DNA of 64,000 nt, from positions 1,922,001 to 1,986,000 of the forward strand of contig JAQTHY010000001.1 of NCBI GenBank assembly GCA_029433345.1, written 5' to 3'. Shown in pieces: positions 1-64,000 of this stretch. A program made the translations under genes and the position numbers. The first letter of the stretch is position 1. Each line of letters begins with the position of its first letter. The notes beneath the pieces are model-generated. The model was given only the letters and a program-made list of their open reading frames with translations. It ran no database searches and was not told the origin of the DNA. This stretch comes from Orbaceae bacterium ESL0727. Its GTDB lineage: Bacteria; Pseudomonadota; Gammaproteobacteria; Enterobacterales; Orbaceae.

Positions 1-18
1 TATATATCACATAAAACA

Positions 19-38
19 AAACCGCCATTTGGCGGTTT
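19..38 (-). terminator. Rho-independent terminator of ackA
   Basis: An 8-bp stem (AAACCGCC with GGCGGTTT) closes a 4-base loop just past the ackA stop. Read on the minus strand it is followed by a T-rich tract (TTTTGTTTTAT), so ackA transcription probably ends here and any downstream pta would need its own promoter. Confidence 0.75.
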
Positions 39-48
39 ATAATCATAA

Positions 49-1254
49 TTACGCAGTTAAACGCGCTGCATCTCGGGCAATAACTAACTCTTCATTCGTT
101 GGGATCACAAAGGCTTTAGGTGTACCTTCTTTATTAATTTCCCCTTCATTGCCAAAACGTGCCGCTAGGTTTTTATCTTGATCGATTGCAAAACCAAGAA
201 TATTTAATTTTGCCATCACCATTCGGCGCACTTCTTCGGAATTTTCACCAATACCGCCCGTAAAGACGATTGCGTCTAAACGACCATCAAGCAACATGCT
301 ATAAGCACCAATATATTTCACTAAACGGTGTACAAATACGTCTAATGCATTGGTTGCACGTTCGTCTTTACCATAATTTTCAGTGATATAACGGCAATCG
401 CTGCTAACTTCACTCAAACCTAAAAGACCCGATTTTTTATTTAAAAGATCATTAACATCCGCCACTGACATATTTAAATTATCATGTAAAAAGAACATCA
501 CTGCAGGATCGATATCACCACTACGTGTTCCCATGACTAATCCTTCTAATGGTGTTAATCCCATTGATGTTTCAACACATTTACCATTTTTAACAGCGGC
601 AACAGATGAACCATTACCTAAGTGACACGTAATCACATTAGTTTGGTCAACAGGTTTATTTAATAACTCAGCCGCCTTACGACTCACGTAATAATGGCTA
701 GTACCGTGTGCACCATAACGACGAATTGCATGTTTTGTATATAACTCATAAGGAATCGCATATAGGTAAGCTTCTTTCGGCATTGTGGTATGGAATGCTG
801 TATCAAAAACAACGACGTTCTTATTTTTTAAATTCGGGAATGCAGCAAACGCTTCTTGAATACCGATTAAGTGAGCATGATTATGTAGCGGTGCGAAAGT
901 AGCCGCGTCTTGGATTCCTTTAATAACACTATCATCAACGATAACAGAATGGGTATACTTTTCACCACCATGCACAATACGATGGCCAATCGCTTTAATG
1001 CTTGCTAATAATTCAGGTTTTTTAGGGAAGATATGACTAACGATAAATTGGATAGCTTCACGGTGTGCAGCACCGGCACCTAATGATGCTTCACCTTTAT
1101 CACCATCAAGTTTCCATTTAATTCGAGCATCAGGCAGATTAAAACATTCGGCTAAACCAGACAAAAATACTTCTGCTGTGTTAGGATCGATAATAGCAAA
1201 TTTTAAAGAGGAGCTTCCACAGTTAAGAACGAGGACATTATTACTTGATGACAT
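49..1254 (-). CDS. ackA: Acetate kinase
   Basis: Catalyses ATP + acetate to ADP + acetyl phosphate, the cytoplasmic step that yields ATP in overflow and anaerobic metabolism together with phosphotransacetylase. The 401-residue product is full length for the family. It has the N-terminal NCGSSSLKF phosphate loop (N11, K18), HRIVHGG with the catalytic arginine (R92), the [10 protein letters not shown] segment with the essential aspartate, GAHGTSH, HLGNGSS and the C-terminal [11 protein letters not shown] adenosine-binding motif. The divergent neighbour yfbV is also beside ackA in E. coli. No pta is visible because the window ends just downstream. Confidence 0.97.
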
Positions 1255-1497
1255 AGTAATTCCTATATTGTGTTAATGTATATTGTTAATAAAAGAGATA
1301 TACCAATTATCGTTGGTTCTCAGCACATGATTTGACGATCGATGTGATTACGTACAGGTGGCTTTTGCTATCTCAACTTTTGCGATAAAATAGACGAAAC
1401 CCCTAGATTGAACGGCGTCATTTTATGACAATAAAACCAGAATGTCGAGGATATCGCCACTATTATCATATATAGAGAGATAATATAAATAACTAAA

Positions 1498-1974
1498 ATG
1501 AATATAGTCAAAATTTTCAAATCTGGGCAGCAATATATGCATCTTTGTCCGCCCGATAAAACTTTAGCGGCATCATTCCCCGAAATTAAAATTATCGCTT
1601 ATATTAAATTAGCCAGTAAATATTTACCACCCATCGTCGTCTCCTTATTCGTTTGGCAATATTATATGCATGCATCGATGGCAATTACACTGATTACAGC
1701 ACTATTTACATTAAGTTTACCAATACAGGGGCTTTTTTGGTTAGGTAAACGTGCATTATCCCCGTTGCCACTTAATTTAGTCGCTATGTATAACAAATTA
1801 ACGCAACAATTAACGCAAAAAAATATTTTGTCTAAGCAAAGTGTATCACCCGATAAATTAAATTTTATTGAATTTATCAAATTATTAAATTTGGCAAAAT
1901 TGCATTTAGGAAGTTATTTTGGTGCTAATGAGGACGATGAACATGACAATAATTCCTTTATTGACAAAACTTAA
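1498..1974 (+). CDS. yfbV: YfbV inner-membrane protein (UPF0208/DUF412)
   Basis: A 158-residue protein matching E. coli YfbV along its length: an N-terminal FxxGQxYM segment, two hydrophobic membrane segments (about residues 42-58 and 62-80) and the signature LPIQGLFWLGKR followed by SPLP. In E. coli YfbV has been linked to insulating the Ter macrodomain from neighbouring chromosome; that role here is inferred from family membership. It is divergent from ackA, and its 3' end overlaps the start of priC, so the two are probably co-transcribed. Confidence 0.9.
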   Translation: MNIVKIFKSGQQYMHLCPPDKTLAASFPEIKIIAYIKLASKYLPPIVVSLFVWQYYMHASMAITLITALFTLSLPIQGLFWLGKRALSPLPLNLVAMYNKLTQQLTQKNILSKQSVSPDKLNFIEFIKLLNLAKLHLGSYFGANEDDEHDNNSFIDKT

Positions 1975-2458
1975 ACAGCAAATTGACGCACTTGAACAAC
2001 AAGCCACCCAGATTAACTTGACGGATATTGATGAATTTTATTTTGACGAGCATCTATTCGATAAACCTAGCATAGTAAATAATAGTGACTTCTATATCAC
2101 TAAAATCAGACAAACTTATCAAGCATTGTCTGATAACATAAGTCAACAAAATACCGATAAAATCAATTTTCTAACCGAAACATTACTAAATCAAATCACA
2201 GCGTTAACGCGCGAGTTATCCACTCACCATTTACGCATTAAAGAACCTGTCACACTTTATGAATCCTTACCCCAAAAACATGCACGCCATCTCGATTATT
2301 TACGGCGCTTGCAAGAGATAAAATTTACCCAAGAACTTGACGCTGATCACATTGATCATGCCAAAATAGCGGCCATTGATAATCGTATTTATCGTTGTGA
2401 AGAAGCCATCAAAAAAATTGAAATTGCGATGGAAAAAATGCAGAAATTAAATGATTAA
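1943..2458 (+). CDS. priC: Primosomal replication protein N'' (PriC)
   Basis: Helps reload DnaB helicase at stalled forks in the PriA/PriC restart pathways. The 171-residue, almost wholly helical protein has the PriC C-terminal pattern RHLDYLRRLQE and IDNRIYRCEEAIKKIE, with basic residues as in E. coli PriC (175 aa). The reading frame stays open up to a TTG at 1919, but I chose ATG 1943 because AGGA (1931-1934) lies 8 bases upstream. The 5' end overlaps yfbV by about 30 bp. Confidence 0.82.
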   Translation: MTIIPLLTKLKQQIDALEQQATQINLTDIDEFYFDEHLFDKPSIVNNSDFYITKIRQTYQALSDNISQQNTDKINFLTETLLNQITALTRELSTHHLRIKEPVTLYESLPQKHARHLDYLRRLQEIKFTQELDADHIDHAKIAAIDNRIYRCEEAIKKIEIAMEKMQKLND

Positions 2459-2508
2459 CCGTTTTTCAGACACTATTGGAATTGCATTCATAAATGTAAT
2501 TCAGAAAT

Positions 2509-2541
2509 AAAAAAGCCTTATCAGTAACGCAAGGCTTTTTT
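2509..2541 (+). terminator. Rho-independent terminator of yfbV-priC
   Basis: An 11-bp stem (AAAAAAGCCTT with AAGGCTTTTTT) with an 11-base loop and T-runs on both strands. It sits 50 bp past the priC stop and could also serve the convergent oxidoreductase gene. Confidence 0.8.
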
Positions 2542-2642
2542 AATTTAGACTAATATAATCAATGTATTATAAATAAAAAATATTATAAATAAAAGAATAA
2601 AACGTCATAATGTTTTACTTTTTCATGTTTGGATTTTTTATC

Positions 2643-3278
2643 CTATTCAGAAACCACCGTAAAGCGTTTTTGTATATGTTTACCTTTTTCAGCTTCGTCA
2701 ACCATCGCAATGGCATAATCGGCATAGCTAATCTGGCTATCGCCTTTACTATTCACTAAAATTTCTTCACCGCCGGCAGTATAGTGCCCCGTACGTGGAC
2801 CATCAGCAACAAAGTTGCCCGCTGGGCTAAGATATGTCCACTGTACATCATGGCGTTGCCGTAACGCATCAAAAGCCTTGGCCATATTAGAAGCCAACGG
2901 TTTAAAGTCATCTGGAAAAGTTGATGTATCCATTACGCGAACAGTATGTTCAGGATTCACATAAAGGCTACCGGCACCGCCCACCACTAAGAGACGATTA
3001 GGTTTATCCGATAAAATATCCGCAAGGTGTTTCAAGGTAGTTTGGTGTAAACCCAATTTTTCAGGTGCCCAGACACCAAATGCATCGATAATCACATCAT
3101 TATCTTTAATATCATCATAGGTTAAATCAAGGAGATCTTTTTCAATCACATGAACATTGTGATCTTTCACTTGATCGGCATGCCGAACAATTGCCGTCAC
3201 ATCATGACCTCTTGCTAAGGCTTCTTTTAGAATCAATTTTCCACTCTTTCCCGTTGCACCGATAATCGCAATTTTCAT
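2643..3278 (-). CDS. NAD(P)-binding oxidoreductase, NmrA/YwnB-like atypical SDR
   Basis: A 211-residue Rossmann protein beginning MKIAIIGATGKSGKLIL, the GxxGxxG dinucleotide-binding motif at residues 7-13. A conserved DVIIDAFG strand (about 60-68) and an LLVVGGAGSLY segment follow. This layout matches the single-domain NAD(P)H-binding family (PF13460) that includes B. subtilis YwnB and flavin-reductase-like proteins. The classical SDR YxxxK motif is not evident, so the substrate cannot be predicted. It is a lone gene transcribed toward the terminator at 2509-2541. Confidence 0.8.
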   Translation of the reverse strand: MKIAIIGATGKSGKLILKEALARGHDVTAIVRHADQVKDHNVHVIEKDLLDLTYDDIKDNDVIIDAFGVWAPEKLGLHQTTLKHLADILSDKPNRLLVVGGAGSLYVNPEHTVRVMDTSTFPDDFKPLASNMAKAFDALRQRHDVQWTYLSPAGNFVADGPRTGHYTAGGEEILVNSKGDSQISYADYAIAMVDEAEKGKHIQKRFTVVSE

Positions 3279-3501
3279 CTATAACCCCTTATATAAAATT
3301 AGAATAATTCCATCTCTATTCTATTTTAGATAACACAGTTTGTAAAAAAAAAGTGAGTAAATTAACAGATTATAGAAATAGTGATAACCGCAATTCGATA
3401 TAGCTAAAGTGAATATTGTTATACTAATTAATTACTATCATCTTTTCTGGTTCGATTTATAATAATATCAATATGACGTTTTTCATAAAAAGGAGCCCAT
3501 T

Positions 3502-4467
3502 ATGAGTAAAATATTTGATGATAACTCACAAACCATTGGTCACACACCGTTGGTTCGATTAAAACATTTTGGTCGTGGTAATATTTTGGCAAAAATAGAA
3601 TCACGTAACCCAAGTTTCAGTGTGAAATGCCGTATCGCTTCAAATATGATTTGGGATGCCGAAAAAAGGGGACTACTTACGCCAGATGTCGAACTTGTAG
3701 AGCCGACTAGTGGTAATACCGGCATTGCCTTAGCTGCAGTTGCCGCGGCTCGTGGTTATAAGCTCACTTTGACTATGCCAGAAAGCATGAGCCTTGAACG
3801 TCGTAAATTACTCAAAGTATTAGGCGCTAATCTGATCTTAACTGATGCGGCAAAAGGTATGAAAGGATCCATCGAAAAGGCGGAAGAATTAGTGGCACGT
3901 GATCCAAAACATACGCTTATGTTACAACAATTTAGCAATCCAGCGAATCCTGAAATTCACGAAAAAACCACCGGCCCCGAAATTTGGCAAGATACGGATG
4001 GTAATATCGATATTTTTATTGCCGGGGTTGGGACAGGTGGCACATTTACCGGTGTGGCGCGCTATCTTAAAAAAACACAAGGGAAAAATATCACCGCCGT
4101 TGCAGTCGAACCGGCTAATTCACCGGTTATCACACAGGCCCTTACCGGTCAACCGATAATACCGGGTCCACATAAAATACAAGGTATTGGCGCTGGCTTT
4201 ATTCCCAAAAATCTTGATTTAACGCTAATTGATTTAGTTGAAAGAGTGTCAAATGAAGATGCAATCAATACTGCACGAGAAGTGATGGAAAAAGAAGGTA
4301 TTCTGGTCGGTATTTCGTCAGGTGCAGCTGTATTTGCCGCTGATAAATTGGCAAAACTCCCCGAAAATGCAGGGAAAACAATTGTTGTCATATTACCGTC
4401 TTCAGGTGAACGCTATTTGAGCACCGATCTGTTTAAAGGCATTTTTACTGAAAAAGAGTTAGGCTAA
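3502..4467 (+). CDS. cysK: Cysteine synthase A (O-acetylserine sulfhydrylase)
   Basis: PLP enzyme converting O-acetylserine and sulfide to cysteine. The 321-residue sequence follows E. coli CysK closely: SVKCR with the PLP lysine K42, [11 protein letters not shown] (substrate loop at about 67-77), GVGTGGT (phosphate-binding loop), GISSGAA and [10 protein letters not shown]. The C-terminal sequence TEKELG resembles the CysK tail. SD AGGAG lies 6-8 bases upstream of the ATG. It is a single-gene unit flanked by hairpins. Confidence 0.96.
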
Positions 4468-4514
4468 CCACCTTAACTCGCATTATTAGTCATTTATCAT
4501 TCAATCTCATCATA

Positions 4515-4544
4515 CTATTCTGCTGATTATCGTCGGCAGAATAG
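4515..4544. terminator. Hairpin between cysK and ruvB (possible bidirectional terminator)
   Basis: A 9-bp perfect stem CTATTCTGC / GCAGAATAG around a 12-base loop in the gap between the convergent cysK and ruvAB. Neither side has a strong T-run, so termination is only probable. Confidence 0.45.
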
Positions 4545-4641
4545 ACAAATAAAAGAAGTTGATGATCTTTGCCCTATTTCCAGTCGCTCTTGTTCTTATT
4601 TTTATACCTGCAGATCAGACCCAGCAAAATGATTTTTCTGG

Positions 4642-5646
4642 CTATCGCTCACAGACAATACCAAAATGTTGGTAGGCATGCATTGTTGCCATGCGCCCTC
4701 TTGGTGTACGTTGAATAAAACCTTGCTGAATTAAAAAAGGCTCTAACACATCTTCAATCGTTTCGCGTTCTTCACCAATGGCAGCGGCCAAATTATCAAG
4801 TCCAACCGGCCCACCCATAAATTTTTCAATAATCGCCAGTAATAATTTGCGATCCATAAAATCAAATCCTTCTGTATCAACATCCAACATATCCAGCGCT
4901 TTGGTGGCAATATCGGCATCTATCGATCCACCCGACTTGACTTCTGCATAATCTCTTACTCGTCTTAATAAACGATTAGCAATTCGAGGGGTTCCGCGCG
5001 AACGTTTCGCAATATGGTAGGCACCTTCTTTGGAAAGATCCATCCCCAAAAATTTTGCACTTCGACTCACAATATATTCCAGATCTTCGACACGATAAAA
5101 CTCTAACCGCTGCACAATACCAAAACGATCTCGCAGCGGTGAAGTTAATGAACCCGCACGTGTGGTTGCACCAATCAAGGTAAACGGTGGCAGATCAATC
5201 TTAATCGAACGTGCAGCTGGCCCTTCACCAATCATAATATCCAATTGGTAATCTTCCATCGCCGGATATAAAATCTCTTCAACAACGGGGGAGAGACGAT
5301 GAATTTCATCAATAAATAACACATCATTAGGCTCAAGGTTGGTGAGCATAGCGGCTAAATCCCCCGCTTTTTCTAATACCGGGCCCGAAGTTGTTCGTAA
5401 ATTAACATTTAATTCATTCGCAACAATATTGGCTAATGTTGTTTTACCCAATCCTGGTGGACCAAAAATCAAAACATGATCTAAGGCATCGCCACGCTGT
5501 TTCGCTGCTTGAATAAAAATTTTCATCTGATCACGGACATGGGGTTGCCCGACATATTCATCCAAAAACTTAGGACGAATCGCGCGATCAATCGTTTCTT
5601 CTTCTTTTTGGGCTTGTGGCGCAATCAAACGATCAGCTTCAATCAT
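4642..5646 (-). CDS. ruvB: Holliday junction branch-migration helicase RuvB
   Basis: Hexameric AAA+ motor that drives branch migration of Holliday junctions with RuvA. The 334-residue protein has Walker [10 protein letters not shown] (62-70), Walker [10 protein letters not shown], sensor [18 protein letters not shown] and the sensor-2 region [14 protein letters not shown], then the winged-helix C-terminal domain with GPVGLDNLA and RTPRGRMAT. It lies 11 bp downstream of ruvA in the usual ruvAB operon. ruvC is not next to it. Confidence 0.97.
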
Positions 5647-5657
5647 AAATTATCCTT

Positions 5658-6257
5658 TTATAATGCCGCTTTTAGCGCTTCGCGAATCAACGCTTCACTA
5701 TTCATATCTGGTTTGATGACTTTACTAATAATACGACTCGCTTCTTGCGGTTTATAACCTAAAGCAATTAAGGCAGAAACAGCTTCATTTTCAATTTGAT
5801 TAGATGATTTTACCGCGTCAACCGATTGACTGGATTCCATCGTCGCCGAGGTGACATTCTTAATGCGATCTTTCATCTCAACAATCAATCGTTCAGCTGT
5901 TTTGCGCCCTACTCCAGGTAATTTGATTAATGACGTCAATTCACCAAATTCAACGGCGTGCAAAAATTGTGTTGCTGACATTCCAGATAGCACCGCTAAG
6001 GCAAGTTTAGGCCCAACACCGTTAACTTTAATCAATTCGCGGAAGAGTTCGCGCTCTTGTTCTTGATTAAAGCCATAAAGAATCTGCGCATCTTCTCGGA
6101 CAATAAAATGCGTCAACAGTATGACTTCTTTGCCATTATCAGGGAGTTCATAAAAACAGGTCATCGGCATAAAAACGTCATAACCAACGCCACCCACCTC
6201 AATCAATACTCTAGGTGGTTGTTTTTCAATAACTATGCCTCTTAAACGTCCTATCAC
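5658..6257 (-). CDS. ruvA: Holliday junction binding protein RuvA
   Basis: Tetrameric junction-binding subunit that recruits RuvB. The 199-residue sequence starts MIGRLRGIV and contains an N-terminal OB domain, the two helix-hairpin-helix motifs ([15 protein letters not shown] and [16 protein letters not shown]), and the C-terminal UBA-like domain III ([16 protein letters not shown]) that binds RuvB. It is first in the ruvAB operon. Confidence 0.96.
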
Positions 6258-6432
6258 GGCCTATCCTTTTTCAGATTCAATAAAATTAGATTGTAGTTTA
6301 CCCGATGTAATTGGAATAATAAAGCGTTAACTGTATAAATAGACAGTTAACAAACTATTCTATCGACGCGTGTTATAGGCTTATGTTATAAACTTACGCT
6401 ATGGTTACAGTTGGGAAATCGATTGCCATAAA

Positions 6433-6458
6433 AAAATAGAGCACAATGGCTCTATTTT
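6433..6458. terminator. Terminator after ybaB
   Basis: A 10-bp stem AAAATAGAGC / GCTCTATTTT with a 6-base loop. On the minus strand it is followed by a run of T, as expected for ending the dnaX-ybaB transcript. recR, which follows ybaB in many proteobacteria, is absent here. Confidence 0.78.
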
Positions 6459-6482
6459 GTATTTATTTTATCAATTTCACGG

Positions 6483-6821
6483 CTAAAACGGCATCTTAAA
6501 TCCTGGCGGTAATTGCATTCCTCCAGTGACTTGTGCCATTTTTTCTTTTTGTGATTCATCTAGACGACGACTCGCATCATTATAGGCAGCCGCAATAAGA
6601 TCTTCTAACATCTCTTTATCATCATCAGTGACAAGCGAAGGATCAATTTCAACACGTTTGCAATTGTGTGCACCATTAATCGTAACTTTGACTAACCCAG
6701 CACCTGATTCGCCGGTCACTTCCATTTTTGCAATCTCTTCCTGCACTTGTTGCATTTTTGCTTGCATTTGTTGGGCTTGCTTCATAAGGTTACCAAGGCC
6801 ACCCTTTCCACCTGTAAACAT
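6483..6821 (-). CDS. ybaB: YbaB/EbfC nucleoid-associated protein
   Basis: Small dimeric DNA-binding protein of the YbaB/EbfC family (PF02575), 112 residues. It has the [16 protein letters not shown] coiled N-terminal helix, a central [17 protein letters not shown] strand pair and a C-terminal [11 protein letters not shown] tail. It is directly downstream of dnaX, the widespread dnaX-ybaB pairing, and is probably co-transcribed with it. Confidence 0.95.
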
Positions 6822-6855
6822 ATTTCTTCCTCATTAATAATGACTAGTCGACTGA

Positions 6856-8898
6856 TTATACAGGACGAATACTCTCTTCATCAATCTGCGCTTCGAAAAA
6901 TTGGCATATCGTTGTAACTTTTTCGTCCTGATGAATCTTGGTTTTCGCCGTTGCAAGCTTCTGTTGGTATAACGCTTCACGTTGTTCCATCGGCGTTTTC
7001 TGATCGTGATTATCATCTAACGTAACGGTCAATTTTATTTTTTGTTGTCGCACTGCCGATAGCGCATTTTCTAACTTTTTAATATTATCTGCTGAATTAA
7101 GTAGATATTTAACGGATGATCGCATATGTAAAATTACCGATGTCTCATCAGGTTGTTCCACAAACGAATTCACCGCAATTTGTTTTACTAAAGGAGGAAC
7201 GTCTAATTGCTCAATTTCGCTACACCACTTATCTTTATGCGCCATTTCCTGAATCAATTTTTGTGTCATTTCAGCTGTTTTATCACTGCTCAGTGACGCA
7301 ATAAACGCCTGCGTATCTATCGCCGGTTCCGCCTTGGTTTCGATTGTCCCTGTCGGTTGCCATTGATAATTTTCGGCGGTCATTTCGACATCATCATCTT
7401 GACTACTATCATCTTGACTGTCATCAGTCTGACTAACTGTTTCGGTTTTAATCGGTTGATGCGGATGATTTACAGGTTGTGACGGTACTTTTTTTTGTGT
7501 CGTCACAACCGTTTCAGACTTTTTTTTATGTTGCGATTCCTTCACCAATTGATTACGCATGGCTAAAATATTTTTTGTAATCGACGAGGCATCATCCGGA
7601 ATAGTCGATTCTTGTGTTGGTTCAGCAACTGGCGCAGCCGATGGCGCTTTTTCGACCGCGCCAACACTGTTTTCTGCCTGTACTGGTGTTGTCGACACGG
7701 GGACGGATGATTCTACCGGTTTTTTTGGGGTCACACTTGGTGTAGCTGACCCTGCCGACATCGCTGGCATAACCGCTGATGGTGGTGTGACAGGGACAGT
7801 TGATGCGGCACTATCTTTTGGCATAAACGCTAAAGCACGTAAAAAGCTCATCTCAACACCGGTTTTTTTATCTGGCGCAAAAGCAAGCTCTTTACGTCCC
7901 ATCAACAGAATTTGATAAAACAGTTGCACATCGTTAGGTGCCATATATTGCGCTAAAAAACGGATCTGCTCTTCATTATCACTGTAATCACCTAACGCCG
8001 TTGGCACAACCTGTAAAAGCGCAATTTGGTGTAACAGAACAATTGTTTCTGACAGTAAATTATCCCAATCTGCACCTTGCTTAGCGGCGGCTTCGATCTG
8101 CTGCATTAAAGCATTACCATCACCTTGATAAAGGGCATTAACTAAAGCAAATGGAATCGCTCTATCTAACGTTCCCAGCATCATACTGACCGAGCCGGCA
8201 TCAACTTGACCATTACCTAAAGCAATCGCTTGATCGGTTAAGCTTAATGCATCGCGCATACTACCATGCGCCGCTTTTGCTAAAAGTTGGATCGCTTTGG
8301 GTTCGGCATCAATCTGCTCAGCTTGTAAAATATGGGTCACTTGTTGATTAATCAGCGAGTCATCTAGCACATTTAGATGTAGATGCAAGCAACGCGATAA
8401 AATCGTAATCGGTAATTTTTGTGGATCAGTGGTCGCTAATAAAAATTTAACATGTTCTGGTGGTTCTTCTAACGTCTTAAGCAAAGCATTAAAACTGCTA
8501 CGCGACAACATATGCACTTCATCAATTAGATAGACTTTAAAACGTCCTTTAGTCGGAAGATATTGGATATTGTCTAAAATTTCCCGCGTATCTTCCACTT
8601 TGGTACGTGATGCAGCATCAATCTCAAGCAGATCAACAAAGCGCCCTTGCTCAATATCGCGACAATTATCACATTCACCACAAGGTGTTGCGGTAATGCC
8701 TTTTTCGCAATTGAGCCCTTTGGCCAATAATCTGGCAATTGACGTCTTACCCACGCCACGTGTTCCCGAGAAGAGATACGCGTGATGAACACGCCCTAAC
8801 GATAAGGCGTTAGCTAAAATTTTCAAGACATGTTCTTGCCCAACAACTTCAGAAAAAGTGTTAGGACGCCATTTACGTGCTAAGACTTGATAACTCAT
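6856..8898 (-). CDS. dnaX: DNA polymerase III subunits tau and gamma
   Basis: Clamp-loader ATPase and organiser of the replisome. It starts MSYQVLARKWRP (ATG 8898, preceded by GGTGA; an in-frame ATG at 8907 lacks a ribosome site). Walker A GTRGVGKT is near residues 45-52, followed by the zinc cysteines CGECDNC, Walker B YLIDEVHML and the SRC motif. A Ser/Thr/Pro-rich linker leads to the tau-specific C-terminal domains. A slippery A AAA AAG at 7519-7525 would let ribosomes shift -1 and stop almost at once, giving a gamma form of about 461 residues; full-length tau is 680. Confidence 0.96.
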   Translation of the reverse strand: MSYQVLARKWRPNTFSEVVGQEHVLKILANALSLGRVHHAYLFSGTRGVGKTSIARLLAKGLNCEKGITATPCGECDNCRDIEQGRFVDLLEIDAASRTKVEDTREILDNIQYLPTKGRFKVYLIDEVHMLSRSSFNALLKTLEEPPEHVKFLLATTDPQKLPITILSRCLHLHLNVLDDSLINQQVTHILQAEQIDAEPKAIQLLAKAAHGSMRDALSLTDQAIALGNGQVDAGSVSMMLGTLDRAIPFALVNALYQGDGNALMQQIEAAAKQGADWDNLLSETIVLLHQIALLQVVPTALGDYSDNEEQIRFLAQYMAPNDVQLFYQILLMGRKELAFAPDKKTGVEMSFLRALAFMPKDSAASTVPVTPPSAVMPAMSAGSATPSVTPKKPVESSVPVSTTPVQAENSVGAVEKAPSAAPVAEPTQESTIPDDASSITKNILAMRNQLVKESQHKKKSETVVTTQKKVPSQPVNHPHQPIKTETVSQTDDSQDDSSQDDDVEMTAENYQWQPTGTIETKAEPAIDTQAFIASLSSDKTAEMTQKLIQEMAHKDKWCSEIEQLDVPPLVKQIAVNSFVEQPDETSVILHMRSSVKYLLNSADNIKKLENALSAVRQQKIKLTVTLDDNHDQKTPMEQREALYQQKLATAKTKIHQDEKVTTICQFFEAQIDEESIRPV
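7495..7525 (-). promoter_or_regulatory. Predicted -1 programmed frameshift signal in dnaX
   Basis: Reading the minus strand, codons CAT AAA AAA AAG contain the heptamer A AAA AAG in the correct phase (7525-7519). After a -1 slip the next codons are GTC TGA, so translation ends immediately. A small hairpin TTGTG-ACGA-CACAA lies 10 bases downstream (7508-7495). This mirrors the E. coli dnaX frameshift site that makes gamma. Confidence 0.7.
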
Positions 8899-9011
8899 AA
8901 TCACCATAACAGTTACTTTATAAATTGGTGTTTATCATATCATAAAGTGATCTTTTTCGGTGAGAAAATCATTGCGAGAAGAAAGCCACTTAATCAATTA
9001 AGCGTGCCAAT

Positions 9012-10328
9012 CTAGCTATTAAATGCACTTTCGCCATGGCTATTGATATCCAATCCTTCACGTTCTTGTTCTTCCGGAACACGTAATCCAACGCAAATAT
9101 CAGCTATTTTATAGGCAATAAACGCGACAATGGTTGTCCATACAACGCAAGTCACAATGCTCATTGCTTGAATGCTCACTTGTTTTAGCATGGTTACGCC
9201 TTCTGAATAACCGACACCACCGAGTGATTCCGAGGTAAAAACGCCCGTTAATAAACAGCCGATAATGCCGCAAACACCATGTACACCAAACACATCACAG
9301 GTGTCATCCACTTTTAACATTCGCTTAAGTGAAGAGACGCCCCATACACCGGCTGCACCACATATCAAACCGATAACCAACGCACCGCCTACACCAACAA
9401 AGCCGGCTGCAGGTGTAATGCCGACTAATCCCGAAATCACTCCCGACGCAGCACCAAGACAAGAGGGTTTGCCACGTAAAAACCATTCCGCAATGGTCCA
9501 AGCTAATACAGCACTTGCAGTGGCAACAAAGGTATTAATAAACGCTAGCGCCGCAATTTGATCCGCGTGTGTAGATGATCCAGCATTAAAACCAAACCAG
9601 CCAATATATAAAATCGCTGCACCTAAATAGACAATCGGTAAGTTAAACGGTTTGAGCGGTTCGCGATTAAAGCCAATACGGGTTTTCAATAAATAGGCCC
9701 CAACCAGTCCAGCAACAGCAGCATTTATGTGTACAACGGTCCCCCCGGCAAAATCTAATGCGCCTTCGTCACCTAAAATACCGCCACCCCACACCATATG
9801 CGCCATGGGAATATAAGAAAAGGTAAACCAAATTAACATAAAAATCATCACCGCTGAAAACCGGATGCGTTCAGCAAAGGCTCCCGGAATCAAGCAACAG
9901 GTGATACAGGCAAACGATCCTTGAAACGCGATCCACACCAACGTATAAATCGTACCTGATACATCATTTACGCTAATACCGGTCAGTAAAATATGGTGAA
10001 AATTACCAAAAAAACCATTACCTTCACCAAAAGCAAGACTATAGCCATAGACAACCCACAATACGGCAATTAATGAAAAAGTGACTAAAATCTGTGCTAG
10101 CATAGAAAGGACATTTTTAGATCGAATCAATCCGCCATAAAACAGTGCGATACCCGGTACTGACATAAATAGCACCAGCGCGGTACAGATCATCATAAAA
10201 CCATTATCTGCTTTATCCACCACGTTTATGGCCGTTTCGGTTGCCATATCGTTGATAACAGCTACATCATCAGCCAAGGCGGATCCTGCCAATAAAAGCA
10301 GCGGAAGAAAAATCAATTTTTTGTACAT
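9012..10328 (-). CDS. amtB: Ammonium transporter AmtB
   Basis: Trimeric inner-membrane ammonium channel. The 438-residue product has an N-terminal signal peptide (MYKKLIFLPLLLLAGSALA) and eleven hydrophobic segments. The conserved pore histidines are in PMAHMVWGGG and FGVHGVCG. The start at 10328 is chosen because AAGGGTGA is correctly spaced upstream; the frame stays open to 10367 without a good ribosome site. It lies downstream of glnK, whose product plugs AmtB when nitrogen is plentiful, and is presumably expressed from the sigma-54 promoter ahead of glnK. Confidence 0.95.
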   Translation of the reverse strand: MYKKLIFLPLLLLAGSALADDVAVINDMATETAINVVDKADNGFMMICTALVLFMSVPGIALFYGGLIRSKNVLSMLAQILVTFSLIAVLWVVYGYSLAFGEGNGFFGNFHHILLTGISVNDVSGTIYTLVWIAFQGSFACITCCLIPGAFAERIRFSAVMIFMLIWFTFSYIPMAHMVWGGGILGDEGALDFAGGTVVHINAAVAGLVGAYLLKTRIGFNREPLKPFNLPIVYLGAAILYIGWFGFNAGSSTHADQIAALAFINTFVATASAVLAWTIAEWFLRGKPSCLGAASGVISGLVGITPAAGFVGVGGALVIGLICGAAGVWGVSSLKRMLKVDDTCDVFGVHGVCGIIGCLLTGVFTSESLGGVGYSEGVTMLKQVSIQAMSIVTCVVWTTIVAFIAYKIADICVGLRVPEEQEREGLDINSHGESAFNS

Positions 10329-10433
10329 AATGTCACCCTTATATCCATAAAATAATCTATGATTCATTGTCGCCGTTAGATGTACTTAATTATGCACATC
10401 ATGGAATAATGAATGTGTGCAAATAACCTATAT

Positions 10434-10772
10434 TTACAAGGCAGCTTCATCGGTTTCGCCAGTGCGAATGCGTACCACATGTTCTAAATGTGTCACAAAA
10501 ATTTTACCATCGCCAATTTTACCGGTATACGCAGCCTGCGTTATCGTACTTATCACCTCATCGAGTGATTCATCGCTAATCGCTAATTCGATTTTCACTT
10601 TAGGGAGAAAATTGACATTATATTCAGCACCACGATATAGTTCTGCATGCCCTTTTTGTCGCCCAAAACCTTTTACTTCGGTCACGGTCAAGCCAGTAAT
10701 TCCTATCGTTGAGAGTGATTCTCTGACTTCTTCGAGTTTGAAAGGTTTTATCACCACTGTCACTAATTTCAT
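10434..10772 (-). CDS. glnK: Nitrogen regulatory P-II protein GlnK
   Basis: Trimeric signal protein sensing 2-oxoglutarate, ATP/ADP and uridylylation. The 112-residue sequence has the P-II start MKLVTVVIKPFKLEEVRE, the T-loop RGAEYNVNF with the uridylylation tyrosine Y51, and the C-terminal signature TGKIGDGKIFV. Adjacency to amtB identifies it as GlnK rather than GlnB. Confidence 0.95.
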   Translation of the reverse strand: MKLVTVVIKPFKLEEVRESLSTIGITGLTVTEVKGFGRQKGHAELYRGAEYNVNFLPKVKIELAISDESLDEVISTITQAAYTGKIGDGKIFVTHLEHVVRIRTGETDEAAL

Positions 10773-10821
10773 TTTTTACTCCCGTCATTAATCCAATAAT
10801 CAATACACTATATTGTTGTTC

Positions 10822-10840
10822 ATGCAAAGTGCATGCCAAT
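10822..10840 (-). promoter_or_regulatory. Sigma-54 promoter of glnK-amtB
   Basis: The minus strand reads TTGGCATGCACTTTGCAT, with the invariant GG (10837-10836) and GC (10825-10824) separated by exactly 10 bases, as required for RpoN -24/-12 promoters. Transcription would start near 10812, about 40 bases ahead of the glnK ATG. Candidate NtrC half-sites of GCAC/GTGC type occur about 200 bp upstream (11011-11034). This fits nitrogen-limited induction. Confidence 0.75.
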
Positions 10841-10860
10841 TTTAAGCGCAATTTTTTTAA

Positions 10861-10893
10861 TGTTTCAGAACTATACTACGTTTATGTAAAATT
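10861..10893 (+). repeat. Copy 1 of a dispersed 32-bp intergenic repeat
   Basis: The segment begins TGTTTCAGAACTATACTACG and continues TTTATGTAAAAT. Closely similar copies lie at 20202-20234 (same strand) and 29422-29453 (opposite strand), all in intergenic DNA. Here it lies upstream of the glnK promoter. Function unknown. Confidence 0.6.
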
Positions 10894-11129
10894 TTTATTA
10901 TTTGAGATAGAATTTTTATCGCGTTATGTAAAATATTAGTTTTGATAGGCAATATTTGTGGTCATTTGAATTTGACCGCGACATGAATACGTGACAAGCA
11001 GTATTAACACTGCACCATTTAAGCACAACAGTGCGCATTCATACGGCTTATTGTTCTGGAAGGTATTAGGCTAAATATCACGCAAGCGCCGATTCTCGGC
11101 AAACGCGTCAAGGTGGAAAATTATGTCTA

Positions 11130-12668
11130 TTAATCGATAACCGTTAATTTGCGATATTCATCATAAGCAAAATGATCGGTCATACCACTGATATAATCTT
11201 GCAATAAACGACAGCGATAATAAAATTCAAGACAGGCAAAATCTTCACTATGCTGATCTAATTCATTTACAGCACTTAAATAAGCAACACAATGTTTAGC
11301 TGAAAGTTTATGGTAAAGGCGCGTTTCAATCAGATAATTTTTATGCTCACCAGTATTGGCAAGTATCAGAAAATCATTCGCAGGCATAGCCAAAAGTGGG
11401 CTATAAATATCTAATAATCCACTAATAATTCGGTTACCTTGTAATTCGAGATTCTCGACCGATTCATGATTAAAGACATGCTTAAGCCCGACAGTTTTAA
11501 AAATATTGAGTAATTTATATTCGGCATCATGATCTTCTAATAATGCATGATTAAACGATCCTGCATAGATCGCTTCAATGTTTTCAATAAATCGTTCAGC
11601 TGCATGGGGGACTAATTGCCCAATCGTATTGACTCGTAAATACATAAAAAATTGGTCAATACCAATCGCATCATAACCATTTTTTTGCAGATTTTGATAA
11701 GGACGATTCACTACTTTATCAAACAGATCATCATCTTTCACAGGTCCCCAAGCCTCTTCTAAATAATGGTGGAGTTGATCAACTGTCAGAATCTTCTTTT
11801 CGACGGCATCTTCAAGATCGGCAATACAATAAGAAATATCATCCGCCGCTTCCATAATATAGGTAAAGGGATAACGATGAAAAGGTGCAATAGCAAGCTC
11901 ATCACATAAGCGCTTAACAAACTTTTCTTCCGAAAGGTAATAGCCGGGCTTTTTCATCAAATAGGCGAACTCGTCGGGAATCGGTTCTGACCAATAGGCA
12001 GGTTTGGTATACTTTAGAATCGCGGCGATCTGTGAATAGGTGAGATTTAGACGCAAGATGGTATGAACTAAACGAATTGCTTGCGCATTACCTTCAAAAT
12101 GGCAGAGATCATAACGGATTTTCTGTTTTAACGCGGTAAGTTCAGTACTCTCATTTTCCTGTTCGGCTAATACAGCATAGTCAATAGTGTGATTCGATGA
12201 GGTGTTACATGAATGGTGAGTCGGTTTTGGGGAAAGCAAACGTGCGGTAAACCATTGATTAATTGCTGCTTCACCAAAATGGCCAAACGGAGGATTACCC
12301 ACATCATGCATCAGGCAAGCCATTTCGACAATACTTTCAATCGGTACCAACCATTTGTCTAACCCTAGCGATTTCAGTTGTCCAGTTTTACTTAGACGAT
12401 GAATAATTTCTTTGACAATGTGCCGGCCCACTTGTTGTACTTCTAATGAATGCGTTAATCGCGTCCGCACAACACTGTTGCGTTCTAGCGGAAAAACTTG
12501 TGTTTTTTGTTGCAGACGACGAATCGCCGCTGAGTTAATAATCCGTCCGCGATCACTCTCAAAATAGCGTATCGCCTCATACTCATCAACCGTATTGCCC
12601 TCATGTTGTGTTTCACGGGGCTTTTCTAAATAACGATGATAATTGATTTTATGACTAAAATTGATCAT
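11130..12668 (-). CDS. dgt: Deoxyguanosinetriphosphate triphosphohydrolase
   Basis: Hydrolyses dGTP to deoxyguanosine and triphosphate. The 512-residue protein is close to E. coli Dgt (505) and has the HD-domain metal ligands: [13 protein letters not shown] (first H), [16 protein letters not shown] (HD), a central [19 protein letters not shown] (D) and flanking motifs. A 356-bp gap holding the glnK promoter region separates it from glnK. Confidence 0.93.
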
Positions 12669-12767
12669 GAACGACTCGTTTTACTAGATTGATGTTTGTC
12701 GATACGCATCCCATTTAATGGCGCGCATTTAATAATGAGCATTGCATAACAGGTACTGAATCTGCAT

Positions 12768-13958
12768 TCAAATAGACAATTTTTGCTGAGCCCATTCGAT
12801 AGCGGTTTGATATCTGTCAGCCGGTAAAAAATCAGCGAGATCACGCAATGCTTGTACTAATTTCGATTGATCAGTGTGCGTTAAATTGAGATGCCCTACT
12901 TTGCGCCCTGGCCGTACCGCTTTTTCATACCAATGTAGATGTACTAACGCATTGGTTAACCAATCAAGATTCAACGGCGTACCAATCAAATTCACCATGA
13001 CCGATGGCGCAAAAACATCGGGGTTAGGTAAAGGTAAGCCTAATATTGCACGCAAATGTAACTCAAATTGGCTAATCGACGCACCATTTTGCGTCCAATG
13101 GCCACTATTATGCACACGTGGTGCCAATTCATTAATCAATAATTGATTACCGACCACAAAACATTCCATTGCCATCACCCCGACATAATTTAATTTATTC
13201 ATCAAGGTGGCTAACATGGTTTCGGCTTCTGTTTGCCATATAGCCTGCTTTTCTTGTAATCGTTGCTGCTGTAATCGTTGTTGTTGAGACAATTGTTGTT
13301 TAGATAATTGTTGTTTAGATAATTGTTGTGGAGCTAACGGTTGTTGCTGAAATAACGGCTGATTCGGCAATACCACACTCATCTTTAAAATGCCATCTTG
13401 TTGTAGATTATACGTAAGTGGATAAAAAACCGTATCCCCCAATGCATTGCGTGCACCGATTAACGAAACTTCACCTTCAAAAGGAACAACTTGTTCAACA
13501 ATCGCCTGTTGATAGAGATCATCCGGTAAATCTATCGGTTCTGTTGCCGCAATGCGCCACTGCCCACGTCCGTCATATCCACCCGTACGCCGTTTGACAA
13601 TAACCAAATCACCTAATTCAGAAAAAATATATGGCCAATCTTGCTGACTGGTTAGTAAACGCCATTTAGCCGTCGGTAAGTGCAGTTCATCTAACAGCTG
13701 TTTTTGCGTAAAACGATCAGCAATAATCGGGAAAATATCACGATTCACAAATCGCGGATGGGTCGCTAAGATCTGGGTAAAGGGAGTATCAGGCCAGCGT
13801 TCAATTTCGGCGGTAATCACTGACTGTTGATATGGAATCGTGTTAGGATCAACATCTAACCCAACCGGGAAAACCGCAATCCCCAAAGGTTCACCCGCTT
13901 GTTTCAACATACGACCCAGTTGACCATTACCGAGGACACACACAGATTTTATCGTCAT
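12768..13958 (-). CDS. purK: N5-carboxyaminoimidazole ribonucleotide synthase
   Basis: ATP-grasp enzyme that carboxylates AIR to N5-CAIR in de novo purine synthesis; PurE then isomerises the product. At 396 residues it is about 40 longer than E. coli PurK. The start [16 protein letters not shown], the [17 protein letters not shown]-binding loop and the FEGEVSLI strand are clear. The C-terminal [13 protein letters not shown] metal-binding motif is also clear. The extra length is a Gln/Leu-rich segment (about residues 199-238) encoded by 15-bp tandem repeats. It overlaps purE by 4 bp. Confidence 0.94.
13255..13344. repeat. In-frame 15-bp tandem repeats inside purK
   Basis: Six units of 15 bp, for example TTAGATAATTGTTGT at 13300-13314 and again at 13315-13329, with diverged outer units. 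They encode five-residue blocks such as QQLSK and QQRLQ, so copy changes keep the frame. Confidence 0.85.
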
Positions 13959-14458
13959 GCTTTTTCTACTCTTGGATCCGGATTATCTAAAACGTCTTGC
14001 GTTTGTTGCGCGCGCCATGTGACTAAACGTGCGTAAATAGTTTGATCATGTAAAGCTAAAATTTGTGCAGCTAATAAGGCAGCATTCGTGGCGCCAGCTT
14101 TCCCAATCGCCAAGGTCCCTACCGGAACACCTGCTGGCATTTGCACAATCGAATAAAGACTATCTACCCCACTTAAGGCAGCACTTTGTACAGGTACGCC
14201 TAACACTGGCACTAAGGTTTTGGCTGCCAACATACCGGGTAAATGTGCAGCTCCGCCAGCACCGGCAATAATCACCTCAATACCCTCTGTTTTGGCATTT
14301 TCAGCAAAGTGGAATAATTTGTTTGGTGTGCGGTGAGCCGAAATAATGTCGACATGATAAGGGATTGTCAACGCATCTAGCGTCTGCGCGGCATGTTGCA
14401 TCGTTACCCAATCACTTTTAGAGCCCATTACAATAGCTATTTTAGGTTGCGTTTGCAT
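13955..14458 (-). CDS. purE: N5-CAIR mutase PurE
   Basis: Isomerises N5-CAIR to CAIR. The 167-residue class I PurE shows [10 protein letters not shown] (phosphate-binding loop), SAHRTPNKL with the catalytic histidine, and [41 protein letters not shown] follows in the usual place. It is first in the purEK operon, with the purK start codon overlapping its stop. Confidence 0.96.
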
Positions 14459-14630
14459 AAGCGTTATGTTGCGGTAGTTAAGAATTTGGTGAGATAAGTA
14501 TACATGAAAATTCTAGCTATTTCAGCTAACTCATCTGGCGTTTATCGATAACGATGCCACTCAAATACGTTATTTGATTCTAAAAGATATCACTGTTTTA
14601 TTGGTGATCGCTGTTATTGATAACTTAGGG

Positions 14631-14692
14631 AGGCAGGGGATGATAGCCATCCTTTCTTTATCGGACTGGCTAGATTTCGCCCTTGCCTGCCT
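14631..14692. other. GC-rich nested inverted repeat between purE and uvrB
   Basis: In this otherwise AT-rich gap an outer pair of arms (AGGCAGG at 14631-14637 and CCTGCCT at 14686-14692) encloses a smaller hairpin GGATG-ATAGC-CATCC at 14638-14652. It lies downstream of uvrB and upstream of purE. It could be a terminator without a T-run, a leader structure of purE or a small RNA; I cannot distinguish these. Confidence 0.35.
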
Positions 14693-14743
14693 ATAGACAA
14701 AGCAATCCCCTTCCCCGTTAATCAATCTAATAACCATAAGCGA

Positions 14744-16747
14744 TTAGGATACTTTGATAAAATCCGCCTGTAATTTTTTAATTTCATCACGTAATACGCC
14801 TGCTTTTTCAAATTCAAGATTTTGGGCTGCTTCATACATCATGGCTTCGAGCTCTTTTATGCGCGCTTGCACATCTTTGATGGAAACATAACTGTAATCT
14901 TGATTTGGCTCAAAGGCTTTGATTTTCGCAGTCGATTTTTTAGTGCTCAATCCAGCATCTAGCACATCGGTAATCTGTTTATGGACTGAAGTCGGTGTAA
15001 TGCCGTGTGCAATATTAAAATCTTGCTGTTTTTGTCGACGACGCGCCGTTTCATCGATCGCTTTTTTCATTGCGGGCGTAATTTTATCGGCATATAAAAT
15101 CGCTTTACCGTTAACATTACGTGCAGCACGCCCCACGGTTTGGATAAGCGAACTTTCAGAACGCAAAAAGCCTTCACGATCGGCATCCAAAATCGCAATC
15201 AATGACACTTCAGGAATATCTAATCCTTCCCTTAATAAGTTAATACCCACCAAGACATCCACCTCGCCAAGGCGCAGATCACGAATAATTTCCATACGTT
15301 CAACGGTATTGATATCCGAATGCAAATATTTAACTTTCACGCCATTTTCAGAAAGATAATCAGTAAGATTTTCGGACATTTTCTTGGTTAATGTTGTCAC
15401 TAAAACGCGCTCATTTTGGTTAATACGAATTTTAATTTCAGACAACAGATCATCAACCTGTGTGGTGACCGGTCTCACTTCTAAAATAGGATCGAGTAAG
15501 CCTGTTGGTCGCACCACTTGTTCGACAATTTCACCACCCGATTTTTCGATCTCATATTTCGCCGGTGTTGCCGACACATAAACCGTTTGCGGCATAATTT
15601 TCTCAAATTCGCTAAATTTTAGCGGGCGATTATCCAACGCCGAAGGTAACCGGAAACCATATTCCACAAGATTCAATTTACGTGATCTATCCCCATTATA
15701 CATCGCCCCTAATTGTGGAATGGCAACATGCGATTCATCAATAAACAGTAAGCCATCTGCAGGCAGGTAATCGAACAAGGTGGCTGGTGGCTCGCCAGGT
15801 TTACGTTGGGCTAAAAAGCGCGAATAGTTTTCGATGCCCGAACAATACCCAAGCTCGGTCATCATTTCAATATCAAAAAGTGTTCGCTGAGTTAAGCGCT
15901 GCTCTTCTAATAAACGATTATTATCGAGTAACACTTTTTGTCGCGCTTTCAACTCTTGCTTAATCTGCGCGATCGCATTATCCATAATATTTCGTGGCGT
16001 TACATAGTGGGTTTTCGGATAGATGGTAATACGCGAGACTTCATTAATCGCACTACCGGTTAGGGGATCAAACAGGGTAATGCGTTCAACTTCATCATCA
16101 AATAATTCTACGCGCACGGCAAGTTCGTCAGAATCAGCAGGGAAAATATCAATCACATCACCGCGTACCCGGAACGTCCCGCGACTAAAACCGATATCAT
16201 TACGCTTATATTGCATTTCGGCCAAGCGTGTCAAAATAGCGCGCTGATCAGTAATCGTCCCTTTTGTTAAATGCAAAATCATTGCCATATAGGTTTCTGG
16301 TGCACCCAAACCATATATGGCCGACACAGAGGCGACAATCACCACATCGCGTCGTTCTAATAATGATTTCGTCGCAGAAAGGCGCATCTGCTCAATATGC
16401 TCATTGATAGAGGCATCTTTTTCGATAAAAGTATCGGTCGCCGGTACATAAGATTCAGGTTGATAATAATCATAATACGAGACGAAATATTCTACCGCGT
16501 TTTCGGGGAAAAAGGCTTTCATTTCGCCATAAAGCTGTGCTGCTAAGGTTTTATTCGGCGCTAAAATAATGGTCGGCCGATTATGCGTAGCAATCACATT
16601 CGCCATAGTAAATGTTTTACCCGAGCCCGTTACCCCCAATAAAGTTTGATGGGCAATACCATCTTCAAGATTTTGATTGATCTTTTTTATCGCTTCGGGT
16701 TGATCACCTGCGGGGACAAAATCAGAGCATAATTTAAATTTTTTCAT
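14744..16747 (-). CDS. uvrB: UvrABC excinuclease subunit B
   Basis: Damage-verifying helicase-like subunit of nucleotide excision repair. At 667 residues it is full length. It has Walker A GVTGSGKT (38-45), the beta-hairpin region [12 protein letters not shown] used for strand separation, helicase motifs FIDESHVA and [19 protein letters not shown] and QTVGRAARN, and the C-terminal UVR domain ([20 protein letters not shown]) that meets UvrC. A leader of nearly 700 bp carries repeats, an SOS-like box and DnaA boxes. Confidence 0.97.
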
Positions 16748-16843
16748 GACTTCCTATCCTGCTATTGTTATCTATCGTGTTTATCTATACCCGTTACGTT
16801 TCAAGATGGTGGCTTTTTTGCATCCAACTTTTCTTCATTGCGT

Positions 16844-16934
16844 CATTCCACTATTCCGCTAACTTTTATTCAGCTGATTTTTATTTAGCTAACTTTTTTT
16901 GCTAGCTTTCTTTGCTAACTTCAGCAGTGGAATG
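16844..16934. repeat. Short tandem repeats enclosed by a 9-bp inverted repeat
   Basis: Five degenerate units starting GCTAACTTTT or GCTGATTTTT (16858, 16873, 16888, 16901 and 16914; 13-15 bp each) are framed by CATTCCACT (16844-16852) and AGTGGAATG (16926-16934). The whole lies 100-190 bp upstream of uvrB and could fold as one large stem-loop in its leader. Confidence 0.6.
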
Positions 16935-17054
16935 TAAAAAAACAAGATGACATACTATCAACTATTCTTTACAACTTTATTCTCTTTTATATTCATCTTC
17001 GATAGGGGTAATGAGTATATAACTGAACTGATGACTTTACCTATTAATAAAAAT

Positions 17055-17290
17055 TATCCCCAAAAAGACTTGACCTTTTAAAATCGCCCATTTTTTATCT
17101 GATTTACATCAAAAATAGCAACTACTGTATAAAAATACTGGCTTGATTTATGATAACTATTTGATAAATAATAATTTTAAAAATCATGCTTACAATCTAA
17201 CCAAATCAAGCTAAAACCTGATTCATATTGAGATTACCGTTTTTTTCAAGAAACTATTAACAGAGTTATCCACAGGCCACGGGGATAACT
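17055..17290. promoter_or_regulatory. DnaA-box cluster in the uvrB upstream region
   Basis: A perfect DnaA box TTATCCACA lies at 17266-17274. One near match, TTATCCCCA, is around 17055-17064, and an inverted TTATCCCC-type site is at 17281-17288. The surrounding sequence is strongly AT-rich. E. coli uvrB is also reported to have a DnaA site near a distal promoter. The rest of 16748-17443 holds no gene that I can support. Confidence 0.45.
17123..17142. promoter_or_regulatory. Candidate LexA (SOS) box upstream of uvrB
   Basis: TACTGTATAAAAATACTG has a perfect left half (TACTGTAT) and a right half one base from ATACAG, with the CTGT-N8 spacing of LexA sites. uvrB is SOS-induced in E. coli, but this box is about 375 bp ahead of the uvrB ATG, so the link is tentative. 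Confidence 0.4.
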
Positions 17291-17443
17291 TTATAAGTAT
17301 AGTCTCTATCGGCTTTTTTCAATCTTTTGCTCTAATATACGTAAAAAATTAGTCTATAAAACAAAAATAATTATTGTTTTTTTCTATTTAAAGCCCATAA
17401 ATCGATAGGTCATACTTTATTACTATTTTTGATTTTTCATCTT

Positions 17444-18922
17444 CTATTGTACTTTTTCGATCTGATATTGATAACTTCCTTCACCATCTGGTACAAATGT
17501 TAAGCGATGAGTGATACATTTTGGTGCATCTTCGGCATGATGTGAAACAAATAGAAGTTGTGAATGGCCTTCTTGGATTAATAGATCAATCCAACGTTTA
17601 ACCAGTTCACGATTAAGTTGATCTAGCCCTTGTAACGGTTCGTCAAGAATCAATAAAGTTGGGTGTTTAACTAATGCGCGCGCAATTAACACTAAACGTT
17701 GTTCTCCCCACGAGAGTGATTTAAAGGGTTGATCGGCTTGTGCAGTTAAATTTAATAACTGTAACCACTCAGCAACGCGCTGCTGCTGTTCATCACTTGT
17801 CGCACTATAGATACCAATCGAGTCAAAATAACCGGATAATAAGACATTTTTAACGCTACTGCTTACCCGATAATCTTGGTGCAAACTGCTACTCACATAA
17901 CCAATATGCCGTTTGATGTCCCAAATTGTTTCGCCTGATCCCCGTTTACGACCAAATAAAGTGAGATCATTACTATATCCTTGTGGATGATCACCGGTAA
18001 TCAGACTAAGCAATGTTGATTTACCGGCGCCATTGGGCCCAACAATCTGCCAATTTTCGTTGGCATTGACTCGCCAAGTGAGATCATCAATTACCGCTTT
18101 ATCACTACTGTTATCGGTACAATAACGCACATAACCGTGATTGAGTATGACGCGTGGCAAATCGTCTGGTAATGTTTCGATCGGTTCATCTGAGTCAGGC
18201 AAATGGATATTGCGTAAATTTTCCATCCCTATCAGTTGTTTGACGGTTTCATCATTTAATAAGCATTCCCGTTTGCCGGTTTTAACTAAATGGCAGTCGG
18301 CAAGAATACCGATATTTTCGACAAAAGCTGGAATATTATCAAAGCGATTAAGCACCAATACAATGGTGATACCTTGTTGTGCCAACATCGCTAAATGGGT
18401 CGATAGGTTATCCCGTGAAGCCACATCAAGCCCATCAAACGGCTCGTCAAGAATGAGCAGATCAGGTTGTTGCATCAATACGCGACAAAGTAATGTTTTA
18501 CGGGTTTCGCCGGTTGATAGATATTTAAAGCGGCGATTAAGCAACGGCGTAATACCAAACTGCGCTGCTAATTGCTGGCAACGTGCGCTATTTTTTTGTT
18601 CCGCTTGAATGATTTCGGCTGCCGTCAATCCCGTATCACTTTCGCCTTCACTTAGCATATCGGTATTATTACGTCGCCATTCTTCTTCAATCAATTTTTG
18701 TAACTGTTCCAGTGAAATATGCGCAATGGTATGGAATTGATTGATAACGTCGCCTGACAGTAATGGTTGTTCGCCGGCTAATGCTTTAACTAAAGTTGAC
18801 TTACCACTGCCATTGCGGCCCACAAATGCCCAACTACTGCCTTGTTGGAGGGTTAATTCATCATCAATCGAAAATAATTTATAATCATTAATCTTATAGT
18901 TTGCCTGTTTGATTTGTAACAT
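17444..18922 (-). CDS. modF: ModF, double ABC ATPase of the molybdate locus
   Basis: A 492-residue soluble protein with two ABC ATPase modules, each with Walker A (VGRNGSGKSTLVKAL at about 34-48 and VGPNGAGKSTLLSLI in the second half), signature (YLSTGETRKTLLCR and SLSWGEQRLVLIARAL) and Walker B (LLILDEPFDGLD and LLILDEPLQGLD). ModF is encoded beside modE in enterobacteria; its exact role is unclear, and it has no membrane partner here. It reads in the same direction as modE, separated by 271 bp in which I see no other gene. Confidence 0.9.
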   Translation of the reverse strand: MLQIKQANYKINDYKLFSIDDELTLQQGSSWAFVGRNGSGKSTLVKALAGEQPLLSGDVINQFHTIAHISLEQLQKLIEEEWRRNNTDMLSEGESDTGLTAAEIIQAEQKNSARCQQLAAQFGITPLLNRRFKYLSTGETRKTLLCRVLMQQPDLLILDEPFDGLDVASRDNLSTHLAMLAQQGITIVLVLNRFDNIPAFVENIGILADCHLVKTGKRECLLNDETVKQLIGMENLRNIHLPDSDEPIETLPDDLPRVILNHGYVRYCTDNSSDKAVIDDLTWRVNANENWQIVGPNGAGKSTLLSLITGDHPQGYSNDLTLFGRKRGSGETIWDIKRHIGYVSSSLHQDYRVSSSVKNVLLSGYFDSIGIYSATSDEQQQRVAEWLQLLNLTAQADQPFKSLSWGEQRLVLIARALVKHPTLLILDEPLQGLDQLNRELVKRWIDLLIQEGHSQLLFVSHHAEDAPKCITHRLTFVPDGEGSYQYQIEKVQ

Positions 18923-19193
18923 AGGATCCTTCTTTGCATTTTACATATTGCGTATTGATACTCATCACGCTTCACAGTGATGATTGTCTAATATTTCAGC
19001 ATTCACCAATTGTCGGCGGCAGAATAGCGAAGCGTCTACTTTTTATTCGGTTATACAGTTATTAATTCATAACATGGTAAAAATTTGCTTTATGACTGTG
19101 TTGCACATCAACTCCGGTGCTGAAATTCCTCTGATTAAATGCCCTGCTATTTGCTGACTCACATAACCACTATTATATATCCATTACCCCGCA

Positions 19194-20003
19194 TCAAACT
19201 AATGTTGCCACAATAATATGTTCTGGATGAATAGTGAGCATGACGTTATCGCCTATTTGAAGATCTAAGTCGTTAATTTCCGCATTCGGTTTACTCACAT
19301 AAAGCAAAAGATTATCCGCTAATTGTAGCTGGAATTCACTCCATTGCGCCGATTTGACTTTATGTTTGACTGTTGCAGTAAGGCAGTTGGTCACCCGATG
19401 ATCATCTTGGCTGTTTGTAATCTGCTTATTGAGATCGATCAGTGGCGCTTTAATCAACAAGAGAACGGTTTTATCGACACTTAATTTTAATCGATCAATA
19501 CTCGCTTCCGTAATAAACGCATGCAATTGAGTTTGCTTATCAGCCAACATAACCGTAACTGAGCCAGCAATACCATCGGTTTGGATCGCCGTAATCGTAC
19601 CATATAGTTGATTGCGGGCACTGGTTTGTAACGATAATTTGGCCGTAGTTGTCAAAATATCGTCTAAGGGAACTTTATCATCGCTAAGAATAGAAAAAGC
19701 GTGATATTGCAATTGTGTCAGGAGATCATACAACTGCAGAAATCGCACTGCATAAGCACTCAGACGTGTTCCGCCGCCCCCTTTTCCCCCGGTTGCTGTT
19801 ATCACTAGGGGTTGCGGCGCCAATTTATTGATCTCATTAATGGCATCCCATGCTGTTTTATAGCTAATACCGATCTGCTTTGCCGCTTGATTTAAAGATG
19901 CCGTTACACTCAGTGCTTTTAATAATGCAATCCGTCTTGGATCAATAAAAAGCTGTTGCTTAATTTTTAAGGTTAATAAAATGTCGGGATTCAGCATAAT
20001 CAA
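19194..20003 (-). CDS. modE: Molybdate-responsive transcription regulator ModE
   Basis: Represses modABC and activates molybdoenzyme genes when bound to molybdate. The 269-residue protein has an N-terminal LysR-type winged helix (LNQAAKQIGISYKTAWDAI), the typical GGKGGGGTRLS wing, and two C-terminal TOBE/mop domains (SARNQLYGTI and the second near residue 205) that bind molybdate. It is divergent from modABC across 500 bp that carries its operator. Confidence 0.93.
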   Translation of the reverse strand: MIMLNPDILLTLKIKQQLFIDPRRIALLKALSVTASLNQAAKQIGISYKTAWDAINEINKLAPQPLVITATGGKGGGGTRLSAYAVRFLQLYDLLTQLQYHAFSILSDDKVPLDDILTTTAKLSLQTSARNQLYGTITAIQTDGIAGSVTVMLADKQTQLHAFITEASIDRLKLSVDKTVLLLIKAPLIDLNKQITNSQDDHRVTNCLTATVKHKVKSAQWSEFQLQLADNLLLYVSKPNAEINDLDLQIGDNVMLTIHPEHIIVATLV

Positions 20004-20201
20004 ACCATCTCTTTAGCCGTTGCGCAAATCATTATAGTCAATAGTTAGGGGATTCGTGTTTATCGTCTAGTCTAGGTCTATGACCTAAGTTTATAATCTA
20101 TCTTTACAAGCGGTTTCACCACGCTATTAACCTATTGTAAACACTTTTAATTCGCCTAGCAAAAATAGGTCAGTGGCAATCCTAAATAAAATTTTATTGT
20201 A

Positions 20202-20234
20202 TGTTTCAGAGTTTATATACGTTTATGTCAAATT
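20202..20234 (+). repeat. Copy 2 of the dispersed 32-bp intergenic repeat
   Basis: Begins TGTTTCAGAGTTTATATACG and continues TTTATGTCAAAT. It differs from the copies at 10861 and 29422 mainly in the four bases before TACG. It lies in the modE-modA gap, upstream of the ModE operator. Confidence 0.6.
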
Positions 20235-20345
20235 CACCATTAATAACTGAATTTCCAATTAACTACTCACCGTTGCAATCATTCACGCTAAAACTATCGC
20301 GGTCACATGTAAGGGCTATATACTTTTTACGTGATTTTTGCTAAT

Positions 20346-20373
20346 ATCGTTATGTAATTTTTTATATAACGAT
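20346..20373. promoter_or_regulatory. ModE operator upstream of modABC
   Basis: ATCGTTATGTA, six bases, then TATATAACGAT: both half-sites match the ModE consensus (ATCGxTATATA-N6-TATATAACGAT) with the correct spacing. Further half-sites ATCGTTATGTG (20426-20436) and TATAACGA (20458-20465) lie closer to modA. Molybdate-bound ModE would repress modABC here. Confidence 0.88.
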
Positions 20374-20509
20374 TTGGACACTATTTTATCCTGTACGCGG
20401 CATCGGCAAAAATAATATGGTCTCTATCGTTATGTGAAACTGTTAGATAAAGCTGTCTATAACGACAAATTCTCAGTAATCAATTTTTAACAACGAGGTA
20501 AGCTTAATT

Positions 20510-21289
20510 ATGAAAATCCGTTTGGGTCATCTTCTTTCCAATACATTACTCGCAGTCACGACTGTTGTGTTGACTTTTTCCGCTACAGCGCTTGAAAAAG
20601 TAACCGTTTTTGCTGCGGCTTCACTCACCAATGCCATGCAAGATATTAGTGCTATTTATACCGCTGAACATAAAGATGTTGATATCGTCTACTCTTTTGC
20701 CTCTTCATCTGTGTTAGCAAAACAGATCGAACAAGGTGCACCAGCAGATATTTTTATGTCAGCCGATCAAAAATGGATGACATATTTAACCGATAAAAAA
20801 TTGGCAAATAATAAACAAGATCTTTTGAAAAACGCGTTAGTTTTGATTGCTCCCGCCAATTCGAAAGTCAATAATGTAAATATTAATCGTAATACTAATT
20901 GGAATACACTGTTACCAAAAGGTGAAAAGATGGCTGTTGGTGACCCGTCACATGTTCCAGCAGGGCTTTACGCGAAAGAATCTTTAACCAATTTAGGTGT
21001 ATTTGCAAAATTAGAACCACAATTGGCACCTGCCAGTAATGTGCGTGATGCATTGATGTTAGTTGAACGTAATGAAGCGGTTCTGGGTATTGTCTACAGC
21101 ACAGATGCCAAAGTTAGCGATAAAGTCAAAATCGTTGCAACCTTTCCAGCCGATACCTTTACACCAATTGAATATCCGATTGCGTTAGTCAAGACAGATG
21201 TGACACCAGCAGCTAAAGCGTTTTATCAATATTTGTCTTCATCACAAGCTAAAGCCATTTTTGAAAAATATGGATTTGTGACTCACTAA
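20510..21289 (+). CDS. modA: Molybdate ABC transporter periplasmic binding protein
   Basis: Captures molybdate or tungstate in the periplasm. The 259-residue precursor has a Sec signal peptide (hydrophobic LLAVTTVVLTFSATALE), then VTVFAAASLTNAM with the oxyanion-binding serine, the FASSSVLAKQIEQGAPADIFMSAD region split over two strands, VGDPSHVPAGLYA and GIVYSTDA. It is first in modABC, 25 bp ahead of modB. Confidence 0.95.
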   Translation: MKIRLGHLLSNTLLAVTTVVLTFSATALEKVTVFAAASLTNAMQDISAIYTAEHKDVDIVYSFASSSVLAKQIEQGAPADIFMSADQKWMTYLTDKKLANNKQDLLKNALVLIAPANSKVNNVNINRNTNWNTLLPKGEKMAVGDPSHVPAGLYAKESLTNLGVFAKLEPQLAPASNVRDALMLVERNEAVLGIVYSTDAKVSDKVKIVATFPADTFTPIEYPIALVKTDVTPAAKAFYQYLSSSQAKAIFEKYGFVTH

Positions 21290-21314
21290 TTATTCTGAAT
21301 AGTTATTCTTAATC

Positions 21315-22004
21315 ATGATATTGACAGCATTTGAATGGCAAACACTGCTCCTGAGTTTGAAAATCGCGGGAGCAGCGATACTTTTTAGTTTGCCAATAGG
21401 TATTTTGACTGCGTGGATTCTTGCTCGTTGCCATTTTTGGGGGAAATCGATTTTTGATAGTATCGTCCACCTCCCCCTAGTTTTGCCACCTGTGGTGTTA
21501 GGGTATTTACTGTTACTTACTATGGGGCGACGAGGTCTGTTTGGTGCATGGTTGTATCAACATCTTGGTATTAGTTTTAGTTTTAACTGGCGAGGTGCCG
21601 CATTAGCTTCTGCCGTGGTCGCCTTTCCCTTGATGGTCAGGTCGATTCGCCTGTCGATTGAATCAATCGATACACGCCTTGAAAATGTTGCACGTACGTT
21701 AGGGGCGAATAAGTGGCGTGTTTTTTTGACGATTACCCTACCATTAGCTTTCCCGGGGATTTTAATGGGTGTTGTACTCGGTTTTGCCCGCTGTTTAGGT
21801 GAGTTCGGCGCAACGATTACCTTTGTTTCTAATATTCAAGGCGAAACCCGCACATTACCATTAGCTATGTATACATTGCTACAAACCCCCGATGGGGAAC
21901 ATGCCGCGATGCGTTTATGTATTATTTCTATTATATTATCGCTCATTGCATTGTTTAGTTCTGAAATGCTTAATCGGCTACATAAAAAGAAATTGGCAGG
22001 ATAA
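21315..22004 (+). CDS. modB: Molybdate ABC transporter permease
   Basis: A 229-residue inner-membrane permease with about five hydrophobic segments, the GxAxAxxx-type early region HLPLVLPPVVLGYLLL and the EAA loop (ARTLGANKWRVFLTITLPLAFPGI) that docks the ATPase. The GEFGATITFVSNIQGETRT stretch is characteristic of ModB. It is followed 2 bp later by modC. Confidence 0.95.
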   Translation: MILTAFEWQTLLLSLKIAGAAILFSLPIGILTAWILARCHFWGKSIFDSIVHLPLVLPPVVLGYLLLLTMGRRGLFGAWLYQHLGISFSFNWRGAALASAVVAFPLMVRSIRLSIESIDTRLENVARTLGANKWRVFLTITLPLAFPGILMGVVLGFARCLGEFGATITFVSNIQGETRTLPLAMYTLLQTPDGEHAAMRLCIISIILSLIALFSSEMLNRLHKKKLAG

Positions 22005-22006
22005 TA

Positions 22007-22723
22007 ATGCTTCACATTGATATCAAAAAAAAGTTTCCTTCATTTTCGTTCACCTTTTGCCAAGATATCGCTTGCCAAGGCGTAACCGCTATTTTAGGGG
22101 TATCCGGATCCGGGAAATCGACCTTAATTAACCTGATTAATGGTCTACTGCAACCCGACAGTGGTAAGATTATTCTCAACGATACGGTATTAGTGGATAG
22201 CGAAAAGGCTATTTTTGTCCCGCCTGAAAAACGACATATTGGTACCGTATTTCAAGATGCACTGTTATTTCCTCATTATAAAGTGATCAAAAATCTCAAT
22301 TATGGCCTTAACAATAAGATGGATCAGTGTATTAAGAGTAAATTGTCACATAAACCATCAAGTCGTTTTACCGAAATTGTTGATGTATTAAATATTGGCC
22401 ATCTATTAAATCGCTATCCCGCCATGCTTTCTGGGGGCGAAAAACAACGTGTTGCCATTGGTCGAGCATTATTGGCTAATCCTTCATTATTACTAATGGA
22501 TGAACCTTTATCAGCGCTGGATATGCCGCGCAAAAAAGAGTTATTAAGCTATATTGATAAATTGACTCACGATCTGGCTATGCCTATTATTTATGTGACA
22601 CACAATATTAATGAAGTCAGGCGGATTGCTGATGAGGTGGCGATTATTGATCATGGGCAACTCTATGATTATGGCGCAACAGAACAGATTTTACAAAGCG
22701 CTTATTTGCAAGAATGGTTATAG
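22007..22723 (+). CDS. modC: Molybdate ABC transporter ATPase, without the mop domain
   Basis: Powers molybdate import through ModB. It has Walker A GVSGSGKST (about 32-40), the Q-loop GTVFQDALLFPHY, signature LSGGEKQRVAIGRALL, Walker B LLLMDEPLSALD and the switch histidine VTHN. At 238 residues it stops shortly after the ATPase core, whereas E. coli ModC (352) adds a C-terminal TOBE/mop regulatory domain. The 3' end overlaps the convergent lpxH by 6 bp. Confidence 0.92.
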   Translation: MLHIDIKKKFPSFSFTFCQDIACQGVTAILGVSGSGKSTLINLINGLLQPDSGKIILNDTVLVDSEKAIFVPPEKRHIGTVFQDALLFPHYKVIKNLNYGLNNKMDQCIKSKLSHKPSSRFTEIVDVLNIGHLLNRYPAMLSGGEKQRVAIGRALLANPSLLLMDEPLSALDMPRKKELLSYIDKLTHDLAMPIIYVTHNINEVRRIADEVAIIDHGQLYDYGATEQILQSAYLQEWL

Positions 22724-23446
22724 TGTTGGGTAAAAATAGAGCTTGATATTGTTATCACTATCATCTTGTTTAATATAAGATACACCATCATGCCACGCAC
22801 TGAGCACCAGACGGGTTAGCGGTTGCCCTGCAACAATCAGTTCATGCGTAGCCGGTTTATGAGTATGGCCATGGATCATTACTGTTGCTTGGTATTTGTT
22901 TAACATATCGAGTACAGCTTGTTGATTGACATCCATCCGATGAGCCGATTTATTCTGATTCTGCTTGATACTCTTCTGGCGTAAATGTTTAGCTATTGCT
23001 TGTCGAAAACGACGTGGCGACCATAAAAAAAGCCGTTGTAGCCATTTATATCGCAATCGCTGCCGAAATTTTTGATATTGCACATCATCAGTACAGAGAA
23101 GATCACCATGTAAAAAAAGCAGCGTTTTATCTGCTAGCGGTAATGTATTGATATCAGGTAATAACGTCATGTCACATAGCTGGCAATAATCTCGCCCGAG
23201 TAAAAAATCACGATTACCTTGCACAAAATATTTTTTAATTTGTCGTTGGGATAACGTTCGTAATGCCTTCGCCACCTGCTGATGAAATGGGGATGCGATA
23301 TCATCGCCAATCCAGTAGTCAAAGAGATCCCCTAAAATATAGAGCTCACAACCATTGGGTAACGTATCTAAAAAAGAGAAGAAACCTGCCGTTAAAGCAG
23401 GTTGATCTTCAGTTAAATGGATATCAGCAATAAAATAACGTTGCAC
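22718..23446 (-). CDS. lpxH: UDP-2,3-diacylglucosamine diphosphatase LpxH
   Basis: Peripheral membrane phosphoesterase of lipid A synthesis that releases lipid X. The 242-residue sequence has the calcineurin-like metal motifs FIADIHL (D-x-H), ILGDLFDYWIGDD (GDxxD), VQGNRDFLLG (GNxD), LLFLHGD and MIHGHTHKP (GHxH). It lies 3 bp downstream of ppiB, the same pairing as in E. coli. Confidence 0.95.
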   Translation of the reverse strand: MQRYFIADIHLTEDQPALTAGFFSFLDTLPNGCELYILGDLFDYWIGDDIASPFHQQVAKALRTLSQRQIKKYFVQGNRDFLLGRDYCQLCDMTLLPDINTLPLADKTLLFLHGDLLCTDDVQYQKFRQRLRYKWLQRLFLWSPRRFRQAIAKHLRQKSIKQNQNKSAHRMDVNQQAVLDMLNKYQATVMIHGHTHKPATHELIVAGQPLTRLVLSAWHDGVSYIKQDDSDNNIKLYFYPTL

Positions 23447-23449
23447 GTT

Positions 23450-23941
23450 TTATTCTACTGTGACACTTTTAATTACTACATCTTCAACCGGAACGTCTGA
23501 ATGCATACCGTTACGCCCTGTTTTTACTGCTTTTATTTTATCTACAACATCTAAGCCGTCGACCACTTCGGCAAAAACACAGTAACCAAAACCATTTGCA
23601 TCAGAAGAGCGGTAATCCAAATAATCATTATCAACAACATTAATAAAAAATTGTGCCGTTGCTGAATGAGGATCAGCAGTACGCGCCATCGCTAAAGTAC
23701 CACGACGATTTTTTAATCCATTTGCCGCTTCATTAGGAATAGGCGCTTTGGTTTTTTTCTGTTTCATTCCCGGTTCAAAACCTCCACCTTGAATCATAAA
23801 ATTATTGATGACACGGTGGAAAATAGTATTGTTGTAAAATCCATCTTTACAATAGTCGACAAAATTTTTAACCGTTTGCGGCGCTTTATCTGCAAAGGTT
23901 TTAATCTTAATATCACCTTGGTTAGTATGGAATATAATCAT
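23450..23941 (-). CDS. ppiB: Cytoplasmic peptidyl-prolyl cis-trans isomerase B
   Basis: Single-domain cyclophilin of 163 residues with no signal peptide. It shows the catalytic arginine in [17 protein letters not shown] and the active-site residues in [12 protein letters not shown] and [12 protein letters not shown]. It is upstream of lpxH in a probable two-gene operon. Confidence 0.95.
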
Positions 23942-24015
23942 TAGATGTTCCTTAATTGTTGTTTTGAACTACACTACATTTAACGCAATTACATCAGCAC
24001 TTAAGCTGATTATCA

Positions 24016-24939
24016 TTAATTCGATGGATTATCACTTTTGTCGCACATAACTGTTTCGCATGCCGACAAGGTATTACTCATTAAAGTCGCAACTGTCATT
24101 GGCCCAACGCCACCGGGAACCGGACTAATCCAACCTGCACGTTTAACGGCAGTATCGAATTCAACATCGCCCACTAATTTTCCATTAGCCAGCCGATTAA
24201 TTCCAACATCAATCACGATTGCACCCGGTTTTATCCATTCACCTTTGACGTAATTAGGAATACCTACGCCAGCGATCACAATATCGGCATTACGCACATG
24301 CTTTTCTAAATCAACGGTTCGACTATGTGTAATCGTGGTGGTACAGCCTAATAATAATAATTCTAATGCCATGGGGCGCCCTACAATACTGGATGCACCA
24401 ACGACTGTCGCATTCAAGCCAGATAATTTTACACCTGTTGATTCCAGCATTTTAACCACACCATAAGGTGTACATGGTCGTAAAATCGGATCGCGCTGCA
24501 ATAAGTGACCAATATTATAAGGATGAAAACCATCCACATCTTTACGCGGATCGATATATTCCAGCACCTTTGTTTTATCAATATTATTAGGTAAAGGTAA
24601 CTGCACTAAAATACCGTCAACATCGGCGCGTTTATTCAGTTGATCAATTAACGTCAGTAACTCTTCAGTCGTTGATGAAGGAAAATCATAGGCAAAGGAT
24701 GCGAATCCAACATCATCACACGCTTTTTGTTTATTTTTGACATAAATTTTTGACGCAGGATCCGTACCAACTTGAATAACAGCTAATCCTGGCACACGTA
24801 ACCCTTTTGCCACTCGCTGACGCACTTTTTCTGCAATGCCTTCACGAATCTGTTGGGCTAATGCTTTACCATCAATGATTTTTGCATCTGCTCTATCCAT
24901 AGCTGATATTGTTGTCGTCGACACGGTTGTAGTAGGCAT
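24016..24939 (-). CDS. folD: Methylene-THF dehydrogenase / methenyl-THF cyclohydrolase
   Basis: Bifunctional one-carbon enzyme. Recognisable motifs are [13 protein letters not shown], the catalytic lysine region [16 protein letters not shown] (YxxxK), [20 protein letters not shown], the NADP site [12 protein letters not shown] and [15 protein letters not shown] place the start at ATG 24939, eight bases after AGGG; a GTG at 24948 directly abuts that ribosome site. The protein carries a Thr-rich N-terminal extension of about 13 residues before the E. coli-like start. Confidence 0.93.
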
Positions 24940-25238
24940 TGTTGTCACCCTAATGTTGTCATCCTAATATTAACTTTGTTATTACTTTTGTATGAATGGA
25001 TGTTATTCGTTGAAAGTAAGTCATTCTATCAGAGTTAAAAGGAATGTCTATTAGCGGATAACGTCGCTTATTCTGGTAACTGACCTAAATAAAAAGTGAT
25101 GCCATAGACTATCAGGCAATTATCATTGTGAATAAATCAGAACAAGGCGATTCTAATCATTTTACAATAAAATCTGCTATACAAAATCCTAAAGTTCATT
25201 AGAATAGCAAATAGGATCTTCTTGGAGGGTACATAAAT

Positions 25239-25832
25239 ATGTCAAAAAAAATCATTGCGTTATTTATCGTTATTTTCTTTCCATTTTTTACCACTTATGC
25301 TTTTGCCAAGAGTGATCGCGATAGTAGTCTTAATCGAACCACGACACATAATGATTCATTTTGGCAATATGCTAAACAAACGATAATCGATACTTGGAAC
25401 TCGCCGACACACGAACTCTATATTCCAGCCAACACCTGGCATAATCGTGCCGCCTATGACCGCAGTAAAGTTGATAGCTATAATGAACGCCCTTGGGGGA
25501 TTGGTTATGGCATCACCCGTTTCGACCAAGATGGTGATTGGCATTCATTGTATATTATGGAGTTTCAAGATTCACATAATGTTGTCGAACCTATTGGTGG
25601 TTATGGTTATCAAAAATATTGGCGTATTGATGATGCCGGTAAATGGCGTGTGGGTGTCGGTTATACATTGAGTATTACCGCGCGTCGTGATTATAATTGG
25701 ATACCTTTCCCAGCACCCTTGCCGTTACTTTCATTTGAATATGATCGCTTCTCAATTCAAAACACTTATGTACCTGGTGTACATAAAAATACAGGGAATA
25801 TTTTATTTACTTGGCTACGTTGGCGCCTGTAG
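25239..25832 (+). CDS. pagP: Lipid A palmitoyltransferase PagP
   Basis: Outer-membrane beta-barrel enzyme that moves a palmitate from phospholipids to lipid A. The 197-residue precursor has a signal peptide (IIALFIVIFFPFFTTYAFA) and an amphipathic helix (WQYAKQTIIDTWN). The catalytic residues are in IPANTWHNR (His) and MEFQDSHN (Asp-Ser), and YNERPWGIGYG and the final FTWLRWRL strand follow. GGAGG lies 9 bases before the ATG. It is a lone gene; I saw no clear PhoP box. Confidence 0.93.
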   Translation: MSKKIIALFIVIFFPFFTTYAFAKSDRDSSLNRTTTHNDSFWQYAKQTIIDTWNSPTHELYIPANTWHNRAAYDRSKVDSYNERPWGIGYGITRFDQDGDWHSLYIMEFQDSHNVVEPIGGYGYQKYWRIDDAGKWRVGVGYTLSITARRDYNWIPFPAPLPLLSFEYDRFSIQNTYVPGVHKNTGNILFTWLRWRL

Positions 25833-26064
25833 TGATTAATCTATTCTTAATGGATAGCGCGACGAACTGATTGCGGCGAAATTAACGATTATGATTAACA
25901 TAGCGTTTATTAAAATCAGTAAAATTTGATTACGCCATTAATTGATAGGCAAAATCTATTTAAATAACTATCATTAATTACTTTTTTTTCTACCATTTTT
26001 CAGTATAGTAATCAACAAATGAATTAAGACAACGAATCATTGAAATAAAAAGTCGAGGTGACAA

Positions 26065-26337
26065 ATGTATGTTGTAATTTTTGGACGTCCAGGATGTCCT
26101 TATTGTATGCGAGCTAAAGAATTAGCCGAAAAATTAGCCCAAGAACGTGAAGATTTTACTTATCGTTATGTTGATATCCATGCAGAAGGAATCACTAAAG
26201 AAGATCTTTCTAAGAGTGTGGGTAAACCTGTCGAAACTGTTCCACAGATTTTTATTGATGAAAAACCAATCGGTGGCTGTACAGATTTTGAAGCTTACGC
26301 CAAAGAACACTTAGGTTTATTCAAAGATCAAGCTTAA
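26065..26337 (+). CDS. grxA: Glutaredoxin 1
   Basis: Glutathione-dependent dithiol oxidoreductase, for example reducing ribonucleotide reductase. The 90-residue sequence follows E. coli Grx1 closely: VIFGRPGCPYCMRAKELAEKL split around the CPYC active site (residues 11-14), YRYVDIHAEGITKEDL, the cis-proline in ETVPQIFID and IGGCTDFEA. It has its own terminator. Confidence 0.95.
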   Translation: MYVVIFGRPGCPYCMRAKELAEKLAQEREDFTYRYVDIHAEGITKEDLSKSVGKPVETVPQIFIDEKPIGGCTDFEAYAKEHLGLFKDQA

Positions 26338-26406
26338 TTTTACGTTCTTTTCTGTATAGTCAAAGATTCATAGTAAAAAGCGCATAGTAAAATAAGTATG
26401 CTAAAC

Positions 26407-26438
26407 AAAATAGACGACTGAATTGAGTCGTCTATTTT
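26407..26438. terminator. Bidirectional terminator between grxA and tsaB
   Basis: A 13-bp stem AAAATAGACGACT / AGTCGTCTATTTT with a 6-base loop, followed by T-runs in both directions. It serves the convergent grxA and tsaB. Confidence 0.85.
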
Positions 26439-26475
26439 TTTATCTCTATTTTATCTATGATTATCTCTGTTGTTA

Positions 26476-27213
26476 TCATCGTCCTGGTAACTTCTTCCAC
26501 GTCACTTCATTACGTAAATAAGCCGGTTCGATATTAGCGACATCCATGAGCTCTTGTTTCTGCCATTTTTGTTGCGCAATCACAATTAAGTCTTGTGCAT
26601 GTGGCAATAAAATACCACCATCTTGTACATTGGCTAACAAAGCGGGATACGTTTGCCAGCCGGTTCCGGCAAAATAATAATTTTCGCTAGCAGCAAGTTT
26701 TGGGGGTTCAGTATTGATTTTTTCAGCATTGATTTTTTCAGTAATAGCCGTTGGTTTGATAACACATTCCGGTATAATTGGCTGCCATGTCGGGGTAATC
26801 ACACCCTTATTGTCTGTCTCAATGCGTCGATAATGCCCCAAATAGATTTCGCCCATTCGGGCATCAATGGCAGCAATCACATTGCTTGCCTGTTTTACTC
26901 GATAAGCGCCTTGCGCTAAGCTCATGAGGGTAGAAACACCAATCATCGGGCGATCAATACCCAGAGCAAGTCCTTGCGCCACACCAATACCAATACGTAC
27001 GCCAGTAAAACTCCCCGGTCCTTGACCAAAGGCGATCGCATCGATTTGCGATAATGTACATCCCGCCTGTTTTATTAACTTATCAATCATAGGCAAGATC
27101 TGTTTAGTATGATCCCGCTGTGATAGCGTGAAATCAAACGTAATTTCATTATCATAAAGCAACGCAACCGAACAAGCTTCGGTAGCCGTATCAATCGCTA
27201 AAAGCGTATTCAT
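26476..27213 (-). CDS. tsaB: tRNA threonylcarbamoyladenosine synthesis protein TsaB
   Basis: Actin-fold partner of TsaD in making t6A at position 37 of ANN-decoding tRNAs. It starts MNTLLAIDTATEACSVALL and contains GQGPGSFTGVRIGIG and GVSTLMSLA. ATG 27213 is chosen over an upstream TTG that abuts AGG. At 245 residues it is slightly longer than E. coli TsaB (231). The extra is a small duplicated KINAE/KINTE block from two 15-bp repeats at 26711-26740. It lies downstream of yoaA. Confidence 0.93.
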   Translation of the reverse strand: MNTLLAIDTATEACSVALLYDNEITFDFTLSQRDHTKQILPMIDKLIKQAGCTLSQIDAIAFGQGPGSFTGVRIGIGVAQGLALGIDRPMIGVSTLMSLAQGAYRVKQASNVIAAIDARMGEIYLGHYRRIETDNKGVITPTWQPIIPECVIKPTAITEKINAEKINTEPPKLAASENYYFAGTGWQTYPALLANVQDGGILLPHAQDLIVIAQQKWQKQELMDVANIEPAYLRNEVTWKKLPGR

Positions 27214-27339
27214 ATTGTTTCTCAACCTATTTTATTTTCTCATTTACCGTCATCAAAATATAAAAAGAGCAGGTAAATCATATTGTTATTACCTTATCAA
27301 TGTAGCGTTATCAATGTAACGTTATCAATGTTGTATTGA

Positions 27340-29334
27340 TTAATGATGAGTATTTGATAACAAAAAATCAATTACCTTATCTATGCTACGTGTGCGTGGT
27401 GAAGGCGGGAGGCTATTAATAAAAGTGGCACCATAAGGGCGCATGACCAATCTGTTATCACAAATAATAATCGCACCGCGATCATCATGATGACGAATTA
27501 ATCGCCCAACACCTTGCTTTAACGTAATGACCGCCTCGGGCAGTTGTACGTCATTGAACGCATCGCCGCCTTGCATTTGGCAATCTTCCATACGCGCTTT
27601 AATTAACGGATCATCGGGCGATGTAAAAGGTAATTTATCAATAATGACACATGATAAGGTATCCCCGCGGACATCAATACCCTCCCAAAAACTACTGGTG
27701 GCAATTAATAAGGCGTTTCCTGCCGTAATAAATTGCTCCAGTAACTTCACTTTACTGGTTTCGCCTTGCACCAACACAGGTAGCAAAAGCTGTTCTCTAA
27801 ATATTTTTGCCAGCGCATTCATCATAGCATGTGAAGTACAGAGGAAGAAACAGCGACCTTGATTTGCTTCAATCACCGGCAATAAAATCTTACTCAGCTT
27901 TTCGGCATTACCTTGTTCGTTAGGGGAAGGTAGATAACGTGGCACACATAACATCGTTTGATGTAAATAATCAAATGGGCTCTCTAAAATTAGGGATTCC
28001 GCCTGCGATAAACCGAGTCGACGAGTAAAATAAGCCAATTGATTATCAACCGATAACGTCGCCGAAGTAAAAATCCAGCTTCCTTTACGTTGCGTGAGTA
28101 GCTCAGTAAACTTATCGGCAACTGACAAAGGTGTCAATGCTAAGGTAAAATTATAATAGCTGCACTCATACCAATAACTAAAACCGGTTATTTGCGTTTC
28201 AGTCAGTTTTTTTAAAAGATTTTGGTATTGCACGACTCGTTCCAGGCAGTTATCTAATGCCGATGATCGCCCTTCCGCCAATTTTAATACCTCTTGACAA
28301 AAAATAAGCGCCTCAAATAAATAAGACAGCTCTTCTTTTACCTTGGGTTGATTCAGCAGATAACGCAAATTACCTTTATTACTCTTTTGATTTTTACCTG
28401 GTTGAGTCGGCGCTGTGTGGTGAGTGCCGTTATTATTTTGATCATGAATGACAAGGCGTAGATCTTGGACACTTTTCTGCAATTTATCTGCACATTGCTG
28501 CAATTGAGACATATCTTTTACTTCAGTTCGGTAACAAAGAATAATCTCTTTCGCCAGATCAAAGAGTTGCCGACTGGTTAACTGTTCACCAAAATAGTGG
28601 CACGCTAAGTCAGGCAGTTGATGCGCTTCGTCGAAAATCATCACGTCCGCTTGGGGAATAAGTTCACCAAATCCAGTATCTTTCACTACCACATCGGCCA
28701 AAAAAAGATGATGATTGACCACCACCACATCAGAGCCAAGTGCTTTACGACGTGCCTTAACCACATAACAATCATTATAGTGCGGGCATTCGTTGCCAAG
28801 GCAATTATCATTGGTACTGGTTAATAACGGCCAAACAGTATTATCTTCAGCAACAGTAGCACATTTACTGATATCGCCATCTTTTGTTTTAATCGACCAC
28901 TGTTTTACACGCGCAAGATCAACACGTTGCGTTTTGTCGAGATCGCCAGCAGCCGCATATTGATGCGATAATTTATCTAAACAGAGATAATTAGAACGTC
29001 CTTTGAGGAGTGCAACTTTGCCGGTATAATTCAAGGCTTTTTTGATAATGGGCAGATCTTTACTGTAAAGTTGATCCTGTAGATTTTTAGATCCAGTTGA
29101 AATGATCACTTTTTTATCACTACGCAATGCCGGTACTAAATATGCAAAGGTTTTTCCTGTCCCCGTACCCGCTTCGACTACCAATGATTGTTGTTGCGTG
29201 ATGGCATTGGCTACTTTACTGGCCATCTGTCTTTGTGGTTCTCTCGCCACAAAACCATCAATCGCACTTGCCAACAACCCATTTTCTGCAAAATCATCAA
29301 TCACTGAATACCTGACATTTAAAATCATAATCAA
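27340..29334 (-). CDS. yoaA: XPD/DinG-family helicase YoaA
   Basis: SF2 5'-3' DNA helicase that in E. coli works with the pol III chi subunit in repair. The 664-residue protein has Walker A EAGTGTGKT (54-62), cysteines for an XPD-type Fe-S cluster (NYLCLDK, then CLGNECPHYNDC), FDEAHQL (DEAH), FTSATLS, SFWEGIDVRG and QGVGRLIRH. The neighbour tsaB is also adjacent in E. coli, which supports YoaA over DinG. Confidence 0.9.
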   Translation of the reverse strand: MIMILNVRYSVIDDFAENGLLASAIDGFVAREPQRQMASKVANAITQQQSLVVEAGTGTGKTFAYLVPALRSDKKVIISTGSKNLQDQLYSKDLPIIKKALNYTGKVALLKGRSNYLCLDKLSHQYAAAGDLDKTQRVDLARVKQWSIKTKDGDISKCATVAEDNTVWPLLTSTNDNCLGNECPHYNDCYVVKARRKALGSDVVVVNHHLFLADVVVKDTGFGELIPQADVMIFDEAHQLPDLACHYFGEQLTSRQLFDLAKEIILCYRTEVKDMSQLQQCADKLQKSVQDLRLVIHDQNNNGTHHTAPTQPGKNQKSNKGNLRYLLNQPKVKEELSYLFEALIFCQEVLKLAEGRSSALDNCLERVVQYQNLLKKLTETQITGFSYWYECSYYNFTLALTPLSVADKFTELLTQRKGSWIFTSATLSVDNQLAYFTRRLGLSQAESLILESPFDYLHQTMLCVPRYLPSPNEQGNAEKLSKILLPVIEANQGRCFFLCTSHAMMNALAKIFREQLLLPVLVQGETSKVKLLEQFITAGNALLIATSSFWEGIDVRGDTLSCVIIDKLPFTSPDDPLIKARMEDCQMQGGDAFNDVQLPEAVITLKQGVGRLIRHHDDRGAIIICDNRLVMRPYGATFINSLPPSPRTRSIDKVIDFLLSNTHH

Positions 29335-29421
29335 CTTACTGCGTTTATTATGCCTTATCTCCCTTAGAAGATAAAATGGAAAATAACTTGTCGAGTGTCA
29401 ATAGGTGAATTCACTTAACAT

Positions 29422-29453
29422 ATTTGACATAAACGTAGCATAACTCTGAAACA
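29422..29453 (-). repeat. Copy 3 of the dispersed 32-bp intergenic repeat
   Basis: On the minus strand it begins TGTTTCAGAGTTATGCTACG and continues TTTATGTCAAAT, matching the copies at 10861 and 20202. It is about 90 bp upstream of yoaA in a 314-bp gap where I see no gene. Confidence 0.6.
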
Positions 29454-29648
29454 TTGAAATAAATGTAGTTTGATGATTTGCAGTAAAGGTTTACTACAAA
29501 CATTTACCGAAAATGATGAATAGTGACTATTATTATCAGATCAAGACAAAATAATAGATAAACTTGCTAGATAACGCTTTTTATCTGCAAGTTTATGCTA
29601 TTTTATACAATTTTCATGACCCCGAAATAAGTATGATCACAAAATTAA

Positions 29649-31046
29649 TTAGAGACCATTATGCTTGATAACGTTTTGATACCAATAAAAACTCTCTTTT
29701 TTGATACGGCGTAAATCTTTTAGATCATGATCATCTCGATTCACATAAACAAAGCCATAGCGCTTTTTGAAACCTTGATGCGAACTAAGTAGATCCATTA
29801 CTGACCATGGACAATAACCAAATAATTCGACACCGTCTTCAATCGCATCATAACAGGCTGAAATATGTTGTCGAATATAGTCAATCCGATAATCATCATG
29901 AATTTTATCATCAGCGGTTAATTGATCAGGTGTGCCTAAGCCATTTTCTGTCACAATTAATGGAAGACGATATTGACGATAATAAGCATTCAAGACTAAA
30001 CGTAATCCCATCGGATCGATTTGCGCGCCATAAGTTGATGCTGTAAGATTAGGATTTTTTTCGATTTTAAAATAACCGTATAGATCAAAATCGATATCAT
30101 TCACGCGTGTTCCAATAGGATGGGTTTTATCGACAGGTAAATAGCTGGCAACTAAAGTGCGATAATAGTTGACCGCAATAAAATCGGGTTTAGCTTGTTT
30201 GAGTATCTCGGCATCGCCCGGTTCTGTTTTTGGATATATGCCGCATTCCCTTAAATATTTTTTATAATATCCAGGATAATCACCAAAGCAGTACATTTCT
30301 AAGGCGTAATTGGTTTTAAAATTATCGTTCATCTGCGCAGCCCAGACATCTTCTGGCTTATTACTGCTTGGATACGTCATTGTGGATGATACGGCTGGCC
30401 CAATTTGACAATTTTCAACCATGCTGTGGCCATCATTGGTGACGAATGCATGCGCAACAAACATATTGTAATCCATCTGTGCTCTGACTTTTTCAATTTC
30501 GTTGGCTTTGACATCATACATATTCATACGTTCGTTAACCCGAATCATCAGATTTTGTTCATTATTTATCTGCCATGATTTAACACGATCACCAAAGGCT
30601 TGGAAACAGACCTGCGCATAACGTCGGAAAGCAGTGATACATTGTCTATCTTGCCAACCGTTATATTTTTTGGCTAAGGCGAAAGGCAAATCAAAATGAT
30701 AGAGTGTGACCAACGGCTGAATATCATTTTCGAGTAATAAGTTGATCACTTTGTTATAAAAATCAATACCAGCTTGATTGATTTCACCATCGCCATCCGG
30801 GATGATTCTTGCCCATGAAATAGAAAACCGGTACGCCTTAAGGCCTAACTCTTTAAATAATTTAATATCTTCTTCATAATGATGATAAAAATCACTGGCA
30901 ATTTTCGTATCGGCTTGCAAATGTGCGCGTTGGAATGAATTATAATCTGCCACTGTCATGCCTTTGTTATCTTCATCCCAACCACCTTCGATTTGGAATG
31001 CCGAAGAAGAAGCTCCCCATAAAAAATTTTGTGGAAATTGTTTCAT
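29649..31046 (-). CDS. 6-phospho-beta-glucosidase, GH1
   Basis: Hydrolyses phosphorylated beta-glucosides (cellobiose, arbutin or salicin type) delivered by the PTS permease encoded just upstream. The 465-residue GH1 protein has the N-terminal signature FLWGASSSAFQIEGGW, WQINNEQNLM holding the acid/base glutamate and LIVTENGLG holding the nucleophile. The C-terminal SVMDLLSSHQGFKKRYGF contains the phosphate-recognition loop typical of 6-phospho enzymes. It resembles BglA/BglB/AscB; the exact name is unclear. Four bases separate it from the PTS gene. Confidence 0.9.
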   Translation of the reverse strand: MKQFPQNFLWGASSSAFQIEGGWDEDNKGMTVADYNSFQRAHLQADTKIASDFYHHYEEDIKLFKELGLKAYRFSISWARIIPDGDGEINQAGIDFYNKVINLLLENDIQPLVTLYHFDLPFALAKKYNGWQDRQCITAFRRYAQVCFQAFGDRVKSWQINNEQNLMIRVNERMNMYDVKANEIEKVRAQMDYNMFVAHAFVTNDGHSMVENCQIGPAVSSTMTYPSSNKPEDVWAAQMNDNFKTNYALEMYCFGDYPGYYKKYLRECGIYPKTEPGDAEILKQAKPDFIAVNYYRTLVASYLPVDKTHPIGTRVNDIDFDLYGYFKIEKNPNLTASTYGAQIDPMGLRLVLNAYYRQYRLPLIVTENGLGTPDQLTADDKIHDDYRIDYIRQHISACYDAIEDGVELFGYCPWSVMDLLSSHQGFKKRYGFVYVNRDDHDLKDLRRIKKESFYWYQNVIKHNGL

Positions 31047-31050
31047 TTAA

Positions 31051-32985
31051 TTAACGCTCCTTGGATATTTCTAATAATGGATTACCGATAGCGACCTGTT
31101 TTTCACACGTCGCGGTGATAGTTTTATATTGTTCAGAATCGACCAGAATGATTGATGTTGTTAAGTCAAATCCAGCTTCTGTTATTTTATCGATATCAAA
31201 GGAGACAATTTCGCTCCCTTTGCAAATATGTTGTTTGGCGACAACATGGGCTGAGAAATAATGGCCTTGTAAATTGACAGTATCAATACCGATATGAATT
31301 AAGAGTTCGATGCCGCTATCGAGGTGTAAACCAATAGCGTGCAAAGTCGGATATAGCACAGAAACAGTGCAGTCTTCAGGGGCGATAATTTTGCCTTCTT
31401 GCGGGATGATAGCAATACCTTTACCCATCACACCCGAAGCAAATACTTCATCTTTGACGGCGGATAAGGGAATGACTTGCCCCGCTAATGGTGATATGAT
31501 GATATGATCTTGATACGGTATTGCGTTATCATGAGCTGTGTTTGATTCGTGGTCGGATGTAGTTTTGGATTCCGGTGTAGTTTTAGATTCAGGTGTAGTT
31601 GCGGATTTGGCTTTTTCCTCATTATCTGTCGGTATATCCGTAAAGCCTAAAATCACCGTGAGCAGACAAGAACCGAAAAAAGCGATGGCACAGCCAAGTA
31701 AATAACACATAAAGGCTTCGATGCCCGCATTAGCATAAACAGGAATAGTGAGAATACCTTGATTGGCAAACGCAGTGCCGTATGAGCCCCCCCACCCCAT
31801 TAATCCGCCACCAAGAGCACCGCAAATCACGGCATAAATCATCGGTTTTTTTAAGCGTAAATTGGTTCCATAAATGGCTGGTTCAGTAATCCCAAATAAT
31901 GCTGTAATCGTTGCTGATGCAGCCACTGTTTTCAAATTTTTATTTTTGGTCTTAAAAAATACCCCTAAAGCTGCGCCAGCTTGTGAAAAGTTAGCCGCAC
32001 CAGCAAAAGCCAATAAGTTTTGATGACCAGTCTGCGCCACATCATTAATACCAATCGGAACAACTGCACGATGCGCACCAAAAATCACTAATACGCACCA
32101 TATTCCACCAATAAAAGCCCCTAATAAAATTGGGCTAAAATCCATAACATAGTAATAAATCCAATTAACAAATTTACCGATATAGATTCCAATCGGGCCA
32201 AACACAATTAAGGTTAAAGGCACCATGATTAATAATGATAGCGTGGGAACCATAATAATTTTTAATACATCAGGAATGATTCTTTCTAAAAAACGTTGTA
32301 CATAACTTAAAATAAATATGGCAATAATGATGGGGATAACGCTCGAAGTATAGCTGGCTTTAGTTAATGTGATGCCGAATAATGTTATCGTCTCCTTATT
32401 GAGCATTAATGAGACTAATGCAGGATAACAGAGTGTGGCACCGATGATAATGGCAATAAATTCATTGGTTTTAAACACTCTCGCGGATGCATAACCTAAG
32501 ACAATAGGCATGAAATAAAACACAGCGTCAGAAGCTGAATTTAAAATCACATAAGTGTCATATTGTTTGATATCTATGCTGTAAAACGAGGTACCGATCA
32601 TAACAGCAACAGCTAAAATACCTTTTAACATACCTGATGCAGCAATCGCAGGAATCATGGGGGTAAAAATGGCAGCGACAACATTTAAAATTCGCGTACC
32701 TAAGCCAACTTTTTCGTCACTTATTGCATCTTTGGGAAGTTCATCTAAAAGCGGTAATATCTCATCATATATTTTGGTCACTTTATTACCTAGGACCACT
32801 TGATATTGCCCACCACTTTCAACAACAGATATCACGCCTTCAGTTTGTAGCAGTTTTTCCTTCTGGACTTTTTTTGTATCAATTAATTGGAATCGTAAGC
32901 GCGTAAAACAGTGGCTCAGTCCCTGAACGTTGTCTTTCCCGCCAATTAAAGCAACGATTTGTTGCGCGATATTTTGATAATTCAT
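31051..32985 (-). CDS. Beta-glucoside PTS permease EIIBCA (BglF-type)
   Basis: Imports and phosphorylates beta-glucosides. The 644-residue fusion has EIIB with its phospho-cysteine in LSHCFTRLRF (C26), a long EIIC membrane domain (about 105-460), a Ser/Thr-rich linker with repeated PESKTT, and EIIA (about 490-640) with the histidine motif ELLIHIGIDTV. It forms an operon with the downstream 6-phospho-beta-glucosidase. No BglG-type antiterminator gene is nearby, although the leader can form a terminator-like hairpin. Confidence 0.93.
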   Translation of the reverse strand: MNYQNIAQQIVALIGGKDNVQGLSHCFTRLRFQLIDTKKVQKEKLLQTEGVISVVESGGQYQVVLGNKVTKIYDEILPLLDELPKDAISDEKVGLGTRILNVVAAIFTPMIPAIAASGMLKGILAVAVMIGTSFYSIDIKQYDTYVILNSASDAVFYFMPIVLGYASARVFKTNEFIAIIIGATLCYPALVSLMLNKETITLFGITLTKASYTSSVIPIIIAIFILSYVQRFLERIIPDVLKIIMVPTLSLLIMVPLTLIVFGPIGIYIGKFVNWIYYYVMDFSPILLGAFIGGIWCVLVIFGAHRAVVPIGINDVAQTGHQNLLAFAGAANFSQAGAALGVFFKTKNKNLKTVAASATITALFGITEPAIYGTNLRLKKPMIYAVICGALGGGLMGWGGSYGTAFANQGILTIPVYANAGIEAFMCYLLGCAIAFFGSCLLTVILGFTDIPTDNEEKAKSATTPESKTTPESKTTSDHESNTAHDNAIPYQDHIIISPLAGQVIPLSAVKDEVFASGVMGKGIAIIPQEGKIIAPEDCTVSVLYPTLHAIGLHLDSGIELLIHIGIDTVNLQGHYFSAHVVAKQHICKGSEIVSFDIDKITEAGFDLTTSIILVDSEQYKTITATCEKQVAIGNPLLEISKER

Positions 32986-33030
32986 ACACCATGATCCTTT
33001 TTTTAATTGATGTTACGATGGGATTGAATT

Positions 33031-33110
33031 TTTTACAAAAAAAGATCAAATAGCCTTAACTAGTTGATTGTCTACACAATCACAAACAAGATAAGTACAT
33101 TTGATCTTTT
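33031..33110 (-). promoter_or_regulatory. Possible attenuator in the leader of the beta-glucoside operon
   Basis: On the minus strand AAAAGATCAAAT (33110-33099) pairs with ATTTGATCTTTT (33051-33040), followed by a T-run, ending about 45 bp before the PTS start codon. A nested hairpin TGATTGT-GTAG-ACAATCA (33082-33065) sits between the arms. This layout suggests transcription attenuation, as in bgl operons. I do not see a convincing BglG/LicT RAT sequence, so the controlling factor is unknown. Confidence 0.5.
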
Positions 33111-33188
33111 CTGCTATAAACCATTACGCTAGCAAATGAACATTTAACACGCGAATCCAAGCAGACATAACTCATCGCGCTAAAATCG

Positions 33189-33326
33189 TTAAATTCCTTT
33201 TTTCTCTACTCTTTTGGCAATGGTTTTATAAATAAGGGTTCCGTTGGCAACAGCTTGAGAAACAAAACAGTTATCTAAAATAGTAATGGGTATATCAATA
33301 ACATGACAAAATGTAATAAATAGTTG
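33189..33326 (-). pseudogene. Possible 3' gene remnant upstream of the PTS operon
   Basis: An open frame of about 45 codons with no start codon ends at 33189. It reads like the tail of a real protein (DIPITILDNCFVSQAVANGT followed by LIYKTIAKR). It is preceded in frame by a stop and has no plausible initiation site. It could be the residue of a deleted regulator gene, or chance. Family not identified. Confidence 0.3.
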
Positions 33327-33438
33327 TTAAACATAAAAATATCATGATTGGAAATGGCAAACAAGATTATTTAAACGCTTGCAAAATTTATTTTTTAGTA
33401 TATTTTTCACATACAAATTTCATCAAATCAAATCATTA

Positions 33439-34602
33439 ATGAAAAAAACAACCAAGAAATCACATTTATTGCTGATCATTGTTATCTTGTTTTGGTATGC
33501 ACAATATGTTTATGTTCCTTATCAAAATCCTTATTTAATTAGCATTCATGTATCCGTTCATGTGGTGGGTGTCATTATTGGCGCTTATGGTATATCGCAA
33601 TTACTGTTACGGTTGCCAATGGGCATATTAGCGGATCTTAAAAATCAGCATAAATTCTTTATTCTATTAGGTTCTGCCTTAGCGGGTTTTGCTTCTGTTT
33701 TTAGAGTCATCAGCCCTAATGGTCTTGGTTTTTTGGTGGGAAATATCATTTCAGGTTTTGCCAGTGCGACGTGGATATCATTTATGGTGCTATTTTTAAG
33801 TTTTTATCCAAAATCGCGCAATGCGGCCGCCACATGTAAAATCATTATGGCGGATAATCTTGGTATGTTTTTAGCATTCTTAACCAGCACGTTATTATTT
33901 GAACGATATGGTATGCTCCTACTTTGCATATTGAGCATAATTAGCGGCTTCATAGCATTTCTTTTAGCCACGCAATTAAAATATCCACATCGCGTTGTAG
34001 CCAACTTTTCGCCACACCTATTATTGCGCGTATTTAAAAATCACAAATTGATTTTTTTTGCTTTTCTGGCTTTGATTCAACAAGGGATACAGATGGCAAC
34101 CACGATGTCTTTTACAAATCAAATTATAAAACAGCTTGGTGCGAGTTCATTTTCAATTGGTCTATCTTCCATTATTTATATGCTATCGTCAGTACTATTT
34201 GCCCAATTAGGCGCGAGTCGATGGCGAGAAAAATTATCTATTGCGACATGGATTATTATCTCATTTTTATTATTAATTCTGTATTGCTTGATGGTACCGC
34301 TTATGCAATCCATTACCGCTATTTTTGTGTTGCAAATCATTCCAGGTATCGCGACGGGGATTTTATTTTCTTTTTTAACTTCGCAAGCCATGTGCGATGT
34401 ACCACATTATATGAATTCAACTGCTATGGGGTTATTCCAAGCCATTTATGCGATTGGTATGACGTTATTTCCAATCATGGTGGGGTATCTTAGCCATCTC
34501 TATTCATTACAATTTGCTTATGCGATTTTAGCGGCTACAGCATTAATAGGATTAGGTTTATTTCTATTTTATTTAAAAAAACATCACACCAAATTCTATT
34601 AA
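33439..34602 (+). CDS. MFS transporter
   Basis: A 387-residue major-facilitator protein with about twelve hydrophobic segments. It has the loop 2-3 signature in the form GISQLLLRLPMGILADLKNQ and a substrate-binding half resembling NNP/YfcJ-like drug or metabolite exporters. I start it at ATG 33439, where the first membrane segment follows a basic MKKTTKK; the open frame extends to 33379 without a ribosome site. Substrate unknown. It converges on the aminotransferase gene with 3 bp between stops. Confidence 0.8.
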   Translation: MKKTTKKSHLLLIIVILFWYAQYVYVPYQNPYLISIHVSVHVVGVIIGAYGISQLLLRLPMGILADLKNQHKFFILLGSALAGFASVFRVISPNGLGFLVGNIISGFASATWISFMVLFLSFYPKSRNAAATCKIIMADNLGMFLAFLTSTLLFERYGMLLLCILSIISGFIAFLLATQLKYPHRVVANFSPHLLLRVFKNHKLIFFAFLALIQQGIQMATTMSFTNQIIKQLGASSFSIGLSSIIYMLSSVLFAQLGASRWREKLSIATWIIISFLLLILYCLMVPLMQSITAIFVLQIIPGIATGILFSFLTSQAMCDVPHYMNSTAMGLFQAIYAIGMTLFPIMVGYLSHLYSLQFAYAILAATALIGLGLFLFYLKKHHTKFY

Positions 34603-34605
34603 TAT

Positions 34606-35787
34606 TTAGCTGTCATTGGCTTGTTCATTTTCGCTTATTATCAAAGATAATGTACGGATGCCATTGATGATTGCGTCATTGCTATTGGTCACAAATGACA
34701 ATCTTATAAAGTTAGATCTTTTTTCTTTTGAAAAAAAGAATTCACCAGGGACAAAAGCGACTTTCTTTTTAATCGCCATATCTAATAATTTTTTGCCATC
34801 CATATAATTAGGTAAGGTTAACCATATAAACATTCCGCCATTTGGTTCATTCCAAGAAACACTTTTTGGCATATATTGATTTAAAGCCTTTAGCATCACT
34901 GTGCATTTTTCTCGATACACATTTCTAATTTCTTTTAAATGTTCAACTAAGAAATTATTTTTGTTCAATATATTAAACACAATATATTGAACAAACGATG
35001 AGGTATGTAAATCTGAGGCTTGCTTAAATTGCACAAGTTTTTTAATGATTTCTGGTTCAGCTATTATGTATCCCAATCTCATTCCTGGGGATAAAATCTT
35101 TGAAAAAGATCCAAGGTATATTGTGTTCTTTTGTGCTAGAGAGAGTATGCTTGGTGACCTTTTCCCTGAATAGGATAAATCACCGTACGGATCATCTTCA
35201 ATGATTAACATATTCTTGTTATTGCAATATGCTGTAATTTTATTTCGCTCTTCAAGCGTTAACTGATTACCTGTTGGGTTATTAAAATTAGGAATAATAT
35301 AAAGCAACACATTATTTTGTGGTGATTGTGTTAACTCCTCAAGCTGTGAAATTGGCACAAAATTAGGGTCATATATTGAAAAAGCCTGTATTGCACCTAA
35401 ATAAGTAGGATCGGTGACAAAAAGATCATCGTTTTCGTTAATAAAACATTTTCCGACCAAATCTAAAGCCTGCTGAGAACCAGAGACAATTAACACATTG
35501 TCTTGAGTCAAAGTAATAGCTTCGCGGGAACTTATGTAATTAGCAATCCATTTTCTCAGTTCTAAATATCCTTCAGTGGGCCCGTACTGTAAGGCATTAC
35601 TGAAGTTTTTGGATATCATCAAATCATGCATGGCAGATTTAATGTCCTCTAATGGAAAACAATCTGGTGTAGGAACACCGCCTGCAAAAGAGATAATGTC
35701 GGAAGATTGAGTCACTTTTAATATTTCTCTGATAGCTGAGCTATTTATTTTCTTGGCTTTATTACTAAATTTCATCATATATACCAT
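34606..35787 (-). CDS. PLP-dependent aminotransferase, class I/II (2-aminoadipate/MocR-like fold)
   Basis: A 393-residue fold-type I aminotransferase. It has ISFAGGVPTPDCFP near the N-terminus, YGPTEGYLELRKWIA, the cofactor residues VSGSQQALDLV, NFNNPTGNQ, EDDPYGDLSY, and the PLP lysine in YLGSFSKILSPGMRLGY. The overall pattern is that of 2-aminoadipate or aromatic/branched-chain aminotransferases of the LysN/YdcR type. It has no N-terminal GntR domain. Substrate cannot be fixed; the converging MFS gene may be unrelated. The initiator could instead be the ATG at 35775. Confidence 0.85.
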   Translation of the reverse strand: MVYMMKFSNKAKKINSSAIREILKVTQSSDIISFAGGVPTPDCFPLEDIKSAMHDLMISKNFSNALQYGPTEGYLELRKWIANYISSREAITLTQDNVLIVSGSQQALDLVGKCFINENDDLFVTDPTYLGAIQAFSIYDPNFVPISQLEELTQSPQNNVLLYIIPNFNNPTGNQLTLEERNKITAYCNNKNMLIIEDDPYGDLSYSGKRSPSILSLAQKNTIYLGSFSKILSPGMRLGYIIAEPEIIKKLVQFKQASDLHTSSFVQYIVFNILNKNNFLVEHLKEIRNVYREKCTVMLKALNQYMPKSVSWNEPNGGMFIWLTLPNYMDGKKLLDMAIKKKVAFVPGEFFFSKEKRSNFIRLSFVTNSNDAIINGIRTLSLIISENEQANDS

Positions 35788-36168
35788 TTGTTTGCTAGGA
35801 CTGAGTTATCGGATTTTATATATATAGTATATATAATCTATTTGATTAACATCTTTTTTTATATATTAGCGTTACCCAAATTCATAAGAAAATTCAAATA
35901 TGCCAAAAATATTATTGCAAATAGCTCAAGAGAGCTCCCTCTACTTGACACTACGATAGATTCTGACTTACTTCATAAGTCCTCAATGGCTTTACTAGGC
36001 GATCGTTATGCAACGCTGCTAAGATCTGTTGATGTATTAGCTTAAACGAAAATGTACTAATTTTTTATCTTTCGGAGATTGTATTATACGTTTTGCATAC
36101 AGCATTATAGTAAAAACTACTTTTTCGACTAGTTAGTATGTTCAGTATGCTTTTTGTATATATTGAAT
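35788..36168. other. Intergenic region with no supported gene
   Basis: AT-rich DNA containing -10-like TATATAATCT around 35830. An 85-codon open frame (35788-36045, plus strand) has no ribosome site, starts against the aminotransferase start and shows no family signature. I regard it as probably non-coding or a remnant. Confidence 0.4.
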
Positions 36169-36244
36169 TGGAGCGGGAAACGAGGTTCGAACTCGCGACC
36201 TCAACCTTGGCAAGGTTGCGCTCTACCAACTGAGCTATTCCCGC
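36169..36244 (-). tRNA. tRNA-Gly(GCC)
   Basis: A complete 76-nt cloverleaf on the minus strand. The acceptor stem GCGGGAA pairs with TTCCCGC, the D-arm is AGCTCAGTTGGTAGAGC, the anticodon stem-loop ACCTTGCCAAGGT carries anticodon GCC, the T-arm contains GAGTTCGAACCTC, and CCA is encoded at the 3' end. A T-rich stretch follows. Confidence 0.97.
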
Positions 36245-36588
36245 AAAATGGAAGACTTCGTAAAGAAGTGGGTGCATTATACAAAAATCTGACTATCTCG
36301 CAACTATTTTTTAATTTTTTTTATTTTTTTGCTTATTTTATTACCGTTATCTCCATAACGTCTATTTGATTACACTGTAGACAATGGCTGTATACCCTGA
36401 ACTTTTATTATCGATAATCTTTTGTTAGCGGAATTTTTGTCACGAAAATTTCTATCATGAAAAATTTTTCTGTAGAACTTTTTATCATAACACTTTTATC
36501 ATCAACCTTTTATGATCAAATAATTGTGAAGAAAAAGTGCATGATAGAACTGATCTATGATCGAGCTATTTTTATGTACATTCCCTTT

Positions 36589-36852
36589 TTATTTATTATC
36601 TTTATTCTTCCAACTTAATGTTTCAAATAAACCAAATAAAAATAGACGTAATACTTTAAAGCGATCTTGCCTTTTTTCTTGTTTGGTCATGGTAGAACTT
36701 AAAAACCATGCTTGCAAACCGTGCACCATAATCAACGCGATTAAGGCAATATTGGTCACAATATTAGCCGGTTTAGGATAAGGATGAATTAGGTTAACAA
36801 GTAAAAATAACCACATAATTGTATATAGGGTTTTACCTAGAATGATAAACAT
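36589..36852 (-). CDS. yhhL: DUF1145 membrane protein YhhL
   Basis: An 87-residue protein with two or three hydrophobic segments (about 3-24 and 31-53). It has the family patterns LIHPYPKP and MVHGLQAWFL, followed by a basic cytoplasmic tail. In E. coli yhhL is also immediately downstream of rsmD. Function unknown. It lies 40 bp after rsmD and is probably co-transcribed. Confidence 0.85.
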   Translation of the reverse strand: MFIILGKTLYTIMWLFLLVNLIHPYPKPANIVTNIALIALIMVHGLQAWFLSSTMTKQEKRQDRFKVLRLFLFGLFETLSWKNKDNK

Positions 36853-36892
36853 CTGTTCTCTCTTATAAAAAATTCTTATCTATCATTATCAT

Positions 36893-37471
36893 TCAAGATA
36901 ATGTCTTTGCCTTATCTGTTACGATAAAAAGATAGCTGTGCACTTGTCCGGTTACTTTTTCTCGATGTAATTGCCAATGAGGTGGAATATAAGCTTGTAA
37001 ATTATGATCTATTTCTGACTCAATATAAATATAAGCACCTGCATTTAACCATTGATTTTCTTCAAGAAGCATAACTGTTTTTTCAATCAATCCTTGATGG
37101 AAAGGTGGATCAATGAAAACTAAATCAAATTGATTTTTCGCAGGCTGGCGAAGCCACGTTAAAGTATCCATCCAATAAACAGTTACACAATGAGATTGCA
37201 ATAATCTATTATTTTTTTCAAGCTGCTTAAAGGTTGATTGATCTTTTTCAAGTAAGATGACACGTTGCGCGCCGCGGGATGCAGCTTCAAAGCCGAGTGA
37301 ACCACTACCCGCAAAACAGTCTAAACAGATTGAGCCTTGTAATATCGGCATTAACCAGTTAAATAATGTTTCTTTGACGCGATCCGTTGTCGGGCGTAAT
37401 CCTGCTTTATCTAAAACAGGTAATTTACGTCCGCGCCATTTGCCACTAATTATTCTAATTGTACCATTCAT
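36893..37471 (-). CDS. rsmD: 16S rRNA (guanine966-N2)-methyltransferase RsmD
   Basis: Modifies G966 of 16S rRNA in the assembling small subunit. The 192-residue protein has IRIISGKWRGRKLPV, LRPTTDRVKETLFNWL, SAM motif I LDCFAGSGSLGFEAASRG and the catalytic FIDPPFHQ (the [ND]PP[FY] type). It heads rsmD-yhhL. The leader contains GTAATGAGTATACTA, a motif recurring ahead of other genes here. Confidence 0.95.
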   Translation of the reverse strand: MNGTIRIISGKWRGRKLPVLDKAGLRPTTDRVKETLFNWLMPILQGSICLDCFAGSGSLGFEAASRGAQRVILLEKDQSTFKQLEKNNRLLQSHCVTVYWMDTLTWLRQPAKNQFDLVFIDPPFHQGLIEKTVMLLEENQWLNAGAYIYIESEIDHNLQAYIPPHWQLHREKVTGQVHSYLFIVTDKAKTLS

Positions 37472-37519
37472 GATTGTTACCTAGTATACTCATTACATCT
37501 ATACCCACTACTATTGAAA

Positions 37520-40096
37520 TTAGAATAACTCTGAACTATTCCCTTGCGAATCAATGACTTTAGTTCCTACTTCTTGACTGGTATATTTAGTTGGTTCAGT
37601 ACCTTTAATAAAATATTCACTGACCGTTTGTGAACCCGATTGCGGCAGCAAACCGGTTGCTTGATCAATCGTCACGCTAATAATATCTTCAGGCGGCTCA
37701 TCTTTCTCAACCGGTACACCTTTTAGGGCTTCTCGCATATAATCTACCCATACAGGATTTGCAGTCACGGCTCCCCCTTCTGCCCTAACTGTACCGCCAA
37801 GTTCTCGCCGATGGTCATCAAAGCCCATCCAAACTGTTGTGACAATATTGGCACCAAAACCTGAAAACCAGACATCTTTAGAGGAGTTGGTGGTCCCGGT
37901 TTTTCCCCCTACATCAGGGCGTCCTAATGCTTTAACTCGCCATGCCGTCCCTTGCCAGCCACTACCACCAAATACTGTTGATTTTAGCGCATCTTTCATA
38001 ATAAAGGCGACATCACTACTAATAGTATGTGGCGCATATTGACTAGCCGTATCATTAGCACTACTACCACTCACATTCATATTAGGTAAGATCAAATTAT
38101 CATCTGCTTTTAAATTAGCTTGTTCTGGTTCTTCAGTACCTGAATTATTACTCGCATCCTCAATATTTTTATCTAATGCCGATGTGTTAAGTCCCGCTAT
38201 TTTACTATTGCTCATATTCACTTCGGTGATACAGCTATGACAGACGACTTGTGGTTTATGTTGATAAATCACTTCACCACCATTACTGTACTCTATTTTA
38301 TCAATCAAATAAGGTTTGATTAAAAAACCACCATTTGATAAGACTGAGTACGCACGTGCAACTTGCAATGGTGTAAATGAAGCCGCACCTAGCGCTAGCG
38401 ATTCATTATGCGAAAGATTTTCTTTAGGAAAACCAAACCGTTGTAAATAATCCACCACATAATCAATACCTACCGTACGCAGCGCGCGAACCATCATCAC
38501 ATTTTTGGACATACCAAGACCAATTCGCAGTCTTAATGGGCCTGCATAATTGGGTGGCGAATTTTTTGGGCGCCACGCATCGGTACCTGCAAAACGCAAA
38601 ATAGGTGCATCATTCAATAATGTCGCCATCGTCAAACCTTGCTCTATTGTGGCCGTATAAATAAAGGGTTTGATATTCGATCCTAATTGTCGAATCGCCT
38701 GTGTAGCTCGATTAAATTTACTGAGATTAAAATCGTACCCGCCCACAATAGCTTTAATCGAACCATTATCAGAGTCTAATGAAACTAACGCTGCATTAAC
38801 CGATGGAATCTGGGCTAAATTCCAGCTCTCATCAACTTTTTTCACCCAAATTAACTGCCCCGCTTTGAGTGTATCTGACACTTTTTTAGGATATGCCCCC
38901 TGTCTGCTATCACTCAGATAAGGTCTCGCCCATTTCATACCGGCATAAGTGATAACAATATTTTTATCATCTAAATTGCCCCCTTCCGATACAATTGCTT
39001 CGGCTTCTTGATCAGAAGATTTCAGCACTACTGCAGGGCACATTCCGTTATAACACATATAATTATTTAACGTATTGCGAATTTTTTCGAGATCCCAAGG
39101 AGAATCATCATTTTTCCATAGGACTTTTTCTGCACCACGGTAACCATGACGAATATCATAATCTATAATATTTTTCTGTACTGCTGTGGTAGCAGCGATC
39201 TGGTTTTTCTTTGAAATCGTAGTGTAGACTTTATAACCATCGGTATAAGCATTTTCGCCAAATTTATCATACATGAATTGACGCGCCATTTCGGCAACAT
39301 AAGGGGCTGAAAATTCAATTTGTGGGGAGTGATAACTGACATTCAATGGTTTTTTAATTGCTTCGTCATATTGCGTTTGTGTAATATAACTTTGTTCTAA
39401 CATGCGGTGTAATACCCAATCACGTCTGATTAACGCACGATTAGGGTGAGCAATCGGATTATAAGCGGATGGTGCATTAGGTAAACCTGCCAATAATGCA
39501 ACTTCATCAATAGTTAATTGATCAGTCGTTTTGCCAAAAAAAGTATAGGATGCCGAGGCGATACCATACGCACGCGATCCAAAATTGATCATATTCAAGT
39601 AGAGCGCCATAATCTCTTCTTTGGATAACTCTTTCTCCATTCGGATCGCTAAAATCATCTCTTTAACTTTACGTGAGATACTTTTTTCGGGGGTAAGGAA
39701 AAAGTTTTTGGCAACTTGTTGGGTAATTGTGCTACCGCCTTGCGAGAAGCCTTTGTGAAGCAAGCCAATATACATTGCTCGGGCAATACCGATTGGATCG
39801 ATACCATAATGGTCATAAAAACGGGAATCTTCGGTAGCAATCACCGCATTAATAATAATAGGTGGAATTTCTTCATATTTTAGCGGTGTTCGCCTACGTT
39901 CACCAAAAATAGCAATGAGATCACCATCGGCACTTAATATTTGTAGGGGCGTTTGGAATCTGACTTCTTTTAGTGTTGTCACATCAGGAAGATCTTGTGA
40001 ATAATAGAGATAACCTGCAATTCCAGCCGCTAAACCACAAAAAATACAGCCAATAAAAAATTTCAAAAAAAATTTTATTACATTCAAAAGTATCAC
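37520..40096 (-). CDS. mrcA: Penicillin-binding protein 1A
   Basis: Bifunctional peptidoglycan synthase anchored by an N-terminal membrane segment (FFLKFFIGCIFCGLAAGIAG). The glycosyltransferase 51 domain shows EDSRFYDHYGID, GGSTITQQVAKNFFL and the MALYLNMINFG block. An OB-like insert is followed by the transpeptidase domain with SNIKPF (SxxK), SKN (SxN) and GKTGTTNSSKD (KTG). The 858 residues match E. coli PBP1a (850). A 455-bp gap follows upstream. Confidence 0.96.
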   Translation of the reverse strand: MILLNVIKFFLKFFIGCIFCGLAAGIAGYLYYSQDLPDVTTLKEVRFQTPLQILSADGDLIAIFGERRRTPLKYEEIPPIIINAVIATEDSRFYDHYGIDPIGIARAMYIGLLHKGFSQGGSTITQQVAKNFFLTPEKSISRKVKEMILAIRMEKELSKEEIMALYLNMINFGSRAYGIASASYTFFGKTTDQLTIDEVALLAGLPNAPSAYNPIAHPNRALIRRDWVLHRMLEQSYITQTQYDEAIKKPLNVSYHSPQIEFSAPYVAEMARQFMYDKFGENAYTDGYKVYTTISKKNQIAATTAVQKNIIDYDIRHGYRGAEKVLWKNDDSPWDLEKIRNTLNNYMCYNGMCPAVVLKSSDQEAEAIVSEGGNLDDKNIVITYAGMKWARPYLSDSRQGAYPKKVSDTLKAGQLIWVKKVDESWNLAQIPSVNAALVSLDSDNGSIKAIVGGYDFNLSKFNRATQAIRQLGSNIKPFIYTATIEQGLTMATLLNDAPILRFAGTDAWRPKNSPPNYAGPLRLRIGLGMSKNVMMVRALRTVGIDYVVDYLQRFGFPKENLSHNESLALGAASFTPLQVARAYSVLSNGGFLIKPYLIDKIEYSNGGEVIYQHKPQVVCHSCITEVNMSNSKIAGLNTSALDKNIEDASNNSGTEEPEQANLKADDNLILPNMNVSGSSANDTASQYAPHTISSDVAFIMKDALKSTVFGGSGWQGTAWRVKALGRPDVGGKTGTTNSSKDVWFSGFGANIVTTVWMGFDDHRRELGGTVRAEGGAVTANPVWVDYMREALKGVPVEKDEPPEDIISVTIDQATGLLPQSGSQTVSEYFIKGTEPTKYTSQEVGTKVIDSQGNSSELF

Positions 40097-40551
40097 AAAT
40101 AATTCCTACTTAATCTGTTTCCTTAAAAAAGATTTCCCGTATTTTGCGTGGTATAAGTCGCACCTATTACCATTCGCGATAGTTATTTTATGCCGTCGAC
40201 AATCACTGACGAAGAGTAGAAAAAAGCAAATATTTTATAGGATTTCGTCTACTCACTTTCTATTCTTATCATTCATAAGCAAAGGTTATCCGTAGATAAC
40301 TACTCCTCTTGTAGGTGAATGAGTATATAACAGTTATCCTTAAAGACCAATGTAAATGATAAGATCTTGCTATGCAAATAAGGAAATTCACGCTATAAAA
40401 AATGAAATTATATGAGACTAATCAATTAATTTTGTGAAATATCTTCCAAGATATAAGCTTATTTTAAGCAAAAACTAACTGATATGTCAGAATAGATTAT
40501 GCTTTTCACACATTATTTTCATCAATTTACAAAATCGGTTCACAATACATT
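40097..40551. other. Intergenic region between mrcA and ygfX
   Basis: A 455-bp AT-rich gap between divergent genes. Apart from one copy of the short motif GAATGAGTATATAACAG (40318-40332) I see no gene, RNA or clear hairpin. In particular no sdhE reading frame precedes ygfX. Confidence 0.5.
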
Positions 40552-40956
40552 ATGTGGCAGACAAGATTAATGACTTCATACCGACAACTTATTTTAACGT
40601 GCTGCTTCTATTTTTTATTGATGATTATCACATTATGGCAATTTTCTAATAGTGAGTTAGATTGGCCCATCGTTATATTGATTTTATTATTAGTACTAGA
40701 GTGGTGGCGTAGCTTACGTTATGTTTTGGCGATTAAAGGAGAATTTGTTTTATTCCATGTGATTGATCAAATTTACTGGCATCATCAACGATGGTATCTC
40801 ATCCGTAAACCGCTCTTATTGCGCTATTTTATTATCATCAATCTTAAATCACGCAAGAATGGTAAAAAACGCACACTATTTTTGATGTTTGATAGCTTAC
40901 ATGCTGACGATTGGCGAACACTAAACTATTATTGTCATAATACCGTATTTACCTAA
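40552..40956 (+). CDS. ygfX: YgfX/CptA-family membrane protein
   Basis: A 134-residue protein with two N-terminal membrane segments (about 13-30 and 37-55) and a soluble C-terminal half. It matches the YgfX pattern: MWQTRLMTS start, EWWRSLRYV between the halves, GEFVLFHVIDQIYWHHQRWYL and a DSLHADDWRTL ending. In E. coli ygfX follows sdhE and its product has been described both as a toxin affecting cytoskeletal proteins (CptA) and as a partner of SdhE. Here it stands alone. Confidence 0.75.
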   Translation: MWQTRLMTSYRQLILTCCFYFLLMIITLWQFSNSELDWPIVILILLLVLEWWRSLRYVLAIKGEFVLFHVIDQIYWHHQRWYLIRKPLLLRYFIIINLKSRKNGKKRTLFLMFDSLHADDWRTLNYYCHNTVFT

Positions 40957-41034
40957 TACACTACTTATCCAAGACAGCATTTATCTAATACGATAATGGC
41001 GAAACACAAAACATTCAAAAGTTTTGCATCTATC

Positions 41035-41268
41035 CTAATGGGATTTTTTTATCCAATATTGATAAGGTAAAGACTCAATTTGTGATTGCAGCAGCTCATG
41101 TTCCATGTGGCGGCAAAATCCTGGTATGTCGCGCGTTGTCGCTGGATCATCTGCCACAACATAAAGGGTTTGGCCGATAGTCAGTTCTCTGATAGATTTG
41201 CGAACTAACATAATCGGTTCTGGACAACGTAAACCTAATGTATCAAGTTGTTTATCAATTTTTATCAT
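41035..41268 (-). CDS. tusA: Sulfur carrier protein TusA
   Basis: Takes persulfide sulfur from IscS and passes it into the Tus relay for 2-thiouridine in tRNA, and to other sulfur acceptors. The 77-residue sequence has [16 protein letters not shown] with the reactive cysteine C15, [15 protein letters not shown] and a hydrophilic C-terminus. It is monocistronic, and its leader carries GTAATGAGTATATAC just ahead of the ATG. Confidence 0.93.
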
Positions 41269-41327
41269 TGTATATACTCATTACCTATAAAAGCGCACGA
41301 AAAAATCAATGAATCATAACCAAAGTC

Positions 41328-42191
41328 TTATAAAAACAGCTTGGTTAAGTAGTGTGGAACAGCATCATCAGCATTAGAACCAATCACTTCGAGATTAGGG
41401 AGTTTTGCATGCAGATCCGGGCTTGCGTTTTGCATAATACAGCCTTTTCCTGCCATTGTTAACATTTCAAAGTCATTCATACCATCGCCAAACGCGATAC
41501 TTTCTTGCAAGCTCAGTCCTAATTTTTCAACAACATGTTTCAACGCACTTCCTTTAGAAACATTTTCGGCCATGACTTCCAGGCAGTTCAGAGTAGAAAA
41601 CGCGACGCTAATATTGTTACCATAAATTGCTTCCAATCTGTTTTTTAAGGTTACCAGATGCTCATGTAACTTATCATCAGATACCGTAAAATAGATTTTA
41701 GCAATATCGTCAGTGTTAAAATCAAGCGGATTGAAAAGATGGTAGGTAAAATCGGTATCTTTAAAAAAGCTCAATGAATAGTTATCTTCTCTGTTAATTA
41801 ACCATTCATCAGCACGATAAACATGTGTGTAAATCAAAGGATCATTCATGCACATTTGCGCAATTTCGGTCGCTAATTGAGGTCTGAGGCTTTCACTAAA
41901 AATTAAATTACCGTGACTATCGTGTACCCGAGCACCATTTGCAGTAATCATAAACGCTTCAATTTCCATATTTTCACGCATTTGCGCGACATCGACATGG
42001 TGACGTCCTGTTGCAAATACAAAGTGGATATTGCGTTCACGTAGTGATTGTAACGTTTTTTTTGTAAAAGCGGATAATTGATGCTCAGGAGTCAGCAATG
42101 TACCATCTAAATCTGATGCGACAACTTGGAATTGGCTATTTGTGAATTTAGCATTTGCTAGCTTATTATTTACTACAGTATCTACCAACAT
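41328..42191 (-). CDS. yigL: HAD-superfamily phosphatase YigL
   Basis: Cof-type HAD hydrolase; E. coli YigL dephosphorylates pyridoxal phosphate and sugar phosphates. It has the nucleophile motif VVASDLDGTLL, FVFATGRHHVDV, MITANGARVHD and the C-terminal FGDGMNDFEML plus NADDAVPHYL, which match YigL specifically. At 287 residues it carries about 20 extra N-terminal residues, so translation might instead begin further inside; no better-placed ATG is evident. Confidence 0.9.
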   Translation of the reverse strand: MLVDTVVNNKLANAKFTNSQFQVVASDLDGTLLTPEHQLSAFTKKTLQSLRERNIHFVFATGRHHVDVAQMRENMEIEAFMITANGARVHDSHGNLIFSESLRPQLATEIAQMCMNDPLIYTHVYRADEWLINREDNYSLSFFKDTDFTYHLFNPLDFNTDDIAKIYFTVSDDKLHEHLVTLKNRLEAIYGNNISVAFSTLNCLEVMAENVSKGSALKHVVEKLGLSLQESIAFGDGMNDFEMLTMAGKGCIMQNASPDLHAKLPNLEVIGSNADDAVPHYLTKLFL

Positions 42192-42292
42192 ACCATTCTC
42201 TATTTTATCAAGACGAATTGCACTATTGTTTTGAATGCATATATCATACCGTGCACAAACAATTTACTCAACTAATTACTCAACGACCAAAT

Positions 42293-43630
42293 TTATTCAA
42301 CTAATTGTGGTGTAATAAAAATGACTAATTCGCGTTTTTGCTGTTTTTCCCCACGATACTTAAATAAATTACCGATAATAGGCAGCTGACTAACACCAGG
42401 TACATTGCTATTATTTTTACTGTTTAACTGCTGAAAAATCCCACCTAGCACTATCGTTTCCCCTGTTTTGACATAGACTTGAGTACGAATTTCTTGCGTA
42501 TCAATTGCCAAGGCTTCCCCTCCGTCACTACGCTTTATCGATCGCCCAGCCGTATTTTGTGTAATATAGAGATCTAATACCATCTGGTTATTCGTCAGTA
42601 TCTGAGGAGTAACTTCTAGCCCTAATACGGCTTGTTTGAATTCAATTGACGTTCTACCGTTATTACCACTTGATACTTCATAAGGGATTTCGGTTCCTTG
42701 CTTAATAGAAGCCATATTTTGATTGGATGTTAATAAATTAGGACTGGCAATAATTTCTAATTGATTTTCTGCTTCTAACGCAGAAAGTTCGAGATTTAAT
42801 AAATTACCTGACCGTTTAGCCAAATTAAAACCGAGTGATGAAGTTGGATTAGGTGTACTTAATCCAACATTAAATTTATCCACAAATTGCGACGATTTCC
42901 CGGTATAGCCCCATTTAATACCTAACTCAGATAAACTTTCATTATTCATAGTAACAATATGTGCTGAAATTTTAACTTGAGGTAAAGGTTTATCTAGTTC
43001 ATTGACTAAAGTTTGAATCGCCTGAAACTGTTTTTTAAAATCTGTAATGACTAATGTATGAGTTCGTTGATCAATAATCGCTTTTCCCCGCTCTGAAAGT
43101 AAACCTTGTTGCTGAATAGCCGTTAATAATGCCGCTAAATCGGTATGATTGACTTTCAAAGATAAATAATCTAGCGCTTGATTATTCTCCTGTTTTTTCT
43201 CTTCCAATAGTTGTTGTTGATATAACTGCTCAGGATCTACCGCTTTGTTTATCGATAAAATATTATCATCAAATTCAGCTTCTAATTTGGCTGATTTCAA
43301 AATAATCATCAGGGCTTTATTCCAATCTACATTATGTAACTTGATAGTTTGTTTACTATTTATGTCATCACCCATAACTAAATTCATCTGCCGACTATCC
43401 GCTAATGCTTGCAGAATTACTGCGATATCGGTTTGATAGAAATTTAATGAAATCAAATTATCCATAGTTTCATTTTTAGATTGATGATTAGGCTTACGAG
43501 CAGATTCATCGTGTGCACGCCCATCATTGCGAGGTAAGGCTGTACAAGCCACTATCGAAAGATAGATTATGCATACGTAAATAAATAGTATTGCTATCTT
43601 ACCTTTTTGATACAATCCTTTACTATTCAA
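42293..43630 (-). CDS. hofQ: DNA-uptake secretin HofQ
   Basis: Outer-membrane secretin of the type IV pilus-like DNA-uptake machinery (homologue of ComE/PilQ). The 445-residue protein has a lipoprotein-like signal (LSIVAC), an STN/secretin N-domain (ISLNFYQTDIAVILQALAD), an N1 domain and the secretin core with GTEIPYEVSS, VLGLEVTPQI and ETIVLGGIFQQ. It is last in hofNOPQ and overlaps hofP by 8 bp. Intact, but its operon has lost hofM. Confidence 0.92.
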   Translation of the reverse strand: MNSKGLYQKGKIAILFIYVCIIYLSIVACTALPRNDGRAHDESARKPNHQSKNETMDNLISLNFYQTDIAVILQALADSRQMNLVMGDDINSKQTIKLHNVDWNKALMIILKSAKLEAEFDDNILSINKAVDPEQLYQQQLLEEKKQENNQALDYLSLKVNHTDLAALLTAIQQQGLLSERGKAIIDQRTHTLVITDFKKQFQAIQTLVNELDKPLPQVKISAHIVTMNNESLSELGIKWGYTGKSSQFVDKFNVGLSTPNPTSSLGFNLAKRSGNLLNLELSALEAENQLEIIASPNLLTSNQNMASIKQGTEIPYEVSSGNNGRTSIEFKQAVLGLEVTPQILTNNQMVLDLYITQNTAGRSIKRSDGGEALAIDTQEIRTQVYVKTGETIVLGGIFQQLNSKNNSNVPGVSQLPIIGNLFKYRGEKQQKRELVIFITPQLVE

Positions 43631-44183
43631 TCGAATTCACTCCTTTTCTTAGATTTAGAGCTGGGTTTGATTGTGAATCTTGTTGTGGATTGAGCCACAT
43701 TACCCATGATAATGATTGTGAACAATAATCAGGTAAATCAACCTGCCATATCACATGATTAGCCGCTACCGTGATCACTTTCCAAGGTAGCAGTTCTAAC
43801 GGTAATCCTGCTTGAGTCAATGTGATCTGAGATAATTTTTCATGAGATAGCTGTTTTTGTAATAATTGTTCTTCGAATACCTTTTGTTGGTTGATTATGT
43901 TGGGAGATAATAGTGAATCTATAGCAACATCCACGGTTAACCATCGATTTTGTGACCATAACCAAATTTTTTGGTATCTTTCTTGAGGAATCTGCACTAT
44001 CCCTTTAAGTTGCCAAGCCTGTAATTGTGTTAATAATGCCTGTGCTTGTTCATGACAGGGCATCTTATATAAACGCATAAATGGATCTCTTTCTATTTTA
44101 CGAGAATCCGCTTTGACGACACACACTAAACACGTTACTAGAAGAGTAATAATAAGACTGAAACGCTGATAAAATATAGGCAT
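43623..44183 (-). CDS. hofP: HofP-like pilus/competence accessory protein
   Basis: A 186-residue protein with an N-terminal signal peptide (FSLIITLLVTCLVCVVKA), then RDPFMRLYKMPC. It shows the pattern of HofP/PilP-type periplasmic linkers (LKGIVQIPQERYQKIWLW), presumed to connect the inner-membrane assembly to secretin HofQ. Identification rests mainly on its place between hofO and hofQ; sequence in this family is weakly conserved. Confidence 0.75.
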   Translation of the reverse strand: MPIFYQRFSLIITLLVTCLVCVVKADSRKIERDPFMRLYKMPCHEQAQALLTQLQAWQLKGIVQIPQERYQKIWLWSQNRWLTVDVAIDSLLSPNIINQQKVFEEQLLQKQLSHEKLSQITLTQAGLPLELLPWKVITVAANHVIWQVDLPDYCSQSLSWVMWLNPQQDSQSNPALNLRKGVNSIE

Positions 44184-44207
44184 TATTGTTTTTACATCCT
44201 TATACGA

Positions 44208-44741
44208 TCAATGATCGATCATCCGTTTTGCAAGTACCAATGTAAAAATAAATTTTAACGTCTGTTCGTCTTGTTTCTGTATAGTGAGATCCTGAAAATT
44301 AAAATAATATTTTTCGACAAAAAAAGTATTCAGCAGAGCCATAAAATTGACATATTCCCCTTGTAATTCCATCGTCCAATATATCGATTCATCTGTCGCA
44401 CTATAGTTAAATAACTGCAACGCCAATTTATGACGGGCGATTAAATTAGCAAATTCATGTTCAGAAATAACTGTTAAAACCGAATGTCTATTATGGTCAT
44501 AACGCGCTAACTGCTTTTGTATTCTGTCAATCTCTATGCCATTATTTTGATATTGTTGCTGATACTGTTTTACGTCATTTCTCATCTCAACTACCCAATA
44601 AAAATAACTGAATAACAATAAAAATAGACTGATAATTGCTATCAGTAGATGTTGTTGCCAATATGGACGTTCAAAAAATTCGCTATTCATCATCACTATT
44701 TCTTTAATCAACACATTTTTGTTATTGATTTTGTTGATCAA
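44208..44741 (-). CDS. hofO: HofO-like inner-membrane protein (PilO analogue)
   Basis: A 177-residue bitopic protein with one N-terminal membrane helix (LLIAIISLFLLLFSYFYWVV), a coiled-coil region (VKQYQQQYQNNGIEIDRIQK) and a small ferredoxin-like periplasmic domain. It overlaps hofN by about 34 bp. Role inferred from operon order and topology: part of the PilM-N-O alignment complex. Confidence 0.75.
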   Translation of the reverse strand: MINKINNKNVLIKEIVMMNSEFFERPYWQQHLLIAIISLFLLLFSYFYWVVEMRNDVKQYQQQYQNNGIEIDRIQKQLARYDHNRHSVLTVISEHEFANLIARHKLALQLFNYSATDESIYWTMELQGEYVNFMALLNTFFVEKYYFNFQDLTIQKQDEQTLKFIFTLVLAKRMIDH

Positions 44742-45204
44742 ATTCTATAAACATTTCAAATTGTAAACCATCGTGATCCATTTTGACTGATTGAATTTGA
44801 CTTTTGATAATCATTGCCTGTTGCAATAACACTTTTGCAAAACCAGTAATTTCTGGATAGATGGGACTATATCCTTTTAACGTCAGTTTTTGTGGTTCAT
44901 AATGCAATATAGTTAACCAAATCGATGGCGGTATGTTATCTGATAATATAGTGAGTAATTGCCGTAACTGCATTTGCTCCATAGTTTGATACGGTAATTG
45001 CTGAGCTAACTGATCCGCTAAAGTATGTTGTAGAGTTTGCTGTTCAGTGAGCAATTCAGTATAGTATCTGCGAGCATTGTTAGCCTGTAGCCACAAATAA
45101 CTTAATAGTGATAACGTTGCGACTAAATAAACCGTCAACATAATTAATAATTGAAATTTTTGTCGCTGCTTCTTTAATCTTCGCCAAGGTAAAAAATTAA
45201 TCAC
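44722..45204 (-). CDS. hofN: HofN-like inner-membrane protein (PilN analogue)
   Basis: A 160-residue protein starting INFLPWRRLK, the N-terminal motif by which PilN-type proteins bind PilM, then a membrane helix (LLIMLTVYLVATLSLLSYL) and a PilN-like fold with LTLKGYSP. It starts with GTG (45204-45202), which overlaps the stop of the hofM remnant. It is now the first intact gene of the operon, next to the prophage end. Confidence 0.8.
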   Translation of the reverse strand: MINFLPWRRLKKQRQKFQLLIMLTVYLVATLSLLSYLWLQANNARRYYTELLTEQQTLQHTLADQLAQQLPYQTMEQMQLRQLLTILSDNIPPSIWLTILHYEPQKLTLKGYSPIYPEITGFAKVLLQQAMIIKSQIQSVKMDHDGLQFEMFIEFDQQNQ

Positions 45205-45247
45205 CTGCTTATCCGCCGCCGTAAAGCCAATAAATTGTATAGCGAGC
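45201..45247 (-). pseudogene. hofM: 3' remnant of hofM cut by the prophage
   Basis: The frame ending at the TGA that overlaps the hofN GTG reads LYNLLALRRRISR, a plausible tail for a PilM/HofM ATPase. Upstream of it the frame changes to AT-rich sequence unlike PilM and then to phage genes. hofM normally precedes hofN directly, so I infer that the prophage inserted within its last codons. The rest should lie beyond the far prophage end. Confidence 0.55.
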
Positions 45248-45421
45248 TGTTTTTCCCTAAATAACTTAATCCAATGAAAGAGAACATGATAATTAATACT
45301 AGAATGATGAGATAAATGGGATATATCAAAATAAAAGGGGAAATATTGAAATTGGTTTTTGAAAAAGCGTTACAGAATATGAAATAGAAATTGTTTAAAA
45401 AATTTGTATGAAATTTACTTG

Positions 45422-45787
45422 TTACTCTTCTGAAAAATCAAATAATCCTGGTTGTTTTTGTTTTAACATTCGCTTATGCACACGATCAATGACTTTCCTA
45501 ATACCACGCTCGGTCATGTTGTATTTACGGCTTAACTCGGCATAATTCGTGCCTTTAAATTCATCGTAGATTTGCAAATCACGTTGGTTTAATTTGAATA
45601 TGTAGTCGCGTGGAAATGTGAAATTTTGGCCGCCAAATAGTTCTGAAATAGTGGTAGCGACATTATCGCCAAGTTGTGATGCAACGTCAGCAGATAAGCC
45701 GAAATCAATTGCATCATTTTCTACTGATGATGCAATATGAGTTAATAACTCATGACGTTTTATTGACATTACCGATTTAGTCATCAT
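45422..45787 (-). CDS. mor: Mor-family middle-gene transcription activator
   Basis: Mu Mor/C-type activator (PF08765) of middle or late promoters. The 121-residue protein has an N-terminal dimerisation region (DVASQLGDNVATTISELFGG) and the C-terminal helix-turn-helix YAELSRKYNMTERGIRKVIDR split over two helices. Its start overlaps the stop of the preceding gene. It is the last early gene before the prophage end. Confidence 0.9.
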   Translation of the reverse strand: MMTKSVMSIKRHELLTHIASSVENDAIDFGLSADVASQLGDNVATTISELFGGQNFTFPRDYIFKLNQRDLQIYDEFKGTNYAELSRKYNMTERGIRKVIDRVHKRMLKQKQPGLFDFSEE

Positions 45788-46293
45788 TTACCTGCCATTT
45801 TTTGTTTATACCATGCTAGTGCGCCTGGGATTTTTTCGTCTAACTTAATAAAATCAGCCTTCATTTTAAACATTTGTTCAAAATACTCTTCATTGCTACT
45901 ACGCTGTGATTTGTCATCTTCCTTGTGTTCTGTATACGCAAATAGATGTTTGGTTGATTCATATACTGATTTTAAGTAATTATGATTTTTAAAGGGTTTA
46001 CATTCACCGATAGTTCGTTTAGCACGGATATTATCGACTGTTTCATTTAACGCATGAGCCAAATGCCTGCTTGGTTGATATAGATCTAGCACTTCGGTAA
46101 CTAATTTAACTGCTCTAGAGTTGCTTAAATTTGATTTTGATGTCCGAAATAAACCGATATATGCAACCATTGGACGGGCACAACCATAACCCAATTGAGT
46201 AATTTTAGTAAGTAGTTCCCGGCCTGCATCATCTTCTATTAATACTTCTAAATTGATCTCATTATGACAAATTGGGCAACGTGATAATTTCAT
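45784..46293 (-). CDS. Conserved phage protein with N-terminal zinc ribbon
   Basis: A 169-residue protein starting SRCPICHNEINLEVL, so probably a two-cysteine zinc knuckle, followed by GRELLTKITQLGYGCARPMVAYIGLF with a third cysteine. The pattern recurs in hypothetical proteins of Mu-like phages next to gp16 and Mor. The helical C-terminus may interact with another protein. Function unknown. Confidence 0.7.
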   Translation of the reverse strand: MKLSRCPICHNEINLEVLIEDDAGRELLTKITQLGYGCARPMVAYIGLFRTSKSNLSNSRAVKLVTEVLDLYQPSRHLAHALNETVDNIRAKRTIGECKPFKNHNYLKSVYESTKHLFAYTEHKEDDKSQRSSNEEYFEQMFKMKADFIKLDEKIPGALAWYKQKMAGK

Positions 46294-46302
46294 TATGATT
46301 CC

Positions 46303-46704
46303 TTATATCCGGGCAAGCCATTTTTTCAAACTTTCAATTACTTTCATTGTTTGAGTTGGGTTGAGCCAATCCATTAACTCAACTCCAGTAATTCGTTTAA
46401 CATAAGTATTGATAGCTTTTTCAGAGCGATTTTTAACTATCCCAGCATCCGCTAACTCAAGCCATAAAGAACGAATTTTTTTATGCATAGGTTCGGTTGC
46501 TGTGATTTTGCCCGCTTTTTTAGATGATATAACTGTAAAACCTTTAGCCTTAAGGCTTACAATCACTTTTTCCAGTTCCCAAACTGTCATATCTTTTGTA
46601 CTAGATTTTTTAGTTGCCGTTAATAATAGATGACGATAAGTTTCATCATCTAAATTAAGTTGTTTTTTAGCAATATGAATCAATTTGATATATTTAGATT
46701 TCAT
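46303..46704 (-). CDS. Mu gp16-like protein (DUF1018)
   Basis: A 133-residue protein with the gp16 pattern: KYIKLIHIAKKQLNLDDETY, RHLLLTATKKSSTKDMTVWEL and a C-terminal LWLELADAGIVKNRSEKAINTYV block. It is found in the early or middle region of most Mu-like phages; function unknown. It lies in line with its neighbours (0-10 bp gaps). Confidence 0.88.
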   Translation of the reverse strand: MKSKYIKLIHIAKKQLNLDDETYRHLLLTATKKSSTKDMTVWELEKVIVSLKAKGFTVISSKKAGKITATEPMHKKIRSLWLELADAGIVKNRSEKAINTYVKRITGVELMDWLNPTQTMKVIESLKKWLARI

Positions 46705-47394
46705 TTAGTTCGATCCTATTTTCAAAATATGACAGCCTGAAACACCATGATTAAGCTTTACATTTTTCCCTGCTAAATATCCTTCGTATTTTGCATTGTC
46801 GGCACCATTGCAAGTTTTAGCGCTACGCAGTGTTGATTCTTCTAAATCAAGTTTTTGTTTATATTGTTTCATTAGATTATTTTCATCATCATGAATGATG
46901 AATTTACTTAAAGCATTATAAATTCCATTAATCCAACCAATACAAAACTGATCAGCACGTGCCATTTTTGTCGACTTTTTAAGTCGCTTATTTTGGCTAC
47001 TTAAAAAATCTTTTCGTGCTTTAATAATCAATCTAACTAGCACATCAAAGGCATAAGCAGCAAGGTGTGGACGTTCGTTCATACCGTAAAAACTAACTGT
47101 AGTGTGATTTGTTTCATCGTTATAATCGAAATAACCTTGGACACCAAATGAAGAACAAATAACGTTAATAAGCATACCTACATAAGTCGGCTGTTTTTCA
47201 GCATCGGTTGGTGTTCGTTTTGCCATTGATTCATTAATTTTTGATAATTCAACGTCATTAGAATTGATGTTATGTTCTGTCATTAATTTAATGGCACGTT
47301 GCATAGCAAGAGCGGCCTCATGTGGATTAGTTGATTTCGCTAGAGCCAATAATTTTTTGATTTTTTCAATGTACTTTTCATTATTATTTGTCAT
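46705..47394 (-). CDS. DUF2786 protein
   Basis: A 229-residue protein with the N-terminal DUF2786 signature KYIEKIKKLLALAKSTNPHE and AALAMQRAIKLMTEHNI. A C-terminal DUF7168-like half has a basic KAR-rich segment and a final GYLAGKNVKLNHGVSG. It is common in phage early regions. Role unknown, possibly nucleic-acid binding. Confidence 0.85.
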   Translation of the reverse strand: MTNNNEKYIEKIKKLLALAKSTNPHEAALAMQRAIKLMTEHNINSNDVELSKINESMAKRTPTDAEKQPTYVGMLINVICSSFGVQGYFDYNDETNHTTVSFYGMNERPHLAAYAFDVLVRLIIKARKDFLSSQNKRLKKSTKMARADQFCIGWINGIYNALSKFIIHDDENNLMKQYKQKLDLEESTLRSAKTCNGADNAKYEGYLAGKNVKLNHGVSGCHILKIGSN

Positions 47395-47593
47395 AAAAAC
47401 ATCTCAAAAAACTAACAAGACGTTGTTTTAATGTTTTAGTTGATTTTAATTTTGCATATTCAGCGTAGAGTTCATCATATAATTTACCATCAACGTAACC
47501 TTGACCTTTAACTTCACGCATAAATGAATGTTCGTGACTGATAGAAATGTAGTGATCTGGTGTATAACGAATTGGATTTGAAAATTTATTCAT
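47384..47593 (-). CDS. Small phage protein of unknown function
   Basis: 69 residues from ATG 47593 (MNKFSNPIRYTPDHYISI). It is hydrophilic with a C-terminal basic segment KQRLVSFLRCF. The start overlaps the end of the DUF551-like gene, and the stop overlaps the DUF2786 start, so it sits in a tightly packed early operon. No family recognised. Confidence 0.6.
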   Translation of the reverse strand: MNKFSNPIRYTPDHYISISHEHSFMREVKGQGYVDGKLYDELYAEYAKLKSTKTLKQRLVSFLRCFYDK

Positions 47594-47845
47594 TTTCTTG
47601 TTCCTCACTATCGTTAGGTAATTGAATATCTTTTACATAAACCCAATGAGTAACAATCTCGTCATCCATATCCACGTTATCCCATGTTTCACAGCCATAA
47701 TCACTATCAAATGAAAAATATGAGTACCGAATAGTTCGTATTTTTCATTATTAGATTCATATTTCACCACAACAAGACAAGGCTCTATCCAAGGTCCGTC
47801 TTTTTGAGGTTCGGTCTCTGGGAACTTATTCCATTTAATTGCCAT
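47586..47845 (-). pseudogene. DUF551-like phage gene with a single-base frameshift
   Basis: The first frame (from ATG 47845) reads MAIKWNKFPETEPQKDGPW and is coherent as far as YELFG. It then runs into a hydrophobic tail unlike the family. The neighbouring frame continues YSYFSFDSDYGCETWDNVD and then EIVTHWVYVKDIQLP, which is the DUF551-like ending, and stops at 47586. One base seems to be missing near 47735-47745. It may be a real mutation or a sequencing error. Confidence 0.7.
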
Positions 47846-47981
47846 TTAATGACTCCTCTAACTCATCAACAATCCGTTCGGCTTCGCATTCCGACAAGCC
47901 ACGATCCTGGCAAAATTCGATAAAGCAGGATATTTGGCTTAATAGGAAGTAGTATAAAACCTGCAAATCTTGCTGTTGCAT
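47835..47981 (-). CDS. 48-residue phage protein
   Basis: A small frame from ATG 47981 (MQQQDLQVLYYFLLSQISC) to TAA 47835. It has a ribosome site (GGAGA) inside the end of gam, and its stop overlaps the next start (ATG 47845). The coupling on both sides suggests a real gene. The acidic C-terminus is SECEAERIVDELEESL. Function unknown. Confidence 0.55.
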   Translation of the reverse strand: MQQQDLQVLYYFLLSQISCFIEFCQDRGLSECEAERIVDELEESLNGN

Positions 47982-47983
47982 AG

Positions 47984-48505
47984 TTAAACAATCTCCTGTT
48001 CAAATGGCACTATTGCAAAATCTTCAACATCTTTTTTAATGGTAATGCCAGGTACGTGAATAACTGCATTGGGTTCATTAAGAATAGCTTCTTTATTAAT
48101 TTCCTCTTTAGTACGAATAAATCGAGTTAAGTTAAGCTGTTTTAACGACTCAATAACAGATTCAACACCACGAATAGTGCAAGATGGTGGTCGATTACGC
48201 CATTGAACTTCACCTGTTACCAGATTTGCTGACTTAACTTTGCCATTATTAGTAAGTTCATCACGATTTGCTTCACACCAAATTTGAATACCCGCTTGTA
48301 ACTGATTCGATTTAAGCCTCAATAATTCAATAGTTGAAGAATAACTATTGGTAATGTCCGCTATTTTGTCATTCATTTCAGTTTCTAAACGGATTAATTC
48401 ACGTTGGATATCACCCAAATTTCTAATTGAGGTTGTCACTTCTTCTTTTGATTGCACAGCATAAACAGATGCAGCCGCTTTAATTCGTTTTTTGGTATTA
48501 ACCAT
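47984..48505 (-). CDS. gam: Mu Gam-like host-nuclease inhibitor
   Basis: Ku-like protein that binds DNA ends and shields phage DNA from RecBCD-type exonucleases. The 173 residues align with Mu Gam (174) throughout: KKRIKAAASVY, IRNLGDIQRELIRLETEMND, WCEANRDELTNNGKVKSANL, VTGEVQWRNRPPSCTIRG, RFIRTKEEINKEAIL and the VPFEQE end. Strong conservation relative to Mu, unlike the flanking genes, fits mosaic exchange. Confidence 0.95.
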   Translation of the reverse strand: MVNTKKRIKAAASVYAVQSKEEVTTSIRNLGDIQRELIRLETEMNDKIADITNSYSSTIELLRLKSNQLQAGIQIWCEANRDELTNNGKVKSANLVTGEVQWRNRPPSCTIRGVESVIESLKQLNLTRFIRTKEEINKEAILNEPNAVIHVPGITIKKDVEDFAIVPFEQEIV

Positions 48506-48518
48506 TTAATATCTCCAC

Positions 48519-48791
48519 TCAATGTAAACGACTGATATCGCGTTCTTTCCAAATTACTCGACAAGTTTCTAGCTCAAACTGTCCCCAACGGTAAAAATTC
48601 AAGTGCATAAAATAGGCTGCGGCACCATTTTTAATCAATTTTGCGCAAAACGGGTGATATTCAATTTCAATTGTCGGTTTAGTGATGTGATCATAGCGAA
48701 AACCAATTACTGTCAAATTTTCTTCGACTAATTTAGCAATGGCTCGATTAACCGAGTCTAAGCTATTACTAATAATTTGATTGTTAGTCAT
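48519..48791 (-). CDS. Phage early protein of unknown function
   Basis: 90 residues from ATG 48791, whose start overlaps the MuB stop (TAATG). It contains IKNGAAAYFMHLNFYRWGQF and a hydrophilic N-terminus; no recognised family. Translational coupling suggests a role alongside transposition. Confidence 0.6.
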   Translation of the reverse strand: MTNNQIISNSLDSVNRAIAKLVEENLTVIGFRYDHITKPTIEIEYHPFCAKLIKNGAAAYFMHLNFYRWGQFELETCRVIWKERDISRLH

Positions 48792-50023
48792 TACACATTC
48801 CCCCGATCCTTGATGCATTCACAAATAATTTCCCCGGTTACAATCGGCGCACTAATTCGTGCTGCCAGATTTAATGCGCCCGATATTAAATTGTTTACTG
48901 CCAGTGGGTAACAAAGTGAACGGATCTGTTGTTCTGTGCTACCACGTTTGCTTGAAACAACTCGCAAACGATTGATGATTTCAGTAAATGCACTAGCATC
49001 GAAAAGTGTTTTATAATCTATCTCAATGCGAGCAAATTTATGTTGCACGTACTCTTCGACTTTAAAATCTAGTGGTTTGAGATTGACGATTTCGCAGCGT
49101 TGTACAACTTCACGTACTTCTGGGTTATATTCAGAAAGTTTGGTTTGTAACTCGGTTTGTCCGATTAAGATAATTGCTAGCAATTTCTTAAAACCTTCTT
49201 GCAGCTCATAAAAACGCTTTAAATGTTTAAGGGTTGGAATCGGTAACCCATGAGCTTCTTCAATAATTAATAGATGCTTACGCCCTGATAGTGCACTATT
49301 TTTAAGTAATGTATGCATCTGTCTTGCCCTTGCTTCTGCGCTACGTTTCGGTTTAGCCTGTGGATCAATAGCATTAATAATCGCACTGCTAATATCCATA
49401 CTTTTGAGTGATTTCCCTTTTACTTCGTTATCTTCAAGCCCTAAAACATAAGGTTCAATTACAGTAATTGGTTCATGATTGATATTGATCCAATCAATCA
49501 AATCGTGCCGTAAAGTGGTTTTACCGCTGCCTGATTCCCCAATTACTGCCAACATTCCACCATGTTTTGCAGTCTGTCGCATAGCTGCACGAACGTAGCG
49601 AATATCATCAGAGAGGTAAACATCCGCATCATCAAACATTTCATCCGTGAATGGATCACGTGGAATGCGAAAATGTGCTTTTGCATCTCGATTTATTGTC
49701 TGTTTTCGTAGTAACATATATACTGACTCCTTTGTTTGTTTATTTGAGTCAACTGGCACAGCGTTGTCCGCCAAGATTTCGGCTGTGTCAGTTTCTTCAA
49801 CAAAAATATCAATTAAATATTCTTTAGCTAAACCAAGTGTTGATAATGCTTTTTCAATTCTTGGCTCAAGTGTCGAACGTTCAATCGATTTTGGCCACTG
49901 GTTATGATTAATAATTAGATTAATCACAGCTGGGCTAATCGAATTACCTTTGAAATCAATATGTTTAGCAAGTTGAGTTTGCTTAATATTGAATTTTTTC
50001 ATTACTGTTTTTAGTTTGATCAT
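48791..50023 (-). CDS. MuB-type transposition target-capture ATPase
   Basis: AAA+ protein that binds target DNA, activates MuA and gives target immunity. The 410-residue protein has an N-terminal lambda-repressor-like helix-turn-helix (IKQTQLAKHIDFKGNSISPA), Walker A GESGSGKT (162-169), Walker B HLLIIEEAHGLP and a GQTELQTKL sensor region. It belongs to the ExeA/TniB-related AAA family seen in BcepMu-type phages and is about 100 residues longer than Mu B. Translationally coupled to the transposase (TAATG). Confidence 0.9.
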   Translation of the reverse strand: MIKLKTVMKKFNIKQTQLAKHIDFKGNSISPAVINLIINHNQWPKSIERSTLEPRIEKALSTLGLAKEYLIDIFVEETDTAEILADNAVPVDSNKQTKESVYMLLRKQTINRDAKAHFRIPRDPFTDEMFDDADVYLSDDIRYVRAAMRQTAKHGGMLAVIGESGSGKTTLRHDLIDWININHEPITVIEPYVLGLEDNEVKGKSLKSMDISSAIINAIDPQAKPKRSAEARARQMHTLLKNSALSGRKHLLIIEEAHGLPIPTLKHLKRFYELQEGFKKLLAIILIGQTELQTKLSEYNPEVREVVQRCEIVNLKPLDFKVEEYVQHKFARIEIDYKTLFDASAFTEIINRLRVVSSKRGSTEQQIRSLCYPLAVNNLISGALNLAARISAPIVTGEIICECIKDRGNV

Positions 50024-51807
50024 TATTTAATACTCCTAAAACCGGTTGTACCATTGCCGACAATAATAGGTGTTGTAAATGAACGAATAAGTGATTCTAG
50101 GGCTTCTTCTGGCACACCACTTGCATAGCGAGCAGATAACCATTTATTTTCATCTTTAGTTAATCTGCGACCGATCTCTACTGTTATTCGCATTAATGCA
50201 GCCGTTAGTGTTAATAGTGTCGGAGCGGGTTTTAAGTGCTCCGGTGTCGCAATTTCATTACCTTTGCCGACTAAGTAAAGTGGATGATCAATATTTTTTA
50301 AATAACTTAAAGTATCCAATTTGCCACCGAACGGCGCCACTTGTTTCTGTTTAGCCTTTTTGATTTCATCCGCTGTCATATTAGGGTAAGCTATCGCATC
50401 CATTGCTTTCGCTGCGTGCTCAATTGCCGTATCACCTTTGGATTTAAACTCGGTGCCAATAATGGGGGCATCTAAATGTTGGCCAAACTCGTCGTAATTG
50501 CGGTCAGGTTCAGCACGATAAATTAATGCTTCACCATCATAACGTGGTACTTCAATTTGAATGGCACAGTCGCCGTAAACTAGTGCCCGAATAGTCACTT
50601 TATCTTTTGCTGTGATACCATCAAAATCCTTTAAATGATAGATTTGTGAGTTATCCGCCTGCGGATGTTTAAACGTAATCGTCAAATCAGGGCGTACTTG
50701 TCGTACCTGTTCTTTGCTTGCCATTAGTGCTTGGCAAATTTCTACCGATGGCAATAAGCGTAATTGTTCAGCAGTGATTTTTTGCCATAGGCTTTGCCGT
50801 GATGTCGGTTCATTTAAACCAACACGGCGTAAACGAGTATCTTGCCCTGGTAAACAATTTGCGTTATACGCTTCCGCCCAAGCCATTGCGGAGTGATTTA
50901 ATTCCTCAATACTACTAACGGGTTGGAACTTTAAACGGCTTTCGAACTGTGTTTCGATGAGATTATTGGCATTCTCAACCCCACCCTTTGCACACGTGAG
51001 AGCATTACCTGCCTCATGTTCGAAGTACTTTACTTCAAGGTGATCTAGTAAATTCTTAATCGCACTTGATGTATTAGCCGAACCTTTATCCCAATAGATT
51101 AATTGAGGCACACCATGGAACAGTCGACCTTCTTGTTTGCCCCAGGCAAACATTAAGAACTGGAATAAACTATGTTGATTTTCGCCCGCGGCTTCAACGT
51201 ACCAGGGAATAATCATGCCGCTGGCTCGGTCATAGAGCGTATAACGCCAAACTTTGTATTTCACTTTTGCGTAATTTTCGAGTTTATTTTTATAAAAATC
51301 TCGGTCACGCATAATGTGTTGCTTATTCTTCATGTAATAAATCAAACATAATGACGGATCTATTTCATGCACATAGTTCGGGTGCAATGCTCGTAATGTT
51401 TGCACTGGATTTGCCTGTTTTTGCGCCTTCACATTCAGTTTACGTTGACGCATTAAACGGTTTAGTGTTGCATTACTCACATTAATTTCATGCCCATTTT
51501 GTTCAAGAATACCGCGTGCCGTTGTAGTAAACAGCGTTTGCTTGCCATTATCTCTCACTGATTCACGGCTCATCGCCGCAAGTGCCAGCAATGAATCTGT
51601 TTGTACTGACATTTTTCCTTTATCAACTCTCGTCTTACGTTCGCTGGACCAACCGCATAATTGTTTTAATTGTCGATAAATAGTTTGCCGTGAATAACCC
51701 AAAAATGCCTGTGCTGCGTCTAATATTGCGCCACGTTCGCCATGACTAACACTATCCAACTTGATAGCAACACCGTTCAAATAATCACGAATGTTTGGGT
51801 TTATCAT
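50023..51807 (-). CDS. MuA-type DDE transposase
   Basis: Integrates and replicatively transposes the phage genome. The 594-residue protein has N-terminal DNA-binding helices (GYSRQTIYRQLKQLCGW), a second HTH (INVSNATLNRLMRQRKL) and an rve/RNase H-fold core. Its probable catalytic triad is D150 (YVHEIDPSL), D240 (LIYWDKGSAN) and E278 (CAKGGVENANNLIE). A Mu-type beta-barrel domain and C-terminal region that contacts MuB follow. Length and motifs fit the Tn552/IS1604-like group used by BcepMu. Confidence 0.92.
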   Translation of the reverse strand: MINPNIRDYLNGVAIKLDSVSHGERGAILDAAQAFLGYSRQTIYRQLKQLCGWSSERKTRVDKGKMSVQTDSLLALAAMSRESVRDNGKQTLFTTTARGILEQNGHEINVSNATLNRLMRQRKLNVKAQKQANPVQTLRALHPNYVHEIDPSLCLIYYMKNKQHIMRDRDFYKNKLENYAKVKYKVWRYTLYDRASGMIIPWYVEAAGENQHSLFQFLMFAWGKQEGRLFHGVPQLIYWDKGSANTSSAIKNLLDHLEVKYFEHEAGNALTCAKGGVENANNLIETQFESRLKFQPVSSIEELNHSAMAWAEAYNANCLPGQDTRLRRVGLNEPTSRQSLWQKITAEQLRLLPSVEICQALMASKEQVRQVRPDLTITFKHPQADNSQIYHLKDFDGITAKDKVTIRALVYGDCAIQIEVPRYDGEALIYRAEPDRNYDEFGQHLDAPIIGTEFKSKGDTAIEHAAKAMDAIAYPNMTADEIKKAKQKQVAPFGGKLDTLSYLKNIDHPLYLVGKGNEIATPEHLKPAPTLLTLTAALMRITVEIGRRLTKDENKWLSARYASGVPEEALESLIRSFTTPIIVGNGTTGFRSIK

Positions 51808-51834
51808 ATTTACCTGCCAAAAATTATCTTAAAA

Positions 51835-52803
51835 TTAAGCGTTTGGATCAATTTCATCACTAAAGTTCATCCACAATGATTGATAAGTATTTTTACTTTG
51901 TGATACAGTCAATTTTAATGATTCATGTAATGTAATAATTGTGACTAATAGTGATGGTGGCAGTTCATACGGTTGTTCAGGATCATAATTTGGGTCATTT
52001 GCCATTGTTTCTTTTTGTAAAGTATCCATCATTGCGACATATTGGCGTTGTTTTTCTAACAGTTCATCGATACGTGACTGGGTTTCAGCTATCTGCTTTT
52101 TAAAGGGATCTAACCGTTCATCTAGCGGTATTGCTTTTAAGACATATTTGTTAAGTTTTAAATTAAGTTCGGATTTTTCTTTTGCAATATCCGATGAATG
52201 TTTACTTAATGCATCATAATCCGCTTTTAATTCCTTATTTTCCTTTTCCAGTTCTTCCTTTTCTTTTGTGCTTTTGGCAATAAACTCTTCGGCAAGCTCG
52301 ACTAAAGCCTCTTTATCACCAGCTTTAGCTACTTCAATAAGTGCTGTTTTTTGGTCTTCTGGTAGCTTTCGATATTGACGTAATTCGCGGTAGCCGATAC
52401 CTATACGAGACATTTCTTCAAGGGCTTGTTCACCAAAGTTTTTTAAATTAATAAGATCTTCATCAACTGATGATTTTGAACTGCCTAGTAATTTACAATA
52501 TTCTTCCCAAGTGCCGACGAGTCGGCACTCTGTACCATCATGTCGGATAAAAGTTTTGCCTGCTAATGCCTTATATAACTTAGATTCTTTTACATGAGAC
52601 AATTTAGTCAAACTGACGACATCGGCAAATTTTGCTATTGATCTTGCCATTTGAGCTTGACCTAATAATTGATTGGCTAAATCACGATCATCACTATATT
52701 CACTTTGAATAGTTGTCATCGTATTCATTACATCCGTGATCCCTTGCTCATTAATAGCAGGTAGCTCAATTGCTTCTTTTCCGGTATTTGCTTGTCTAGT
52801 CAT
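51835..52803 (-). CDS. Coiled-coil early protein upstream of the transposase
   Basis: A 322-residue hydrophilic protein. It has an N-terminal helical region, a GTWEEYCKLLGSSKSSVDED segment typical of phage DNA-binding or partition-like proteins, then a long coiled coil rich in KEKEELEKENKEL (about 190-260). Similar proteins lie in the same place in BcepMu-type phages. Function not established; it could be an accessory factor for transposition. Confidence 0.65.
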   Translation of the reverse strand: MTRQANTGKEAIELPAINEQGITDVMNTMTTIQSEYSDDRDLANQLLGQAQMARSIAKFADVVSLTKLSHVKESKLYKALAGKTFIRHDGTECRLVGTWEEYCKLLGSSKSSVDEDLINLKNFGEQALEEMSRIGIGYRELRQYRKLPEDQKTALIEVAKAGDKEALVELAEEFIAKSTKEKEELEKENKELKADYDALSKHSSDIAKEKSELNLKLNKYVLKAIPLDERLDPFKKQIAETQSRIDELLEKQRQYVAMMDTLQKETMANDPNYDPEQPYELPPSLLVTIITLHESLKLTVSQSKNTYQSLWMNFSDEIDPNA

Positions 52804-52814
52804 TTTTATTATCC

Positions 52815-53120
52815 TTATCTTGTACCAGCTGTGATACGTTGATTAATTTCTGTTATTTGGTCTTGCATTTTTGCGATATGAATTGCATGTGCTTGGGCAA
52901 TTTGTAACATTTGTACGCTATGCGCAAAGAGTCCGTTATCAAGTTTAATCACTAATCCTTCTTCAATTAACACTTGTAATGCACGGGTAACATTCACCGC
53001 AGAATCATTAGTCATTTTTGCAATATCACCATTTGATAGCCCAGTTAGTGTATAACCCTTAAGGGCTTTAAGTACCTTTAGTGCTCGACTGGCTGATGTG
53101 GAAATTTGGGGATTATTCAT
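52815..53120 (-). CDS. Winged-helix DNA-binding protein
   Basis: 101 residues with an IclR/MarR-like helix-turn-helix (RALKVLKALKGYTLTGLSNG, then IAKMTNDSAVNVTRALQVL and a wing EEGLVIKLDNGLF). A C-terminal helix probably dimerises. It is the second gene of the leftward early operon, so it may regulate early expression. Confidence 0.8.
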   Translation of the reverse strand: MNNPQISTSASRALKVLKALKGYTLTGLSNGDIAKMTNDSAVNVTRALQVLIEEGLVIKLDNGLFAHSVQMLQIAQAHAIHIAKMQDQITEINQRITAGTR

Positions 53121-53168
53121 CATTTTTTAACCTTTTCTATATATGAAAAGCTGTTACAATAAGCGCAA

Positions 53169-53363
53169 TTAAACAGTTTGTTTTAAGCCAAGTTTTACAG
53201 CAATTTCGTGCATCTTGCCACGACTTGCTTTAGTAAAACCATTAGTAACACGGTAGACGTCAACCGGGTGATAGCCATTATCATGAGCCCATTGTTTAAA
53301 AGTAAGCCCCTTTTGATGGAACTGCTGTTTAACTTGCGCTGGAGTAAGAACTTTTGTAGTCAT
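53169..53363 (-). CDS. Ner/Cro-like protein of the BcepMu gp16 family
   Basis: A 64-residue helix-turn-helix protein: TPAQVKQQFHQKGLTFKQWA, then VYRVTNGFTKASRGKMHEIA and a short tail ending in VKLGLKQ. This is the phage-associated family named after BcepMu gp16. It is the first leftward gene opposite the repressor and presumably turns down the lysogenic promoter, as Ner or Cro do. Confidence 0.85.
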   Translation of the reverse strand: MTTKVLTPAQVKQQFHQKGLTFKQWAHDNGYHPVDVYRVTNGFTKASRGKMHEIAVKLGLKQTV

Positions 53364-53412
53364 TTTTTTGCTCCTGTTATTACGAATTAATATGTAATTT
53401 ATGTGTTATAGT

Positions 53413-53432
53413 ATGGGTAATTAATTACCCAT
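53413..53432. promoter_or_regulatory. Repressor/Ner operator: perfect palindrome
   Basis: ATGGGTAATTAATTACCCAT is a perfect 20-bp inverted repeat, 13 bp ahead of the repressor start and 50 bp ahead of the leftward early gene. A second, looser ATTAC...GTAAT pair occurs around 53379-53397. The location between divergent regulators makes this the likely immunity operator. Confidence 0.75.
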
Positions 53433-53445
53433 TGTCAAGGTGTTT

Positions 53446-53805
53446 ATGAGTAAAAATATACCCATCGGACTAAGATTACGTGAGCAACGTGAAAAACTTG
53501 GTTATAATCAAACAAATTTTGCTGAACATGCAGGGATAACTAGGAAAACATTATTTGGTTACGAGAATGGTACGAGGTCTCCTGATGCTGCTTCGCTTGC
53601 AGCATGGGAAGAACTTGGATTAGATGTGCTCTATGTTGTTGTTGGTCAAAAAAATAGAACTATCAATAATAGTAATGCAAAAATATCTCACGAAGAACAA
53701 GAGTTAATTGACGTATTCGATGAAATGACGCCCAGCCAGCAAAAGGCTCTTCTTGAACTCGGCAAAGTCATTGCGCAACCAGAACCGAATAAACAAGCGG
53801 GATAG
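53446..53805 (+). CDS. Phage repressor, XRE-family
   Basis: 119 residues with an N-terminal HTH_3 domain (GLRLREQREKLGYNQTNFAE, then HAGITRKTLFGYENGTRSP) and a short C-terminal region DVFDEMTPSQQKALLELGK in place of a peptidase domain. It is therefore not a LexA-like self-cleaving repressor. ATG 53446 has AAGG five bases upstream; a GTG at 53440 overlaps that site. It probably maintains lysogeny through the palindrome at 53413. Confidence 0.85.
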   Translation: MSKNIPIGLRLREQREKLGYNQTNFAEHAGITRKTLFGYENGTRSPDAASLAAWEELGLDVLYVVVGQKNRTINNSNAKISHEEQELIDVFDEMTPSQQKALLELGKVIAQPEPNKQAG

Positions 53806-53932
53806 TGAACCACTAAAGCAGAGATTATTATTGACTTTTATACATGGCGTAAAAATAAGAATAATAATGATGTATAACAGTAAATCTTTTTTTAAATTAA
53901 TGTTATTTTTTAGATATAAATAAGGAACCCGT

Positions 53933-54271
53933 ATGAAAGTTATTAAGTTGTTATTTGGTTTAATTTTTACATTAATTTTGGTCGGTTGCGTTGCTAGTAG
54001 CGGTAATAATTTCAATGAAAAAGGACTTAGTCAACTACGAATTGATGTGACAACAGTTCAAGAGGCAACTAATTTACTCAATGCTAAACCAACACAAGTG
54101 ATAAAAAATACTAATGAGACATGGATTATTTGGCGTTATGTTACGACTAATGGTCTCACAATGAAGACAGAAATTAAATCAGCTACTCTTATCTTTGATA
54201 CACAAGGTAAATTTAAACGTATCCAACAATTACAAAATGTTGATACTAGTGGAATTGATGTGAAAAATTAA
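53933..54271 (+). CDS. Small lipoprotein with BamE/SmpA-like fold
   Basis: 112 residues with a lipoprotein signal (LFGLIFTLILVGC, lipidated cysteine near residue 20). The mature domain shows the BamE-like pattern: IDVTTVQEATNLLNAKPTQV, then WIIWRYVTT and ATLIFDTQGKFKRI. It is the first gene of the cargo block after the repressor. Such prophage lipoproteins are often expressed in the lysogen and can block superinfection; that role is inferred. Strongly AT-rich. Confidence 0.75.
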   Translation: MKVIKLLFGLIFTLILVGCVASSGNNFNEKGLSQLRIDVTTVQEATNLLNAKPTQVIKNTNETWIIWRYVTTNGLTMKTEIKSATLIFDTQGKFKRIQQLQNVDTSGIDVKN

Positions 54272-54284
54272 ATAGGAAACAACA

Positions 54285-54611
54285 ATGAAGAAACTCTTTT
54301 TATTTAGCGCGATCATCATATTAAGTGGTTGTGCAACTAAAAACTATGGACGGCAAGGAGAGTTAACACAGTATGAAAAAGACAACTTATCCTGCCATGA
54401 AATTGCCCTTGAAGAAGCCAAAGTACAAGGTTATTTAGATCACGTTGAGAAAGAAAGTCAATTTGATGGACGTTCGGTATTATCATTTCTCGGCGATTTT
54501 GGTGTCGGTAATGTGATGGAAAAGAAAGCGGCTATTAAAAGTGCTAATGCTAGGCTTGTGCAGTTGAAAGAACTTGCGAGAATGAAGAAGTGTGATGAGG
54601 TTGTGGAATAG
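54285..54611 (+). CDS. Conserved prophage lipoprotein
   Basis: 108 residues with a signal ending ILSGC, then NYGRQGELTQYEK and SRSVLSFLGDFGVGNVMEK-like sequence (observed FDGRSVLSFLGDFGVGNVME), a pattern I associate with small lipoproteins carried by prophages of enterobacteria and relatives. A Cys pair (about residues 37 and 103) may form a disulfide. It is 13 bp after the first lipoprotein gene. Function unknown. Confidence 0.72.
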   Translation: MKKLFLFSAIIILSGCATKNYGRQGELTQYEKDNLSCHEIALEEAKVQGYLDHVEKESQFDGRSVLSFLGDFGVGNVMEKKAAIKSANARLVQLKELARMKKCDEVVE

Positions 54612-54633
54612 AAATACTTAATGTAAGGAATAA

Positions 54634-55638
54634 ATGATGACTGATACTAAAGATATTAAACCTAAAAAAGTAACATTGCGGGCATTTTTCATCAAAAATC
54701 CTAATTTAACAACAGCCACAAGTGAAGTTTATGATAATTTATTAGATAGATTACAAAAATCAGAAACAACAGAAGAACGCTGTATGTTACTAAATGTTGA
54801 AGATCCTAATAAAGAAAAAGATTTAATCTCATATTATGAGGATTTAAATATTTCTAAATCTATTTTCGCAACTATGTTACGTATTGCACCAGGTGAAGAT
54901 GCTCAACATATTACTGATGAACTACTCAAAAGAAAGATATTTTCAATAGATGATCTGGAAAATTTAGAAGAGAATAAATTAGAAATTACACCAGCAATAT
55001 GTAGAGATCACTATTATTTTTCATTAAACAATGAATATTTAGTAACTAACTTACCAGGTAATAGAACAATTACTAATTTACAAACATACATTGGCTGGTT
55101 TATCAAAAATGAATTATTAGAATTTACACCAATCATTATTCCACCCACTGATACAAAATTAAGTGACTTAAAAGGTATTGTAGTTAAGGATCCAATTAAT
55201 ACTCCAACTTCAACATCTGTAAGTAATGATAAATCTAATACTAATTTATCAACAACGCATGAAAAATCTATACGATTAAATAAATATGTAATTAACATTA
55301 TTAAAGATCTTTTACGAGATAATAAGACATTACAAGAGACGGAGTTAGGTCAACTTATTTCAGCTGAATTATTAATTAAATTTAAAAAACCTAAAAAAAT
55401 GTCAGAAGATGAATATAAAAAGATATTAGGGGCTTATTTAAAACCAGTTGCTGATCTCGATAATATTTCTTTTAGACCAACTAATGGAAAATCGATAATA
55501 AAAGGAAAAGATTTGTTAAAAACGAAAATTGTTGACATTGATGTTACAAAAACTGGTAAGATATCGGAGCCAGCATTATTACAAGAGATGAGTAAATTCT
55601 TGATTGAATTAAAGCTAGATGAGAAAAAAACTACTTAG
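54634..55638 (+). CDS. RexA-like soluble protein of a putative phage-exclusion pair
   Basis: A 334-residue soluble protein with no confident family. Its C-terminal part (about 235-325) runs parallel to lambda RexA: an ELLIKFKKPKK strand where RexA has a LDIVIKPKFKR strand, then LDNISFRPTNG against FSDISLRAKDE, then a helix ALLQEMSKFLIELK. The middle (about 85-160) has a loosely RexA-like order. A Ser/Thr/Asn linker (about 190-212) separates the halves. It overlaps the membrane-protein gene by 20 bp and lies in the repressor region, as rexA does. Very AT-rich, suggesting recent transfer. Homology is remote and unproven. Confidence 0.5.
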   Translation: MMTDTKDIKPKKVTLRAFFIKNPNLTTATSEVYDNLLDRLQKSETTEERCMLLNVEDPNKEKDLISYYEDLNISKSIFATMLRIAPGEDAQHITDELLKRKIFSIDDLENLEENKLEITPAICRDHYYFSLNNEYLVTNLPGNRTITNLQTYIGWFIKNELLEFTPIIIPPTDTKLSDLKGIVVKDPINTPTSTSVSNDKSNTNLSTTHEKSIRLNKYVINIIKDLLRDNKTLQETELGQLISAELLIKFKKPKKMSEDEYKKILGAYLKPVADLDNISFRPTNGKSIIKGKDLLKTKIVDIDVTKTGKISEPALLQEMSKFLIELKLDEKKTT

Positions 55639-56080
55639 TTTTATTATAATTATTTTTATGACTGTTGCGTTATCATCATTGAGTGATGTGCGACCGGATA
55701 ACTTTTTTATATCAACAATATTTACTGTTTCAGGAATCATGTTTTCTATAGGTTTAGGACTTATTACAACATTTAATCTTAATGGCGTTAAAAATCGAAA
55801 TTACATAAAAACTATAAGAGCAAATATTAATACAGTCAGAAATTCATTCATTTGTTATTTTTTGATAACAACTATTTGTTATGTACTTGATCAATATATT
55901 TCGTTTAATGATATCACTATTTTTCAATCCAAGTATGTAATTTGTATATTTAATTTCCCGATCTTATTTTGTTTATTCATGTTTTATGCTGTCTGTTATT
56001 TTATTGTGAATTTTTTAGAAATCCAAAAGTTGAATAATGATATTTTTGATAAAGTTAATGAAGAAAACGAGAATAACTAA
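55619..56080 (+). CDS. RexB-like membrane protein of a putative phage-exclusion pair
   Basis: 153 residues with about four hydrophobic segments (5-21, 29-52, 76-91 and 106-132), a basic loop after the second (NGVKNRNYIKTIRANINTVR) and a short charged C-terminal tail. Lambda RexB (144 aa) has the same size, segment spacing, basic loop and LxxLN-type end, and opens as an ion channel when RexA is activated. It is translationally coupled to the upstream gene. The match is topological plus faint sequence pattern, so a holin-like or unrelated membrane effector remains possible. Confidence 0.5.
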   Translation: MRKKLLSFIIIIFMTVALSSLSDVRPDNFFISTIFTVSGIMFSIGLGLITTFNLNGVKNRNYIKTIRANINTVRNSFICYFLITTICYVLDQYISFNDITIFQSKYVICIFNFPILFCLFMFYAVCYFIVNFLEIQKLNNDIFDKVNEENENN

Positions 56081-56124
56081 TCTGCCCTTGTTCAAATTAC
56101 ATTCCTAGTCATTAAGATCATACT

Positions 56125-56158
56125 AACCTCATACGTTCCATTAACTATGAGGTTTTTT
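56125..56158 (+). terminator. Terminator ending the cargo block, overlapping a ribosome site
   Basis: A 9-bp stem AACCTCATA / TATGAGGTT with a 12-base loop and six T, directly followed by the holin-candidate ATG. The GAGG in the 3' arm (56149-56152) is also the only ribosome site for that gene. Confidence 0.8.
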
Positions 56159-56560
56159 ATGATTCGTCCCATCAAATATTTAGTCAAAATTCGTCTGCTT
56201 AAATGGTATTTAGCTGCATTAGTATTGTTTACCGTTATTCTTGTGTTGTCACCGCAACAACTTCCCGTTGTTATTTATAAATTTTCCCTGGTATTGCTTT
56301 CGGCGGTTGTTGGTTATCACCTCGACCGCGCACTTTTTCCTTATGCGTCACCCGGAGGCTACCTTTATCAAGATTGGAAAATATATGGTAAACATTTCTA
56401 TATCAATGAAGCTGAAAAGGATGGCGAAAATGAAATTCCAACCATTCTTTGCGCTGAATATCCAGTATTAGAGTCGTATAAGACGATTTTTTCAGTAGTA
56501 CTAATCCGCCGTGCCATTATTATTTTTGCTGTCATCCTTGGCGTTACCTTTGGGCTTTAA
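56159..56560 (+). CDS. Holin candidate / lysis membrane protein
   Basis: 133 residues with three hydrophobic segments (about 15-31, 33-51 and 110-130) and a conserved-looking GYHLDRALFPYASPGGYLY between them, as in putative holins of BcepMu- and B3-like phages. ATG 56159 follows GAGG. It lies immediately before the SLT endolysin and spanins, consistent with a lysis role. Confidence 0.75.
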   Translation: MIRPIKYLVKIRLLKWYLAALVLFTVILVLSPQQLPVVIYKFSLVLLSAVVGYHLDRALFPYASPGGYLYQDWKIYGKHFYINEAEKDGENEIPTILCAEYPVLESYKTIFSVVLIRRAIIIFAVILGVTFGL

Positions 56561-56562
56561 CT

Positions 56563-57186
56563 ATGAAGAGCATAATACCTGTTGTGTTATGGCTCGTTAG
56601 CTGCCAGTTTTCACCAGCGCTGGCAGCGGTTCCCCGCGAAGCTAAACAATATCAACGAGAACTGACCCGCAATGCTAAGGCGATAATCGGCATTAATGCA
56701 CCTGTTCCATTATTTGCGGCACAAATTCACCAGGAATCACGTTGGAAAACAGATGCTAAATCTCCCGTTGGGGCTAAAGGTCTAGCGCAATTTATGCCCG
56801 CCACTGCTGAATGGATTTCTGGCACGTATCCGAAAACGCTAGGTTCTAATCAACCATACAATCCTTCCTGGGCACTGCGAGCATTAGTGCAATATGACGA
56901 TTGGCTTTATCAACGCATTACTAATACCGCTACCGATTGTGACCGCTGGGCGTTTACACTATCTGCTTATAACGGTGGCCTGGGATGGGTTAACCGTGAT
57001 CGTAATCGTGCCATGCGGGAACAAGAAGATATGACCCACTATTGGGGAGTGGTTGAAAACATTAATGGTGGGCGCAAACCGGTTAATTTTAAAGAAAATC
57101 GCGATTATCCGATCCTCATTATCTACTATCACCAGCCAATGTATATTGCCGAAAATTGGGGTTTAGGAGTGTGTAACGATGATTAG
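56563..57186 (+). CDS. Phage lytic transglycosylase (SLT family)
   Basis: 207 residues with a signal or signal-anchor N-terminus (VVLWLVSCQFSPALA). The SLT core shows the catalytic glutamate in IHQESRW, SPVGAKGLAQFMPATAEW and LSAYNGGLGW. It is the cell-wall enzyme of the lysis cassette and, with its signal, may be a SAR- or Sec-exported endolysin. It overlaps the Rz gene by 8 bp. Confidence 0.92.
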   Translation: MKSIIPVVLWLVSCQFSPALAAVPREAKQYQRELTRNAKAIIGINAPVPLFAAQIHQESRWKTDAKSPVGAKGLAQFMPATAEWISGTYPKTLGSNQPYNPSWALRALVQYDDWLYQRITNTATDCDRWAFTLSAYNGGLGWVNRDRNRAMREQEDMTHYWGVVENINGGRKPVNFKENRDYPILIIYYHQPMYIAENWGLGVCNDD

Positions 57187-57751
57187 TACACTGTGGCAAT
57201 TTGTGAAACGCTTTGTCATCACTAATAAGCAATATTTTCTACTTGGTTTGATGTTAATTTGTTCGTACCGACTAGGGGTTAATGACGGCAAACAAACTAC
57301 AAAACAAGAATATATGGCAATGCAAGTACAGCAATCGGCGGATGCACTTAATCAATTTATCGATGGAACAAAACAATTAACGCAAGCCGCAAATGACGCC
57401 AGTCGAGCGTTATCGCAGCAACTTGTCGAAAGGAAACTTTATGATGAACAGTCAACCCAAGCGTTACAAGAGGCACTTAATAAAACATCTGATAGTCGCC
57501 GTGATTGCGTGTTTGATAATAGTGTCTTGCAGTTCATCGACGCCGCCCGTGCCCGTGCAGTTAGTGCAACAACAGATGGTATTGCCAGCGACACTGTCGG
57601 TACCGTGCGATCTGCCAGTAAATCGAAAAATAATACAGCAGATAGCTTAGCTGAAACTTTGAAGCTTCTATATGACCAGTACGGGCAGTGTTCTGGAAAA
57701 TTTATTGAAGTATTACGTTATATCAATGAGGTAAACAATGGACAGCGCTGA
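57179..57751 (+). CDS. Rz-like i-spanin
   Basis: 190 residues: an N-terminal membrane anchor (YFLLGLMLICSYRLGV) and a long helical, Gln-rich periplasmic region (about 45-115). Position after the endolysin and the embedded lipoprotein gene identify it as the inner-membrane spanin. Confidence 0.8.
   Translation: MISTLWQFVKRFVITNKQYFLLGLMLICSYRLGVNDGKQTTKQEYMAMQVQQSADALNQFIDGTKQLTQAANDASRALSQQLVERKLYDEQSTQALQEALNKTSDSRRDCVFDNSVLQFIDAARARAVSATTDGIASDTVGTVRSASKSKNNTADSLAETLKLLYDQYGQCSGKFIEVLRYINEVNNGQR
57441..57650 (+). CDS. Rz1-like o-spanin nested in the Rz gene
   Basis: 69 residues in the +1 frame wholly inside the Rz-like gene. ATG 57441 has AAGGA six bases upstream. A basic N-terminus and hydrophobic segment end in the lipobox IIVSC, followed by a Pro-rich mature stretch (STPPVPVQL) and a short tail. 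Nested Rz1 genes of this type complete the two-component spanin. Confidence 0.85.
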   Translation: MMNSQPKRYKRHLIKHLIVAVIACLIIVSCSSSTPPVPVQLVQQQMVLPATLSVPCDLPVNRKIIQQIA

Positions 57752-57938
57752 TTTAGCGGCTTGGTATGAAACAGAAAGTAGAGAACGTGCGCTTGCAAAG
57801 CATCAAACAAAAATAGGTATATCAAGTCTACATTGTCGACTTTGTAATGAACCTATTCCGGAATCAAGGCGTAAAGTAATTGTAACGGATCTATGTATTG
57901 ACTGCGCAAAAATCGAAGAAAAAAGGAATAGAAAATGA
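57738..57938 (+). CDS. TraR/DksA-type C4 zinc-finger protein
   Basis: 66 residues with CRLCNEPIPESRRKVIVTDL then CIDCAK, the TraR/DksA four-cysteine finger, and an N-terminal helix with the acidic ADLAAWYE region. Such phage proteins may bind the RNA polymerase secondary channel and shift host transcription. Start and stop overlap both neighbours. Confidence 0.9.
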   Translation: MDSADLAAWYETESRERALAKHQTKIGISSLHCRLCNEPIPESRRKVIVTDLCIDCAKIEEKRNRK

Positions 57939-58237
57939 ATTTTACAGAGCTGACTTTTGACTGGCAATTTTTGCAGTGGGCAATGATCACTGTGCTGGGT
58001 ATTTATACGTGGTTAATAGGTCGACAATCGGCAAGCCAAAAAGAATTATTAGATCTACGATTACGAGTTACACAACTTGAAGAAACCGTGAAATATCTAC
58101 CGACCCAACATCAAATTACTCAATTAATTGAGAAATTGAGTCGCAACGAAGCGGTACTTGGCGGCGTATCTGAGCGCATTTCTGGACTGTCAAGGCAACT
58201 TGATAATATTAACCAATTTTTACTAAAAAATAAGTGA
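57935..58237 (+). CDS. DUF2730 membrane-anchored coiled-coil protein
   Basis: 100 residues: an N-terminal membrane helix (FLQWAMITVLGIYTWLIG) and a coiled coil (LLDLRLRVTQLEETVKYL). It corresponds to Mu gp25. Function unknown. It sits 7 bp before the gp26-like gene. Confidence 0.88.
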   Translation: MNFTELTFDWQFLQWAMITVLGIYTWLIGRQSASQKELLDLRLRVTQLEETVKYLPTQHQITQLIEKLSRNEAVLGGVSERISGLSRQLDNINQFLLKNK

Positions 58238-58243
58238 GGGATC

Positions 58244-58573
58244 ATGAGCTACGCTGAGTTTTTAAAAGAGGATCAACGTTTGGTGATTCTGCGTATTTTA
58301 AATGAAATGCCATCTTACAGCAGCAACTCAAGCATTATCTATAGTGTACTTGAGCAATATGGACACGCATTAAGTCGTGATCAGGTAAAAACGCATATGC
58401 ATTGGTTGGCTGAACAAGGACTGATAACTATTGAAATTCTCGGTTTGGTGTTCGTTGCTCGTTTAACAGAACGGGGAGCCGATGTAGCAACCGGTATAAG
58501 CGATTGTACCGGGTGTAAAACGTCCTACCGCAGGAGGTTAATATGGGACGCAAATCAACGATTAACAAATTAG
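58244..58573 (+). CDS. Mu gp26-like phage protein with an apparent C-terminal frameshift
   Basis: A winged-helix-like protein: EDQRLVILRILNEMPSYSSN, then ALSRDQVKTHMHWLAEQGLI and RLTERGADVATG. The family normally ends VPGVKRPxP. Here the frame reads on as an unrelated tail for 30 codons, overlapping gp27. The +1 frame from about 58500 gives IVPGVKRPTAGG and stops at 58541, next to the gp27 ribosome site. An extra base near 58496-58500 is likely, or a sequencing error. Confidence 0.82.
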   Translation: MSYAEFLKEDQRLVILRILNEMPSYSSNSSIIYSVLEQYGHALSRDQVKTHMHWLAEQGLITIEILGLVFVARLTERGADVATGISDCTGCKTSYRRRLIWDANQRLTN

Positions 58574-59091
58574 AGCCGGAAGTCAGAACCTATATTGAAA
58601 AATTATTACGTTCTGACCAATTAACGCTTGATGAGATGATTGCCGAATTACAAGCAAAGTTTCCTAGCGAAGAAACACCAAGCCGTAGCAGCTTACATCG
58701 ATATCAAAAAGGCTTTAACGAGATGACGGCCAGTTTACGTGAAATTGAAACCGCGTCACGAATCTTGGTTGATGAACTCGGTGACAGTGTTGATGATAAA
58801 TCGGGAGCATTACTTGCTCAAGCTGTAACGACGCTGGCAACCCGTGCCGCTTTCAAAGCCCACGAAGCTGACAATATCACTATCAAAGAAATCAGCTTCT
58901 TGGCCAAAGCAGCAAAAGAAGCTATGCAAGCCCGGCAATTAAGTTTTAAAGAGCGGCAGGAAATTGAGAAAGCTGCCCGGGAAAAACTATTGCGTGAACA
59001 AGAATCTAACCTAAATAGCGTCGCTAAAGCACAAGGACTTAATGAAGAATCAATACTGTTCTGGAAAGAAAGAGTATTAGGGATTAAATGA
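58543..59091 (+). CDS. Mu gp27-like terminase small subunit (DUF3486)
   Basis: 182 residues starting MGRKSTINKLEPEVRTYIEK, with SSLHRYQKGFNEM and a helical C-terminus ending SILFWKERVLGI. This is the DUF3486 family of Mu gp27, which recognises DNA for packaging. A perfect AGGAGG lies upstream. Confidence 0.92.
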   Translation: MGRKSTINKLEPEVRTYIEKLLRSDQLTLDEMIAELQAKFPSEETPSRSSLHRYQKGFNEMTASLREIETASRILVDELGDSVDDKSGALLAQAVTTLATRAAFKAHEADNITIKEISFLAKAAKEAMQARQLSFKERQEIEKAAREKLLREQESNLNSVAKAQGLNEESILFWKERVLGIK

Positions 59092-60770
59092 TGAAGAAAT
59101 TGGCATCAACAATTCGGGAAATTGAGTGGGATGAACTACCACCACGGGCACGCGATATCCCTGATAATTTTAATCCCCTCGCTGACGGTGTGTTAATGAA
59201 ACACCAAATTGAGTGTTTAAAAATCAAAGCCGCTATTCTAGCTATTCCGAAAGGGCGCCGTACAGGAATCACTTTTTCATTTGGTTTTGAGGGTGTATTA
59301 ACTGCGGCAGCTCGTAAATCGGCTGGTGGCATGAATGTATTTTATATTGGTGATACAAAAGAAAAAGGGCTTGAATTTATTGGTTATTGCGCTAAATTTT
59401 CAAAAGTTATTGCAGAACAACAATCGTCATTGGTTTCAAATATCGAAGAGTTTCTATTTGAAGATCAGGACGAAAAAGGTAATACCAATAATATCACAGC
59501 ATATCGTGTCCGCTATTCGTCTGGTTTTCAAGTTACTGCTTTATCATCTCGTCCTGCAAACATTCGTGGTTTACAAGGTTTAGTGATTATCGATGAAGCG
59601 GCTTTTCACCAAGATGTTCAAGGTGTTTTAGATGCAGCGACGGCATTACTAATTTGGGGCGGCCGCATCATTGTTATTTCATCTCATAATGGTAAATCGA
59701 ATCCATTTAATCAATTTATTATCGATATTGAAAATGGATTATACGGCGATACTGCAAAAACTTATCTTGTCACATTTGATGACGCAGTTGAAAACGGTTT
59801 ATATGAACGTGTTTGTTTTATGAAAAGCGAAGAGCCAACCATTGAAAATAAGAAAAAATGGTATATGACTATTCGTAATTCCTACGGTCCAAATAAAGCT
59901 GCTATGCGTGAAGAACTTGATGCTATTCCACGTGACGGGCAAGGTGTCAGTATTCCAGGGGTTTGGATTGAACGCGCAATGCGAGAAGAGCGTCCTGTAT
60001 TGCGTTTAATCTGCGGTGATGGCTTTGCTGCAAAAGATGAGTTAGATCGTATTGCTTGGTGTGATAACTGGATTCAACAAGAGATAGAACCTTTATTCTC
60101 TACTTTAAATTGTCAAAATGAACATGTATTTGGGATGGACTTTGCACGTCATCGACATTTTTCAGTTATTTTTCCCATGTCTATTGAACAAAATCTTATG
60201 CGCAAAGTACCTTTTTCAGTTGAATTGAATAATGTACCGTCCGCACAGCAACAGCAAATCCTATTTTTTATTATCAGTAAATTACCACGTTTAATGGGTG
60301 GGGCTATGGATGCAACCGGTCCTGGTATGGTTTTAGCTGAATATACCGCCGATAAATTTGGTCGACCATTTATTGCTGAAATCACACTTAATCGACAATG
60401 GTATGGACTTTGGATGCCAAAATTTATTGCCTCTTTTGAAGATGGCACTATAGATATTCCTCGTGATCTTAATATTGAGCAAGATTTGCGTGCAGTATGG
60501 GAGGTTGATGGTATTCCAATGGTACCAAAATTGGAAAGAAAGGATTTAAAAGATCCTGATTTAGTACGACATGGTGATTCAGCAATTGCAGGCTGCTTGG
60601 CATGGTATGCCACACTCAATAAAACAGCACAAATAGAAGGACAATCAACAGGTGAACGTGATATTTATCATCAATTATATGGTTATGTGAATGATTCATC
60701 ATTTGGACAATTTACTGATACCGGTTTTGGCACAGTGCGCGGCGGTAATGACTTTGGAGGATTTATTTAA
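59088..60770 (+). CDS. Mu gp28-like terminase large subunit
   Basis: Packaging motor and nuclease. The 560-residue protein has an ATPase domain with KGRRTGITFSFGF (Walker A-like), GLQGLVIIDEAAFHQD (Walker B) and IIVISSHNGKSNPF (coupling motif). The nuclease domain has FGMDFARHRHFSVI, MDATGPGMVLAE and a late aspartate in RHGDSAIAG. It overlaps gp27 by 4 bp and abuts the portal gene. Confidence 0.93.
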   Translation: MMKKLASTIREIEWDELPPRARDIPDNFNPLADGVLMKHQIECLKIKAAILAIPKGRRTGITFSFGFEGVLTAAARKSAGGMNVFYIGDTKEKGLEFIGYCAKFSKVIAEQQSSLVSNIEEFLFEDQDEKGNTNNITAYRVRYSSGFQVTALSSRPANIRGLQGLVIIDEAAFHQDVQGVLDAATALLIWGGRIIVISSHNGKSNPFNQFIIDIENGLYGDTAKTYLVTFDDAVENGLYERVCFMKSEEPTIENKKKWYMTIRNSYGPNKAAMREELDAIPRDGQGVSIPGVWIERAMREERPVLRLICGDGFAAKDELDRIAWCDNWIQQEIEPLFSTLNCQNEHVFGMDFARHRHFSVIFPMSIEQNLMRKVPFSVELNNVPSAQQQQILFFIISKLPRLMGGAMDATGPGMVLAEYTADKFGRPFIAEITLNRQWYGLWMPKFIASFEDGTIDIPRDLNIEQDLRAVWEVDGIPMVPKLERKDLKDPDLVRHGDSAIAGCLAWYATLNKTAQIEGQSTGERDIYHQLYGYVNDSSFGQFTDTGFGTVRGGNDFGGFI

Positions 60771-62278
60771 TGTTTAACTGGTTTAAAGGTAAAAAGCCAC
60801 AAGTCGAAACTGGACGCGAAATAGCCGGTACTGGCGACGGCAATGATATTACTCGCCCTTACCTCGGAGCACTTGCACTACCTGATGATAGCGTGCTATT
60901 AAATCGTGGTAGCGGTCGATTAGATATTTACAAAGAAGTGCTTAATGATGATGAAGTTAAATCCGTTTTTAGTCAGCGTCAAGATGCTGTAATCTCACGA
61001 GAATGGAAAGTAGAACCCGGTGGTGATAAGCCGATTGATAAAGAAGCCGCGGATGCCATGAGTGAGCTGTTAAAATCCATTGGCTTTGATCGTGTCACAA
61101 AACTTATGCATTACGGTGTTTTCTACGGTTATGCGGTTTCGGAACTCATCTATGGTACCAAAAACAATATGCTATGGATTGATGACATTAAAGTGCGTGA
61201 TCGCAGACGTTTTCGATTTACACAAAAAGGTGAACTGAGATTATTAACACCTGCAAATATGAACGAAGGTATCAACTGTGAAACGCCTTATTTTTGGCAT
61301 TACTCAACGGGTGCCGATCATGATGACGAACCCTATGGGCTGGGTTTAGCCCACTGGCTGTACTGGCCAAGTTTTTTCAAACGTAATGATATTAAGTTTT
61401 GGCTTATTTTTCTTGAAAAATTTGGTATGCCAACGGCGGTTGGTAAATATCCTGCGGGAGCAACACCGGAGCAAAAAAGAGATTTACTTGCACTAACAAG
61501 AGCGATTCAAACAGACAGTGGTATTATCATGCCAGATGGAATGATCCTTGAATTATTGCAAATTGCACGTTCTGGAGCTGGTGACTATAAAGCCTTTTAT
61601 GACTCAATGAATGAAGCTATTCGCCGTGTAACAGTAGGACAAATTACCTCATCCGGTGGAGCCTCCAACTCAATTGGGGGTGATGAATCACTACAAGCGG
61701 CAGTATTAAATTCAATAGCCAAATCAGATTCTGATGTGATGTGCGAAAGTTGGAATCGTGGACCTGCCACATGGTTTACGCAAATGAATTTCCCGGGTGC
61801 TGCCGTGCCGCAAGTATCAAGGATATTTGAAGAGCCAGAGGATTTAAAATCGCTATCTGAACGCGATAAAAATATTATTGAATCAACCGGCTATCGCCCA
61901 ACACTTGCTTATGTACAAGATACGTACGGTGGGGAATGGGAAGAAAAACCGCAATCATCTGAGTCACAACAAGAAGCTGTAAAATCAGATAAAACAGTCG
62001 ATTTGCAATTTGCCGAATCACAAAAGCAAAATGATTATACCCCTGTTTTACAATCTGAACGATTAAACACTGAAATGCAACCAGTAACCGATAAGTGGAT
62101 TAATCAAATCAAGGCACTCGTTGATAAATCCGAGACTATTGAACAATTACGTGATGAACTCTATAAGCTTATCCCCGATATGCAGCTTGATGAGTATGCC
62201 GAACTCATGACAAAAGCATTAATTGCTGCGAACTTAGCAGGTCGAACGGAGTTGATTGAGGATAGCAATAATGGCTAA
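60770..62278 (+). CDS. Mu gp29-like portal protein (DUF935)
   Basis: 502 residues with the DUF935 pattern: NDDEVKSVFSQRQDAVISRE, FYGYAVSELIY, FWLIFLEKFGMPTAVGKYP and SGGASNSIGGDESLQAAV. It forms the dodecameric entry pore of the capsid. Start and stop overlap its neighbours. Confidence 0.95.
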   Translation: MFNWFKGKKPQVETGREIAGTGDGNDITRPYLGALALPDDSVLLNRGSGRLDIYKEVLNDDEVKSVFSQRQDAVISREWKVEPGGDKPIDKEAADAMSELLKSIGFDRVTKLMHYGVFYGYAVSELIYGTKNNMLWIDDIKVRDRRRFRFTQKGELRLLTPANMNEGINCETPYFWHYSTGADHDDEPYGLGLAHWLYWPSFFKRNDIKFWLIFLEKFGMPTAVGKYPAGATPEQKRDLLALTRAIQTDSGIIMPDGMILELLQIARSGAGDYKAFYDSMNEAIRRVTVGQITSSGGASNSIGGDESLQAAVLNSIAKSDSDVMCESWNRGPATWFTQMNFPGAAVPQVSRIFEEPEDLKSLSERDKNIIESTGYRPTLAYVQDTYGGEWEEKPQSSESQQEAVKSDKTVDLQFAESQKQNDYTPVLQSERLNTEMQPVTDKWINQIKALVDKSETIEQLRDELYKLIPDMQLDEYAELMTKALIAANLAGRTELIEDSNNG

Positions 62279-63497
62279 TCTGGCTTATAGCTCTTTACCA
62301 TTTAAAGAGCAAATTGCGTTTTTCAGACGTAAAATTAATGTACCGACAAATAGCTATACAGATATCTACAACAACGAACATGATTATGCGTTTGTGGTGG
62401 CTGGTGCCAATCGTAATGAGTTACTAAATGATTTCAGACTTGCAATCGATAAAGCCATCAGCCAAGGGACTACGTTAGAAGAATTTCGTCAAGATTTTGC
62501 TGAAATTGTCGAGCGACACGGATGGAGCTATAACGGAAGCTTTAACTGGCGTACACGTGTTATCTATGAAACTAATTTAAATAGTTCTTATCAGGCTGGT
62601 CGCTATCAACAACTGCGAGATGCTAAATTTCCTTATATGGAATACTTGCATAGTGATTATGTTGAACATCCGCGTGAGTTACATGAAAGTTGGGATCACT
62701 TGGTGCTTGATTTTAATGATCCATGGTGGAATACGCATTTTCCCCCAAATGGTTACGGCTGCCAGTGTCGTGTTCGTGGGCGAACTAAAGGCGATTTAAA
62801 ACGCATGGGTAAAGATGGACCAGATATAGCGCCAACCATTAATTATATTGATAAAGTCATTGGCACGAATAGTGATAATCCACGTATTGTACACGTCCCT
62901 GAAGGGATTGATCCGAGTTTTGAACATATACCTGGGCAATCAAGACTTGATAACTTTGTACCAAATCCACTTGATACTGATCCAACTTTAAAACGAGGCT
63001 TACCATCAAGCAAAGCAACGGATGAATGGTCACCTATTCGTGAAGTAAGTAAAGATAGGTTGTTAGAAAAAGGTTTGACCGAAAAAGATTATGCTAATAT
63101 TTTTCTTAATGAATTTGGTGCCACTCTTAATAATCCAGCTATTTTTAAAGATATCGCGGGTGAAGCGCTAGTAATTGGGAAGCAGCTTTTCACCGTTAGC
63201 AAAACAGGTAAATTGAAAGTGACCAAACGTGGCCGTGAACAATTTTTATTATTACTTGCCGATTCTTTAAAACAACCTGATGAGATTTGGGCGCGTATGG
63301 AATACTTTGATCACTTAGAAAAATCCGTAGTGCGTCGACGGTATATTTCGCGTTTTATGATTGATGGTGAAATAAAACCGATGCTCGCTGTGTTTGAAGT
63401 CGGTGATGATGGATGGCTTGGTGTGACAACATTTGCACCCGATAATCCTGACTATTTGGAACAATTACGGGTTGGAATTCGAGTATATAAACGATAA
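62271..63497 (+). CDS. Mu gp30-like (gpF) head morphogenesis protein
   Basis: 408 residues. The N-terminal half is the phage Mu F-like/SPP1 gp7 domain (TRVIYETNLNSSYQAGRYQQ and the C-rich NGYGCQCRVRG). The C-terminal half resembles a phage barnase-EndoU-ColicinE5/D-type domain region of unclear activity. ATG 62271 has GAGG upstream and overlaps the portal stop. Confidence 0.92.
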   Translation: MANLAYSSLPFKEQIAFFRRKINVPTNSYTDIYNNEHDYAFVVAGANRNELLNDFRLAIDKAISQGTTLEEFRQDFAEIVERHGWSYNGSFNWRTRVIYETNLNSSYQAGRYQQLRDAKFPYMEYLHSDYVEHPRELHESWDHLVLDFNDPWWNTHFPPNGYGCQCRVRGRTKGDLKRMGKDGPDIAPTINYIDKVIGTNSDNPRIVHVPEGIDPSFEHIPGQSRLDNFVPNPLDTDPTLKRGLPSSKATDEWSPIREVSKDRLLEKGLTEKDYANIFLNEFGATLNNPAIFKDIAGEALVIGKQLFTVSKTGKLKVTKRGREQFLLLLADSLKQPDEIWARMEYFDHLEKSVVRRRYISRFMIDGEIKPMLAVFEVGDDGWLGVTTFAPDNPDYLEQLRVGIRVYKR

Positions 63498-63498
63498 A

Positions 63499-63565
63499 AA
63501 ACTCAACCACTGCCACAGTTGAGTTTGTTGCGCGTGGGATTCGAGGTCTTGGCAGAGACTGCCCG
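63499..63565. ncRNA. Structured non-coding stretch in the late operon
   Basis: Between gp30 and the gpG-like gene lies a 9-bp hairpin AAACTCAAC / GTTGAGTTT (63499-63507 and 63518-63526). On the minus strand it is followed by a T-run. A second hairpin GGCAG-AGA-CTGCC (63551-63563) follows, inside a GC-rich segment. It could be a small phage RNA, a leftward terminator or a processing site. No coding frame. Confidence 0.35.
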
Positions 63566-63596
63566 CACATACAATGAGCATAGTATAGGTGAAAAA

Positions 63597-64000
63597 ATGA
63601 CAGGTGTCACGATTGAATTCAGTGCTAATGAGGTACTTAATAAACTACTCAGTCTTGAAGAGGTAATCAACAATCTATCCCCTATATTTGCACATATGGG
63701 TGAAGCATTACTTGATATGCATGATGCTCGGTTTGATGCCCAAGAGTCACCCGATGGGGTACCGTGGCAAGAACTATCACCATGGTATAGAGAATCAAAA
63801 CCAAAACAGAAAGATAAAATTTTAACGTTAGATGGAACATTGCGCAGTACACTTCATCCTCAAATTGAGGAAAATGCACTGCTATTTGGTACCAATGTGC
63901 CGTACGGTGCCATTCACCAGTTCGGAGGTATTATTAAACCCGTAACAGCTGGAGCGCTTAAAGTGGGTGGTCAACCTGTGAAGCAAGTGATTATTCCTGC
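63597..64000 (+). CDS. Phage virion morphogenesis protein (Mu gpG-like), 3' end beyond window
   Basis: The 134 codons available begin MTGVTIEFSANEVLNKLLSL and include RFDAQESPDGVPWQELSPWY, then ILTLDGTLRSTL and YGAIHQFGGII. These are the hallmarks of the gpG/PF05069 family that acts in head-tail joining or tail completion. It runs off the right edge. Confidence 0.88.
   Translation, partial: MTGVTIEFSANEVLNKLLSLEEVINNLSPIFAHMGEALLDMHDARFDAQESPDGVPWQELSPWYRESKPKQKDKILTLDGTLRSTLHPQIEENALLFGTNVPYGAIHQFGGIIKPVTAGALKVGGQPVKQVIIP

Follow-up and report, generated by a model that had tools for sequence, protein, structure and literature searches.

A widespread RexAB-like gene pair, recognised by predicted fold, layout and position, in a transposable prophage of an Orbaceae bacterium

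The gene pair and its prophage

The window analysed here is a stretch of 64,000 nucleotides from the genome of Orbaceae bacterium ESL0727. It contains two overlapping rightward ORFs, as the preliminary description had reported: A (54634..55638, + strand; 334 aa), for which a RexA/RdgC-type fold is predicted, and B (55619..56080, + strand; 153 aa), a putative RexB-like membrane protein. The two ORFs overlap by 20 nt and are the fourth and fifth rightward genes, counted along the same strand in the window. The earlier reading of B, with about four membrane segments and a basic loop after the second, agrees with a hydrophobicity scan, which places the segments at residues 6-24, 31-49, 76-94 and 107-125 and gives the loop a net charge of +5. 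Lambda RexB in the same scan has four segments and a loop of +4.

What surrounds the pair? Upstream is a gene for a Cro/CI-type helix-turn-helix repressor (53440..53805, + strand; 121 aa; Pfam HTH_3, E 9.2e-10; no S24 peptidase match). The pair had been described as lying just after this repressor, but two lipoprotein-like genes intervene. The first (53933..54271, + strand; 112 aa) has a signal-type N-terminus with LVGC, read from the sequence, and matches phrog_3135 (unknown function; E 4.1e-6). The second, immediately left of the pair (54285..54611, + strand; 108 aa), matches phrog_10370, "lipoprotein" (E 4.2e-40); it has a homologue in five of nine related prophages, and other short ORFs occupy its place in the remainder. 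This second gene also has a weak match to a Cor superinfection-exclusion PHROG (E 0.0026), perhaps through the signal peptide only.

Downstream, a terminator-like hairpin (about 56125..56158, + strand) separates B from the lysis genes. It consists of an 8-bp stem (AACCTCAT/ATGAGGTT) with a 14-nt loop, followed by a T run, and the 53-nt stretch that holds it folds at a z-score of -5.1, with none of 200 shuffles equally stable. A terminator consensus scan restricted to loops of 3-8 nt does not list this hairpin, whose loop exceeds that range. The holin ORF that follows (56147..56560, + strand) matches Pfam Holin_2-3 (E 2e-36) and phrog_1528 (E 6.7e-37). Because the hairpin overlaps the first ATG of this ORF, the more likely holin start is the ATG at 56159. 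Further rightward come genes for endolysin, terminase and portal proteins.

Leftward of the repressor, genes for a Mu-type transposase A (50023..51807, - strand; phrog_310, E 7.7e-80) and a Mu-type DNA transposition protein B (48791..50023, - strand; phrog_296, E 1.7e-66) together span 48791-51807 and identify the prophage as transposable. Pseudomonas phage Komp_PAO1_1 has the most similar MuA in the phage collection (60%). The genome carries a second copy of the prophage, in which the window from about 45275 onward corresponds, in opposite orientation, to positions 1-34355 of contig C2. Across about 34.5 kb the two copies differ by one mismatch and 8 + 21 gap openings, and the window contig and C2 break off at one and the same prophage-internal position. 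In C2, A has a one-base frame difference; such differences are probably assembly noise, though they may be real. We rejected the reading of that copy as a decayed gene, given that the prophage copies differ almost solely by indels and share an internal contig end; assembly error and genuine decay are equally likely causes of these indels.

Distribution and conservation of the pair

Searches of A and B against Pfam, PHROG, PADLOC and NCBIfam gave no convincing family, even at E<=10. By translated search, A occurs in Escherichia phage PhiR68_2 (47%), in Acinetobacter phage TCUAN1 (42%), in 34 IMG/VR contigs and in five genome contigs (Photorhabdus khanii, Aggregatibacter kilianii, Gilliamella sp. 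Pra-s52, an Alcaligenaceae bacterium and a Muribaculaceae MAG); the same kind of search found none in plasmids. Three of 99 genomes searched as relatives hold A, namely the bacterium's own and two others of its genus, probably Gilliamella, and 369 genomes of the class yielded only two chance-like matches outside its own genome (E 0.04-0.05). In E. coli, a megablast search found the pair at an identity of at least 99% in 42 of 5,426 complete genomes, in every case on the chromosome. Among the 20 E. coli matches listed, the copies are annotated "hypothetical protein", and one has an internal IS1. In TCUAN1 the B homologue is a frame of 151 aa (L008:8914-9369), of which the annotation has only the downstream part, 9151-9369.

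Of 42 loci compared (L002 and L007-L047), 40 have B after A, which indicates that the pairing is more than chance. The two exceptions are L020, which leaves its contig after 75 residues of B, and L042, which ends within a truncated A. These 42 loci include near-identical ones, and distinct full-length A sequences (<97% identity) number 24 among L009-L047. In one further genome (G005), outside this set, A is split in two frames and no B was found within the 3.7-kb locus. Both genes are under purifying selection, as judged from sequence comparison of close pairs: dN/dS is about 0.02-0.08 for A (n=6; dN 0.003-0.109, dS 0.06-2.8) and 0.10-0.18 for B (n=5; dN 0.04-0.22, dS 0.23-1.7), with several dS values above 1 and hence saturated.

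The membrane layout also recurs. Of 28 distinct B sequences, 19 have four segments and nine have three in the same scan, the shortfall in the nine arising from a third segment that falls under the scan cut-off. The loop after the second segment carries a charge of 0 to +7 among the 19 four-segment sequences. In the window, A has beside it a predicted four-TM partner with a basic TM2-TM3 loop, the arrangement of a RexAB-type pair.

Relation to RexA and RexB

RexAB was the first abortive-infection (Abi) system to be tied to anti-phage defence, and its trigger and mechanism are still open. A January 2026 paper puts the number of RexAB-like systems described at only five (PMC12894663). In RexAB and in RexABpp, according to two sources, the RexA-type protein binds DNA and triggers the RexB-type protein, a growth-arresting membrane effector (PMC12894663, PMC11077077).

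There is evidence from predicted structure for a relationship of A to RexA. Lambda RexA is the sole PDB chain that matches the predicted A structure at E<=0.001, and the model shows the two-domain, RdgC-like fold of RexA (structure 8TWQ). Likeness extends to the pair as a whole, since lambda also has a soluble protein and a four-TM protein encoded in the same order behind a repressor, and in the lambdoid phage PhiR68_2 the A-B homologues hold the same place as lambda rexAB. The suggestion that this transposable prophage encodes a distant RexAB-like module is therefore supported, for RexA by predicted fold and for the pair by gene order, topology and position. There are differences too. Full-length A proteins have 299-354 aa, compared with 279 for lambda RexA; in lambda a gap of 15 nt separates rexA from rexB, but in this family the two genes overlap almost everywhere, usually by 17-32 nt, with L041 an exception; and the window pair, unlike lambda rexAB, sits in a transposable prophage.

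Sequence comparison did not detect this relationship. Profile-profile alignment (hhalign) gave a probability of 0.4% or less for both proteins, using family alignments of A and B that are shallow (Neff about 3 and 2). The targets were lambda RexA, as a single sequence and in families of 4, 8 and 13, and lambda RexB, as a single sequence and in a family of 10; neither local, greedy nor global settings gave significance. A collinear C-terminal pattern proposed earlier (ISFRPTNG versus ISLRAKDE) was not recovered by hhalign either. The Pfam models RexA (PF15969) and RexB (PF15968), which do recognise the lambda proteins and a 46% relative, list neither A nor B at E<=10. Against PDB sequences, an hmmsearch with the A profile returned nothing at E<=10, and one with the B profile returned only serotonin-transporter-type matches (E 0.14 or worse).

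For B, a structure search gave no significant PDB match, and lambda RexB itself is likewise without a PDB chain at E<=0.01. VIA-align and BFVD searches with B returned helical-bundle noise, the best BFVD match being A0A6G5XUJ4 (E 4.7e-3). Proteins of siphovirus ctylc9 match both models, strongly for A (E 1.2e-10, the top BFVD match) and weakly for B (E 1.0); the name RexA is absent among the 50 BFVD matches listed for A. Kinship of B with RexB is suggested only by layout and linkage.

Other described systems resemble the pair as well. RexABpp of Pseudomonas putida prophage P1 (PP_5643-PP_5644) combines a divergent RexA-fold protein with a four-TM partner, follows a CI-like repressor from which two genes separate it, and is anti-phage (PMC12894663). 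The same source links RexApp to RexA by HHpred at 98%; A is set beside RexApp by description only. CarolAnn gp44/gp43, Sbash gp30/gp31 and Butters gp30/gp31 each join a RexA-like protein to a membrane partner in temperate phages and are reported to cause exclusion (PMC11077077, PMC12894663). These are actinophages, and they too are likened to A-B by description only. Among the papers listed by a literature search, no title or abstract opening concerned a RexAB-like pair in a transposable phage, which leaves an earlier description possible. The available portion of PMC4378225 mentions lambda rexAB alone, and in PMC11990801 the terms rexA and rexAB are absent from the main text. PhiR68_2 is a target phage in PMC13190303, the main text of which contains neither rexA nor rexB.

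Repressor linkage and its exceptions

Position next to a repressor is typical of the family. In lambda the order is cI, rexA, rexB; in PhiR68_2 it is cro, cI, A, B, one small ORF, gam, bet, exo, and the homologues of both PhiR68_2 and TCUAN1 are situated in the immunity region. A location behind a repressor holds for the window, with the two lipoprotein genes between, and for most loci. Repressor candidates, one per locus and chosen by eye from ORF lists, were scored for 25 loci, comprising 23 of the 42 together with the window and L003: HTH_3 was found in 22 and Peptidase_S24 in 19. The remaining loci are 11 near-identical ones (L002, L013, L017-L020, L022, L034, L038, L043, L045), four in which the sequence begins too near A (L009, L010, L015, L040) and four with no repressor candidate (L036, L041, L044, L047). 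A MuA protein was found in none of 28 A-holding records, many of which are fragments, in a search that had no positive control.

The last four loci are of interest because the preliminary description had counted pairs without repressor linkage in other genomes against a RexAB relationship. Such pairs exist: inspection by eye found no repressor-like ORF on the same strand within 2.5 kb at any of the four, so the pair is able to occur without a neighbouring repressor. In L044 (positions 52-12864, from the Alcaligenaceae bacterium), the pair lies behind TniA/TniB/TniQ-type genes and faces a DUF2357-PDDEXK_7 protein, an AAA-type protein (PADLOC PDC-M26A) and a cytosine methylase. We take the first two of these facing proteins to be restriction-type (McrBC-like), and the gene set of this Tni-type transposon is defence-like cargo. 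In L047, the Muribaculaceae MAG contig, a tyrosine integrase and a SocA/Panacea gene are upstream; assignment of this contig to Bacteroidota could reflect a MAG binning error. In L041, a GH19-type gene is immediately upstream of the pair. Unlinked copies of this kind, including one in a transposon and one in an integrase-bearing stretch, fit a portable defence module and do not undo the relation to RexAB.

A variable stretch before the holin

Transposable prophages of Gilliamella offer a further line of evidence. Twelve of 35 genomes of the genus have a MuA match and 11 of 35 have a holin match, the bacterium's own included in both counts; none of the other MuA-bearing genomes has an A match. 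The interval from MuA to holin was inspected in nine of the 11 other MuA-bearing genomes, leaving out G011, in which MuA is interrupted and no holin matched, and G017, whose holin contig starts inside MuA. All nine (loci L112-L120; the window equivalent is 53933-56560) have a recognisable repressor and holin, and the cargo ahead of the holin differs among them. G004 has no cargo. G020, G019 and G007 are similar by eye, with the G020 cargo matching PDC-M11A/B; G029 and G010 are likewise similar by eye, with the first gene of G029 matching PDC-S42; and G028 has PDC-M18A/B. A NA37-family protein and a 398-aa protein are present in G008. G009 has three ORFs, two of which were scanned without a convincing match. 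PADLOC candidates thus match three of five scanned cargo types. We read PDC as "phage defence candidate"; a literature search for the PDC names found no paper, and the PADLOC library describes itself as holding known and candidate systems. A-B is one of the alternative occupants of this variable stretch.

Proposed function and alternatives

By predicted fold, layout and position, A-B is a real and widespread RexAB-like module. What does it do? We consider it likely that the pair is an abortive-infection (exclusion) module of the RexAB type, from a family for which profile comparison shows no sequence link to lambda RexAB. The reading draws on constant pairing under purifying selection, the predicted fold of A, the layout of B, position behind repressors in most loci, occurrence as interchangeable cargo in a stretch where relatives have candidate defence systems, and a transposon copy beside restriction-type genes. 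From RexAB and RexABpp we infer, by analogy, DNA binding by A, interaction of A with B, a membrane effect, a trigger and protection. A would be a dimeric DNA-binding sensor that is silent in the lysogen. Replication of another phage would lead A to engage and activate B, and B, as a four-helix inner-membrane protein, would make the membrane leaky and stop growth, aborting the infection.

The main rivals to this exclusion reading are control of the lysis-lysogeny switch and a reversal of roles as in Butters. First, the pair might mainly tune the switch, with A binding DNA or repressor and favouring induction, B counteracting it, and exclusion a by-product. Lambda RexA is described, in PMC11077077, as stabilising the lytic state with RexB antagonising it, and a repressor candidate is upstream of most copies that have enough upstream sequence. 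Still, this is unlikely in view of the four repressor-free loci (the Tni-type transposon, the integrase-bearing contig, the locus with the GH19-type gene and L036) and of the defence candidates that fill the same stretch in relatives. Second, A could be a cytosolic effector that B holds at the membrane until infection. Butters gp30/gp31, from a mycobacteriophage, is described in this way in PMC12894663, and A is more conserved than B (lower dN/dS). We give this reading a low probability as well: the same paper has the RexB partner as effector in four of five described systems (lambda, RexABpp, CarolAnn and Sbash), and family-library searches matched no enzymatic domain in A. Third, A may be merely another DNA-binding protein of the RdgC/CENP-N fold, its resemblance to RexA having no functional meaning; this is very improbable, and A has neither a match to the RdgC family nor a closer fold match to RdgC than to RexA. 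Finally, it is scarcely credible that B belongs to the lysis cassette, as antiholin or extra holin with A as its regulator: B is directly upstream of the holin gene and has a chance-level match to a holin family (phrog_1129, E 6.8), but the hairpin stands between them, the PhiR68_2 and TCUAN1 homologues are in the immunity region, and the holin is kept in nine relatives whose interval lacks A-B.

What are the implications of an exclusion module of this kind? First, a family missed by sequence searches provides many natural variants in tractable hosts, which range over E. coli prophages, Acinetobacter, Photorhabdus, Aggregatibacter, Gilliamella and one Muribaculaceae MAG. Second, copies outside immunity regions allow a direct test of whether exclusion is selected or is a by-product of switch control, a question left open in PMC11077077. 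Third, A-B points to a defence-type variable stretch in the transposable prophages of Gilliamella.

A second RexAB-like lineage?

A broader and more tentative possibility is that a RexA-fold sensor paired with a four-helix membrane protein makes up a portable defence architecture that is common but masked by sequence divergence. The window family would be one lineage, replacing rexAB in lambdoid phages, alternating with defence cargo in transposable prophages and riding transposons outside phages, and PDC-M18AB might be another. In a related Gilliamella prophage, PDC-M18AB (L120:631-2192, - strand) is a 338-aa protein (about 340 aa, soluble) with a membrane partner of 180 aa in the same stretch as A-B. 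It resembles RexAB and A-B in size pattern and in its repressor-side position, and differs in having no significant profile similarity to A or to lambda RexA/RexB. A RexA-like PDC-M18A had been suggested by eye and found no support in profile comparison, where the best result was a weak, local similarity between M18B and B around TM2 (P 0.0057). PDC-M18A was found in none of 369 genomes of the class, in a search that lacked a positive control. Homologues of PDC-M18AB occur in the Pseudomonas transposable phage Ps59 (L122:3992-5563), between repressor and holin and just before the holin, and in the records of two other phages, one of Bacillus pumilus and one of Halomonas (L123/L124:2920-4500), where they come one gene behind a repressor of S24 or LexA type. 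These two records have nearly the same M18-type pair and neighbourhood, which is odd for such distant hosts.
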